A stretch of DNA of 64,000 nucleotides, from contig OZ038460.1 in NCBI GenBank assembly GCA_964036195.1, positions 995,504 through 1,059,503 on the forward strand, in the 5' to 3' direction. The position numbers were made by a program, and so were the translations under genes. The notes beneath the pieces are model-generated. The model saw nothing but the letters and a program-made list of their open reading frames with translations. It did no database searches and was not told the DNA's origin. Each line of letters opens with the position of its first letter. Within the stretch, counting starts at the first letter, position 1. Positions 1 through 64,000 of this stretch are shown in pieces. This DNA comes from Sphaerolaimus hirsutus. Taxonomy: Eukaryota > Nematoda > Chromadorea > Monhysterida > Sphaerolaimidae.

Positions 1-773
1 TGGCTCGGACCTCACGAGTCTAATGCAAGTAAATAACACAACACATTGTACATCCATCGGTTACACCTACTTTGCGGCCTTACACAGGTGAGTTTTGAAC
101 GACATATAAGCCTATGTATACCAACAGCCGGCGGCATCTAAGTTACTTAGTTTGAATATAAGAATGGTGGCGATGAGAATTGAAAAATCTAAAAGTGTCC
201 TAAGCCCTGAGAACGAACGCGGCAGACAACATTGCCAATAGCACCGAAATAACACTCTAGAACCCCACGACCCGGGTTTGAACTGCTCACAAAAAACGGT
301 GAGCCACATAACTGCTTAGAAAAAGAAAACACACAATGAAAAGTAGAATAAAGAACTACATTCACAAAAGATGTATCATACAGAAGTTGTGCACATTGTC
401 CGCAAATCCTTAACCTTTGTTTCTTTCCGGTTTCCGATAAATTCACAATTTTTCCAAAATGTTGTTAACTTTTGAGTGTCCATAACGCATACGGTTTTGA
501 ACTTTTCCCAAATTTCCAATTATTTGCCAAAAGAAAAATCCCATTTGCACGGTTTTGCAGACTTTATATATCCTCATTGAACATCATTTACAGGAGATCT
601 CCTAAGTTTACCCGTCATAGAAGAGATTGTCGGTTTCATACCACATCGTCACATCATTGACCAAATCATAAATATTGCGTCGCAAAACTCGTATCCACTT
701 CAATGTATCTACACTATTGCTACATCTTTGTACACTGCAATGCACATGGTGGCTGAGATCTGCTGGCTCACCC
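1..773. other. No gene recognised; LINE flank
   Basis: AT-rich sequence with only short accidental open frames on both strands. The part nearest 774 may be the 3' untranslated end of the minus-strand LINE, but no poly(A) tail or target duplication could be located to fix its boundary. Confidence 0.4.
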
Positions 774-1211
774 TCACTGGTGCGGCGTCCCGCTCGCGAA
801 CGATAAACCGTCACAGCGTTCTGCCTCCCCAGCGAGGACACCAGACAGTATCTCCAAATATTCCGATGCTTGGATACGCATTTTGTGGCACACTGCGGCA
901 TCAAACACATTACTAGGAATCTGTCTCTCAATATTATGGGGAATTTGTCGTGAATTCAAAGCCGCCGCTGCCTCGGATGTAGAGAGCACCTTTCCACACC
1001 GTCGGCTGCAGCAGTCTTCACTGAGCGACCTCACCCAGGCGTTGCGCCAGAGTGTCACCGTAGGATGTTGGCACTGTCCCAAGTAATGGGACAGTGTCAT
1101 CCAAAATGACCACCCTAGTGCTTCGCATAATGGACAGTTAATCCATTGCCTAGTGTTGTTGTGCCTAAAGCGTACTTGTTGTATTTTTGGAAGCCACCCA
1201 TGTCTTCCCAC
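774..1211 (-). pseudogene. LINE C-terminal zinc-binding tail, frameshifted from the RT
   Basis: About 145 codons open on the minus strand directly after the RT stop, in a different frame. It contains NCPLCEALGW, then TLSHYLGQCQH: a Cys-X2-Cys...His-X4-Cys arrangement typical of the C-terminus of LINE polyproteins. A single frameshift around 1220-1230 would connect it to the RT, so it is read as the broken 3' end of the same coding region. Confidence 0.7.
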
Positions 1212-2809
1212 GAACCATGCGTGTTCATTTGTTTGTAATTAGTTTTGAAAAAGCTGTTTCTGGTAATAGTGGTGTTATCTCATGTAGCACTTGATTTTCT
1301 TTTTGCACACTTCTTTGCCCTGTTGTCCTAGATTTCAAGCCCACTTCCCAGCCGTAGTGTTTACATGCGGTTAGTATCTCGTTTTTAGAACAGTTTTGCA
1401 AATTTTCTAAGCCTACTTCCTTCTTTGCTCCTATTGCCCTCCCCCGTGGTGAATTTTTCCTCATTGTGCCCGCGTTCCCCCGTTGAGTTTGTGCCCCCCA
1501 TATTCTTGCTGCTAGTTTAGTTGTTCCCGAGGCTTTGTTAGATTCTAGATAGTCGTTGTATCTGATCACATTGTACTTGTACCAACACTCCATGGTTCTA
1601 ATGTCCCAGTCTATCCCTAACAGCTTGTTTGAAATGTTTCTCCCCACCCCGCCCAGCTGTCGGTACAGCCCTAATTGTAAGGCTGTCATTTGTTTCAGCG
1701 CCGTTTTTGATATCCCAGTTATTTCACTTCCGTACATTACTGTACTTGCCACATATGCTCCCCAGAGCATATTCAACGCCCATATCTGCCGTCTGCTGTG
1801 TCTTCCAACCTCCCTAGCCAGGAATCTGCCTTTTGTGAGCTTGTCCATGTAGCCATTTTTCTGCGCCTGAAAAGGGTCTCGTCCGCTACTCAGCTTAATT
1901 CCCAGGTATTTTGTTTCATCACATTCTTTGATAACTTGTTTGTTCCCATCGAGACCAATCCCCAGTCCCCAGTTCCTGTTTGGATCTGCTTTTCTTCTGA
2001 AATGCATTACCATACTTTTCTGTTCGCTTATCCCAACTCCCCACTCATAGCTCCAGTCCGTGAAAGTGTCCATTACGCACTGCAGGTCGTGATCGTTGTT
2101 TGCCATCAATACGACGTCATCTACAAAAAACCCTGCCGGTATTTTTCTACCCCCTAATTTTGCTCCTATCCCTAGTCGTTCCAGTTTTGTCCGCAAGTCC
2201 GCCATATACAGGACGTATAGCGTGGGGCTTAGGCAGCAACCCTGTCGCACCCCTAGAGGGTAGTCTAAGTTTTCTGTGCTAACATCGTTGTATTGTAAGT
2301 AGCATTGTTGACCTGTGTATGTGCCTTTTATGGCTGTACACAGTTTCTTGCCATACCCATAGTCTCTCAATTTGACCCACAAGCGATCTCTGTTCACTCT
2401 ATCGAAGGCTTTGACTGCATCCATGAAGCAGGCTGACAGTTTGTTTGTCTCTGCTAGGCAGCCTTGTAGAATCACGTGGTTGTCGGTTGTTCTTCTATTC
2501 ACTCTGAAGCCTGCCTGCATATCTCCGAAAGCATTGCTTACTTCGAATGCATTCATTAACCGCTTGTTCAAGATTGAGCAATACAATTTAAGTATATTGC
2601 ACTGAATTCCCACCGTCCGATAGTTGTTCACATCCGACTTTGATCCCTTTTTATGCAGTAGAACGAGCTTGCATGTTTTTGCTTTGTTCGGAATAACCTC
2701 CTGACCGTTGAACCACCGATTCATTTGGTTTGTTAGTGCTTCTAGCAGATGTCTTCCCGGCATTCTAATCATCTCATGAGATATCCCCGTTCTTGGATGA
2801 TGCTGTTCT
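774..2809 (-). mobile_element. LINE-type non-LTR retrotransposon, 5'-truncated and frame-broken
   Basis: Reading on the minus strand, a reverse transcriptase frame (to 1225) is followed in another frame by a Cys/His-rich tail (1211-774), the usual LINE order of RT then C-terminal zinc-binding motif. No endonuclease domain precedes the RT. The upstream sequence instead becomes a copy of the CCGTATTTCTTC inverted-repeat element near 2810, so the LINE is truncated at its 5' end. One frameshift near 1220-1230 separates the two parts. The element is therefore probably dead. Confidence 0.85.
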
Positions 2810-2871
2810 ATTTTTTCACCAATTTTTTCACACATTTTTATTTGAACATTATTTTTATGAAACATCAGCAT
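1225..2871 (-). CDS. LINE reverse transcriptase domain ORF (548 aa)
   Basis: This frame encodes the RNA-templated DNA polymerase of a non-LTR retrotransposon. Visible RT landmarks, in order: fingers region with NYRTVG (83-88) and QAGFR (119-123); motif A FMDAVKAFD (149-157) with catalytic Asp151; motif B GVRQGCCLSPTL (207-218); motif C FVDD (249-252), where Val replaces the usual Ala of F/YADD; and a TKYLG thumb-side motif further on. About the first 20 residues are encoded by an adjoining inverted-repeat transposon (GEKIEQ matches its internal sequence), so the ATG at 2871 is not the original start. There is no apurinic endonuclease domain. The frame is open across the whole RT but stops just before the zinc-binding tail. 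The exact LINE clade cannot be assigned by eye. Confidence 0.85.
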   Translation of the reverse strand: MLMFHKNNVQIKMCEKIGEKIEQHHPRTGISHEMIRMPGRHLLEALTNQMNRWFNGQEVIPNKAKTCKLVLLHKKGSKSDVNNYRTVGIQCNILKLYCSILNKRLMNAFEVSNAFGDMQAGFRVNRRTTDNHVILQGCLAETNKLSACFMDAVKAFDRVNRDRLWVKLRDYGYGKKLCTAIKGTYTGQQCYLQYNDVSTENLDYPLGVRQGCCLSPTLYVLYMADLRTKLERLGIGAKLGGRKIPAGFFVDDVVLMANNDHDLQCVMDTFTDWSYEWGVGISEQKSMVMHFRRKADPNRNWGLGIGLDGNKQVIKECDETKYLGIKLSSGRDPFQAQKNGYMDKLTKGRFLAREVGRHSRRQIWALNMLWGAYVASTVMYGSEITGISKTALKQMTALQLGLYRQLGGVGRNISNKLLGIDWDIRTMECWYKYNVIRYNDYLESNKASGTTKLAARIWGAQTQRGNAGTMRKNSPRGRAIGAKKEVGLENLQNCSKNEILTACKHYGWEVGLKSRTTGQRSVQKENQVLHEITPLLPETAFSKLITNK

Positions 2872-3140
2872 GATTTTTATATTAGAGCATTAATTCAAAC
2901 GAAAAAAATTTGAATCATAGTTCTGAGCACCTCCGGTGCTCTCACCACCCATTTTTCAAATATTGTTGTGTTTTGGCACTCTTCCAACGTAATTTCTACC
3001 TGCCGTTCTATTGGAGGTGCCGTTCTATTTGGACGCCGCTGTTCTATTTTTTCATGGGTGAAAAAGGTGTCAAAACCTGCTGTTATATTGGAAGCGCCCT
3101 TCTATTGGAGGCATGCCGTTCTATAGGAAGAAATACGGTA
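2810..3140. mobile_element. Inverted-repeat element family A (partial copy)
   Basis: The right end reads GAAGAAATACGGTA (ending 3140). Inside are repeated AATAGAACGGC / CCGTTCTATTGG units also seen in the complete copies at 16095-16493 and 23103-23515. The left end is missing where the LINE adjoins. It has no coding capacity. Confidence 0.75.
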
Positions 3141-4173
3141 AATACCTATCAGCCTAATAGGTATGCAAATCTTGCGTGCCTAAACACAAAGATTTAACCC
3201 CGGGTGTGTTCTGTTTTTTGATAAATACTGCAACCATGCGGAGAAAATCTAAAAAATTGTTTACTCTGAAAAGTATTTACATAAAAAATACGATATAAAA
3301 TAGTAAACAGGAAAAGTTGACAATAATTGAAAATAAATATTGTATTTATGATGGGTAATTTACCACGAAACAAAAGTTGGCAGTTAAAAAAGCGTAGTCA
3401 ATTCTGGTGCCAGTCCCAGACCCTGTAAAATTTGCCACGTGTGACGTGCTTTTGCCATTTTCCTGGGCATTTTCCGTGATTTTAAACACTTTGTCACTAT
3501 GACATTTGATATTTTACAGGGTTTTTTACAGGGTCCGGGACTGGCATCAAAAGTGTGAATAAAATGGACGTTTGTACATCCATGTATGGCCAATAAGAAC
3601 TTACGATTTCAAAAGGAATGGTTTTTACAGTTTTCTAAGCTCAAAAGCGCAACAAAATCATATTTAAAAAAAACAATTTTACAAAAAAAACATCTATCCT
3701 TGCAAGACAAATTTGCTTTTTGGTTTATACACTTGCAACAAGTAAAACATCAGCAATAAAATTACTAGAATCGAAGAACGCCTTGGTACTCACACAGCAT
3801 ACTTAGTTATGTCAACTAAATTTTTAAACCTGGAAACTAATTTTCTTCCAAGACTGTATAGAGAAAAAGCACGTTAGGTAGCGTAATTATGTTACCGTAG
3901 TTTAATGAATAAAGCCACGTGAAAATTATGCATCAAATTCACATGGGGCCAGTCCCACACCCTGTAAAAAGTGTAAAGTGCCAAATATCATGCAAAAGTG
4001 TCACACAAATTTGCCAATTATCATCAATCATAAGTGTCAACATTTCAGTAATAAACTATTTTTTTGTTTTTTACATATTTTTATCGACATTGTGCATGAC
4101 ATTCGGAACTCGACTTTACACTTACAGGGTGTGGGTGGGACTGCCCACCCTGTAGACCCCGTGTGAAAACACT
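3141..4173. repeat. Intergenic with two family D foldback copies
   Basis: No gene seen. Two copies of the element with ends GGTGCCAGTCCCAGACCCTG and its complement lie at about 3405-3547 and 3945-4150. Both are built of TGTAAAATG / CATTTTACA and AAGTGTCAAA / TTTGACACTT half-repeats that can fold back. Confidence 0.6.
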
Positions 4174-4605
4174 TACCGTATTTCCTCGAAATACCCCCCG
4201 GGGGTGATTGTTTCATAGTGGTCTCGAGAGGGGGGAACGAGGGGGGGTTATTATTTCACAAGAAATTTTTTGAAATCCCAGTACGAAATTGTCGTCTGAA
4301 ACGTACGCAGACGTCGAAAAATGCAACAAAAACCGCCATTTATAAGGTTCTGTAGACTAATATGAGTATGTAGATGGTATAAGCACTGTTCTAACGTGAC
4401 ACCAACATTGTTTTAACGTGTGTTCTGCATTACACAGAACACAAACTACAGTTATTGTCATGTTACACTCAATAACACTCAATTCCCTTTACACTCAATT
4501 GGGGGGGGGGGGGTATTTCGAGGGGGGGGGGTGATTGTTTCATAGTGATCCCGAGAGGGCGGGGGGGTAGAACGAGGGGGGGGGGTATTTCGAGGATATA
4601 CGGTA
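4174..4605. mobile_element. Inverted-repeat element family B
   Basis: Bounded by TACCGTATTTCCTCGAAATA and a complementary right end (TTTCGAGGATATACGGTA), flanked by TA. The interior has G-runs of 9-12 and repeats of the GGTATTTCGAGG unit. Non-coding. Confidence 0.75.
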
Positions 4606-5213
4606 CTTTTATGGCAGAATTCGACTGTAAAATGTAGTGATCAAAATGCACCCACACATAATCAAAACGCAGTTGACAAAAAGAACAGCAAAAGCGAACT
4701 GGCAGTTGACAAATCGAACTGAACAAAGATGCTTACAATCGATGGCCGGCTTATGGCAATGGAGCGGAAGCACTCGAACGCAAAATGAACAAGGTCGAAA
4801 CAGGAATTTCGCCGCGGATGTAACAAAGGCTCGATGGCAAAAACTCGGGAAAAAGTGTTAAAACTTTTGGAATTTTTTCGGAGAGTTTTGCAGAATTTCC
4901 TCTGAAATTTTTTTCCGAATTTTCTCTGAAAATAGTTTTCAGATTTAAGAATTCAGTTTTAAAATTTTCGAACTTTCAATTTTTGAAGACTTTTCAAGAA
5001 ATTGGACACCTTTCGAATTTTCGAATTGTTTATCACTCAGTTTTCGATTTTTTCCGCTGAATTTTGTATATTTACATCTTTATATTTGACGGCTTTCCAA
5101 ACTGTAATTGCAAATAAATACCTAAGACATCTGCTCATTTTTGTTCTGGCGCTACGGATAGATGCATGTGAAATTAACGTTTTAATCATATAATATATTT
5201 ACATACCGTATTT
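4606..5213. other. Intergenic, nothing recognised
   Basis: AT-rich, with many TTTTCGAATTTT-like stretches. A 74-codon plus-strand frame at 4637-4861 has no family resemblance or splice context. Confidence 0.4.
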
Positions 5214-5467
5214 CCTCGAATTACCCCCCAGGGGGTCTATTTTTTCAGAGTGAAAATTTTGAGAGAAAAACGTGAAAAATGCAACAATAACCACCAATTA
5301 AAAGTTTTTACAGCCTTATATAAGGATGTAGATGGTATAAACGATGTTCTAACGTAACACAGTAAGTGTTTTGAACGTCTGTTATGCATTTCCCGGACCA
5401 CAAAATCATAGTGCCCGTTTTGAGGGGGGTATTTCAAGGGGGGGGGGTATTTCGAGGAAATACGGTA
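5214..5467. mobile_element. Inverted-repeat element family B
   Basis: A 254-bp copy, TACCGTATTTCCTCGAATTA to TTTCGAGGAAATACGGTA, with CCCCCCAGGGGG just inside the left end. Same family as 4174-4605. Confidence 0.75.
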
Positions 5468-7175
5468 TTAAGATACATTTTGACAAAAAATACTGAAAAG
5501 CTTTTGAAAACAATTTTCGAATTTTTCCAGAACAAAAATAGATTTTCAAGTGTTTTTTCTAGGGGTAAAAAAAATGCGAAAAGTTCAAAAAATTCAAAAA
5601 AGTTTCGAATTTTTGTTTGCCATCGGTACAAAGGACACACAGAAACAGTGAAGTTCACCTGAACGCAAATAATATATAATAAGCGATTTTTCTTAAGTGG
5701 AAGCTTTTGTGCGGGTGGAAAAAGTTTACAAATGTGATCATCTTGTTTTGTAAAAAGTTTTGTGGATGGCGGTATTTTTGAGGGACAAAGTTTCAATTCG
5801 ACTGTTGATTACGCTGATTTGATCTAAATATTTAGGATGTGATACTGTGCTTAAATAAAAATGGCTTTAAAAAATGGTCAAATTACAGGCTGATAAGTGT
5901 GAAAAGCACTCAGCATTTTTGACGTATTTTTTCAACAACACAAGAACAAAGTTCAAAAACGCAATAAATTCGGCTGAAAATCATTCTGGAAAATGTTCAT
6001 TCATGAAAGTTCACTGTTCTGTTCCTAGTTCAAAATCCTGTATAAAACTTAATCCGAAATAAGTTTATTTGCATATGCAAAAGCGGCCGTGTAAAATCAC
6101 TACACAACAACAAAATTTTACTTAATAAAGATATGCTATTCTTTAATGTACGCTTGACATTTTGCAGGGCATTTTACATGACTTTAGTCACCTTGCATAA
6201 CATTTTACATTTTACAGGACATTTTACAAACTCTGGTATTGGCACAAGATAAACATAAACCCATGGACTAAAAACTATATCTGAATGATTTTGACTTTTC
6301 AAATTCCGTCTGGCGCATTCAAATGTGTCGGCTTCATGGCTTCTAAACTACTAAAACATGCGTCACAGAAAAAGTGAATAAGTAGCGTGTGTTTGCGTGT
6401 CAAAGTGTACATGCAATGCTTTCTTGGAATTTTCACAGAAAATAAAAAAGCAAGCTAAAAATTGCCACTAATGTTATTTCGTAAAATACGAAAGAGAAGC
6501 AAAAAATTCACCTATCAGAAACTGCGGTGCTGCATGATTAATGTCGCAAAAATTGTCAAACGATGAATGTTCACAACATTTGGATACCATTGGTGGGCAC
6601 CATGGGGGTTGGCTACATGCCCGGGATGACCCCCTTGAGGGAACGGGCCACGTATGTAATCTTGGGCCAATTCCGAGTTTGTATTGGATACAGTTGGATA
6701 CAATTGGATAATCTATGAACGAGAGTAGAAAAAGCAGGATTTAGTCCAGGTCACCGACAATGGTCGCGAAATGCGATTTAGCGACCAGAAATGGTCGCTT
6801 GTGGTGGCCCACAGACTTATTGACACATGTATATGATGTATGTGTACAAACGGGTGTATCCAAACGGCTGTTTTGGCTAGCTGCCAAGATTACATACATG
6901 ACTCTTCCTCCTTGAGTTCGTATATGCATACATTCTTAGTGAAGTAACGTATCCAAAACTCAATATGCACTGCCCACCTTTCCTGAGATATTTATATAAA
7001 TAGATAGGATCATACAAATAGAGCCACGTGCACACGTTTTCCTCAACTCAATTTCTGCGACAACTGTTTAGTTCGTAAAAGTTTAATGCTGACCGCAGTA
7101 AGCAAACGTATTTTTACCAGTCGTTTTTACCACATGCTAACAAAAGCTAACACGCATGTCGTGCGCTATTGGCTC
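5468..7175. other. Intergenic with repeat fragments
   Basis: No gene. About 6150-6245 is a half copy of the family D element. About 6520-6680 (ACATTTGGATACCATTGG...ACATGCCCGGGATGACC) is related to the interior of the Tc1/mariner-like element at 9329-10589. The rest is unique AT-rich DNA. Confidence 0.45.
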
Positions 7176-7366
7176 TGCGCACACTAGTTTTCACACGAAA
7201 TTTCAAAAACTCATAGATGAGCTTTGAACGTGTTTGAGTTTTCCACAATGTGTCATATTAAATCTCCGTCAACTGTAGTTGACGGCCACCTCATTGTAGA
7301 AAACTCAAATGCGTTCTAAGCTGATTTGTGAGTTTTCAAAATTTCGTGTGTAAACTAGTGTGCGCA
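7176..7366. mobile_element. Family E foldback element (CACACTAGTTTTCAC ends)
   Basis: About 190 bp that is a near-complete inverted repeat: TGCGCACACTAGTTTTCACA at the left and its complement ending TGTGCGCA at the right. AACTCAAA/TTTGAGTT and GTCAACTGTAGTTGAC are nested toward the centre. Many relatives occur in this window. Confidence 0.7.
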
Positions 7367-7568
7367 GGCACATTATGACCTACTGACGCACACTTTGCAT
7401 AGAAATCTACCGTAACCCATCGCATAACAAACCAAAAATAATTGTTGTTTTTTAAACAGTATTCACTATACATCCATTGTTAGGAAAAATGTGGAAGTTT
7501 ATACTTATATCCGCTTGTAAAATAAAGAAATTCCAAATTTTGACAGAAAAAATAAATTTCAGGAAATG

Positions 7569-8444
7569 TATACTCGGCGGACCACAAAGCATGAACCCCA
7601 GAACCCCAAAATATGTCTTAGTCGAATTTTATGTCTTAGTCGAAAACGAGTCGAAAACTTATCCACGCAAATTCACAAAAAAAAAAAATTTATTAAAAAG
7701 AGCCGGAGCCGAGTACAATCCGGCATTTGTTTTGTGCACGACATCATTTTTCTATTTTCTTAAAAGAATTTGTTTTATTCACCGTGTCGTCCGACAGAAT
7801 CTTTCGCCCAGAAAAATGGCCACGTTGACAATGGGGGGGGGGGGGGTGTCATAATTACAATTACGTAAATATAACCAGGTATATTGTTTACCAATTAGAG
7901 AATGACTCTAACTACTCAGCATTGCACATGGGACGCGGCACGTTTACGCATATACACCGCGGACCGCATTCTACCGTATTTCAGCTAATAGAGGATACAT
8001 TTTAATATCAGAGACTCTATTCAAACAAAACCAAATACGAAAACAACCCCTAAATCATCATTTTGAACACCTTCGAAAGGCCTCACAGTCCATTTAAAAT
8101 ATAGCATTGTGTTTTGGCAATCTTCCAACGTAATTTCTACCTGCTGTTCTATTGGAGACAGCCGTTCTATTCGTTTCGCGAATGTGAAAAAGTGCCAAAT
8201 CCTGATGTTCTATTGGAGGTGCCCTTCTATTGGGGGTACGCCATTATATTAGAAGAAATACGGTATGAATTTTTCTGAAGGAAACACTCGTACCGTATTT
8301 CTGAATGACGTCATTATGTTGGTTGTACTCGACTCTACCTTATTATTTTTCATTGTGAAAGTGAGTGCATAAGTACCCTGAACACGAGTTATCGACTAAG
8401 ACATAAGTATTTTTGGGCGCATACTTTGCGGTCCGCAGATTATA
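7569..8444. mobile_element. Family H element (TATACTCGGCGGACC ends), interrupted
   Basis: The left end TATACTCGGCGGACCACAAA and right end TTTGCGGTCCGC face each other, each with TTATGTCTTAGTCGA just inside. A family A element (7972-8265) sits inside it. Further one-sided copies are at 38221, about 42524 and about 62270-62366. Confidence 0.55.
7972..8265. mobile_element. Inverted-repeat element family A
   Basis: Left end TACCGTATTTCAGCTAATAG, right end TTAGAAGAAATACGGTA, with CTTCTATTGG repeats inside. Flanked by TA and nested in the family H element. Confidence 0.7.
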
Positions 8445-9309
8445 TAAAATAGTACAAAAAGCAGTAATTGCGGTATTTTCTGTGGCTTTTCTAGGAGACC
8501 TTTCTTATTGAAGGACATTTGAAAAGGACACCTTAAAATTCGGATGGAATCTCTGAATAAAGCGACAGCTCTTGTTAAGTGACACGGAAAAACCAAGATG
8601 GAAAGTATCTAATACTTCATTATGAAATGATTAATTATTTACCTATATTTTGCCATTTCAAAATGATGGAAAACTTTTGCGGACAGGAACAGCTTGTAAA
8701 ATCAAGTACAAATGCCTACTTGAATGCCAACCTAATAAAATGTTAAATGAAAATATTAAACGATTATTATCGAGAATATTTTACATTAGTTTCATGAGTT
8801 GATAAATATCGGGATCGACTAATCGATGTCAATTGACACAAAAATTAAATAACTGTCAACTTGAACAAAAACGGAAATAATTGTGGGTGGCGAAAGATAT
8901 TTGATATATTGATAAGTAAATCGTTTTCATCACCACCATAGAAATGTTACTGTGGGCCAGAAACCATCGTAAAAACGCACATTTCGTAAAAATCTGATAA
9001 GGTACATAACTAATATTCACATCAAATCCCATAAATCCCGATGTCTCGCAACTTCAAAAACACATCAAACTACCTAAATAAATAAATAATATACAAACAT
9101 GACATACGTACTGCATCGAAGCGATTTCCGTTGGTGTGGAAACAGCTGTCAATTCAAAAGATCGCTATAGGTAAGCTGCGACCTTTTTGTACTATACATG
9201 GGGGTGGGAAAATAAGTTTTTCAAAATTGCTGCGTGAATAAAATAAAATAGCGTAAAAGTTGTGAGGTGGTGTACTCCGCGGATAGCACAGCATGCACCC
9301 GTACATAAT
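8445..9309. other. Intergenic, nothing recognised
   Basis: AT-rich sequence with no convincing exon, RNA gene or repeat boundary. Confidence 0.4.
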
Positions 9310-11003
9310 TACCGTATTTCTTCTAATACACTACCGTGCAGAATAGTTGAGACTTTTTGCGCTGCGTGATTAATGTTGCCAGAATTTCGAAATGGTTGAT
9401 ATGCAAAACATTTGGATACTATACATGGGTACCCTGGGGGGTTGACTACACATGCCCAGGATGACCGCCCCTCAAGTTCAAATCTGCACATATTCCTAGT
9501 GTACAAACATATTTACTCAGTTTGTTCATGTTTCAGAATAGTTGAGACTTTTCTTGTTTTGGTCTGTAGCCACCCAGTATCTCACTTTAAAGTCTATATC
9601 CACCTCCTATGTTCATTTTTTAACAAAATTTTCACCATGGCAACTGCTTGCCTGCATCGCTAAGCTCTGTATGCAGTAAGAAACATTCTAAGCATGAACA
9701 GCATATGGCAATGCATTTATGGACATGAGGCATTTATTAATTTTTGCTGCAGTTTTGCATCCATTGCCAGCAACTTTGAAATGGGGGTAGGCATACTACT
9801 GGGTGGGGCTATTTGGTGCGTAAATTTGAGGTTTTGGCGTTGCTCTATTAAGGAGAAAAGTTGGCCCAACTGTGAATGAGTAATGTGCAATTATTTTGAA
9901 TGGAATGAAGATGGAAGGTTGTAAGTGCTATAACTTTTGATTGGAAAGAGATATTGAAAAGACGTTTGTGTCATATTAATTCTCTCTGTCTAAAGTATGT
10001 TATAGACTGTCCAATAACAAAATTTTCATGCTGCAAACCCCAGTAAAAAAAAGCATAAAACATTTAGACACCAATGAACACTTTGAAGTGCCATAACTTT
10101 TGATTGGACAGAGATATTGAACTCATTTCTGTTTTAAATGAATCCTCGTTGTCTAAAGTATATGATAGCATGTTCAAAAAAATTATTTTTTCATGTTCAA
10201 AAACTGGGTCAAATTGACATACAGAATTTAGACATCACTTAACCAACCACAAAAATAGAATCTGCAGGTTGTCCCGATCATTTGAAGTGTTGAATGATTC
10301 AAATCAGCCCTGAAATGGTTGAGTTATGAAGCTTCAAAGACACTCATCCAGATTGCCCATTTTTTGTATATTTATCGACCATCTTTTTATAGACCCCCCT
10401 TATCTCAGGCCTGGGGGTTTATTTGAGCAAACAAAATTTTTTCGTTGTAGCCCCAGCATCAAACCCCAACATACTCAAACGGCATCAAAATTGGGCAAGG
10501 GACGAGAAATTGGGAAGCAAAAAAGTGCAGTGGACACCCAGCCTACTGTTTCTCTGTGTGAAAAGTCTCAACTATTCTGCACGGTAGTGTAGAACGGCAT
10601 ACATCCAATAGAATGGCACCTCCAATAGAACGGCAGGTTTTTGCTATTTTTTGCACTCACGAAAACAATAGAATGGCAGCCTCCGATAGAAAGGCAGTCT
10701 CCAATAGAATGGCGGGTTGAAATCACATTGGAAGAGTGCCAAACCACAAAAAATGTATGACGAGAACTTTCAAAACATTCAAATAAACTATTTACATTGA
10801 TGCTAATAAATTGATCATAAACTACAAATTGATGCTCTGATATGAAAATGTTGCGCAAGTTTCATAAGAAACATAACTGTATTCCAAATGAAAAATGTGT
10901 GAAAAAGTTAGTGAAAAAATAGAACGGCACCTCTAATAGAACGGCAGGTAAAAAAGTTGACAAAAGAATAGAATGGCGCTCTTCTATTAGAAGAAATACG
11001 GTA
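9310..11003. mobile_element. Inverted-repeat element family A, split by another transposon
   Basis: The left end TACCGTATTTCTTCTAATA (9310-9328) and the remaining ~410 bp (10590-11003, ending TTAGAAGAAATACGGTA) form one family A copy. It was interrupted at its subterminal TA by the element at 9329-10589. Rejoining restores the usual TTCTAATAGAACGGC start. Confidence 0.85.
9329..10589. mobile_element. Tc1/mariner-like non-autonomous element (TA target duplication)
   Basis: A 1261-bp insertion with ~30-bp terminal inverted repeats starting CACTACCGTGCAGAATAGTT and ending with the complement. It is flanked by TA at 9327-9328 and 10590-10591. The GTGCAGAATAGTTGAGAC-like end resembles Tc1-type ends. 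No transposase frame is present. The interior (about 10385-10500) is related to the interior of the element at 17312-17880. Confidence 0.85.
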
Positions 11004-12240
11004 TGTCTCAATGCACGCATCAACGGGATAATAAATATTTTAAAAGAATAAGGCGGAGTCGAGTGGACACTTTCAATTTTTTAAACGAAAGTCACAGGTA
11101 CCTACCAAGTTTGATCTGTGAAAATGTACTCAATGCACTTTGCAAAACGCCGTGTGAATGAACACAAATATTATGTTTTCTGACTTTTAAGAATTTTTTA
11201 AATAAGATATTTTTCGAAAAAATTTGTTTAAAAAAATCGAGCGCTATCCCCAGACAAGCCATGATTTTCTACGGTGTGGGTCAAATGTTTCCTTATAGAA
11301 CACGCGGTAAATTTTGCGGGTAAAAATAAGCTGAAGGTCGGGGGCAGCTGGCGCTATTTATGAACTTTCTACGGTTTGCAAAGTGACGCGAAAAATAGAA
11401 TATGTTTACGGAAAGTTAAAATGTAAATTGTGTCATGAAGTAGGCACTTTAAAAATTGTATTGTTAAAAAAAGTTACAGCCCCCCCTAAAATTTTACCTA
11501 CAGAGTGGCAGAATGGCACCATGGCGCTGGCGCCATTCGTATGCGCTACGCGCCATGGCGCCATTGGCGTTGGCGCCAGTGCCTTGAAACACCGTACAAA
11601 TTACAAATACAGCGACAAGCACAAAAATGGGGTGTATTTCGAAGGATTTGAGTCTAAATGTGCATCTATGATACGAAGTACAACAACAAAAATCAGAGGA
11701 AAGACTGAATGAAAGCTGCTGAAAAAGAATGACAATGATTCAATTTATACAGTCAAAAATCATGGAAATCATGCTATGAACCATATCAATGACTCATAAA
11801 TATTTACAAACAAGTACCTAAATACTTGCAATTTAATGCAATTCAGTAAAAAACTAATTATCACACACCAGCTATTGCTGATGAGTAACCGTTAGACACC
11901 TGAGATTACAGTGTAAATAATTTGCATTTTCAAGTGTAAATAATTTGCATTTTCAAGTGTAAATAATTTGCATTTTCAAGTGCTAATTTGCATCATAAAA
12001 ACATGATATCCAAGCACACTACTGTGAAGTGCCTTGTCAAGTTGTTTATTTACCTGTATTTAAATTGTTGCAAATTTTCTGAGGAAAAAATTTGCGGTCA
12101 TTTTTTTGCCCGGCGAGTTATCTAAACGAGAAAAAATTACGTATGTGTTTATGAGAATTGAAACAAACTACTGCTTACACAAAGTAAAAAATCGGTCAAC
12201 CTTAAACATGACTAGGTACTTTCTAATAAATCAGTCACGA
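11004..12240. other. Intergenic with GGCGCC patch and short tandem repeat
   Basis: No gene. About 11510-11585 is a TGGCGCCA-rich patch of family F. At 11911-11990 a 23-bp unit, GTGTAAATAATTTGCATTTT plus CAA, is repeated three times. Confidence 0.5.
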
Positions 12241-12636
12241 CTAGTGCTGGAAAGGCGCCATCGACGCTGGCGCCATTTTAAGGTAACTGAGCACCGCGCC
12301 ATGGCGCCATTGGCGCCTGGGACCTTTCTCTCTGGCGCCATTGGTGATTGGCACAAGGCAGGCCTGATACGCACATTTGCCCGTTTTTTTTTCACTTGAC
12401 ACTTTTTCAAGTGATTTTCAGATATGAGTAAAGTGGAAAAAAGTTGCGCAATGACATTAGTGAACTTTTTTCACTTCACTCATATCTGAAAATCACTTGA
12501 AAAAGTGTCAAGTGAAAAAAACGGGCAAATGTGCGTATCAGTGAACCCCCATTGGCACCTTGTTTCCCCTGGCGCCATTGGCGCTTGGCTGGCGCCCGCG
12601 CCAGGCGCCATGTTTTCTGGCGCTTTTCCATCACCA
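12241..12636. mobile_element. Family F element (TGATGGAAAAGCGCCA type), interrupted
   Basis: Ends CTAGTGCTGGAAAGGCGCC and GGCGCTTTTCCATCACC enclose many TGGCGCCA palindromes. A 176-bp palindrome (12365-12540) splits it. Confidence 0.6.
12365..12540. repeat. Long near-perfect palindrome
   Basis: TGATACGCACATTTGCCCG at the left is mirrored by CGGGCAAATGTGCGTATCA at the right. The complementarity (CACTTGACACTTTTTCAAGT and beyond) continues almost to the centre. Probably a foldback insertion in the family F element. Confidence 0.85.
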
Positions 12637-14186
12637 TTTACAACACGATGCATGACTGATACTTATTAAAAACACCATAGTGAATAATTAAATGAACCTA
12701 TATAACATGCAAATGATAGGTAAGCCTTATCATGAGAGGTTTTTACTTAATACTTCATCAGAAATATTATGACGGCGCCGGCTTAAACGTCAACATTGTG
12801 ATGGTTTAGTATATAGCTGAAAAAGCATGCCCGTAAAAGCTTACAGCATACAACTCAATATCAACATTTGATGTGAAAATGTCAACTGCCCTTTACGTTA
12901 TGTACCATAGATTTTCAATAATAAAACTTATTTAATAAGTATCATTTTGAATTTACCTATACCGATTATGGAAATGAAACAACTTTTCATCATTACAAAT
13001 TTTCACCAGTCAAACCAAAAAATCACACCAAAAAAATTCGACATTTTTCTAAAACAATCTCACTAATATTTGACACAGAATAGACAACCTAGAAAAATCA
13101 AACACATGGATCATAAATTCATAGATTCATTCATCAGATTACGGTAGCATCAAATGCAAAGCTTCTCAGAGTATACTAACAAGTGGAGCGGTGCAATGCA
13201 CATGCAACACTGCTGCGGGGCACTGCAACTTTACAGGGTGTCCACTTTTCTGGGTGAATCGCAAATGTGTCTTGGATCAATCAAAAACATGGAGTTGGAA
13301 AAATACTCGGTTTTACGTTTTCCTGGGAAAACGTACTTTTATAGTGCTTTTGTGGATTGTCGGTAAAAATGGAGAAAATATATCTAGTTACGTTTCCTCT
13401 GGAAAAAAGTACTTTTACATTTATTTTAGTCTAGCACAAGTAAAAATTTTTACATTACACTTGTCGTAAAATACTTTATGAGGGATATATTTCAAAATAC
13501 TTTGAAATACATTTACTTTGAAAAAACTTCGTAAATTTATACAACTATGATAAGTGAATAAAAATCTTGCAAAATGTTAATCCACCAATAAGACTGAATT
13601 TGAAGCCTTTCTACAAAAACAAAAATATTTCAGTTTTAAATGAACACCGTGTACTGTCACTGGAATTTTTCAGAGCTAAATACGAAGTTTTGTGAGTTCA
13701 GAGTCGCACGCAGATCGATACAGTGTTCAGCTTTTTATGTTGCTGGATATAAATAAAACTTTTTCTGAGTGATGATAAATGGAAGAGATTTGTAAATATC
13801 ATGGGGGAGGGGGAAATTTGCAGTTTTCTGTCAATATTTAGTTCATTATTTACATATTATATTGTTTCGTTCCCGCTATCAGTACCGGTAACAAAATACA
13901 CGTATGCTCCGCTAGTCTATAATATGTTTGAAAGGAAAAAGGCGGAGCCAACTACAACCAACATGTTTCGTGCCTGAAATCATTTTCTATTTTTTGAACA
14001 ATATTCATTTTATCAACGATAACGTCATGATGGAGTGTTTCGTACAGAAAAATGCATAGCGTGCAGTCATAAAACTACACTACACTACACTAAAAGTTGC
14101 AAAACATCAGTTTTCATCAGTTTTCATGCAAAACACCTGTGCCCCTCAATTTTCAATGACACAACTTTACTTGAAGGTGCCATTGT
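12637..14186. other. Intergenic, nothing recognised
   Basis: AT-rich. About 13240-13520 has repeated ACGTTTTCCTGGAAAA-like text related to the family I hAT-like element interior, but no clear ends. No gene supported. Confidence 0.4.
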
Positions 14187-14403
14187 GGCTGCACACACTA
14201 GTTTACTAACAGAAGTAAACTCAATTTGGGTGCCCATACATCAGCTTTGAACGTATTTGAGTTTACAAGAATACGTTATTTTACATCCTCGTCAACTGTA
14301 GTTTACAGACATCTCATTCTGGGAAACTCAATTGAGTTCAAAGCGTATTTATGAGCACCCAAAATGAGTTTACTTCTGTTAGTAAACTAGTGTGTGCAGC
14401 GCC
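14187..14403. mobile_element. Family E foldback element
   Basis: GGCTGCACACACTAGTTTAC mirrored by TAAACTAGTGTGTGCAGC. The arms extend inward through AGTAAACTCA / TGAGTTTACT. Non-coding. Confidence 0.7.
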
Positions 14404-15024
14404 ATTAAAAACGTAATGACGTAATCATTGTCTAAGTGATGTGCAATGAATCATTCATTTATAAATAGCAATTAAAAAGTAAGGGCATTTTCAAGTAAGG
14501 GCTAGAGTTTCAAGTGCTATATTAAAATAATGATAGACATTAACTCAGAGAAATATCATTTACCTACATAGCTAATTCATGAGGGGTAAAATTCTATCCG
14601 GGTGACAGTCCCGCACCCTGTAATGTGTCAAATGTCAAGCAAAATGGCTTGTACAAGTAAATCTGTCAGATGGGATGCTAAATGTCGATCAAAATAAAAG
14701 AGAAAATATTTTATACTGAACTTTTAACATTTTATACTGAACTTTTAACATTCAAATTTTTGTAAAATTTTACTGAAATTGTACAAAAATTTGAATTTCT
14801 GTACAATTTTACTCAAATTTTACAAAAATTCGAATTTTAGTAAAATTGTATTTTTTATATTAATTTTTCATTTTATTTTTTTTTTCTTCAATTTTCCATT
14901 TTATTTTTATTTTATATTTATTTTTATCTGAGATTTTGCCAACCCTGCTCATGAGTACAGGTAAAAATGTATTTCACACTTTCTGTGCACAGGGGTGAGT
15001 AAAAAAGTATTTACATATACATAT
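14404..15024. repeat. Family D fragment and T-rich hAT-like tail
   Basis: About 14598-14655 resembles the family D end (GACAGTCCCGCACCCTGTAA). About 14695-14948 is A/T-rich (TTTTATTTTATTT runs) and ends in GAGATTTTGCCAACCCTG, the right end seen in the element at 18056-18829. Confidence 0.5.
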
Positions 15025-15331
15025 ACAGTATTTGCTTGAATAGTCCCCCTGAATAATCCCTCCCTCAAATAACCCCCCCCCCCTGTAAGACGAGTGAGAA
15101 GATAATAATCCCCCCTTAAAGATATTTGATCAATTAGTTGTGCCAAATTTTAACAATAATGTCACGTTTTTGTGTTAAAAATGCATATTTCGTCAAATGA
15201 CTTGATACATAGAAAGATACTCATAAAATTTTGACAAAAGAATAATCCCCCCCCCCCTCGAATAGTTCCCCCATCAAAAAAATTAGGCGAAAGAATAATC
15301 CCCCAGGGGGATTATACAAGCAAATACGGTA
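15025..15331. mobile_element. Inverted-repeat element family C
   Basis: Left end CAGTATTTGCTTGAATAGTC, right end CAAGCAAATACGGTA. The interior holds several GAATAATCCCCC units in both orientations. A family B half (to about 15413) abuts the right end. Confidence 0.7.
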
Positions 15332-15635
15332 CTTTGAAAAAAATTGGGCTGGCATTTCGGGGTGGCATTTGAGGGGGGGGGGGGGTGGATTAATTCGAGG
15401 AAATACAGTAAAATGCATAATATGTGCGGATACTTAATATTCTTTGAAAGGCTACATTTTGTTGTCATGAAAATTGGTTCAATTTAAACAGAATAATGAG
15501 TTTAAGTGTAGTCATTTTGATTACTGAGCAGCCAAGTACCTAATTCGAGATGAGATTTGTAAAAAATGAGATGCAAAGACCTCATTTGTAGCGATTTACG
15601 TCACATTCGAAGCACCCGCAAAAATGATATACATA

Positions 15636-16059
15636 TTGGTCTGTCGGGAAAGTTCGTTCCGTTTCAGGATCGTCTCCCATTGGATCGTCCTGGACGATCA
15701 GTGGCATTCAGCCGGTGTATATAAGCTGGAATTTATCCAAGCATAAATTTTACCACAAAGTTGATTTTTTTTAAGTCGATGCAGTGCTTATTTATCGCTC
15801 AATAATGTTCAAAACTCAACGTGCACGATCCGGCGTTTCCGGGGTTTTCAATTTTTCGATGAAATTTCAATGTAAAATCGGCTGGAAACATAAAGTTGGA
15901 GATATGTATTATCATCCACTTTTATGTTATCAATTTCGCGGTAAACTTTTGTTTTTGAATTTTACGTTGAGCGGTAATTCCAGCTTATATACACCGACTC
16001 AAAACTCACAATCCCCGACCATCCAAGGGAAGACGGAACGAACTTTCCCGACAGCCCAA
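15636..16059. mobile_element. Mariner-type MITE (TGTCGGGAAAGTTCG ends)
   Basis: A 424-bp element with inverted repeats TTGGTCTGTCGGGAAAGTTC / GAACTTTCCCGACAGCCCAA, flanked by TA (15634-15635, 16060-16061). The TTATATACACC / GGTGTATATAAG segments are also inverted. No transposase. Confidence 0.75.
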
Positions 16060-16094
16060 TACATGCATATGTATACGAGAGTAGGGAAACCGGT

Positions 16095-16493
16095 TACCGT
16101 ATTTCTTCTAATAGAATGACATATCTCCAATAGAATGGCACCAACAATAGAACGGCAGGTTGTGGCATGTTTTCACAATCACGAAAATAATAGAATTGCG
16201 GCCTCCAATTGAACGGCAAATCAAAAAGAAATTATATTGGGAGTGTCAGACACGCAAAAATGTCAAAATGGATGCTGGGAATGTCCATTGGATAGTGTCA
16301 AACCATTCAAATATTCATAAAGTTTAAATTCAAACTTGATGCTCTGATATCGAAATTTTGGTCATGTTTCATACGAAACAAAACTAATTTCAAGCGAAAA
16401 TTATGTGGAAAAATTGGTGAAAAGAATGGAACGACAGGTAAAAACGTTGATGAAAAAATAGAACGGTGCTCTTCTATTAGAAGAAATACGGTA
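16095..16493. mobile_element. Inverted-repeat element family A (complete copy)
   Basis: 399 bp, TACCGTATTTCTTCTAATAG to CTATTAGAAGAAATACGGTA, flanked by TA. Subterminal AATAGAACGGC units occur several times in both orientations. Confidence 0.85.
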
Positions 16494-17311
16494 TCAGTTT
16501 TCAGATTTTTTCGAAGATTTAAGATGTTTCTTGAATTTCTGCAAAAAATCTCGGCATAGGTAATCCAGGAAATTTTTCATGAGTAGATTAATGGAAAACG
16601 TTTTTTTACCGGTTTAGCGACACTTGTTCATTTAGGCAGGTGCAAAAGTGTCAAAATTCGTTTGTGAGAAAAACTCTTAACCCAGCACTAGCCAGACTGC
16701 AAAATTTGGGCTCTAAACACAAAAAAATTCAATAAAAGTGTTACACCTCAGTATTTGAAAATTGCATGTATTTAAATCAAAATTGTAACAAAATCACACG
16801 CAGAAAACAGAAAAGTAGTAAACCTATCACGTTTTTACCAGTTTACGCGTGCGCTCTGTGCGTGATGTGGGTACATAAGTATATTGTGTTTATTCACATG
16901 TTCTAGCATAGAACCAGATAAAAAAGATACACCCATGCAATGATGGAAAAGCGCCAAGGAAAATGGCGCCATGCGCCAGAAAAATGACGCTATTAAAATT
17001 AAAGGCGCCAGCGCCACGGCACGGCGCCATTCTATGACTACACCATTGTGAGAATAATTGCTCGGAACAAATCCAACCTGCTTGTGTATGATAAAAAATT
17101 TTCACAAAAATGTTTCGGCTTACATGTTTATTTAGCTCATTTAACCCCATTCATAGAATATATTGTGCATTCATAATGTATGTGCATTTCACTTAATATT
17201 CTGATGAAATAATAACACCTGCCCTCGAATATTTCTTAGTCAAAACGTCTGACGAAATAAATAACTCCCCTGGGGACTTATTCGACGATATACGGTATGT
17301 ATACATAAATA
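16494..17311. repeat. Intergenic with family F and B fragments
   Basis: About 16930-17035 is a GGCGCC-rich family F piece (ATGATGGAAAAGCGCCAAGG). About 17217-17297 is a family B right half ending GATATACGGTA. No gene. Confidence 0.5.
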
Positions 17312-17880
17312 CAGGGGTGGGCATTTTCAGTTACCGCTGGAAAAACGCGATAGCTTGAGCTACGGTTGAGCTATCACAGTGAAATTTTTACACAATCGAG
17401 TAGATACCATAGGACACCTATGCTGAAGTTTGCAACCAAAACGGCCACATTTTGTGTGGGTTATGGAACACACAGTTTTTTTGTGTAATTTTGTGTCTTA
17501 ACCCCCTTTATCTCGGGACTGGGGTACTGTTCGAGAAAAAAAAAGAATTTGGTCGTAGCCCCGACCCCAAACCCCAACATATTTACTCAAAGGGCATCAA
17601 AATCGGCCAATGTACGACAGATTGGGACGACGCCAAAGCCAGTGACCCCCCCCCCCCTCAAATGCCACCCTTGATTTATCCTATCGTGACGCCGAGTCAC
17701 AAAATTACACTAAAAACTGTGTGTTCCACAACTCACCCAAAATGTGCCCGTTTGGGTTGCAAACTTCAGAATAGGTGTCCTATGGAGTCTACTCTATTGT
17801 GTTAAAATTTCACTGTGATAGCTCAACCGTAGCTCAAGCTATCGCGTTTTTCCAGCGGTAACTGAAAATGCCCACCCCTG
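17312..17880. mobile_element. hAT-like foldback element (CAGGGGTGGGCA ends)
   Basis: 569 bp with long inverted ends: CAGGGGTGGGCATTTTCAGT and the complement, continuing through GAGCTACGGTTGAGCTATCA. TA flanks both sides; an 8-bp duplication, if present, has diverged. The centre resembles 10385-10500. Confidence 0.75.
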
Positions 17881-18055
17881 TACAAGTACACACTAAAGCG
17901 TACGCATGTGAACCAGTTAATCAATAAAACTGAATAAAAAAGAGACAAAGTTTCATGCATGTAGAAAGTACGTGTTTTGATAAACAGAATATAGAAAACA
18001 TGTCCACTTAAAATAGGAAATGCGTTGGCACGTGTTCACAGTAATGTGCTCTGGG

Positions 18056-18829
18056 CAGGTTGGTTTTTGTAAAATTCTTTTTACTAAAATTGTATTTTAT
18101 TTTGATTAAAATTGTATTTTTTTTATTTTATTCATGTTTCAGTTTATTTTATTTTATTTTATTCTGAAATGGCATTAATATAATAAAATGAAACCATTTT
18201 ACAAAAATTTTACAAAATTTTTACAAAAAATCGGAAATCTTGGATGCAATGCCATAAAACAATGTGCACGCTAGAAGCATGCAGATTAATACAACAAAAA
18301 TTGTAAACTTGTGACACGGGTTGCGAGGTAGGTATTTTGTATTTTTACCCTCATGGGGGCCTCATTACAGCTTATAGCTCTTCCCATGGAAGATACCTAG
18401 CTAAAAATTTGTTTGTTTGTTTTTTTGGGGGGTGGGGGGAGGGCTTGCGGAGTTCAATATATAGGCTTTTTCAAGGTATGGAACGAAGAAAACGGGGAAA
18501 AATCACATAAATAAGTGATTTTCAAGGTGAAAATATTTGAAAAAATGTGAAAATTTGCAATTTTGAGCAACAATATTTTTCAATCACAACAAGGCACTAG
18601 TTCTGCAAATTGGCAGCTAGGAACTTAAGCAACATGATAGAAAACTTTTTATAGAATTTTACAGACACTAGAGTTTTTGTAAAATTTTATTAAAATTGTA
18701 CGAAAATTTGAATTTTAGTAAAATTGTATTTTTATTTTATTAATTTTCCATTTTATTTTATTTTATTCTCCAATTTTCCATTTTATTTTTATTTTATTTT
18801 TATTTTTTTCTGAGATTATGCCAACCCTG
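18056..18829. mobile_element. hAT-like element with 8-bp target duplication
   Basis: Starts CAGGTTGG and ends CCAACCCTG. It is flanked by exact GCTCTGGG at 18048-18055 and 18830-18837. The interior is A/T-rich with no transposase. Confidence 0.75.
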
Positions 18830-19021
18830 GCTCTGGGATAATTCTTACGATTATAATTACTGAAAAAATATATAAAAATAAAAAAAAAACGGATCTATGG
18901 TTTGTCTGTGGAATCACCCACAAAAAAAATTTTTTTTAGATACATGCTAACAATAAATACAATTAGCTATTTAATTATATATGTTCTAAACTTTCACGTA
19001 GAAGAACATTGAACATTTAAA

Positions 19022-19194
19022 TACGGTATTTGTTTGAATAATTCGCCAGGGGAATAATTTTTTCTGGAACTTTTTCAAGATGGACACTACAAATTGATCA
19101 TACGCCATTCAACGGGAGGAATTTCATATTTTTCTTCAGTCCTCTAACAGGAGGGAATTATTCAAGGGGATTAATTATTCAAGCAAATACGGTA
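19022..19194. mobile_element. Inverted-repeat element family C (short)
   Basis: TACGGTATTTGTTTGAATAA at the left and TTCAAGCAAATACGGTA at the right. GGGAATTATTCAAGGGG repeats lie inside. Confidence 0.65.
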
Positions 19195-19459
19195 CTTCAA
19201 AAGAGAGTTAATACTTGCAGCTTAAGTAAATAACATGACAGCGAAAATAATTACGCAGTGTTGTTTTATCAGAGCACACCCACGCAGACAGACTGGCGCA
19301 TGTTTACAAATTGCAATGTTTCTGAACTAAGCTATTGTATTTACGTATCAATTTATCTACCTCTATCAATAAGCCACAGATGTATTTGGAAATTACTGAC
19401 ATAGGTAAAGCTACGTTTCGGTGATTTGAAAATGGATTTATGCGATATTCGCTAACGAG

Positions 19460-19740
19460 ATGTTTGCCATTTTACAGGGCATTTTACATGACTTTAGACA
19501 CTTTGCATGAGATTTCACATTTTACAGGGCATTTTACATGACTTTAGACACTTTGCATGAGATTTCACATTTTACAGGGCATTTTACAGCGTCTGGTAGT
19601 GGAACGAAGTGGCAGTCCCTCACCCAGTAAAGTGTAAATCAAGTGTCAAATGTCATACAAATTTGTCTATTGTCATGATATGAAAGTGTCAAAAGTTCAG
19701 TAAAAATCTTTACATGATACTTTACTATATCATCAAAAAC
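19460..19740. repeat. Family D element with internal 50-bp tandem repeat
   Basis: A 50-bp unit (TTTTACAGGGCATTTTACAT plus ACTTTAGACACTTTGCATGA) is repeated about 2.4 times. It is followed by an inverted AGTCCCTCACCCAGTAAAG end. Confidence 0.65.
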
Positions 19741-19919
19741 ACAAATAAAAACCATAGCCACTCAAAAACCATCTCAAATTTCATAACTTTTGCTCAATTT
19801 GACCCGACAAAAGCACAAATAAAGTACAAATAAAATACAAGTACAGCGCAGTCTACAAAAGACAGATCAAGCGCGAGTCGCAGTTAGCACGCCACGAGCG
19901 GCGCACACGCACAGTACGC

Positions 19920-20422
19920 CATAGCTGTTAAAACGTATTTACGTTTACTCGATAGATAGGGATACTCGAGTACTGCGTAAATACGTTTACGTTTCCTGCC
20001 GAAAAAATACCGGTACTCACTTATTCGTACTCTTTTTGAAAGTACGCGAGTACAAAAAACGTACTTTAAGCGGGCTTTTTAACAGGCTTTATGAATGCAT
20101 AAAGGAAAGAGAAGGAGAGAAAAGCTAAAAATAGAAACAAAATATCCAAGATAGCATAAAAATAGGCAAAAACACATTAACTAGTGAATTTGATGGTTAA
20201 AAAGTTCGAAAGTTAGTGATTTTGAGCAAAAATTTGGGCAAAATTTCTCAAAAATACCAACTTTTACGTTTTCCGGCGACAAAATTAATTCACTCAAGTT
20301 TACCCATGAGTAGAAGTAAAAAATAAATACTTTACGTTTTCAGTACTAACCTGTGAGTAAAAAATAAAATACTTTATGTTTACGTTCACTTTCGAAAAAG
20401 TTCAGTACTTTTAACAACTCTG
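19920..20422. mobile_element. hAT-like family I element (AGTTGTTAAAACGTA ends), old copy
   Basis: CATAGCTGTTAAAACGTATT at the left and TTTTAACAACTCTG at the right, with ACGTTTACTC and ACGTTTTC repeats inside. Closely related to 26398-26872 and 33972-34441. Confidence 0.65.
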
Positions 20423-20689
20423 TATGCACATGCAGGAAACATGCAGTGCATGGCAGTAGCGTTGGAAAGTCGACACGGATTGGTGTTGAATTTCGGGTCG
20501 GGTTTGATTGAAAGAACACGTATTCGGTTCCCTGGCATGTAAAACTTTGTACAAATTTGTCAAATGTTATGTAAAATGTTGAGTTTGTGGTGCCTCCCCC
20601 ACTCCCAGGCCACCATGGCCCAAACCCCACTAATGCAAGTGCTAGGACCATACAACTATTTCAAAACCATTTTTTACTAACAATGTCAC

Positions 20690-21115
20690 CTGGGCCACTC
20701 CCAGTCCTTGTAAAATACCCTATTAAATGTAAAATGGCATGTAAACTGTTAAAAGTCATGTAATATCCTGTAAAATGTCAAATCAGTAGTTAAAAAATGA
20801 AATTTGACAATTTACAGGGAGTTTTAAATGATTTTTTACACCTTGCATGACATTTTACATTTTACAGTGCATTTTACATGACTTTGAACCCTTGCATGAC
20901 ATCTAGCTAAATTTACAGGGAATTTCAGTCTGGGAGCGGTACCTGGGCATTCATTCACCAAGAAGTTCAATTCAAAAGCACACTTAAATTAAAATTTTAC
21001 ATTTTAATGCATTTTTTTGCAATCCGGGTTTTTCCCGGATCCGGGTCCGTTCCAGTTTAATGCATTTTTTGCAATCCGGGTTTTTCCCGGATACGGGTCG
21101 GTCCCAATTTGATGC
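20690..21115. repeat. Family D element, then a 53-bp direct repeat
   Basis: About 20690-20945 is a family D foldback copy. At 21007-21115 a unit containing GCAATCCGGGTTTTTCCCGG occurs twice, about 53 bp apart. Confidence 0.6.
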
Positions 21116-21287
21116 ACTAGCTTGCATAGAGCCCTGCAGCCAGTGGTGCAGTGCGCTGCAGCGGGTAAACTTTTTGCATGCGTCACAACGCACACAGACG
21201 CACGTGATGGAGGACATGACATGGCTCCTGTGTGACCCGGCTAGGAGACATTAAACAATAATGTCATTTTTGCAACTTTTTGCACCC

Positions 21288-21500
21288 TGTAAAATGTCAT
21301 GCAAAGTGTCTCAAATCATATAAAATAGTCTGTAAAATGTCATGCAAAGTGTCTAAAACCATAAAAAATGGTCTGTAAAATGTCATTCAAAGTTTCTCAA
21401 ATCATATAAAATGGTCTGTAAAATGTCATGCAAAGTGTCCAAAATCATATAAAATGGTCTGTAAAATGTCATGCAAAGTGTCTGACGTCATGTAAAATGC
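21288..21500. repeat. Tandem 42-bp repeat (CTGTAAAATGTCATGCAAAG)
   Basis: Five copies of a ~42-bp unit, CTGTAAAATGTCATGCAAAG then TGTCTCAAATCATATAAAAT. This is the same vocabulary as family D, showing how its interior expands. Confidence 0.8.
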
Positions 21501-21824
21501 CAGGCACTGAAAAGTGTTTTCCACTAGCTTTTCAGGTGACATATTCTCATAATATTGTCCATAATGAAACATTGCAACAACGCATGAACACCATATACCA
21601 TATAATACCATACGAACAAACAACACACAACACCACATACAAAAATAGGCTATGAGCCAAAAATACTCAACTAAAAATAAATACATGACAACCACTGCAA
21701 AAAATGAAAAAAATCTTATTCAGATTTTAATTTATGACTTAAAGGTTGGGGGTTTTTTAAGAAACACATTTAGGTGCATCCAAATAACCCCACCTAGGCA
21801 TTTATGTGATCTACAGCATACACC

Positions 21825-22590
21825 GGGGTGTAACAAATTGTAGTGTTGTTTTTTCACTGGTTCAAATTTGTATAGTCACTCGAGTTAACCCACTCACACC
21901 CAAATTCATTCAAAAATTTACCATCATCAAATACAATACAACCTTGAATGACTACACCCTGTTGGCCGGGTGAGGAAAAAATCACCCCACTTGAATAACC
22001 CCCCCCCCCTCTGTGATGGGTCGGAAAGATGTTGCAGAAACTAAAATAAGAAACAATCAATGAAGTCAGATAGAAGCATATGCAGGGGTGTAACAAATTG
22101 TAGTGTTGTTTTTTTACTGGTTCAAATTTGTATAGTCACTCGAGTTAACCCACTCACACCCAAATTCATTCAAAAATTTACCATCATCAAATACAATACA
22201 ACCTTGAATGACTACACCCTGTTGGCCGGGTGAGGAAAAAATCACCCCACTTGAATAACCCCCCCTCTGTGATGGGTTGAAAAGATGTTGCAAAAACTAA
22301 AATAAGAAACAATCAATGAAGTCAGATAGAAGCATATGCAGGGGTGTAACAAATTGTAGTGTTGTTTTTTTACTGGTTCAAATTTGTATAGTCACTCGAG
22401 TTAACCCAGTCACACCCAAATTCATTCAAAAATTTACCATCATCAAATACAATACAACCTTGAATGACTACACCCTGTTGGCCGGGTGACGAAAAAATAA
22501 CCCCACTTGAATAACTCCCCCCTCTGTGATGGGTCGAAAAAATGTTGCAGAAACTAAAATAAGAAACAATCAATGAAGTCAGATAGAACA
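21825..22590. repeat. Three tandem copies of a ~257-bp unit
   Basis: Copies begin GGGGTGTAACAAATTGTAG at 21825, 22085 and 22341 and are almost identical. Differences are mainly in the length of a C-run. Each contains CTACACCCTGTTGGCCGGGT. Confidence 0.9.
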
Positions 22591-23102
22591 AACAAAGCTA
22601 TGCCTGAGTTATTCATGAGTGCAGATGCAGCGCAGCGTCAGAAACAAAAATAAATACAAAAGAATGTTTGCCTATGGCAGATAGCAACAGCAGATACATA
22701 ATGTAATTCTTAACAAAAACAACCCCCCCCCCCCTTGACGAAAAACTGCTCTGGGGATTTTTTCAAGGATATACGGTATGCAAATAAATAAATTCCACCA
22801 CTCAATTAGCAAATTTTATCAGCCACCCCTTAAAATCTGCAATAAGTTGTCAAAAGCTCTCAGTTGACAAATGACTCAAAAAGCCGCCCCTGCGCTTTTC
22901 GCAATGCGAAGATCGATGGACTGGGGGCTGGGTGGGGAATTGTGTATCTTTTTAAACATAGGTGCAGAATGAATATTTTTATTGGTCGGTAGATTTATAG
23001 GTTATAAGATGTGTGTTATGGATGTAAAGTAGGTATTTAATATTTAATGAGCTAAAACTTCACGATGTGCGTTCGCATTTATCAAAGAAAAAACCCCAGC
23101 AT

Positions 23103-23515
23103 TACCGAATTTCTTCTAATAGAACGGAATACCTCCAATGGAATGGCCCTCCAATTGAACAGCAGCTTTTGGCACGTTTTTGCACCCACGAAAAAAAACA
23201 TGCCGTCCAATTGAACGGCAGTCTCCAATAGAACGCCAGGTAGAGATTATCTTGGAAGGCTGCCAAAACTCGAAAATATCAAGATGGACGGTGAGAACAT
23301 TTAAAGAATTCAAATATATATTATATTAAATTATAAATTGATGTTGTGATTTTTGATATCGAAATATTTCTCAGGTTACCTGAAAAAAACTAGATACGTT
23401 CAATCGAAAAATGTTTGGATAAATAGGTGAAAAAATGCAACGGCAGCTTCGAATAGTATGGCAGGTAAAAAGTTCTTCTGTTGTAATTTTTTCTTCTATT
23501 AGAAAAAATACGGTA
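23103..23515. mobile_element. Inverted-repeat element family A (complete copy)
   Basis: TACCGAATTTCTTCTAATAG to CTATTAGAAAAAATACGGTA, with the usual AACGGCAG subterminal units. Flanked by TA. Confidence 0.8.
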
Positions 23516-26153
23516 ATGGAAAAGTATCACGCACACGATAAATGTAAACCACAGTATCACATTATCTTATACTGTGATTAGTGAAAGATATAAATACAAG
23601 CAACTTACGGAAAAATATGATTTTTTTTAAACACTTGTTTGAATATTTGTTTGAGTATTTGATTTTGCACGCTTTTTATGTATTTCAGCTGCATTAAGAA
23701 GACATTGATCACTGCCCAATATAAATATTTATCAACTAGTGAACACTAACAAAAGCACACTCAATGATTAGATGGTGGCATTTTAGAGTCAACATTATTA
23801 CTACGAAGAAAAATTTCCCGTGACATTCCACTACCGTAATCTGCATATAAGTATATATATCTACACACCGAAGTGAATAAAAAAATTCCTCAAAGTGATG
23901 TTTAGTGAGTGATTTTGATTACGAAAGAATGTAGCAACAAAATGCAACAATGTGACATGATCAGGGTTGGTTACATACAAATTGTATTTTATTTTATGTT
24001 TTTAAATTTCATTCAAGCGACCATGTAAACACAATTCTGCACAAATTTTATGAAAAATTTACAAAATTTGAACAAAAAATTTAACAAAATTTTTAATTTT
24101 TGATACAATTTTTATACTTTATTTTCAAAATTTAACTTTAGGTGTTTTATTCTTCAATTTTCCATTTTAAATTTTTGTTCCGAGATTTTGCCAACCCCAA
24201 TCATGATCTGCACGCAAAACGTATTGTGGATGGAGTCAAATCTAAATTTAGAAATTTATGCGCATCGTGCATTTTTATTTATGTAGTGTTCCGAATTTAG
24301 AATACACAATAGGAATGCATGCGATTTGCGTATAAATATTTGACATTGACACAATGGAACACAAGTTTCCGCTCTCTTCCAATTTGAGGAGATTGTGTAA
24401 AAACCCACCTCAAATGATATTTTCATGTAAAATAGCATGTGGAACCAGTGCAGCACCCTGTAAATGCCATGTAAAATACCAGGCAGGTGCCAGTCCCAAG
24501 CCCTGTAGAGTGTGAAGTCAAGTGTCAAATGTCATATTTAAAAATTTGTCAATTGTCATGCAGTGTCAATTGTCATCATGCAATGTTCAGAATTTTGTTA
24601 GTTTTTGTTTTGATTGACATTTTACATGACATTTTGCACCATCACTTTACTTTTTACAGGGCTTGGGACAGCTCCCAGGTGACTATCAGCGTTTTTTATT
24701 TTATCTAATACATTAGATAAGTTTGTGAAATTTTACAACAGGTCCCTTCCCAGGTTTCAGATGAAAAAGGTTTTTTTAAGGTATTTAAAATGTGTTTTAT
24801 GTTGTGCTCATTTGATGTGTTGAGCATCGATTGAATTTTCACACAATGTGCCTACACACTAGTTTTCAGCTGAAATTTTCAAAACTCATAAATTAACCTT
24901 GAACGCGCTTGAGTTTTCTAGAATGACTGTTTTTATCTCTGTCAACTGTAGTTAACAGAAATCTCATTGTGGTCAACTCAAATGCATTTAAAGCTGCTTT
25001 ATTATTTTTCCAAATTTTTCGAATGTGCCAAACTAAATAGGAGACGTCAGTGTCAATATCAACTGCCAGTCATTCACTTAAAATGTAGATAAACTCGACG
25101 GACATTATGGAAGTCAATGCTCTACGGGATTTTCGTACAACTGCGTATATTCGTAGTTGGCACTCGTCCAAGTTACCGTTGGAGAGAATGTTACCCAGTA
25201 TGAAAGATGCAGGATTTCCGTCTGCGTCACCAAAAATGGCTGCGGAATGTGATTAAGCGAACGCAATTGGTCGCTAATGGCGGCGCACACACGAGTTGAC
25301 ACACATGTTGATTTAATTGGATACCGCGGTCATTTTCGTTGACGAGAGCGGAAATCTAGCGTCTTTTACCTCATTCGTATTCAACGCAAAGGTAACTTGG
25401 ACGCACTGGGAAGTTCATACGTTCTTTTTTGAAGGAATTCGTCGAGACTGCGACGATAAGATCCGACCTAAGACCTTACAATCTGACTTTCTATAACGAT
25501 TTGTCTATCAAACTCATCTCGTTCTCGCATAAAAAGTTGGATTGAATCAAAAGTATCGTGAACCGAATGGAATCCGTCCATTCAAGTTCGAATTAAAAAA
25601 GATACGTCATTGGTAACCAAGGGCCGAATACCTGATTCGTTTCATGTCTGCCGAGTTTACCTAAGTGTTAAAAGTTGAGGGTCATGGCGCATCAAGCAGT
25701 TCTAAATACAACAAAACTGTGATTAATCGAGAGAATATTCATTGCAAAAATAGATGTGAGAAGCACGGTAAAGTGCTGTGAAGTGACTTTTCCAAGACGC
25801 TGTGCCTCCGGACGCTGCACGACGCTTCTCAAACCGTGCAAAGTACCATATTTACTCGAATTATCCCCCGGTGAATTATTTTTAGTCAGACTTTTGTGAG
25901 GGGGGCTATTCGAGCGGGGAATTATTATTTCCTCACTAGTCTAACGGGGGGGGGGGTGTTTCAAGGGAGGGAATTATTCCAGACGGCGCCAAGCGCCCTG
26001 GCGCTTTTCCATCTTCACCAAGCGATGTACTTCATGGCAGACTGCGCATAAATTGTTTTCTCCACCCTTTCATTTTGTAATTTGAAATAGAAAAACAAGC
26101 AGACGAGAAAGTGTACGCATCATACAATGAACAAATCTCCAAAGGTATAATTA

Positions 26154-26155
<2 letters not shown>

Positions 26156-26232
<77 letters not shown>
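26156..26232. repeat. (TA)n microsatellite
   Basis: About 38 TA units with one interruption (ACATAT). Copy 2 (about 33798) has only a few, so it is highly length-variable. Confidence 0.95.
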
Positions 26233-26233
<1 letters not shown>

Positions 26234-26397
26234 AATAGCACATACAAAAATAGGTTCGATATAAATACACATAAATATGTCTACATAAATATTTATTCAC
26301 GCATAATACACATATCCGTTTCACGCGGCACTTAAACGTGATGCGCTGTGACATGTGACCCATCCCGCGGTGCAACAACTGCACACAGTCACTGCCG

Positions 26398-26872
26398 CAT
26401 AGTTGTTAAAACGTATTTACGTTTACTCGATTAATACGTATACTCGAGTATTGCGTAATTACGTTTACGTTTCCTCGCGAAAAAATACCGGTACTTCAAG
26501 TGAAAGTACCTTTTTGAATGTAGACGAGTACAGAAAACGTATTTTAGGGGACAGAAAATGTCATTTAGTCAAACAGAAAGTGACAATCATAAGACATTTT
26601 CCTAAGAAATACTTATCAGGAGAGAAAAACACATATTTGATGTATACCAGCTTAAGGATAAAAAAAATTTCTGGACTTTTTCTGTGAGAAAAATACTCAC
26701 TTTTACGTTATTGGTGAGAAAAATGCCCATTTTTACGTTTTCCTCAGAAAAAAACTTCTTTTTACGTTTTCTCAGGAAAAAAGTATTTTACTCACGTTTT
26801 ACGCAATGTAAAAGTATTTAAAAAATACTTTACGTTTACTTTAACAAAAGTTCAGTACGTTTAACAACTCTG
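26398..26872. mobile_element. hAT-like family I element with 8-bp target duplication
   Basis: 475 bp starting CATAGTTGTTAAAACGTATT and ending ACGTTTAACAACTCTG. Exact CACTGCCG flanks at 26390-26397 and 26873-26880. The interior is ACGTTT/CTCGAG-rich and has no transposase. Confidence 0.85.
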
Positions 26873-28059
26873 CACTGCCGAGGTGACAGTATGATTAAGT
26901 CGCGCGCTTGTCAACGTTCTTGGACATTTCTACATTCTTGGACATGTCAACATGCCCGAATGTATTACGTGCAAACGTTGTGATTGTGTCGAGGGAGAAT
27001 GCAGAAAAATGAATGTCAAAAGGAAGAGGTTTCTGAGAAATGCGGTGATCAATATGTGGGAGGGATGTGCAGATTAGAGAATAATGGTGATGTAGTGATA
27101 TACTCTAGCAACGTTACACCTTCCACGCGTGGTTCCCGTTGGAAGCGCGCCAACGCAACTTGAAAAATGTATTGCTGTTAGAACATTATACGTTAACATA
27201 TTCAGAAGAATGACTTTTGAAAAAAAATTTTTACAGAACGTGCATGCTTTAATTGTCATTGGCACGTTTCCAACATAAGACATTAATAACTGCGAGTGCA
27301 GAGTATCAAGCCCGTCGAGTATATCAATGGCGCGACGGCAGTTCAAAATAATGGCGCCAGCGCCATGCCATTTGACGCCTTTTTCTCTGGCGCAAGTAAA
27401 ATTGAATAAAGTGTAAAGAATTGGCGCGTCAGTGAAAAATAAATTGTTTTTAATAAACAATGTAAAACATGTGTCAACACATAAGCAGATGCATTTCCGT
27501 TAAAAATCAAGAACTAAAAGTGTCTATAAAAGTAGCAGTTGGAATGTGTAAAATTTGTTGAAATTTTATACTTTAAAGATCTTTGATAAAGTGTGTGAAT
27601 AGACCTAAATTGAATGCCAAAAATACAGATTGGTCAAGACATTTTCTCATAGTTTGCAAACACAAAACAAATATTTACAACATAGGCATTTTTGTCCGTT
27701 TGAGCGGGAAAGCGGCAGACTAAACATATCAAAAATTTGTAGAGGCGGTGGCATTACGCAACAAAAATTACACCAGACTGAAAAAGATCACAATTTTATC
27801 TCAGAATCGATGAACTTTCCAAATAGGTCACACTATCACAGAGAACAACAAAACATTTGCTGCAGCAGCGAGACAGATGAAATTCCTCTAAAGGCCCTAG
27901 TTGACAGAAACTAGTTGACGGACACCAAATGTCAACTGGTTCCGATCCAAACTCAGAGCTTGCAGACGAGCTGACGAACGACGTTCAAACGAAAAAATGG
28001 CGCTGCACACACTAGTTGACATCTGCCAATGTGACACCGTTCGCAACTCAAGGCACAGA

Positions 28060-28476
28060 TAGTGATGGAAAAGGCACCGGGAAATATGGCACCGCACCGC
28101 ACCGGCACCCGTTCCAGTCCTCAGAAAGGGCACCTGGCACATTGGGCACAAGCAAAAAAATGGCACTGCACTGCACCGCACCGGTAGCTCACCTTCGAAA
28201 AAGGGCACCGCACCAGCACTGGTGCTGGTGCCGGTGGCAGTCCCAAGCCCTGTAAAGTGTAAAGTTAAGTATCAAATGTAAAGTCAAATGCAAAGTAAAC
28301 TGTCAATTGTCATGCAAAGTTAAGTAATAAAATATTTTCTTCTTTGTTTTGATTGACACTTTACTTTGCATTTGACTTTACATTTGACACTTTACTTTAC
28401 ACTTTACAGGGCTTGGGACCGCCCCCTGGTGGCCTTCGGTGCCTAACTCCAGGGCACCGGTGCTTTTCTATCACTA
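28060..28476. mobile_element. hAT-like family F element with 8-bp target duplication
   Basis: Ends TAGTGATGGAAAAGGCACC and GGTGCTTTTCTATCACTA, flanked by exact GGCACAGA at 28052-28059 and 28477-28484. Contains a nested family D insertion (28231-28425) that copy 2 lacks. Confidence 0.85.
28231..28425. mobile_element. Family D foldback element, recent insertion
   Basis: Present here but absent from the matching site in copy 2 (about 36410). Flanked by CTGGTG on both sides. Ends GGTGGCAGTCCCAAGCCCTG and CAGGGCTTGGGACCGCC pair with each other. Confidence 0.8.
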
Positions 28477-29136
28477 GGCACAGAAACGGGCCAATCCAAT
28501 TAAATCGTACGACCTATAAGCATAAGTATAAATACCCTTTACCCAGGTATTACGGGTAAGCGTAAATACGCTTTCACAACTGTGGTAAAATGTCAATCAA
28601 AACAAAAAAGAAAATGATTACTGGACTGAATGACAATTAACACTTATCTTCACATCTGTCATGACAATTGACACATTGCATGACATTTTACATGACATTT
28701 TCGCATAGTTAAAATTTCAAACTTGACTTTACAGTTTACAAGGTGCCTGAGTGTCTGCCCCCAGGTGCCAGTCCCAATGCAGTGTAAAGTCAAGTGTCAA
28801 ATGTGATACAAATTTGTTAATTGTCATGTAATCACTCTGTAAATAAATCATAAAAAACGTTGGGTAAATTTACGTTCCAACAACCACAGTTTATGGACGT
28901 GTCTGATATTTAAGAATTTTCGCAGTCAAGTGCGAAATATCTGCGTTCACACCCGGACTGATAAGTTGAGCGCATTTCATATTTTCGCAGCGTTTTTTAC
29001 AATTCTGAAAACGAAAATAGGCTTTCGACTGAAGGTATTTATTTGTTTGCCATTTGTCGGCATCGTGGCGTTGGCCGCACGGCACGCCTTTCCGGTGATG
29101 TATAGGTATATAAATAATTAAATTATAATATTTTTG

Positions 29137-29802
29137 TACCGTATTTCCCCGAAATAACCCCTCAAAATGGCCACTTAAATTTATTAGCCCCCCCCCCCCT
29201 CGAAATACACCCCCCACCAAATTGAGTGTAATGAGAACATTAATGACAAAACCTGCGATGAATTGTTACGTTAGAACAGTGTTTATGCCATCTAAACACC
29301 TTCCCGGTCACGTCCGGCACCCTATTTTTGATCGTACTTGTGACACCCTATCTCCAGTTCTAGGGCGCGCCAGCAGCTGAAACTTGGGGGAGATATTGGC
29401 GCAACCCCCCTCTACCTCGCATGAATTAGGGGGGTCGCGGCGACCCCCCTACCCTAATTCATGCGAGGTAGAGGGGGGTGGCGCCAATATCTCCCCCAAG
29501 TTTCAGCCTATGCGGCTCCCTAGAACTGGGTATAGGATGTGAAAGTAAAATCAAAAAATGGGTGCCGGACGTGACCGGGAAGGTGTTTACATACTTAGAG
29601 TAGCCCATAGACTCTTATATATAGTGGTTATGGTTGCATTTTCTACGTCTGCGTACGTTACAGACAACAATTTAGTACTGGAATTTCAAAAAAAATTCTG
29701 GCGAAATCATAAGCCCCCACTCGAAATACCAACCCCCTCAAAATTCCCACACTAAAACAATCAAACCGGGGGGGGGGGGGGGGGATTCGAGGAAATATGG
29801 TA
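29137..29802. mobile_element. Inverted-repeat element family B, interrupted
   Basis: TACCGTATTTCCCCGAAATA to TTCGAGGAAATATGGTA. A 293-bp palindromic element splits this copy; the equivalent at about 37115-37480 is uninterrupted. Confidence 0.8.
29295..29587. mobile_element. Foldback element with TA target duplication
   Basis: 293 bp, a near-perfect inverted repeat. AACACCTTCCCGGTCACGTC and its complement form the ends. CCTCTACCTCGCATGAATTA and its complement flank a GTCGCGGCGAC centre. TA lies at 29293-29294 and 29588-29589. The empty site is visible in copy 2 near 37272. Confidence 0.9.
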
Positions 29803-30446
29803 AATACTTCTATAAACCTATATATTGTATTTACCTATATATATATACACAATATATCAATAACTATATATAATGGACAGTCATGGGGGCTACTTCCCTT
29901 CACTTTTCACTTCACTCAACTTGCCATTTGCCACTTGCGCAACCAGCGCATGATTGGCATTCTGCCAACGTGAATCGCGTGTACACAGTATCGAGTAACT
30001 ATTTACATCGTTACAATTGCGATGTCTGCGCGCGCGAGGGACAATTAATCTATAAACAGGAAATCCCCATTTTACATTCAGAAGGAACCAGGAAGTATTT
30101 TCCGAAAATTCGAACAAGGAAGAAAAGTGGTCCCATGGGAGAAAATCGACCGCATTTCAAATATCTTTGTGACCTTCAATCTCTGAAGATTTATTTTCAC
30201 TAGATCGATTCACATTGTGCCTACACACACTAGTTTTCACCGTGACTTCGTGGGAAAACTGAAATTTTTTCAAATGCATTTTAATGAACACCGTTGAATT
30301 ATTTTATTTTATTTGTAATGGTTTTTGGTTTTTTTGGTGTATTGGTTTTTTTGTAATTTTTTGATTTTATCAACGATGACGTCACGTTCGAGGGTTTCCT
30401 CAACAAAAACGCGTACGTGCAGTCGGCGGGGTATACCGACAAAACA

Positions 30447-30646
30447 NNNNNNNNNNNNNNNNNNNNNNNNNNNNNNNNNNNNNNNNNNNNNNNNNNNNNN
30501 NNNNNNNNNNNNNNNNNNNNNNNNNNNNNNNNNNNNNNNNNNNNNNNNNNNNNNNNNNNNNNNNNNNNNNNNNNNNNNNNNNNNNNNNNNNNNNNNNNNN
30601 NNNNNNNNNNNNNNNNNNNNNNNNNNNNNNNNNNNNNNNNNNNNNN
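30447..30646. other. Assembly gap (200 N)
   Basis: Exactly 200 unknown bases, a round number that usually marks a gap of unknown true size. It lies between the two copies of the segmental duplication. Confidence 0.98.
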
Positions 30647-31499
30647 TGATAGATGATGTCAAGCAAAAGTTTTGAATTTCCAAAGAAACGTCTGGAAAAA
30701 AAAATGATTTTTGACTTCAATCAATTTTTTTGTAGGAAGATGGCATTTCCAGATATATGTATGGAAAGAAATTCTTAGTTTCTATGTACGAAGATTCCAA
30801 ATGCACCATAAAAATGGGGCTCAGAATTTTTTATGTGAAAAGTGAATTTTTGTATGGAAGCACCCTTCCAAATTATGTTTAAGAAAAAATGGAGATATAC
30901 AAATGAAAGAACATGTAAAAATAACCCAAGTTTATGATGAAAACTTTTTTCATACAACTTCATCTGAGTCTTCAGAGTGGGCTTGTCTGCGGTGGTGAGA
31001 CGGGTGTCGGGCTGTTTCAAACTGTTGTGGCAAAAATTGGCAGACCTACTTTTTCTATTTTATTTTTGTAAAATAAACTATGCAATTGGGCACAGTTTTT
31101 GCAAAAAAAAGCTAAGCTCTCAATTACAAACTGAAAATTTGATGCCATTTTCAAAATTTCAGCCATCATTTTTGTTGAGAAAAAAACATTTGATGAAACT
31201 AGTTTGTATGGGCCAATTAATCTCCACAACTTTCCACATAAAAATACAAAATATTATATTGATAGATAAAGTCAAAGAAAAGTTATGAATTTCCAAAAAA
31301 CAGCCTGAAAAATGGTGACTTTTGACTTTGATCACTTTTTTCAGTAGGAAGATGACATTTCCGGATATATGCATGGAAGGAAATTTTAAGTTTCTAGTTA
31401 TGGAGATTCCAAATCCATGAAAAAAAACGCAAAAAAATTTTTTGTAACAGGAACAAAATAGGCATGTTTGGTTCTTAGGCGAAGCGAGTCTTAAGTTTT
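30647..31499. repeat. Tandem ~610-bp repeat next to the gap
   Basis: About 30645-30830 and 31255-31440 share long near-identical text (GAATTTCCAAA, GGAAGATG, CATTTCCRGATATATG, GGAGATTCCAAAT) in direct orientation about 610 bp apart. This suggests a satellite array that continues into the gap. Confidence 0.65.
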
Positions 31500-32547
31500 T
31501 AAATTTCATTCAAGCGACCATGTAAACACAATTCTGCACAAATTTTATGAAAAATTTACAAAATTTGAACAAAAAAGTTAACAAAAATTTGAATTTTTGA
31601 TACAATTTTTATACTTTATTTTCAAACTTTTACTTTAGGTGGTTTATTCTTCAATTTTCCATTTTAAATTTTTGTTCCGAGATTTTGCCAACCCCAATCA
31701 TGATCTGCACGCAAAACGTATTGTGGATGGAGTCAAATCTAAATTTAGAAATTTATGCGCATCGTGCATTTTTATTTATGTAGTGTCCAGAATTTAGAAT
31801 ACACAATAGGAATGCATGCGATTTGCGTATAAATATTTGACATTGACACAATGGAACATAAGTTTCCGCTCTCTTCAAATTTGCGGAGATTGTGTAAAAA
31901 CCCACCTCGAATGATATTTTCATGTAAAATGGCATGTGGAACCAGTGCCAGGCAGGTGCCAGTCCCAAGCCCTGTAAAGTGTAAAGTCAAGTGTCAAATG
32001 TCATATTTACAAATTTGTCAATTGTCATGCAGTGTCAATTGTCATCACGCAAAGTTCAGAAAAACTTTTTTGTTTTTGTTTTGATTGACATTTTACATGA
32101 CATTTTACACCTCACTTTACTTTTTACAGGGTTTGGGAGAGCTCCCAGGTGACTATCAGCGGTTTTTTTATTATTTATTATACATTAGACAAGTTTGTGA
32201 AATTTTACAACAGGTCCCATCTCAGGATTTAGGTGAAAAAGGTATATTTAAGGTATAAAAAACCTTTTTTGTTGTGCTTATTTGTTGTGTTGAGCATCGG
32301 TTGAATGCTCACACAATGTGCCCGCACACTAGTTTTCAGCTGAAATTTTCAAAACTCATAAATCAACCTTGAACGCGCTTGAGTTTTCAGTTTTTTCTCT
32401 CCGTCAACTGTAGTTAACAGAAATCTCATTGTGGTGAACTCAAATGCATTTAAAGCTGAAGTATTATTTTTCCAAATTTTTCCAAGGTTCCACAACTAGG
32501 AGACGTCAGTGTCAATATCAACTGCCAGTCATTCACTTAAAATGTAG

Positions 32548-32851
32548 ATACCGTATTTGCTTGAATAGTTTCCCCCCCTCGAATAATCCCCCCCTGTAAG
32601 ATGAGTGAGGAAATAATAATCCCCCCCTCGAATAATCCCCCCCCCCTTAAAGATATTTTATCAATTAGTTGTGCTAAGTTTCAACAAAAATGGCACGTTT
32701 TTGTGTTAAAAATGTATATTTCGTGAAATGACTTGGCAGAAAGATGCTTGAAAATTCTGACGAAATAATGATTCCCCCCTTGAATAATACCCCCTCAAAA
32801 AAGTCTGACGAAATAATAATCCCCCAGGGGGATTATTGAAGCAAATACGGT
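32548..32851. mobile_element. Inverted-repeat element family C
   Basis: TACCGTATTTGCTTGAATAG to TTGAAGCAAATACGGTA, with repeated GAATAATCCCCC units. Absent from the matching place in copy 1 (about 25091). Confidence 0.8.
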
Positions 32852-33971
32852 AGGTATTTTTCGTAAGTTTAGCGCCATGGCGCATCAAGCAGTTCTAAAT
32901 ATAACAAAACTATGATTTATCGAGAGAATATTCATTGCAAAAAATAGATGTGAGAAGCACTGTAAAGTGCCGTGAAGTGGCTTTTTACAGACGTGCGGTT
33001 TCAGCTTTTGCGGTGAAGACACTTCTGTGTGCATCCGGACGCTGCACGACGCTCCACAAACCATGCAAAGTACCCACCATATTTAATCGAATTACCCCCT
33101 CGAGGAATTAATTTTTGTCAGACTTTTTGAGGGGGGACTATTCCAGCGGGGAATGATTATTTCCTCACTCGTCGAACAGGGGAGTTTTTCAAGGGAAGGA
33201 ATTAGGTATTCAAGACGGGGGAATTATTCGAGTAAATACGTTATGCTGCAATGGTTCGTGCAGTGCGCTTCACGAAATTTGTCCTGGCGATGCTAGGCGA
33301 AGTGTGCGGAAGACACTTCACCTCAAATCTCGTGAAACGTGTGGAACTGCCTTCACAGAGGCCACTTCCGCACGCTTCACGGTCATTCGCAGCGATTTTC
33401 CATCACACATGGAAGTGAGATGAAACATGACGAAACATTTCACCAAAGTGAAACGCCTGGACTTTGGCGCTAAGCGCCATGAACTTTCTCCGAACCACAG
33501 CTGTCGCCAAGCGACAGAAGCACCATGGCGCTTTTTGCTTTGACGCTGGTGCCAAGCGTTTTGCCACGCAAAAATAGCGCCAGGCGCCAAAAAAGGCAAA
33601 AAAATGGCGCCAAGCGCCTTGGCGCTTTTCCATCTTCACCGAGGGATGTACTTCATGGCATAAATTGCGCATCAATTTTTTTCTCTACTTTTTGATCTTG
33701 TAGTTTGAAATAAAAAATAAGCAGTGAAAAATTGTACCCCCGTGTACCTCTGTACGCATCATACAATGGAACAAGTCTCCAAAGGTATAATTATAACTAT
33801 ATATATAAATAGCACATACAAAAATAGGTTCGATATAAATACACATAAATATGTCTACATAAATATTTATTCACGCATAATACACATATCCGTTTCAGGC
33901 GGCACTTAAACGTGATGCGCTGTGACATGTGACCCGTCCCGCGGTGCAACAACTGCACACAGTCACTGCCG

Positions 33972-34441
33972 CATAGTTGTTAAAACGTATTTACGTTTAC
34001 TCGATTAATACGTATACTCGAGTATTGCGTAAATACGTTTACGTTTCCTCGCGAAAAAATACCGGTACTCAAGTGAAAGTACCTTTTTGAAAGTAGACGA
34101 GTACAGAAAACGTATTTTAGGAGACAGAAAATGTCATTTAGTCAAACAGAAAGTGACAATCATAAGACATTTTCCTAAGAAATACTTATCAGGAGAGAAA
34201 AACACATCTTTGATGTATACCAGATTAAGGATTAAAAAAATACGACTTTTTCTGTGAGAAAAATACTCACTTTTAGGTTATTGGTAAGAAAAATGCCCAT
34301 TTTTACGTTTTCCTCAAAAAAAACTTCTTTTTACGTTTTCTCTGGAAAAAAGTATTTCACTCACGTTTTACGCAATGTAAAAGTATTCAAAAAATACTTT
34401 ACGTTTACTTTAACAAAAGTACAGTACGTTTAACAACTCTG
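33972..34441. mobile_element. hAT-like family I element (copy 2 partner)
   Basis: Same insertion as 26398-26872. The left flank is CACTGCCG and the right flank ACTGCCG, one base lost. Confidence 0.8.
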
Positions 34442-35571
34442 ACTGCCGAGGTGACAGTATGATTAAGTCGCGCGCTTGTCAACGTTCTTGGACATTTCTA
34501 CATTCTTGGACATGTCAACATGCCCGAATGTATTACTTGCAAACGTTGTGATTACGTCGAGGAAGAATGCAGAAAAATGAATGTCAAAAGGAAAAGAGGT
34601 TTCTGAGAAATTCGGTGATCAATATGTGGGAGGGATGTGCAGATTAGAGAATAATGGTGATGTAGTGATATACTCCAGCAACTTTACACCTTGCACGCGT
34701 GGTTCCCGTTGGAAGCGTGCCAACGCAACTTGAAAAATGTATTGCTGTTAGAACATTATACGTTAACATATTCAGAAGAATGATTGAAAAAAAATTTTTT
34801 ACAGAACGTGCATGCTTTAATTGTCATTGGCACGTTTCCAACATAAGACATTAATAACTGCGAGTGCAGAGTATCAAGTCCGTCGAGTATATCAATGGCG
34901 TGACGGCAGTTCAAAATAATGGCGCCAGCGCCATGGCATTTGACGCCTTTTTCTCTGGCGCAAGTTCGTCAGTGAATAATAAATTGTTTTTAATAAACAA
35001 TGTAAAACATGTGTTAACACATAAGCAGATGCATTTCCGTTAAAAATCAAGAACTAAAAGTGTCTATAAAAGTAGCAGTTGGAATGTGTAAAATTTGTTG
35101 ATAAGGTGCGTGAAATTTTATACTTTAAAGATCTTTGATTAAGTTGTGAATATACCTAAATTGAATGCCACAAAAACAGATTGGTCAAGACATTTTCTCA
35201 TGGTTTGCAAACACAAAACAAATACAACATAGGCATTTTTGAAAGTTTGAGCGGGAAAGCGGCAGACTAAACATATCAAAAATTTGTAGAGGCGGTGGCA
35301 TTACGCAACAAAAATTACACCAGACTGAAAAAGATCACAATTTTATCTCAGAATCGATGAACTTTCCAAATAGGTCACACTATCACAGAGAACAACAAAA
35401 CATTTGCTGCAGCAGCGAGACAGATGAAATTCCTCTTAAGGCCCTAGTTGACACAAACTAGTTGACGGACACCAAATGTCAACTGGTCCCGATCCAAATT
35501 CAGAGCTTGCTGACGAGCTGACGAACGACGTTCAAATGAAAAAATGGCGCTGCACACACTAGTTGACATCT

Positions 35572-36203
35572 GGGGCCAGATTTAATACTCCCTACAGATT
35601 TGTAGGGTAGGGCGTACGCCCGACAGATTTTTTAAAGTTTAGCCGCATCGACGCACATGCACCGAGAGCAAGGCGGTTCGTAAAATATACGAAACCATCC
35701 TTTAAGGTTGCCGATATTGCAATATGACGTATATCACTTCGATTTTGGCCCGGAAATCACGATTTCGTCATTTCTTGGCCGTCTGCCACTTCGTTTTTTA
35801 TTTTATTTTGTCGGGCGGGTTACTCGCATAGGTCGCGCTTTTGTGTAGTCAGGTGGTCACTTTTTTAGTGTTCACTGTCTGCAACCGAAACCACGAGGGC
35901 AGCGACAAGAAAGAAATGCATACACGAGCGTACAAAAGCGCGACTTATGCGAGTAACCCGCCCGACAAAATAAAATAAAAAACGAATTGGCAGACGGCCA
36001 AGAAATGACGAAATCGTGATTTCCGGGCGAAAATCGAAGCGAAATACGTCATATTGCAATATCGGCGACCTTAAGGGATAGTTTCGTGTATTTTATGAAC
36101 CGCCTTGCTCTCGGTGCATGTGGGTCGATGCGGCTGAACTTTAAAAAATCTATCGGGCGTACGCCCTACCCTACAAATCGGTAGGGAATATTAAATATGG
36201 CCC
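35572..36203. mobile_element. Long foldback element, present only in copy 2
   Basis: About 632 bp with ~300-bp arms. GGGGCCAGATTTAATACTCC at the left mirrors GGAATATTAAATATGGCCC at the right, and GCCGATATTGCAATATGACG mirrors its complement further in. Copy 1 has the uninterrupted site at about 28030. It has no convincing coding frame. Confidence 0.85.
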
Positions 36204-36238
36204 GACAATGTGACACCGTTCGCAACTCAAGGCACAGA

Positions 36239-36459
36239 TAGTGATGGAAAAGGCACCGGGAAATATGGCACCGCATCGCACCGGCACCCGTTCCAGTCCT
36301 CAGAAAGGGCACCTGGCACAATGGGCACAAGCAAAAAAATTGCACTGCACTGCACCGCACCGGTAGCTCACCTTCGAAAAAGGGCACCGCACCGCACCAG
36401 CACTGGTGCTGGTGGCCTTCGGTGCCTAACTCCGGGGCACCGGTGCTTTTCCATCACTA
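36239..36459. mobile_element. hAT-like family F element, uninterrupted partner
   Basis: 221 bp, TAGTGATGGAAAAGGCACC to GGTGCTTTTCCATCACTA. Exact GGCACAGA duplications at 36231-36238 and 36460-36467. Confidence 0.85.
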
Positions 36460-38492
36460 GGCACAGAAACGTGCCAATCCAATTAAATCGTACGACCTAT
36501 AAGCATAAGTATAAATACCCTTTACCCAGGTATTACGGGTAAGCGTAAATACGCTTTCACAACTCTGGTAAAATGTCAATCAAAACAAAAAAGAAAATGA
36601 TTACTGGACTGAATGACAATTAACAATTTACTTCACGTTTGTCATGACAATTGACACATTGCATGACATTTTACATGACATTTTCGCATAGTTAAAATTT
36701 CACACTTACTTTACAGTTTACAAGGTGCCTGAGTGTCTGCCCCCAGGTGCCAGTCCCAATGCAGTGTCAAGTGTCAAATGTGATACAAATTTGTGAATTG
36801 TCATGTAATCACTCTGTAAATAAATCATAAAAAACGTTGGGTAAATTTACGTTCCAACAACAACAGTTTATGCACGTGTCTGATATTTAAGAATTTTCGC
36901 AGTCAAGTGCGAAATATCTGCGTTCACACCCGGACTGATAAGTTGAGCGCATTTCATATTTTCGCAGCGTTTTTTACAATTCTGAAAGCGAAAATAAGCT
37001 TTCGACTGAAGGTATTTATTTGTTTGCCATTTGTAGGCATCGTGGCGTTGGCTGCACGGCACGCCTTTCCGGTGATGTATAGGTATATAAATAATTAAAT
37101 TACAATATTTTTGTACCGTATTTCCCCGAAATACCCCCTCAAAATGGCCACTTAAATTTATAAGCCCCCCCCCCTCGAAATACACCCCCCACCCCCAAAT
37201 TGAGTGTAATGAGAACATTAATGACAAAACCTGCGATGAATTGTTACGTTAGAACAGTGTTTATGCCATCTACATACTTAGACTAGCCCATAGACTCTTA
37301 TATATAGCGGTTATTGTTGCATTTTTCTACGTCTGCGTACGTTAGAGACGATAATTTAGTACTGGAATTTCAAAAAAAATTCTGGCGAAATCATAAGCCC
37401 CCCTCGAAATACCCCCCCCCTCAAAATTCTCACACTGAAACAATCAAACCGGGGGGGGGGGATTCGAGGAAATATGGTAAATATAATATGGTAAATACTT
37501 CTATATATACTCGGCGTACATGATACTCTGCCCTCTCACTCATTTATGTCTCACGTTGGAAGCGTGCCAATGATGATAAAGCATGCGGTTTTTGTAAAAA
37601 AAGATGAAAAAATCATTGTTGTGAATAAGTTAACGTATAGCGTTATAACAGAGCTGGCTTTTATCAACTCTTCATGAGAATCGCATGCGTAAAAAATCGT
37701 TGGCACGCTTCCAGCGGGAACCACGCGTGCAGGGTGTAAAGTGACTGCAGTATACCTATATATTGTATTTATATATATATATATACACAATATATTAATA
37801 ACTATATATAATGGACAGTCATGGGTGGATAGTTCCCTTCACTTTTCACTTCACTCAACTTGCCATTTGCCACTTGCGCAACCTGCGCATGATTGGCATT
37901 CTGCCAACGTGAATCGCGTGTACACAGTATCAAGTAACTATTTACATCGTTACAATTGCAATGTCTGCGCGCGCGAGGGACAATTAATCTATAAACAGGA
38001 AATCCCCATTTTACATTCAGAAGGAACCAGGAAGTATTTTCCGAAAATTCGAACAAGGAAGAAAAGTGGTCGCATGGGAGAAAATCGACCGCATTTTGTA
38101 CATCTTTGTGACCTTCAATCGCTGAAGATTTATATTCACTAGTCATTTATATTCACAAGATCGATTCACATTGTGACAATTTATCCAAAGCGTTCGCATC
38201 TAGATCCAATATTTATACCTATACTCGGCGGACCGTAAAGAATTCATCCAAAATTACTTATGTCTCTTCGATAACACGCCAGCTGAATACTTATGTCTGA
38301 TTAACTTACACAAAAAAAAATGTTGAAAAAAGGCGGAGTCGAGTGCAAGCATCGATTGTCTTCTTCCCAAAAGTTTTTATCTTTTTTTCGTTTTTTTTGT
38401 AATTTTTTGATTTTATCAACGATGACGTCACGATCGAGGGTTTCCTCAAGAAAAATGCGTACGTGCAGTCGGCGGGGTATACCGACAGAACA

Positions 38493-41492
38493 TTGATTTA
38501 TGGCCTATAAAATTAATCGAATACGCGAAAACGAGTGAATAATATGGCAATATTACGGTAATGTATTTAGGAAAAATGCAGGCAATGTTTATGTTTCGGA
38601 AATGTTTCATGTGCGTTCCTGAGGGTTTACCATGCTAGGGATTTGAGGAGAATTTTTTAAAACTGTTTTTAAAACGCAAGCATCGAAACCACTGCAGCTA
38701 AAACTTTCAGTACGGGTGCCAATCCCAGACCTTGTAAAATCCCCTGTAAAATGTCAAATGTCATGCAAAGTGTCAAGTCACGTGAAATGCCCTGCAAAAT
38801 GGCAACTAGGTTGGGACTTGGCTTGGGACTGCCACATGAACGAAAGTACGCCAAAAGTTGACAAAAATAGAATTTTTGACAAGATTCATTATCTATAATG
38901 CCACCGAATGGCTCCACGGCTACAGCCAATTGTATGGCTATGTTAAACTCATAAAGTACTGGCACTTGTCTTAAAAATACATCTGTTTATGTTGACTAGT
39001 TATCGAGATTTTGACGAAATTTGACGGGAGGTTTTGACGAAAAAAACAGTTTATAGAAAAACGGGGTCGTTCAAAAACGCTTTTTATGCCTAGAACTTGC
39101 ATTATCTTGGAAACGTGAATTGACATTTTTTGATTTCACATTTTCCAAATAAAATTGATTTCATCCACGCGGATGAATACCCTGGAAGAGAATGAAATTT
39201 ATTGAATGGGAATGCACTCAGACATTTTTGTCATCTTTGTAAATTGGCAAACTGTCACAATGCATATTTTTATTTACATTTTAGCAGTAATCGATGTGAC
39301 AAGGTTTACATAAAATTAAATGGAAAAAAATTGCGGCATTTGCATGCAAAAGAAGTAAAAATAAATCGAATGGAATTCGGAATGTAAGTGTATATTTACC
39401 TATATTTAAATACGCAAAAAGATACATATTTGCCCTATATCTCAAATTAACAATAATTGGACCAAATAATTGACATCGCAAATTCATGTCAACTGATGTC
39501 AATTTAACAACACAAAAACATTTTTCAAAACATCACGCTCAACAAAAACAATGAAAATAATTTGTCATGGTAGAAAATTCACTATATTGGGCCTACACAC
39601 ACTAGTTTTCACCGTGACTTCTGTGTGAAACCTCAATTTGGTTTTCATGTTGTGCCTACACACACTAGTTTTCACCGTGACTTCGTGTGAAAACTGAAAT
39701 TATGTCAAATGCAAATTTATGAACATAGTTGAATTTTTTTTTTGATTGGAATTTAAATTAATGAAAGTTAAACTCTAAAAAATTTAAAACCTAAACACAT
39801 ATAACATACAAAAAGAGTAGGCTGGATGTCTCCATGTGGCCATTTCAGTTTTCACATCGGTCATGGTGAAAACTAGTGTGTGTAGGGCCATTGTGACAGC
39901 AATGAGATCAAAGAGGTCGCCATTTGTAATTTATGTGGTTTTCTCTTTTGTAATGCATTTTGGGAAAAGTATGAAAAATGTGCAAACATAAATGAGTTTT
40001 CACTGTAAAAAGATGGCATTGATAGCAAAAACTTTTTGTTGTATATAATAGAGCAGGTGAAACTGTATATTTTTGTTCATTTCGGTGTTTGATAGCAATA
40101 TGGTTTTTTTTGTATATTTTTAATAAATCCATGCAGTGCCGTATCCAGGGGGGGCGGGGGGGGGGGGGCTGCAGCCCCCCCCTTCCTGGGGTGAGACAAG
40201 TGGCCGAAAAATGCCACTTTTTCAACATCACCATAAAAAATTTTTGCGCGAGAGCGAGCATTTTTTGCCAGACTTTATGTATTAGTAGCAGATTTGCTCA
40301 CTGTGGCTGAAATCTTTATAAATAGGTGTACTCAAATGTGTGAAGTTTGCTGTATTTGTATGTATATTTACATACATATACAGCATTCAATGGCGCCATG
40401 ATGTTGTGGCCTATGAGAAAATGGCCTATGAAAACTCAAATTTTATTGAGTGAGTAAGTTTTTTTGCTTTTTTCACATGCTGTGAGACCCACCATTGACA
40501 AGAGCATAAAATTCTGCATAAAACCTGCAAATATGAACATTCTCTGACCATCCAGTGTCTTTTAAAGCTACTTTTTCAAAGTTGGCGAAACTGTGAAAAC
40601 TCAGGACATGGCTACATTTTGGCAACATTTTGACAACATTGGCCCTACACACACTAGTTTCACCGTGACTTGTGTGAAAACTGAAATGGCAACATGGTGA
40701 CATTCAACCTACTCTTTTTGTATGCTATGTGTTTGAGTTTTCAACTTTTCAATTGTTAACTATCATTAATTGAAATTCAAATTTAATTTTAATTAAATCA
40801 TTCAACCGTGTCCATTTATTTGCATTTTGAGAAATTTCAGTTTTCACACAAAGTCATGCTGAAAACTAGTGTGTGTAGGCACATTGTGGTGACACTAGTG
40901 GCACTGGTGTCTCCATGACAACAGTTTTCCACAGTTGTACTCCATATGTGAAAAATGGCGACATTGGTGGATGTAGTCAAGTGTCGCCAGTTTTCACAAT
41001 GGGCAAACTGAGTTTTCCCTCACTGCATGTCATTCATGATAATGTCAAATTGGTATTTTTTATTATTCAAAGTCCTGTTTTAATTCAGAAAACTATGTTA
41101 TAAGATAGAGAGATGCTTTATACACTAAAACATGACAACACAATTCATCACAGGATGACATAAAATAATACTCAAACAGTTTTCATCTTTGTCATACACA
41201 ATGTGAAGACTAATGTCACTTTTTGCATTTTCATATTAGGAAAACAAATTGGCAAACCCTTGTTGCCGAAACCAACACACAAATTTTTACACCACTCAAT
41301 TTTACTGCATGCAAAAGTGGAAAACTGAATGGCGAAATGTCGCCATTCGAGTTTTCACAACTGTCACGGTTAAAACAAGTGTGTGTAGGCACATTATATC
41401 ACATAGGTAGGTTGAAATCACATAATTGACCAAATTAAGTTGACAGGAATTTTTATGTCAACTGGTTGCGATAAAGTCAGTCGCTACCTATC
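38493..41492. repeat. Intergenic repeats downstream of the methyltransferase gene
   Basis: No gene. Family D at about 38714-38835. Family E foldbacks at about 39588-39890 and 40641-40885 (CCTACACACACTAGTTTTCA and complement). A partial CGTATCCAGG-type hAT-like element with G/C runs at about 40133-40400. Confidence 0.6.
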
Positions 41493-41583
41493 TTACAATA
41501 AAATATCTTTTAAAAATGCGCCGGTATCATCATCACTGTCAGCCCGATACGAGATCGAGTCATTTTCCCACGATTTTCTATTC
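41493..41583 (-). CDS. EEF1AKMT4: EEF1AKMT4-like exon 6 (terminal)
   Basis: 91 nt with acceptor TTTTTTTAATGCAG, phase 2 in, ending in TAA at 41495-41493. The C-terminus DSDDDTGAFLKDILL parallels the human DSDHEDFLSAIQL ending, which fixes this as the last exon. Confidence 0.85.
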
Positions 41584-44500
41584 CTGCATTAAAAAAACTT
41601 CATTTTTTGATGCACAAAAAGCAGACAAAAAATATGCACCAGAAAAAAAATAGTAGCTTTTTAGGGGATCGCATGAAATTTGCACTCACATATTTTTGTT
41701 CAAATGTGGATAAAGTCGTGCAGGGGTCTGGATCAGGGGCCACACCCAGACCCTGTAAAATCTCAAAGGCCAAGCAAAGTGCCAAAGTCATGTAAAGTGC
41801 CCTGTAAAATGTCAAATGTGAAATAAAATGCCCTTGAAATTCTCAAATGTCAAATTTCCTTTGTTTTATTTGTTTTACTGGACGTTTACCATATTTCGTG
41901 AAATTTTAAACGACTTTTGACACATTGCATGGCTTTTGACATTTTTCAGAGGTCTGGGAGTGGCCTCTGGAATGGTAAAGTACCCCGGCGCCAAGAGCCA
42001 GCGCCAAATACTTTTTATGGCTCCCCTAAAAAATAGAACCTGGCGCCATTGTGAGCTTGGCGACAGAGTGAAATAACGCCAAGCGCCAATGGCCAATGGT
42101 TATAAATAAACCGGCCGAGCAGGGTATTTCCACTGCTATGCCACGAGCTGTACATTTGATAGAAATTGATGCTATCAAATACAATATCTAAAAAAATGAG
42201 CTTCCAAAAATTAGAAAAAGCACTACACACCCCAACTGTGGAACACCATGAAAAAAGTGGGAAAATAGGTAAAGTATTTCGACAATTAAAAATAAAAGAA
42301 AGATGTCATGTCAAAGGATGAAAATTGGCATGATTGTAAAAATAAGAAGTTATAATAAAGAAACCTGTAAGCATAGAGCATTGGTTCCAATGTATCCCAA
42401 TCGATACTTTCTCCTTTGACCATGGCATAAGCAAAATAGTGGAAATGTGTCCCAAATTTCAGTACCCGCACAGACCAGTTGAATTCAGCCTGCAAAAAAG
42501 ATAGTGTATTTTTACATATAATCGGGTGACCGCAAAGCATGCGTCCAAAATTACTTATGTCTTAGTCGATAACGCGCCAGCAAAATATTTATTATACACA
42601 AACAACTTGTATTTTACACTTCCACTGGAATAGAATAAAAAAAATAAAAAAAATTTTTTAGTCGACGAACGTTTCACTATAGAATGTTGTTCCACCTATT
42701 CAGGGAGTTATTCGAATCGGATCGGAGTTTCGAGTAGGGTGGCTTTTTCGAGGATATACGGTACAACCTTTTGGCTCAGTGCCAACATTTGGTAATCGTT
42801 TGAACCGGCGCCCCACTTCATTACACATAATTGTCAAGTGAAAAGTTCGTCAACAATACATAAAATTACCTTGGCATACAGCGGTAGTCTGAAGTGCGGC
42901 TGTTGGAACGAAATGGACACGAACCTACCGCCGTCTTTGAGCAATGACGCGATGCCGCAAACTGTCGAGTGCATGTCTTTTTGCAAGGCCTCATCTGGGT
43001 TCCACGGATCTTTGCTCGTGCTGGCTGAGTGCCAAATATTTCATAAATATGCGCATGCAAAAACTACGCATACCGTATTACCTCGAAATACCCCCAGGGG
43101 GTTTATTATTTCGCCAGAAAAATTTGAGGGGGTAATTCGAGGGGTGTTTATTCGAGGTAATACGGTAATTGAATTTAGGCGCCCATGTGATTTTCTTAAT
43201 TGTAATGCGATGGCTGACAAATAAATGGAACATTTCGTCAAAATATTATTCCCGTACCTAGTTACAATTGTGCTCGTGTGAAACAGGTCCCGCACACTGC
43301 GAAGTATCAAATATCATGCCAATAAAAATATTTAATTGTTGAACTTTTCATATTTTGCATGACAATTGACAAATTTGTATCACATTTGACACTTAACAGG
43401 GTGCGGCACTGCCACCAGTGAGCCTACTGTGGGATTCAAACCAAGCCCAAAAATAATCCAACCGGCAACGAGTGTATCCAACGCGGCCTTCTCCAATACC
43501 ACATCAAATTTGATTGAATCACGTGACAATTCCGGAATTTGTCTCAATTTCCGCATGTCGCCGCACAGCCAACGCATCTGTCCATAAAGTTCACTACATC
43601 TGAAAATAAAGGTAAATCAAATATTTTTTCAACAAACTCCGAGGTTTTGTAAGGGGTGGGGTTAACACGGCTTAGCCACTCCCAGACCCTGTAGGATGTC
43701 AAATGTCATACAAACTGTCAAGAGTCATCTAAAATATCGTGCAAAATGTAAAATTTTATTGCGTTCGTTTACAAGACATTTTACAGTTTACACAGGGCCG
43801 TATCCAGGGGGGGGCGGGGGGGGACTGCAGCCGCCCCCCCCTCCGGGGGCGAGACCAGAAAGTGTCCAGAAAATGCGACTTTTTCAACGTCAGCGTCAAA
43901 ATTTTTGCGCGCAAGCGCGCATTCTTCACCAGATATAAGTTATTATCATCAGATTTGCTCCATGTGGCCGCAAATCATTAAAAATGTTGTGCTTTTTGCT
44001 GTTTTGTATGTATATTTACATACATATACAGCGTTCCATGGCGCTGACGCCAGCGCCAATGGCGCCATGGCGTGGCGCCTACTAATGGCGCCAGCGCCAT
44101 GGCGCCATTTCGCCACTATGTAGCTAAAATTTTAGGGGGGTGGGGGGGCTGAGCCCCCCCCCCCCTCGCCGGGCTCCGTAAACAAGCAGCCCCCCCCCGC
44201 TCAAAAATCCTAGATACGTCCCTGATTTTACGTAACATTTTAGACTTTGCATGACATTTGACATTTTGCATGAAAAGGCGAGTGGCACCAGTTCTACGTA
44301 CCGGACGTTTATAGGTGGCCAAGGGCGCCTGGCCAATACAAATTTTCGATTTACCTTTGTACCAATGTCCGGGAAATGTCCACATTTGTGATGGTAACGC
44401 CAGTTTTGTCGGAACGCAATTTGTGTGACAATTGTGACGTGCCGCAACCGACGTGCAGAATGCTGCGCAAATATATTGTGATCATTCTTTTTATTAAAGT

Positions 44501-45757
44501 GTGGTAATTTTCTCAAAATTCCAAAAAGGTTTTTTACATCACGATGTTTTATTTTTCACACGAAATCATTTTTGCAAGTGATGACAGAAAAGTGGCATAA
44601 AACCACACTGGTGCCACTCCCAGTCATGTAAAATGTCATGCAAAGTGTCAAAAGTCATGTAAAATGTCATGTAAAATGCCCTGGAGGATGGCAAAAGTAC
44701 GTTTGTGGAGATTTAGTTCAAGATTCGGATGATCAGATTTCAGGACAGGGACCGCTGAACAACGAAAAGTATCGAGATTCGGGACCCCGTTTGTACACTA
44801 CACCCCAGCAGTGGCGTAGCCAGGACTTTTGAGCGGGGGGGGGGCGAATTGTTTACGGAGCCGGACGAACGGGTCGCCCCTGAAATTTTACCCCCGTAGG
44901 GAACTTCGGCCATGGCGCTGGCGCCACGCCATGGTGTTGGCGCCGTTCGTAGGCGCCACAGACCGCTGTATATGTATGTATATACAGCAAAATGGACACA
45001 ATTGAGTGCAAGGACGTATCCAGGTGGGGGGCGGGGGGGGCTGCAGCCCCCCCCCCCCCTTCCCGGGGTGAGACCTAAAAAGTCCCGGAAAATGCAACTT
45101 TTCATACATATTTTTCGACGTTTCATAAAAATTTTGCGCGCAAGCGCGCAATTTCTTCCCCATGCATTGCATTTTCAGCGGATCGGTCCCACTAAACCAA
45201 TATTCTTGGAAATTAACTCATTTTTGCGACTTTCGCTGTATATGTATGCATATTTACATACATATAAAGCAGTTCCTGGCGCTGGCGCCAACGCCAATAG
45301 CGCCATGGCGTGGTGCCTTTTTATGGCGCTAGCGCCAAAACGCCTTTCCGTCCCTATATGGGGAAAAATTTTAGGGGGGGGGGGCTGAGCCCCCCCCGTT
45401 CGCCGGCCCCCGTAAACAAGCAGCCCCCCCCCCGCTCCAAAATCCTGGATACGTCCCTGATTGAGTGCATTGTCACCCAGCAAAATTTTTTAAAATTGGC
45501 CCCAAAATCGTTGCACGAGAACACATTTCCATCTCACCCCGGAAGGGGGGGCGGCCGCCCCCCCCCCCCCGCCACTGCACCCCAGTGAATATACGACTAT
45601 TAGATACACGTAAAGTAACCAACCTATCAGACGCACCAATAAATTGTGATAAAATCGGCCTCAATGTTTCATAATCAGCCAACCACTCGTAATCAATTTC
45701 AGTACAAAACCGCCCGTCCCAATACTCAACTGTACCGTACTGACAGTTTTTATCCAT
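41493..45757 (-). CDS. EEF1AKMT4: eEF1A lysine methyltransferase, EEF1AKMT4-like (6 exons, 249 aa)
   Basis: Six exons on the minus strand (45757-45624, 44462-44355, 43599-43463, 43024-42870, 42489-42365, 41583-41493) join in frame into 750 nt, 249 residues plus stop. The known animal EEF1AKMT4 is about 255 residues. It is a cytosolic class I SAM methyltransferase; the human enzyme trimethylates Lys36 of elongation factor eEF1A. Visible signatures: N-terminal NCQYGTVEYWDGRF; SAM motif I ILHVGCGTS (46-54); acidic loop VDIS (72-75); FDVVLEKAALDTLVA (112-126), diagnostic of this group; GGRFVSISF (158-166); and C-terminal DSDDDTGAFLKDILL. All introns are GT-AG with matching phases. The ATG at 45757 is chosen because it sits just before the conserved start. 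Introns are full of transposons. A METTL13-like paralogue is the main alternative, but length and C-terminus favour EEF1AKMT4. Confidence 0.88.
42365..42489 (-). CDS. EEF1AKMT4: EEF1AKMT4-like exon 5
   Basis: 125 nt, acceptor CTTTTTTGCAG, donor TTACAG|GTTTCT, phases 0 to 2. Encodes FNWSVRVLKFGTHFHYFAYA, matching the WSLRHATYGSGFHFHLYL region of the human protein. Confidence 0.9.
42870..43024 (-). CDS. EEF1AKMT4: EEF1AKMT4-like exon 4
   Basis: 155 nt, acceptor GGCACTCAG, donor GCCAAG|GTAATT, phases 1 to 0. Encodes KDPWNPDEALQKDMHSTV and LLKDGGRFVSISFQQPHFR, matching the human DPW and PGGRFISM segments. Confidence 0.9.
43071..43167. mobile_element. 97-bp minimal family B element in intron 3
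   Basis: TACCGTATTACCTCGAAATA to TTCGAGGTAATACGGTA, flanked by TA. It is almost nothing but the two ends and lies 47 bp upstream of the exon 4 acceptor. Confidence 0.85.
43463..43599 (-). CDS. EEF1AKMT4: EEF1AKMT4-like exon 3
   Basis: 137 nt, acceptor TTATTTTCAG, donor TTGCCG|GTTGGA, phases 2 to 1. Encodes MRWLCGDMRKL and the family motif FDVVLEKAALDTLVA. Confidence 0.9.
43793..44224. mobile_element. hAT-like family G element (CAGGG-CGTATC ends) in intron 2
   Basis: CAGGGCCGTATCCAGG to TAGATACGTCCCTG, with G/C runs and TGGCGCCA palindromes inside. Flanking 8-mers AGTTTACA / ATTTTACG match at 6 of 8. It is inserted into a family D element. Confidence 0.7.
44355..44462 (-). CDS. EEF1AKMT4: EEF1AKMT4-like exon 2 (SAM-binding motif)
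   Basis: 108 nt, acceptor TTTGCGCAG, donor CAAAG|GTAAAT, phase 2 in and out. Encodes the glycine loop HVGCGTS and the ribose-binding VDIS. This exon is short and has no ATG, so it is easily missed. Confidence 0.88.
44809..45577. mobile_element. Outer hAT-like element in intron 1 of the methyltransferase gene
   Basis: CAGTGGCGTAGCCAGG to CCCCGCCACTG, flanked by exact CACCCCAG at 44801-44808 and 45578-45585. It is split by the inner element at 45009-45459 and makes up about two thirds of the intron. Confidence 0.8.
45009..45459. mobile_element. Inner hAT-like family G element, nested
   Basis: 451 bp, CAAGGACGTATCCAGG to GGATACGTCCCTG, flanked by exact ATTGAGTG at 45001-45008 and 45460-45467. 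G/C runs, a GCGCGCAAGCGCGC palindrome and TGGCGCCA patches lie inside. No transposase. Confidence 0.85.
45624..45757 (-). CDS. EEF1AKMT4: EEF1AKMT4-like exon 1
   Basis: Residues 1-44 plus two bases of codon 45. Contains VEYWDGRF and YEWLADYETLRPIL, the conserved N-terminus. Donor ATAG|GTTGGT, phase 2. Confidence 0.88.
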
Positions 45758-45867
45758 CGCATCAGGGTAGATTTATTATGTCACCTTTCTGAAAGTAGAA
45801 TATTAAAACTAGTTGACAACTGCAGTTTGCAAAATTTTAAAAACTGTTAGACCACATTGCCAAAATG

Positions 45868-46590
45868 GCCCCACACACACTAGTTCATGTCAACTAAATT
45901 CGCGTCAACAACATTTTGGTCAATTATATGATTTCAACTTTCCTATGTGATACAACCTGTGTACAATTATTGTAAATATTTTAGGTAAAATATGCTATGC
46001 GCGTTTTAGTTTTCAAATTTTATGTAAACTTTCATTCATTTAAATCCATATTTAAATTAAATCAAGTCATCCAATCCAACCCAGTTGATTAATTTGAATT
46101 CAAATTAAATGAGTTTTCACCGAAGTCACAGTGCAAACTAGTGTTCGCAGCGCCATTTGGCCCACATACACTAGTTGACATCAAAATTCGTGTTAACTAA
46201 ATTAACTTTATTTTCATTGTTTCTGTTACTGGTGATGCTTAAAAAAATTGTTTTTTAGTTGACATTCAGTTGACACGAATTTGCGATGTCAACTAATGTG
46301 TGTGCCCATTGGCGCCATTCAGTTGCAAAATGGCACCATTGGCCCTACACACTAGTTTTCACCGTGACTGATGTGAAGACTGAAATGGCCACATGGCCAC
46401 ATCCAGCCTACTCTTTTTGTATGCTGTATGTGTTTTAGTTTTAAATTTTTTAAATTTTAACTTTCATTAATTTAAATTCCAATTAAAATTAAATAAAATC
46501 ATTCAACCGTGTTCATTAATTAGCATTTGAAAAAATTTCAGTTTTCACACGAAATCACGGTGAAAACTAGTGTGTGTAGGCACAGTGGTG
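45868..46590. repeat. Cluster of three family E foldback elements
   Basis: About 45868-46154, 46158-46310 and 46342-46584, each with CACACTAGTT-type ends facing their complement. They lie upstream of the methyltransferase gene, in its likely promoter region. Confidence 0.65.
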
Positions 46591-48217
46591 CAATAAACCA
46601 CGTTTTTCTCCATCACTAAATAGTATCAGTGAGATAATGTTACTTCGTGATAATTTATGAAAATGGACAACATCAACAACCCTGTTTTATTGAAAATTTA
46701 CGATTTACGACAGTTATAAAAATGTTCGTTGTCACATCACAAAATTGCTAAGTATAATATTGTATAATATTGTTCGCATGATAATCAAAAAGAATGATTT
46801 TTTTCACATTTTTCATTGACCTTTCAATTTTGACGTGCCAACAAAATATTGCATCGCACGACTTTTCATAGTATCCATTCAAAACAAAACATAAAACAAA
46901 CTATATTTACATTGCAATCGCAAACAGAAACTTTATAACAAAAAATTTCATTCGACACCGTCCCCCATAAAACGTCATGTATAAAATTAAAAGCATTTTT
47001 GATCTGCACGAAAAATCAGTAGTGCAAAGATAAAACACGAGACAAAAGTGCATCAATCTATGCCTAAACTAATCCTATGTAAATACCTATATACGCCACA
47101 AAATGCTTACACAAAAGTAGGGCTAAAAAAGCGCCATAGTCCTAGCGCTAGCGCCAAAGGAAAAAAAGCCATGGCGCTTGGCGCCATTTTGCTGTGGCGC
47201 TATTGGCGCGGGGGTTAGAAGCACGCCATTGCACTTTTGGATGCAACAAGATGTCTGGCGCTGCCCCTTGACGCTAGCGCCAAAGCAAAAAGCTTGGCGC
47301 TTACCGGAGGTCGGAAAGCGCCATGGAATGGCGCTTGGCGCCAAAGTCCTGACGCTTTTTACATCACTGCTCTAAAGTAGCCATTCAGACCAAAATACAA
47401 CAAGTTTGCGGCCGAAATTTCGGCAACTGAACAAGTGAATGTGTTTCAAAAGATTTGAGTTTACCAGAATCAATCATTTTAGATTAAAAAATATCGGCCG
47501 TAAACAAATGCGTGTGGGCCGATATGGGTAACAAATTCTGGGGTTTTCATCTAACATTATCCGGGTTTTATAATTTGAAAAATGGTATATTTTTACAAAG
47601 AAAAATTCTCCTTTACAAAGTTCTATACGATTAATTGCACGATCATATTTCGGTACACAAAAATCGACAACTTAAAAAAATAACAAAATAGGTAAATTTT
47701 CCGGAAATACTTGATTTCTATCCATCTGGCAACTAGACGCGCTCACATAAAACAGACGGTACCAAAACTCATAAACATGTGTACAATTTCGCAAGTGGAG
47801 GGGTTGCGGAAATGTGAAATGTAATGTCATAAGCGACACGAAACCGATAACTGACAAATACTTTTATTCATCTACAAATTTACCTGTCACCTATAATTTC
47901 ACTTGTAGAAATTTAACGTTGTTACTACTTGTTACTTGTAAAATCGGCACCTGTCACAAATGTTCAACAAACAACTAGTAACATGCTGGATCCAGGGCGG
48001 TTGATTTAAAAGCGCTGGTTTCAAATTTTCACTGCTTTTCTAGTGGGCAGATAATTTTTTAAATTTTTGATAATTGATGATGATAAAAAATTGATCCATC
48101 AACAACCCTGAAACAAGAAAACCAAAACATTCTAAAAAAGTCACAAATGCACAATAAAAACCGAAAAATCAACCCAAGATCATATTAAGCGCTTTACAAA
48201 TTTCCAAATATTGAAAT
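46591..48217. other. Intergenic between the two host genes
   Basis: No exon supported. About 47125-47375 is a TGGCGCCA-rich family F element (start AAAAAAGCGCCATAG, end GACGCTTTTTACATCACTG). A minus-strand AATAAA at 47868-47863 could be the poly(A) signal of the upstream gene, about 350 bp past its stop. Confidence 0.5.
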
Positions 48218-48282
48218 TCACCTTCGATTGGCATATTTGCTGTAAGAATCACTATAGCGATCCGAGTGCCCTTGTCCAGTCT
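48218..48282 (-). CDS. Low-complexity gene terminal exon
   Basis: Acceptor CTTTTTTCAG, phase 1 in. Encodes ETGQGHSDRYSDSYSKYANR plus a final R, then TGA at 48220-48218. The TGA lies inside a possible donor (AAG|GTGAAT), so a spliced longer C-terminus cannot be excluded; no in-phase next exon was found. Confidence 0.7.
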
Positions 48283-51200
48283 CTGAAAAAAGCAAAATGT
48301 TGAAATTCGGATTGTGAACGTTTTTTATCTGCAGGTGCCAGTCCCAGACCCTGTAAAAAGCCCTGTAAATCGTCAAATGTCATGCAAAGTTTGCAGCGTA
48401 CGTTTGCCATTTTCCCGGGCATTTTCCATGACTTTTGACACTTTGCATGACATTTGACATTTTACAGGGTCTGTAACTGCCCCCAGGTAACCGGTGGTAT
48501 ACTGAAAACAGATTCAGGGGTTTCGCCATATTGGCAACCAAAACACATGTGGGTCAACTTAGGTTTCGGCTTCACGTGTCGCAGGGCGGTGTTCCAGAGC
48601 GGAGCATGTGCATTTTGAAGATAGCGCTGCAAACATTTACATTTTCCAGTCTTCTGTGGCCGCAACGATATTTATTTTCGATTTTCACTATTCTCGATTT
48701 AAAAAAAAATCAACGACAATAAGATATCCATCCCTAAGTCACCCACAGATCTAAAAGTCATGCAAAAAAGCCAATTTTACATGTTTACACGACATTTAAC
48801 ACTTCACGGGGTCTGGTGGCAGTCCCAAGCCCTGTAAAGTGTAAAATGGAGTGTCAAATGTAAAGTCAAATGCAAAGTAAAGTCTCAAATGTAAAGTAAA
48901 ATGCAACGTAAACTGTCAATTGTCATGCAAAGTTCAGTAATAAAATCTTTTCTTTTGTTTTTTTTGTTACAGGGCTTGGGGGACTGCTCCCTGGGATTGA
49001 CATACAATCACCCCAATTTTTTAAAAAAGTTTACCAGATGAATAAAACCTGTTGGGTTATCACAAACAAACATACCCCTGCCAGCACTTTGTTGTCCCCT
49101 GGTCTGCGTGAAAATGGCCGCCGCCGCGTTGACCAACTGCTGCTGCTGCGCCGGCGTCAATGTCGCAAATTGCTGGTTCAGTTGAGACATTGTCGGCTGG
49201 AAAAATGGTAAAATGTATCGAGGGGGGGGGGTTAAAACGGCAAATTAATTGTTAAGAACCATTTACCGTATATCGTCGAATAAGTCCCCCCTCTTATGAG
49301 TGTGAGGAAACAAACCCCCACCCCCCTACTTTGATAGGTAGAAAACATTTCACAACATTTACTAAGTTGCAATCAACAATGGAAAATTTCCTTTCATTTA
49401 AAAGAGATAGTTAGGTGTGTGTGTGCCGATACCAACCCCAAGGACGTAGGCTTGGCGCTTTAGGTTCCAACGCACACATACCGCGCCCCAATAAATTACT
49501 ACTCATCACACCAAAAATAAAAACGGCAACAAAAATTGGCAAGAATAGGGAAAAAGTCCCAAATGCGGAAGAAATGGCAGAAAAATGCGCAAAAGTGAAG
49601 GATATAAAATCGCAAATGCGGTGGACGGCGTAACTATTAATCCTGAGACCATTTAATTTTATTCCCTGACAATATTTGAACCCATTTTACGCACCACAAC
49701 GCTACACGGCTGGTGACGATCCCAAGGACGTAGGCTTGGCATTTTAGGCACCAGACCGTATTGCGAAGTGACACTGTGGCAACTCAAAAGTGACAAGAAT
49801 AAGGGAAAAATCCCAAAATGCGAGGGAAATGACGAAAACTGCGCAAAAAGAATGAAGAATAAAAATTCGCAAACGAAGCAGGCGACGTGACTATTAATTC
49901 TTGAGACCAATTAGTTTGTTTCCTGAGGTTATTTGGACTCCTTTTGCGCATCACAACGCTACACGACTGGTGACAATCCCAAGGGCGTAGGCTTGGCATT
50001 TTAGGCACCAGACCGCATTGCGAAGTGGCACTGTATACGAAAAACAGACGCTTAAATAAAACAATAAAACGCGCGCAAAATAAAACAGACGCGCGCATCC
50101 TTACTTAAAACGTTTTATGTACTAAAGCCGAGATTACAGCTCAGCGTGATTTTGCATGCAATCATTGACGTGAAATGTAACATTAGTTCCCTGACGTAAA
50201 ATGATAGCGTAAAATGAAACAAATGAATTTTCAAATTCGTTCTAGCTGTGGCTGACAACACTCAGTATTGGACACGATTAAGGTATTGATTCGTATATTA
50301 TCCGTAAAAAATGGTAGACCTGTAGCACGATCCACACTCATGTAATTTTTTTACGTCGTCATTTTACATCAAAATCACGCTGTAATTTCCGCTTTAATAT
50401 CTAAATATTTATATGTATGATCTTGCAGCTTTAGTTCACTGACATTGATTTCACTGCTCGAAGTGTGAATTTTGTATTCCTACAAATGATTTATGTTACC
50501 AAATTTACCCCATTTGTGCAGTAAATCAATCATACATTTTACTGAAAATCCTGAGGAAAAATAACGCCCCCCTCTCGAATACCCCCGCCCTCAAAAACTT
50601 CCGACGAAAAAATAACTCCCCAGGGGACTTATTCGAGGATATACGGTATAGGGCCCCCACACGCTAGTTGACATCGACACCAAATGTCAACTGGTGCCGA
50701 TCCCGATTCAAAGCTTGCTGACGAGTGGACGAACGACGTTCAAACGCAATCTTTGAATTAGGAACGGAACCAGTTGACATTTGGTGTCGATGTCAACTAG
50801 CGTGTGTGGGGCCATATAGAGCAAACGATACCCAAAACTGCACCAATCCCAAAAAGGTCAGTCACTATCCAAATTCGGTGCCAAAACAAAACACAAAAAT
50901 CACCTGCTGGCTGGACGCCTGCGCCAGTTGCTGCTGTTGGAGTAAAGATGCGGCTGCGGCCGCCAGTGACGCTTGGCTAGTCGCGCCTGAAAATTTTGGC
51001 ACCATTTGAGTATGAAACGAATAGTGAAATTTTTTGTCACAGCGCCAAAATGGCGCCGGGCGGAAATGGCGCTAAGAACGTAAGTAGGGTTAAACTAGGT
51101 ATATCACCATTGATTACACGCCAGGGGCCACTTCAGAAAGTGAAAAAGCGACAAGAAAAACTAGCGCCACGAAAAGACGCAAAATTGATAAAACGTTTAT

Positions 51201-54200
51201 ACGTATTGAGTAAATTTGTCACTCAAAATACTGGGTAAGTTCAAGTGTACTTCACTTTGTCACTCAAAATACTGGGTAAGTTCAAGTGTACTCCACTTAT
51301 CACTTTTCTTTTCTGTAATACACTTGCAGCTTCGCTCAAGATAAAATCACCCTCAAAAAGTCGCCCATTCCAACAAACCCCAAAACCACCCCTCAACCAC
51401 TTTTGCACTCACCCCCAGTAGCCTGCTGTTGCGCTGCGGCACCCCCAGCCGCGGCACTACCGTAACCATACTGTCTGCTACCGTAACCAGCCGAATTCAC
51501 ACCGCCGCCCATTGGCACCGTGCCAGGTGGCGCTGTACTCCGGGGTGGCGTAGTGCGTCGCTGGGAAGCCGCGGAATTTCCGTAAGCGACGGGGGGAGGG
51601 GGGCTGCGGGCGGCCCTCTCTGGGGGGTACTCGTCTGTAGCCATCGGTGCCCATTGGCCCGATTCTGGGGGGTGGGGGGTTGCGCGGGTATTCGAGTGTG
51701 ATATGTGTTGACAACAATCTCTGGGAGATTTATATTTAAAGATACCAGAAAATACCAAAAATATAAGATTTTTATACTTATATTTTTTCCAAGATTTTCG
51801 AGGATTAATTACATTTTTGAGCGATTTTTCATGATTTACATTAATATCAGAAAATAAAATAAAAATTTAATATTCCGCTGAATACTCGAATTTTATAAAG
51901 ACAGACTCAGAAATCTAGAGAAATATTATCTCAAGACAACATAAAAAAAACGTTCGACCAACCATTATTGTAGGCATCGCCGCCGCGTTCGTCGCGGTCT
52001 GAAAAATTGATTAAAATAACCAAATGTTCAAATTATAGTTGGAAAATACAAGTGCTGATCCGCACTGTAAAACTATTTATTATCTACATGACCCAGGGCC
52101 AAAAAAAATACATAAAAACCAAATACCCACACCCACCATAAGCCTCGCCATAATCATAACCCCTTTTCCTGGCCGGCGCAGCATTACCATAATCCATTCT
52201 ACCGTAACCCCTGCTGGCCCTTTCCCTGCCCGCATTGTACTCATCAGCATTACCGTAAGCGGAGCTACCGTAATCCCTGCCGGAATAAGCCCCCCTGCCG
52301 CCCCTAGCGCCCCGGGGGGATTTATTTGGGTACGATCCGCGGCCGCCCCCTCCGCGGTAGTAGGCGGTCAGGCTGCGGGTGCTGTAGGTTAAGTTGCTGG
52401 ATGGGAAATGCTGTTTAATGACCCTACAGACAGTAGTTGATTAGGACACCAGGTGCCAGTCCCAGACCCTGTAAAAAGCCCTGTAAAATGTCAAATGTCA
52501 TGCAAAGTGTCAAAAGTCGCGGAAAATGCCCTGCAAAATGGCAACTCGGTTGCTATTTTGCAGGGCCTTTTACATGATTTTGACACTTTGCATGACATTT
52601 GACATTTTACGGGGCTTTTTACAGGGTCTGGGAGTGCCCACAGATGTCAACTGGTTCTCATCCCAATTCAAAGCTTGTTGACGTGCTACGCTAGGAATTA
52701 TTGTATACACATTTACTCCTTGTCGGGCCGTGTACTTTGCACATACCGCAATATATTATTTTTCTCAACGTCACAGCAACATGATTCAACACTTTTGCAT
52801 TTGAGCGTAATTCATCGGCTACTCGGCAAGCTTTGAATTGTAAACGAAACCAGTTGACATTTGGTTTCCTAGTCAACTAGTTGTGAAGGCTTGAGAGTTG
52901 ACTTAAATTTGCCACTTGACGGGGTATTCACAGCATGCGAGATTATGAGAATTCGTTTGAAATTGGTTGAACACAGAGTGACAATGGAGAAAGGAACAAA
53001 CGCCTTGAAGAGCCCCACTCTTTCTGCCGGTCCCAATAAAAATGTATATATATTTATATTCGAAATGAAAGTCATCGGAAAACGAAAATAATGTATGAAA
53101 AAATGAACACCCCATTCTAGATTTCGCTTGAAAACGAGATTCAAATTCAAAATACTCCCAGAAAAACCCGTCAACTATAAAATCCCATCAAAAACCAAAA
53201 CAACCGTCACCCACCTAGCCCTGGCGCCCCTGGCCCCCCTTGGCGCCATGCCAGCTCCCCTGCCGCGACCCCCAGAAGGGGGTCCACTGAAAGCTGGCGC
53301 TATCATGCCCTGGCGCCTGGCGCCCAAATTTGACGATGACCCCCGTGGGGTGTGCTGGGAGCTGCTTTCTTTCCTGTGGGGGGGGGGTTAATGGGGGTTG
53401 TTAATTTGCGCGTGCAAACTAAGGTTTGCAAAAGAAGGTTTGCAAAATGATTACGACAGAGGAGGCACTCATTTTTATCAAGAACACGTGTTACTGGTTG
53501 CGTTATTGGCATCCTGTAATTTTGTAAATGCGATTTTATATAACCAAAGGAGTTTCGCTCGTTGTGTTGTTATTTCATCTCTTTCATCATATCATTTCAT
53601 TTTTCATGTTCAAAATTTAGCTATCTATGAAGTTTAGCGATTGCGCCATCAGGACCCATGATCGACCGAGGTGTCGCATCTGTTATATAATTGATTTTCA
53701 TTCCAAAAAATTGCTGCAAAAACGAAATTTTTGCCGTTACAAAATAACCGCGTAAACAAACGCCGCCATGTACAGCGGCGAAAAGTCTTAGCGCACACAA
53801 ACGCCCAGCGCAAGTCATTTACCTTCAATGCTCCAGCTATCTATCACGAGGCAAATTTTTGGGCTACTATACCTCGAACCCCCCCCCCCCCCCGCCTAAA
53901 ACCACAATATCATCACCGATTCAACCCTACCTCAGCCCTACCGACCTGCTCTTTTTGATGCGGGCCGCGCCCTCCCTCCTACTACTTTCCCTGTGCCTTT
54001 TCCTGCCGCTGCGGCGGCGCTTCCCATCCGAATCGCTGCTCGACGAGCTGTAGGATCTGTGCCGTTTGCTGTGTTTGGCGCCGGATTCCTTGCTTTTCGA
54101 GTGGTGTCTGGGTGGGAATGGGTACTTTTGTGTGGGTTTTTAGGGTGTAGGGCTCGTGTAGGATTGGAAACAAGTGCTTTGATTGAAACCAGATTTTTCA

Positions 54201-57200
54201 AACAATCTTCATTGTCAATCTGTACGCGAAACTTACGCGTGCGCGCAAAAAAATGTGAAATACCTAGACTTGGAAAAAAAACGTTTTTTTTTAACTCGAT
54301 GTTTTTTTTTTAAAAAAAACGTTTTTTTTAAAAAAAAAACGTTTTTTTTTAAAAGCTCCCAGATATGACCTAGTGTCAACATATATAGGTATATCAGACA
54401 CTGGCAATACTCTGTGATGTTAAATATGACCATATAATGGCTGTGGAGCCATGGGATAGCATTATAAGTGGTGATTTGTGTCAAAAATATCCATTTTTCG
54501 TCGACATATCGTTCGTATATCGCCTTATAGTCGAATGTTCGTGACATCAGGTAAAGTTTGGCACGGAATGGTGATCAAACAAGGTTATAAAAGGAGGTTG
54601 TTACTTTGGGAGTGAAGTTACACACTGTGGAGGTACATGGAAGCACATTACCTCAATATTATATATTACAGCAACATATGTCGGCTTATTCACCCATGGT
54701 AGCACATAGAAATGGATGTTTTGATACTAAAAATGCAACAAAACCAATGAAAACAACCACCAATGTCAATTTGTGTGTGAAATTGCGCGCTTGCGCGCAA
54801 AAATTTTGCAAAATACCTAGTGCTTAGTACTAAAAATTTCGGCCGATGTTTTTTTTTAAAAAAAAACATTTCGGACGTCATGTTTTTTTTTAAAAAAAAA
54901 CGTTTTTTTTTTAAAAAAAACGTTTTAAAAAAAACATCGGCCAACCCTAGAAATACCTAGTTGCATGTCCACCCTGATTTTTAAAAAATCAGTTGATAAA
55001 ATCGAGTGTCATCACTAGTTGTGAGGTGAAAGTTGCGCGGTACTTTTGCGTATGCAAAAACGGCTTTCCAAATTTCAGGTGTGGTTTAAAATTTTTTTTC
55101 AAAGGTTCGTGGGAAATTTCAATGCAGTGGAAATCTTTGTAATGGAATTTGAATTCCAAATCCCAAATTTGACAAAATGTTTATTTAAGTGACAAGTGCA
55201 TGATAGTAAATCACTCGAATTTCGCAAAAAGATAAAAAAGAAAAATTATTATACTGATTTCCCTACATTTCTAGTACTCAAAATGAAGAAAAAAACCGCA
55301 GCCCACAATTTAAAACAAAGATACCAAGCTTTATCAAACGCACTTTTTCTCAACATTCCTCTTTCTATCAGCGCTACCGTAACCAGACGATTGCATGCCC
55401 ATGTTATTAGCAGAATTTCCTCCAGCCACATAATAACCCTGACCTCGACTGCTACCGTAATCTGCCGACTGCATCTGCTGCTGCTGGTTACCGTAACCCT
55501 GGTAATTGGACATGTTGCTGTTGGCGGCTGGGTCCATAACTTCCCCTGGCATGTTGCCACCGCTACCGTACATACGCGTTCTGAAAATACATATTTAGAA
55601 TATACATAAAAAAATAAAACTTAAACACTTGAACACACTATACTTGATCCCTTTTAAAAATACTTTCACCGCAAACACAGTTAGGCAGCTGTCAACTAGT
55701 TTCGGCACTGATTCAAATTGTAGTTGACAGGTAGAAGAAGAATGTTCAAATGCACATCGGCAATATTGATTAAAAAAATATATTACGGCACGGCATAAAA
55801 CATCATTCTGCAACCCGTCAACTAGAACGAAATGTAAACGAGTTGACACTCAGAACCAACCCGTCAACTATGCACACTAGTGGGCAGAGAACATTTTTAG
55901 AACTGAGAAATCAGTTTTAAACAGGAATGAAGCCGGAGAGTGAAACCGGAATTTCTGGAAACAACAGTAATTGACGGGCTCCTCGTTCCAGTCAACTCAA
56001 ATGTGCTTGGAAATCTCAACTGTCAACTAAAGTGGGCCAAAACATCAACCCCCCCCCCCACAACTGACTGTTGCTGCTGCAGGGCCAAACTTTGCTGCTG
56101 CAGCTGAATGCGCTGCTGCTCCAACTTCTCCCGCTCCAACTTGATGCGCTCCTTCTCCAATTCCAGCTGCAGCTGCTCCTTGCGCATCAACGCGGTCATG
56201 TTCCCCCCGCCCGAGTTGACGCCCATTTCCTGCAGTTGACGGGGGAATTAGGATGTTTAGAATGGAGATTGAGTTTTCAGAAAAAGATTTTTTATGGCTG
56301 AAAAGATTATAGTACGGATCAAGAATAAATCTCCGGCCGTAGACACACACGACACTTTACACAAAATGTCAACTGGTTCCCATCCAAATTTGAAGCTTGC
56401 TGCAGGGGTTGAGTAGTGGGGGGGGGTTGGGGGTTACCCCCCCCCAAAAAAAAAAAAAATCCGCCAGCTATCTATCTATCCCAGCGGCAAATTTTTTGGC
56501 TATTATCCCCTAAACACCCCCCCCCCAAATCGTCCAGCTATCTATCTATCTGGAGCGATTTTTGAAAAAATTCAAAATCGCGAATTTTCGTACCTTTTTA
56601 TACTTTTTCACCTCCAAAATCGTTCTTGTTCATTATCGCCTATTTTGATACCCTAGATAAAACTCTGATTTGACCGTGTTTTTTTCTTCAAACAATCTTC
56701 ATTCAACAATTTTTTATAATCTTAACTAAATTTTAAAAAAACAGTCGAAATAATCACGCCTATCCGCCCACCTGCTGGTGCATTCTTCCCGCACTACCAT
56801 AAGCGGAAGGAGACACTTGTTGCGCGGACATTTGCCGGAGATTTGAGGAGGCGGCACTCGACGCCGCATAGGCGGAGTAGGAGAGACGGGAGCTGCCCCC
56901 GCGCCGCGGCGGCGGGTAAATGCCCCTCGTGCCCTGGGCGGGGGGGATTATTTCAAGTTTCAAGTTTTTCGCGACCTAGTTGAGAAAATGCTTACTGCAT
57001 TCACTTGCGTACTAAAAATTTGGTACTAGCGTCAAGGTAAACGTAGGTAAACGCCACAGAAAAATGGCACCAAGCACAAATAGCGCCAGGGTAATTTTTG
57101 TCTGGGTCTGGCCCCGTTTCAGCGCGCAGGATTTCAGCAAACTGGCTGGTTTTCCGCCGTCATTAAAAATCCCACCACAAAAAAATCACTGTAAAACCCC

Positions 57201-60200
57201 TTGCACTAACCCTAGACCCCCTGTAAGCTCCTTGCGGGGTATATGTCTCGCTGGGGACCCCCCTGTCCCTGGCCCCAGCCAGCGGCACCTGCGACAGGCG
57301 AAACGTGCTCTTACCGCGACCGGGCGCACGCCCACCGTAATCAGCCGCACTTCCGGTACCGGTATCGGTGTCGGCAGGTGCGCCGCGGTACCTGTGAGGG
57401 CGGGAAGAGATTTTTTCGATGGTGATTTTTTCATATTGAAGGTGTATTTAAATATGTACTTTCTCCTAATGAGTGCTAACAGTATTTACAAAAAAAAATG
57501 GTGCCGGGCATTGGAAACGATATCCAAAATTTGAGCAAATAAATAAGATAAATTCTCAATTCGCGTGTAAACACATGGAAACTTTGGCTACTTGCCAACA
57601 GTGTTCAAATGGAAAATCATCGTCTCAGAATTAGCCACTTATTTGACCTTCGCTGAGGTGCATATCAATGGTATTTTACTAATCTGAATAAATAGATATC
57701 TGAAAATTTTGGGGGGCCAGAAAACGTGCAAAAAAATAACAACAGACAAGCTTATTTGCATATGCAAAACCAAAGTGCGTAAAAATATACCTGCACAAAA
57801 CGAGTCATCTGATCGCAATACAGATATTTAAAAAGCTGCTCTGTTATTCGCGGTGACGCTTTTTCCCCGCGGCTAGTGAAAAAATGACAATAGGTGTAAA
57901 TTTCCCTCCCTTTTTGCCGCTTGTTTTCAATGCTTTTTACATCTACCGTATTTCTTCTATTAGAACAACACACCTATACACAACACAACTCCTATAGAAC
58001 GGCAAGTTTTGACACGTTTTTGCGCTCACTAAAACAATAGAACGGCACGTAGAAATTACATTTGGAAGAGTGCCAAACAAAAACTTTAAAAAATGAATGG
58101 CGATTCAAAGCAGTAAAAATATTGATATTAAATATCAAATAGGATCTCTGCTGATATTAAAATTTTGCTTGAGTTTCATTAAAAACAACGTGTTCAAATG
58201 AAAAATGTCAAATTAACGAAAAAAATTAGAACGGCACCTCCAATAGAACGTCACGTAGAAAAGTTGACGAAAAAATAGAAATGCGCTCTTCTATTAGAAG
58301 AAATACGGTACATCATTCCCAGTGTGCCACAGAAATGCAATGAAAAACCGCAGAAAAAGCAAAATAATGAAACATAACATTACACTGAGGTACGCGCGCA
58401 ACGGAATGTCTCAATAAAAGCTTGGCTGGCAATATGAAAATATTTTTCAGAGGCACCTATCTGCCAGAGACTAAAAACGTTCAACATAAATCGTAAATTT
58501 AAAAAATCTACTGGCGGCCAAAAATTTGAAAATTTGGACATTGGACTAATGCCAAAGTGTAGCTAATATGTGCACAAACTGGGAATATCACTGTGAAAAA
58601 ATTGCACGGAAATTAAATTTGAGCGGATATCAACCACACATTTTAATAAACTATTATGTAATCCTCACTAGCTATCAACTAACTCACTTCTCTAAAAGAT
58701 CACGATTAAATTGCGAACGAAAAAAAAACGACGCAAAAAAATTTGAATGATAAGCTGATGACATTCGATCCACAACACACGTGGATCGATGTTTATTTAT
58801 TCTACGCAAATCGTAGTAAAAAACAGCTGCCTTACAAACAAATTGCAATGTGAGTGCTATATTGTGTAACACAATCCGCGGAGAGTGACTAGGCGCGAAA
58901 TTTGAAAAGCCAAGTACATACACTCCTGGAAAAATGTCTTTATCCTCCTGATCGGGAACAAAAAAATTCAATGTCTCCCCTGCTAATGTGCGACCCGCGT
59001 TGGGATATATATGGTATGAATTCTTGTAGATAAAGGTGCCTTTATGCCACATGTCGATTTTTAGCGTTCTAGGTGCTCTGCTGCTCGTTTGACAGCGATC
59101 CAAAGTCAAATTTCCGGTGGAAAAAAGTCTTTATCCCTTATGCTAAAACGTTTAAACAAAGACGAAAACATGGTAAAACGATGAAAAAGACTGCAATGCG
59201 ATATAAAAAAACGATGCACTGCTCGAATGTTTCTCACTTTGCCTATCTGTATTCAAAATAGTATACGCAGTGGACTTGATACTCTGCACTTGAATTGATT
59301 TCGCATCATATTCAAAATCGTCTGCCATCGGTTGGCAGACAAATATCGACCCGGTATGGTGCGTATTTTTGAATTTATGAACAGAACGAAATGTTGGCAC
59401 CATGCCAGCTCACGACTGCGCGCATTAAGCGAAATGTAAAAAAGCAAGAAAAAAATCGCAGACGGCACTGCGTTCACGGTTAACGATATATTGACTATAT
59501 ATGCACTAGGGGGGGCATATTTCTACTGTGGGGGATTGACATAATTACCCCTCCTATGTATGAGTTTCACCCCTCAGTGACCCATATTTAATGTTTGATT
59601 CACCATTGAACCAAAAAAGTCAAAGGGATAAAGACATTTTTCTAGGAGTGCGTTTTTTCCGTCGGGTAGCACGGGTGATTGGGGCCATACACGCTAGTTG
59701 ACATTGGCACCAAATGTCAACTGGTTCCCATCCCAATTCAAAGCTTGCTGAAGAGTAACACTTCGCATTATTGTATTTACCGTATTTGCTTGAATAATCC
59801 CCCTGCGGGATTATTATTTCGTCAGACATTTGAGGGGGAACTATTCGAGGGGGGGAATTATTCAAGGGGGGAATTATTACTGCGTCAAAATATTCAAGCA
59901 TGTTTCCATCAACTCATTTCACGAAATATGCTTCATAAACACAATAACGTGCCATTTTTGTTAAAATTAGGTATAACAAATTAATCAAATCTTTAAAGGG
60001 GGGATTATTCGAGGGGGGATTATTATTTCCTCACTCGTCTTACAGGGGGGGGGGGATTATTCGAGGGGGGAATTATTCAAGGGGCTAACTATTCAAGCAA
60101 ATACGGTATACGCATATACTTCATGCCGGCTTTGTACATTGCGCATTACCGCAATATTTTTTCACCGCTACAGCTTAGGGTTGGCCGATGTTTTTTTTTA

Positions 60201-63200
60201 AACGTTTTTTTTTTTTTAAAAACGTTTTTTTTTTTTTAAAACATAACGTCCGAAATGTTTTTTTAAAAAAAAAAACATCGGCCGAAATTTTTAGTACTAA
60301 GCACTAGGTATTTTGCAAAATTTTTGCGCGCAAGCGCGCAATTTCACACACAAATTGACATTGGTGGTTGTTTTCATTGGTTTTGTTGCATTTTTAGTAT
60401 CAAAACATCCATTTCTATGTGCTACCATGGGTGAATAAGCCGACATATGTTGCTGTAATATATAATATTGAGGTAATGTGCTTCCATGTACCTCCACAGT
60501 GTGTAACTTCACTCCCAAAGTAACAACCTCCTTTTATAACCTTGTTTGATCACTATTCCGTGCCAAACTTTACCTGAAGTCACGAACATTCGACTATAAG
60601 GCGATATACGAACGATATGTCGACGAAAAATGGATATTTTTGACACAAATCACCACTTATAATGCTATCCCTTGGCTCCACAGCCATTATATGGTCATAT
60701 TTAACATCACAGAGTATTGCCAGTGTCTGATATACCTATATATGTTGACACTAGGTCATATCTGGGAGCTTTTAAAAAAAAACGTTTTTTTTAAAAAAAA
60801 ACGTTTTTTTTATAAAAAAAACGTTGTTTTTTTAAAAAAAACATCGAGTTAAAAAAAAACGTTTTTTTTCCAACCCTACTACAGCTACATTTTCAACACG
60901 ATCAAACAATTTTGCATTCGAACGTTTTCGTCGGTATGAATGCAAGCATTGAATTGGGACCGCATACAGTTGACATTCAGTTGACAGTTCATGTCGATGT
61001 CAACTAGCGTGTGTGGCGCCATTGCCATTAGCATAAATAAATGTCATTTTCATAGGCGTATGTGATTTTTGAATGCCATATAATATTTGGATGGCATTTT
61101 TCTTATTGATAAGGGTGTCAAGAAGTTTTTATATAAAACGGAAATTGAAAAAAATGTTACTCTTGCCGGAAAATGGGAACGGTAATTTTTTTGCACTTGC
61201 TGGATAACGCAAAACAGACAAATGAAATGCCAGAAAATGGAAAACGGGAAGCAAAATTTATATGGAAACGGGAAAAATAGCAGAAATTTTGCTGCATACG
61301 GAAAAGCTTCACAATTGAAAAACTGGAAAATGGGGCGGAAAATAAAACATAAAATTAGCCGGAACACGGAAAAAGGCGAAGAAAAAAAAAACAAGAAAAA
61401 ACTGCCGGAGAACAGAAAATTGGGTCGATAACAAACGATAAAAATTTCCGGAAAACCAGAAATGAGCCGGAAAAACGGAAACGAAAAAAATTTAGTGGCC
61501 GGAAATCGGAACAAAATTGCGTTCGGAGAAACCGAACAGTTGACACCCTGGTTCTGATTATTTGATGAAGAAATCAGGCGCATTTCACCAAAAAACAGGC
61601 ATTCAAAATTCTGGCACTTTGTGCGAAATTTTGGCATTTTGTCGCAAAAATTGCATACTCACGTGAAATATCGTTTCCCAATACAAATAAAAAAAACAAA
61701 TTCATCACACACAACCCAAAATGTCAAAATCAAAACCCTGAAAAGTAAACAAAAAAACTCAAATCTCAAACATCAAAAGCCACACCGACCTATTACTCAG
61801 GGCGACGGCTGCGGCACGAGCGCGCCCCCTAGGACCCCCGGCGCCCAGTGCCGCGCGCCTGAAAAAAAATATTTTTTTTCTTTTTTTTATCGATGTGACT
61901 TCACACATGGTCTTAAACTAGTGATGGAAAAAAAACCCAGGGGAATGGCGCCACTGCGCCACTCGCAAAAAAACAGCGTGCTTGGAGCGCCATTTTTGAA
62001 GGGAACGGATAAGGGCGCCATGGCATTTTTTAAGGAAATCTAGCGACGGGTGCAGTGCAGCCTTTGGCGCTATCTCAATACTATTTACTTACAAATTTTG
62101 TCATGTGCATACTCCACGGACCGAATGCCATGCATGCTTCTGAATTAAACACTGCATGATAGGTCATCGTTAATAAAATTTAAGAAAATTTGAGAAAAAC
62201 TTTTCACGAAAAAAACATTCGTCGCTTAGACGACTCCACCTTTTTCTTTTTAAATACTTTTTTTTCATTTTTGTGAAAGTGAGTGCATAAGTATCCCGCT
62301 GGAGCGTTATCGACTAAGACACAAGTAATTTTCGACGCATACTTTGCGGTCCGCCGAGTATAGACGTCGCACTTACCTGCTCTGCAACGCCAATCTAGCC
62401 GCGTAACTCATACTAGTTCCCATTCCACCTCTATACCCCCCGGCATTGTAACCACTCGACTGCACGTAGTACGGCCCTCCCCCTCTAGCGGGGGCGATGC
62501 CGCGACCCCCCCTCAGACCCCTCGGCACCCCCCTGTACCCCCTGGGGGTGGGCGCGGACAATCGGCCGGTGTGGGGGGTGTGCGGCAATTTCGATCTGGG
62601 CGGGGGCTTTGATAGGGCCGGCTTTGAACGGTTCCTTATTCGCTCCCCCTCGCCTAGGGAGCCGGCTGGGGATGCTGCGGGGGGGGGGGGGTAAATTTTT
62701 TTTGGGGGGGGGGGTAAATTTGGGGGTGGTATTTTGGGATGGGATAAGGGAAATTAATTTCTGTAAATTGTACGGTAAATTACCAATACGTTTTCACATA
62801 TCTACCGATCTTGGAAAAACAACGTTGGAAGTTCGACGTTAAAGGCGCTGCAAAGCAACCGAGTACATAAGAGCTAAAATTTCGAATGAAATTATCGGAA
62901 ATTTGTCACTTTACAGCAGGGGTTTAGTAGAGGGGAGTTGATGGGGGGGGGGGGGTTACCCCACCAAATCCGCCAGCTATCTGTCTATCCCAGAGGCCCG
63001 CTCAGCTATCTATCTATCACGGAGGCAAAAATTTTGGCTACTATCCCTTAAACCCCCCCCCCCCCCAAATCGTCCAGCTATCTATCTATCTGGAGCGACT
63101 TTTGAACATTTTTCGCCAGTTTTCGCTCAAAATCGAAATTTTTTGTACCTTTTTATAGTTTTTCACCTCCAAAATCGCTAGTTCATGTTCATTATCGCCT

Positions 63201-63606
63201 ATTTTGGCTATATATGTGCTTTTATACCTGATTTTAGCCATTTTTCACCTACTTTTAGCTATTTTCCCCCCTTTTCTTCCTTCTATACCTCGGAAAACCC
63301 TATATATTGAACCCCCGCGAACCCCCCCACCCAAAAAAAATTTTTTTCAGCTATCTATCCCCCTGGAGACGCGATTTGCTATCTATATGAACCCCGCGGG
63401 GGTCCAAATCTACAAAACCACTGCTTTACATGGAACTTGCAGGGAACTTTACCACCGATTTGCACCATTCAAAAACTCACCCTTTCTACTGCTATCATCA
63501 TCTTTAGATTTCTTAGATTTGCTTTTCGAATGTTTGTCTTTGCTTCTATCTTTTTTGCGGTCCTCCGCTTTCGAAGAAGACCGGCGGACGGAATTTTCTG
63601 ACGAAT
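48218..63606 (-). CDS. Low-complexity nuclear/RNA-binding-type protein (K/S-, RGG-, YGS-, Q-rich), 3' 14 exons
   Basis: Fourteen exons join in phase into 2288 nt, 761 residues plus stop; the 5' part, with any RRM or SAP domain, lies beyond the window. Order: Lys/Ser-rich (SKDKHSKSKSKKSKDDD); RGG-rich; YG-rich; a charged helix (KEQLQLELEKERIKLEREK) running into poly-Gln; YGS/Gln-rich; a second RS-like block (SKRHRSYSSSSSDSDGKRRR); a second RGG block; a second YGS block; then Ala/Gln-rich to the C-terminus SDRYSDSYSKYANRR. This composition fits nuclear RNA-binding or scaffold proteins that phase-separate (hnRNP/FUS, RBM14 or SAFB style), but no folded domain is visible, so the family is not assigned. 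The same order of blocks appears twice, suggesting internal duplication. Exons are GC-rich against AT-rich introns. All junctions are GT-AG. Confidence 0.82.
48332..49000. repeat. Two family D foldback elements in the last intron
   Basis: About 48332-48488 (GGTGCCAGTCCCAGACCCTG start) and about 48815-48995 (GTGGCAGTCCCAAGCCCTGT start). Both are self-complementary and non-coding. Confidence 0.65.
49076..49196 (-). CDS. Low-complexity gene exon (Gln/Ala-rich)
   Basis: 121 nt, acceptor ATTTTTCCAG, donor GCAGGG|GTATGT, phases 0 to 1. Encodes SQLNQQFATLTPAQQQQLVN and AAAAIFTQTRGQQSAG. Confidence 0.87.
49436..50030. repeat. Intronic tandem repeat, ~265-bp unit
   Basis: CCCAAGGACGTAGGCTTGGC occurs at about 49436 and 49718, and as CCCAAGGGCGTAGGCTTGGC at about 49978. 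The units are similar throughout (GGGAAAAATCCCAAAATGCG, GCGCATCACAACGCTACACG). About 2.3 copies. Confidence 0.8.
50640..50820. mobile_element. Family E foldback element in an intron
   Basis: CACACGCTAGTTGACATCGA and its complement TCGATGTCAACTAGCGTGTG enclose about 140 bp, including CCAAATGTCAACTGG and its complement. A clean, recent-looking copy. Confidence 0.8.
50904..50986 (-). CDS. Low-complexity gene exon (Ala/Gln-rich)
   Basis: 83 nt, acceptor AAAATTTTCAG, donor AGCCAGCAG|GTGATT, phases 1 to 0. Encodes SLAAAAASLLQQQQLAQASS. Confidence 0.85.
51413..51664 (-). CDS. Low-complexity gene exon (Pro- then YGS-rich)
   Basis: 252 nt, acceptor CACCCCCCAG, donor TGGGG|GTGAGT, phase 1 both ends. 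Encodes ESGQWAPMATDEYPPERAAR, a PPPP stretch, then AGYGSRQYGYGSAAAGGAA. Confidence 0.87.
51963..51998 (-). CDS. Low-complexity gene 36-nt microexon
   Basis: Acceptor AATTTTTCAG, donor AATAATG|GTTGGT, phase 1 both ends. Encodes DRDERGGDAYNN. Supported by perfect phase with both neighbours; 12 codons, so optional inclusion would keep frame. Confidence 0.75.
52137..52381 (-). CDS. Low-complexity gene exon (RGG then YG repeats)
   Basis: 245 nt, acceptor TTAACCTACAG, donor CTTATG|GTGGGT, phases 2 to 1. Encodes AYYRGGGGRGSYPNKSPRG, GRDYGSSAYGNADEY and SRGYGRMDYGNAAP. Confidence 0.87.
52451..52640. repeat. Family D foldback element in an intron
   Basis: GGTGCCAGTCCCAGACCCTG at the left and CAGGGTCTGGGAGTGCCC at the right. 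The two halves are almost complete complements and could form a stable hairpin in the transcript. Confidence 0.75.
53215..53373 (-). CDS. Low-complexity gene exon (second RGG block)
   Basis: 159 nt, acceptor CCCCCCCACAG, donor GCTAG|GTGGGT, phase 2 both ends. Encodes KESSSQHTPRGSSSNLG and PPSGGRGRGAGMAPRGARGA. Resembles exon 62674-62377. Confidence 0.85.
   Translation of the reverse strand, partial: ERKQLPAHPTGVIVKFGRQAPGHDSASFQWTPFWGSRQGSWHGAKGGQGRQG
53946..54107 (-). CDS. Low-complexity gene exon (second RS/K-rich block)
   Basis: 162 nt, acceptor TTCCCACCCAG, donor AGAGCAG|GTCGGT, phase 2 both ends. Encodes HHSKSKESGAKHSKRHRSYS, then SSSSDSDGKRRRSGRKRHRE. Resembles exon 63606-63481. Confidence 0.85.
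54265..54949 (+). mobile_element. T/A-run element (inverted partner of 60176-60878)
   Basis: TAGACTTGGAAAAAAAACG at the left, ACATCGGCCAACCCTA at the right. Blocks of T8-A8-CG repeat at both ends. Lies in the intron between exons 55580-55344 and 54107-53946. Confidence 0.85.
55344..55580 (-). CDS. Low-complexity gene exon (YGS/Gln-rich)
   Basis: 237 nt, acceptor TATTTTCAG, phase 2 both ends. Donor GAAAAA|GTGCGT is chosen because it restores phase with the next exon. Encodes MYGSGGNMPGEVMDPAANSN, NYQGYGNQQQQ and SSGYGSADRKRN. If the donor were ignored, a TGA follows three codons later. Confidence 0.8.
56069..56229 (-). CDS. Low-complexity gene exon (charged helix into poly-Gln)
   Basis: 161 nt, acceptor CAACTGCAG, donor CAACA|GTCAGT, phases 0 to 2. 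After NSGGGNMTALMR comes about 30 residues of alternating Glu/Lys/Leu/Arg (LELEKERIKLEREKLEQQR), a likely single helix or coiled coil, ending in Gln runs. Confidence 0.85.
56400..56660. repeat. Intronic CAGCTATCTATC repeat
   Basis: About 250 bp nearly matching 62925-63230 (CCAGCTATCTATCTATCTGG, then TTTTTCACCTCCAAAATCG). A shorter relative is at 53826-53900. All three lie in introns of this gene. Confidence 0.7.
56772..56933 (-). CDS. Low-complexity gene exon (Ser/Ala/Tyr-rich)
   Basis: 162 nt, acceptor CCCCGCCCAG, donor CACCAGCAG|GTGGGC, phase 0 both ends. Encodes GTRGIYPPPRRGGSSRLSYS and SAYGSAGRMHQQ. Confidence 0.85.
57211..57391 (-). CDS. Low-complexity gene exon (YG/RG-rich)
   Basis: 181 nt, acceptor GCCCTCACAG, donor TCTAGG|GTTAGT, phases 2 to 0. 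Encodes YRGAPADTDTGTGSAADYGG, then APGRGK, ending TPQGAYRGSR. First of four exons lying between the inverted T/A-run elements. Confidence 0.82.
57944..58310. mobile_element. Inverted-repeat element family A in the long intron
   Basis: 367 bp, TACCGTATTTCTTCTATTAG to CTATTAGAAGAAATACGGTA, flanked by TA. Subterminal AATAGAACGGCA units are present. Confidence 0.85.
58921..59650. mobile_element. Non-autonomous element with Tc1-like ends
   Basis: CACTCCTGGAAAAATGTCTT at the left and its complement at the right (AAGACATTTTTCTAGGAGTG), differing at one base. No clear target duplication and no recognised transposase. Confidence 0.6.
59778..60107. mobile_element. Inverted-repeat element family C
   Basis: TACCGTATTTGCTTGAATAA to TTCAAGCAAATACGGTA, with GGGATTATTCGAGGGG units inside. 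Flanked by TA. Confidence 0.8.
60176..60878 (-). mobile_element. T/A-run element, inverted partner of 54265-54949
   Basis: TAGGGTTGG...CCAACCCTA ends, each followed by alternating T8-A8-CG blocks. The unique middle (about 60297-60760) is nearly identical to the complement of 54390-54827, so both copies are recent. Non-coding; the longest frame is 73 codons. Confidence 0.85.
61160..61520. repeat. Degenerate GGAAAA/CGGAAA repeat
   Basis: Loose repetition of GGAAAAYGGGAAA-like words over about 350 bp. It opens a Phe-rich minus-strand frame of 195 codons that is not a believable protein. Confidence 0.6.
61797..61858 (-). other. Possible orphan or alternative exon (Arg/Ala/Gly-rich)
   Basis: A GC-rich island with a good acceptor (TTTTTTTTCAG) gives RAALGAGGPRGRARAAAVAL in frame with the exon before it. 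The only near donor, CTGA|GTAATA, leaves phase 1, whereas the next exon needs phase 2. The flanking exons also join perfectly without it. It may be alternative or decayed, or the sequence may have an error. Confidence 0.3.
62377..62674 (-). CDS. Low-complexity gene exon (RGG-rich)
   Basis: 298 nt, acceptor CCCCCCCGCAG, donor GAGCAG|GTAAGT, phases 1 to 2. Encodes RGYRGVPRGLRGGRG, then SSGYNAGGYRGGMG. The longest exon of the gene. Confidence 0.85.
62925..63380. repeat. Intronic CAGCTATCTATC repeat
   Basis: Multiple CAGCTATCTATCTATC words and C-runs. About 250 bp match 56400-56660. Confidence 0.65.
63481..63606 (-). CDS. Low-complexity gene, first visible exon (Lys/Ser-rich)
   Basis: 126 nt, acceptor CCATTTGCAG, donor AAAGG|GTGAGT, phase 1 in and out. 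Encodes SSENSVRRSSSKAEDRKK, then a K/S/D-rich run resembling a nuclear-localisation or RS-like segment. Confidence 0.85.
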
Positions 63607-63821
63607 CTGCAAATGGTAATAAAAAAGAAGGATCGATCACAAGGTTCACTGAAATCAATACACATTCAGAAGAAACATATTGGATGAGTACAGGTGCCGG
63701 TTCCGCAAGTGGAAAAGTTAAGAGTTAAAAGTTAAGTAAAATGACGAATGGCAAGTTAAAAGTAAAATTGAATGATAAATGATGAGTTAGAGACAAGAGT
63801 AGGGTTCAAACAGGATTGACT

Positions 63822-63912
63822 TTTCGGGATCGGGATCGGGATTGGCTGGGATTGGGGTCACGGGATCGGGATCGGGATCGGGATTCGCATTTTTTCGGGA
63901 TCGGGATTGGGG
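63822..63912. repeat. (GGGATC)n simple repeat
   Basis: About nine imperfect copies of CGGGAT in three clusters, in the intron upstream of the first visible exon. Confidence 0.8.
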
Positions 63913-64000
63913 TCTTGGGATAGAGATTTTGGCCACTGTTCTGGCATCCACAGTTGTTCATAAAGGTCTCAAAACACTGTTGGATGCCAGATAATTAAAG

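Follow-up and report, generated by a model that had tools for sequence, protein, structure and literature searches.

Opposite-facing copies of an abundant, putatively hAT-type MITE around four predicted exons of a SAFB-like gene in Sphaerolaimus hirsutus

Introduction

Inverted Alus are drivers of circular RNA formation in primates, and the locus considered here raises the question of whether a comparable geometry, built from a different kind of element, should be read as a functional device. The window, a stretch of 64,000 nucleotides from the nematode Sphaerolaimus hirsutus (contig OZ038460.1 of assembly GCA_964036195.1, positions 995,504 to 1,059,503), holds two similar elements in introns of a predicted gene with a run of exons between them, and a preliminary description took the arrangement for a candidate circular-RNA or exon-skipping cassette. 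Does the locus call for a dedicated cassette, or would ordinary transposition suffice? Unless another locus or contig is named, coordinates are those of the window.

Results

The left arm (54265..54949, plus strand, 685 bp) and the right arm (60176..60878, minus strand, 703 bp) align plus/minus at 659 of 699 positions with 20 gap columns. These are the exact ends of what had been described as near-identical elements of some 0.7 kb in opposite orientation; the alignment suggested at that time returns an identity of 94%. Within the internal 480 nt the two arms differ at 3 positions. Of the 18 inverted pairs that a repeat search of the window lists, this one comes first (650 nt ungapped at 94%), and a comparison of the window with itself shows no other inverted pair that exceeds 400 nt. 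By target site duplication (TSD), termini and core, each arm is a full-length copy of one element. The left arm is flanked by GAAATACC (54257..54264, partner 54950-54957) and the right arm by CTACAGCT (60168..60175, partner 60879-60886), both perfect over 8 bp; the earlier description of the arms as transposons is correct. The termini of the left arm are TAGACTTGG (7/9) and CCAACCCTA (9/9), and those of the right arm score 9/9 at both ends. Because the TSDs differ, the arms are separate insertions: two independent copies of one hAT-type MITE. The left copy inserted into an older and diverged relative of the element's own subterminal region (54200..54264, plus strand); the stretch 54200-54354 matches 54751-54915 at 70%, and the older relative matches the right arm as well, at 69%.

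High similarity alone might have suggested a single segment that was duplicated and inverted, or else an artefact of assembly. Both were rejected on the differing TSDs, and we regard either origin as having a negligible probability, given that the flanks of the two arms differ too, that the alignment between the arms halts where the element ends, and that none of 40 candidate places scored is a second full copy of the interval 55000-57400. When these 40 places were searched for a haplotig or paralogue from which an insertion is missing, the locus itself was likewise the sole full match; the remaining 39 correspond to a repeat of about 250 bp near 56391-56648, which may have masked weaker matches.

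Elements of the hAT superfamily typically produce 8-bp target duplications and have short ends of the TAGGG type. The present family ends in TAGGGTTGG...CCAACCCTA. In the right arm, as in 28 of the 30 loci examined from this genome, each end agrees at 9/9; the exceptions, each at one end, are the left arm (L001, 7/9) and L017 (8/9). A perfect 8-bp TSD flanks 29 of the 30 loci, the left arm included, and the right arm besides, while that of L018 is imperfect (6/8) and lies within a G-run. L022 and L026 carry an identical TSD and are probably a single insertion that was copied later. The element is accordingly classed here as a hAT-type MITE, an assignment made from TSD length and terminal inverted repeats (TIRs). 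The genome contains 28 places with a hAT dimerisation domain, and inspection of eight of these, with 1.5 kb on each side, did not find an autonomous partner; one of the domain places (L034) has CCAACCCTA downstream and is otherwise without similarity to the element. Open reading frames that touch the arms encode 100-137 aa.

An 81-nt internal stretch of the element, searched with up to 3 mismatches, has 2147 places in the 348 Mb genome (1087 forward and 1060 reverse), or about 6 copies per Mb, against 0 matches for the same pattern reversed. No viral contig contains an exact match to a 26-nt core pattern of the element. Across 31 aligned copies the 480-nt core shows 0-6 differences from the majority; the left arm has none, the right arm 3, and L028 also 3. 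As the arms are near-identical to many other copies, both insertions are recent, and a long-kept function is in turn less likely.

The gene that received these insertions was considered from its predicted domains. A genome-wide profile search places a SAP domain on the minus strand at C16:1084738-1084839 (Pfam E 4.4e-9), and an RRM lies on the minus strand at L039:3419-3784 (Pfam RRM_1, E 8.4e-13); both are on the strand that carries the window's exons and lie upstream of the window, the SAP domain farther up than the RRM. After the RRM, the exons of the window read by eye as K/S-rich, RG-rich, Glu/Arg-helical and GY-rich. Eight open reading frames close to the RRM gave nothing over the curated Pfam cut-off, nor did the helix exon have a Pfam match, and the best 60 of 71 matches of the RRM in the PDB include numerous RRM proteins but no SAFB entry. 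A published account gives the architecture of SAFB proteins as SAP, RRM, a C-terminal coiled coil, an Arg/Glu-rich region and an RG/Gly-rich region (PMC9958909), and by this domain architecture we take the host gene to be SAFB-like. Order and strand suggest that all these exons form one gene of approximately 37 kb or more. An open reading frame with a BTB domain lies on the opposite strand between the SAP and RRM exons (L040:8561-8863).

All exons are predictions from genomic sequence. A ten-exon model that spans 63606 to 52137 is free of stops, and each of its exon borders shows AG/GT. Between the arms, on the minus strand, lie an RG-rich exon of 181 nt (57211..57391), an exon of 162 nt (56772..56933), an exon of 161 nt coding for a Glu/Arg/Gln helix (56069..56229) and a GY/Q-rich exon of 237 nt (55344..55580), each with AG/GT borders and an open frame. 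The earlier count of four exons, summing to 741 nt and reading through in frame, therefore agrees with the model, as does the phase of 2 at both flanks; removal of the 247 codons, the Glu/Arg helix among them, would keep the frame. The next exon downstream is K/S/R-rich (53946..54107, minus strand, AG/GT borders, open frame). Upstream, the RGG-rich exon at 62377..62674 (minus strand, AG/GTAAGT borders, open frame) had been taken for the immediate neighbour, but a probable RG/A-rich exon of 69 nt (61790..61858, minus strand, CAG/GT, phase 2 to 2, open) sits between 62377 and the right arm and likely holds that position instead. This probable exon falls outside the arm-to-arm interval; with it as the upstream neighbour, a simple skip junction would be 61790-to-54107. 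The phases of the ten modelled introns are 1,1,2,2,0,0,2,2,2,2. Since 17 of the 45 intron pairs share a phase, in-frame skipping is unremarkable in this gene. Scans of the window for Rfam families (at the gathering threshold) and for tRNAs gave no match.

Exclusivity of the bracketing pair is ruled out by further copies just outside the window, in what seems to be the host gene as well. Three of these fall in the interval from the SAP exon to the window: one on the minus strand, interrupted by about 250 nt and with a TSD of 7/8 (L039:8032-8939); one on the plus strand with the TSD GTAAGGGT (L040:3618-4321); and a core match of 88% on the plus strand (L053:937-1403). What appears to be a single host gene thus contains at least five copies, three plus and two minus, which yield six opposite-facing combinations, and the bracketing of exactly four exons is consequently one of several possible brackets. 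The starts of a second opposite-facing pair in the gene are 5.6 kb apart. Older relatives of the element, at 67-80%, occur in L053 and L041.

How often such geometry should arise was estimated for this MITE family. Given 2147 genomic places of the 81-nt stretch, and presupposing random placement, about 39 opposite-facing pairs are expected at a start spacing of 5911 bp (5.9 kb) or less. Neighbour spacing was taken from 100 exact copies among the matches listed, all on contig C1. Neighbours closer than 6 kb among these numbered 6 direct and 0 inverted, where about 1.05 of each are expected, and those closer than 20 kb numbered 17, of which 7 were inverted and 10 direct. The surplus of direct pairs could have local duplication as its cause, and the random model may overstate the number of close inverted pairs.

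Complementary repeats are present in both of the predicted flanking introns. The arms alone have predicted folding energies of -193.7 and -175.1 kcal/mol, and joined they reach -1120.4 kcal/mol with 665 base pairs between the arms; the gain upon joining is -751.6 for the arm pair, compared with -7.1 when one shuffled version of one arm is used. The left arm lies 394 nt from the donor at 55344; the distance between the right arm and the acceptor at 57391 is 2784 nt. The genome also encodes ADAR-type catalytic exons (A_deamin, E down to 3.2e-25) at C1:1503535-1509749, which by their motifs we presume to be ADAR rather than ADAT1. A double-stranded-RNA-binding domain was not found beside them in the one upstream open reading frame scanned (L048:7044-7439, no Pfam match).

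Discussion

We consider it highly probable that the locus consists of two independent and recent insertions of a high-copy hAT-type MITE, in opposite orientation by chance, each in a different intron of one SAFB-like gene. In the pre-mRNA they may pair, and editing, skipping or back-splicing might follow in a small share of transcripts as a neutral by-product; no dedicated cassette or selected function would be required. The arrangement was correctly seen in the preliminary description and is ordinary, as chance alone would give such geometry. With roughly 39 close inverted pairs expected under random placement, a minimum of five copies in what appears to be the host gene and equal phase in 17 of its 45 modelled intron pairs, the proposal of a cassette finds no support as a function, although as a by-product RNA it is possible. 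What does stand of the proposed pairing is that transposons face each other and that their 665 predicted base pairs make effects on splicing or editing physically possible; that four exons between them happen to be in frame is no evidence of a cassette.

If the pair had been kept for a regulatory effect on the protein, exerted by skipping the four exons or making a circle of them, the loss of 247 codons that include the Glu/Arg helix, with the frame intact, would be a fitting outcome; but with arms so close to many other copies that their insertion is recent, with equal phase so common in this gene, and with five or more copies present rather than two, we hold selection of this kind to be very unlikely. 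A lesser claim is that the pair drives a measurable circular RNA (741 nt, four exons), an in-frame skip isoform, or both, with no function required. The strong predicted duplex between the arms and the mere 394 nt from the left arm to its donor favour this, and there is precedent in a five-mammal study, where young transposon dimers occur in the introns that flank circular RNA exons and many circular RNAs are seen as splicing by-products of genes with young transposons, a view that argues against their widespread functional conservation (PMC8516420). Set against it are the 2784 nt that separate the right arm from its acceptor, the other copies in the host gene that could compete for pairing, and a report that assigns 69-72% of the human circular RNAs conserved in mouse to the class in which introns are long and inverted Alus distal, though it allows that proximal ones are important for a subset (PMC7819710). 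On balance a measurable product of this type is possible, if rather unlikely.

It is slightly more probable, albeit still doubtful, that the paired copies are edited from A to I by ADAR, which would weaken the duplex and limit any effect on splicing. The ADAR-type catalytic exons and a predicted duplex that is long and near-perfect speak for editing, and the lack of a double-stranded-RNA-binding domain in the single upstream reading frame speaks against it. Given a strong predicted duplex and a deaminase of this type in the genome, back-splicing or editing at a low level is plausible.

The identity of the host gene invites one further idea. SAFB proteins are described as suppressing, in human cells, the exonization of intronic transposable elements, including adenosine-biased Tigger DNA transposons (over 33% adenosine in Tigger1); in mice and flies they are described as repressors of active elements (PMC10901741). 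A SAFB-like protein could conceivably act upon its own pre-mRNA with MITE pairs as the sensor, such that at low SAFB the paired copies would promote either skipping or back-splicing of the helix exons, and a gene that suppresses transposons would regulate itself by means of transposons. The adenosine share of the arms on the pre-mRNA strand (33% and 36%) is near the Tigger1 figure and favours the idea; three purine-rich 5-mers that were counted number 0 and 1 in the arms and disfavour it, and no other observation at the locus speaks for it. We give self-regulation of this kind very little credence. In any case, the locus illustrates that, after a recent MITE burst, facing repeats around in-frame exons easily arise by chance, and with some two thousand near-identical copies this genome would offer a good natural test of how often inverted pairs of DNA transposons, as opposed to SINEs, cause circular RNAs and editing.

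In comparison with known systems, the element resembles MITEs of the hAT superfamily in its 8-bp TSDs, its short TIRs that start with TAGGG, and its short, high-copy and homogeneous character; it differs in that its autonomous partner was not found at the 8 of 28 places inspected. The host gene has the SAP domain and the RRM of the SAFB/SLTM family, followed by what read by eye as its Arg/Glu-rich helix and RG/Gly-rich tail, in the same order and on one strand, whereas it is known from predicted genomic exons, and its long introns hold several transposons. Closest in geometry are the inverted Alu pairs around human circular RNA exons and ADAR sites, which are likewise opposite-facing, young, abundant and non-autonomous elements in flanking introns that form a long RNA duplex, here a predicted one. 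Unlike Alu, the present element is a putative DNA-transposon MITE of hAT type and not a SINE, is known here from genomic sequence alone, and occurs at the density of copies per Mb given above.

Results and Discussion

The hAT-type MITE family to which the left and right copies belong is very homogeneous, and a whole-genome search matched an 81-nt stretch of the element at 2147 places; together, these observations suggest a recent burst of the family. Among the first 100 exact copies listed on contig C1, all six neighbouring pairs less than 6 kb apart were direct and none was inverted, where about one direct and about one inverted would be expected. Two copies on another contig, C16:16520306 and C16:16528099, have one TSD in common and look like the products of a local duplication. 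The left copy is itself nested within a related element that is older and has diverged from this MITE (window 54200-54264). A second abundant repeat occupies window 56391-56648, inside one of the bracketed introns (2337 first-look candidates, 40 of them scored).

Elsewhere in the window, a long minus-strand ORF of 554 aa at 1225-2889 has a match to the reverse transcriptase profile RVT_1 (E 1.6e-28) and probably derives from a retrotransposon. Positions 23994-30203 and 31491-38142 form a direct duplication in multiple blocks, which are 77-96% identical and whose starts lie about 7.2-8.2 kb apart, and a tandem array of three 256-bp units lies at 21825-22588 (97% matches). Exactly 200 consecutive N fill 30447-30646, which may be either an assembly gap or sequence that was withheld.

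Upstream in the putative SAFB-like host gene, a plus-strand BTB-domain ORF (8561-8863 of the fetched locus L040) lies between the SAP and RRM exons on the opposite strand to them, apparently as a nested gene. Finally, the deaminase-like ORFs of two further loci, L046 and L047, carry HVE or HPE in place of the usual HAE, and they are perhaps inactive ADAD-like genes.
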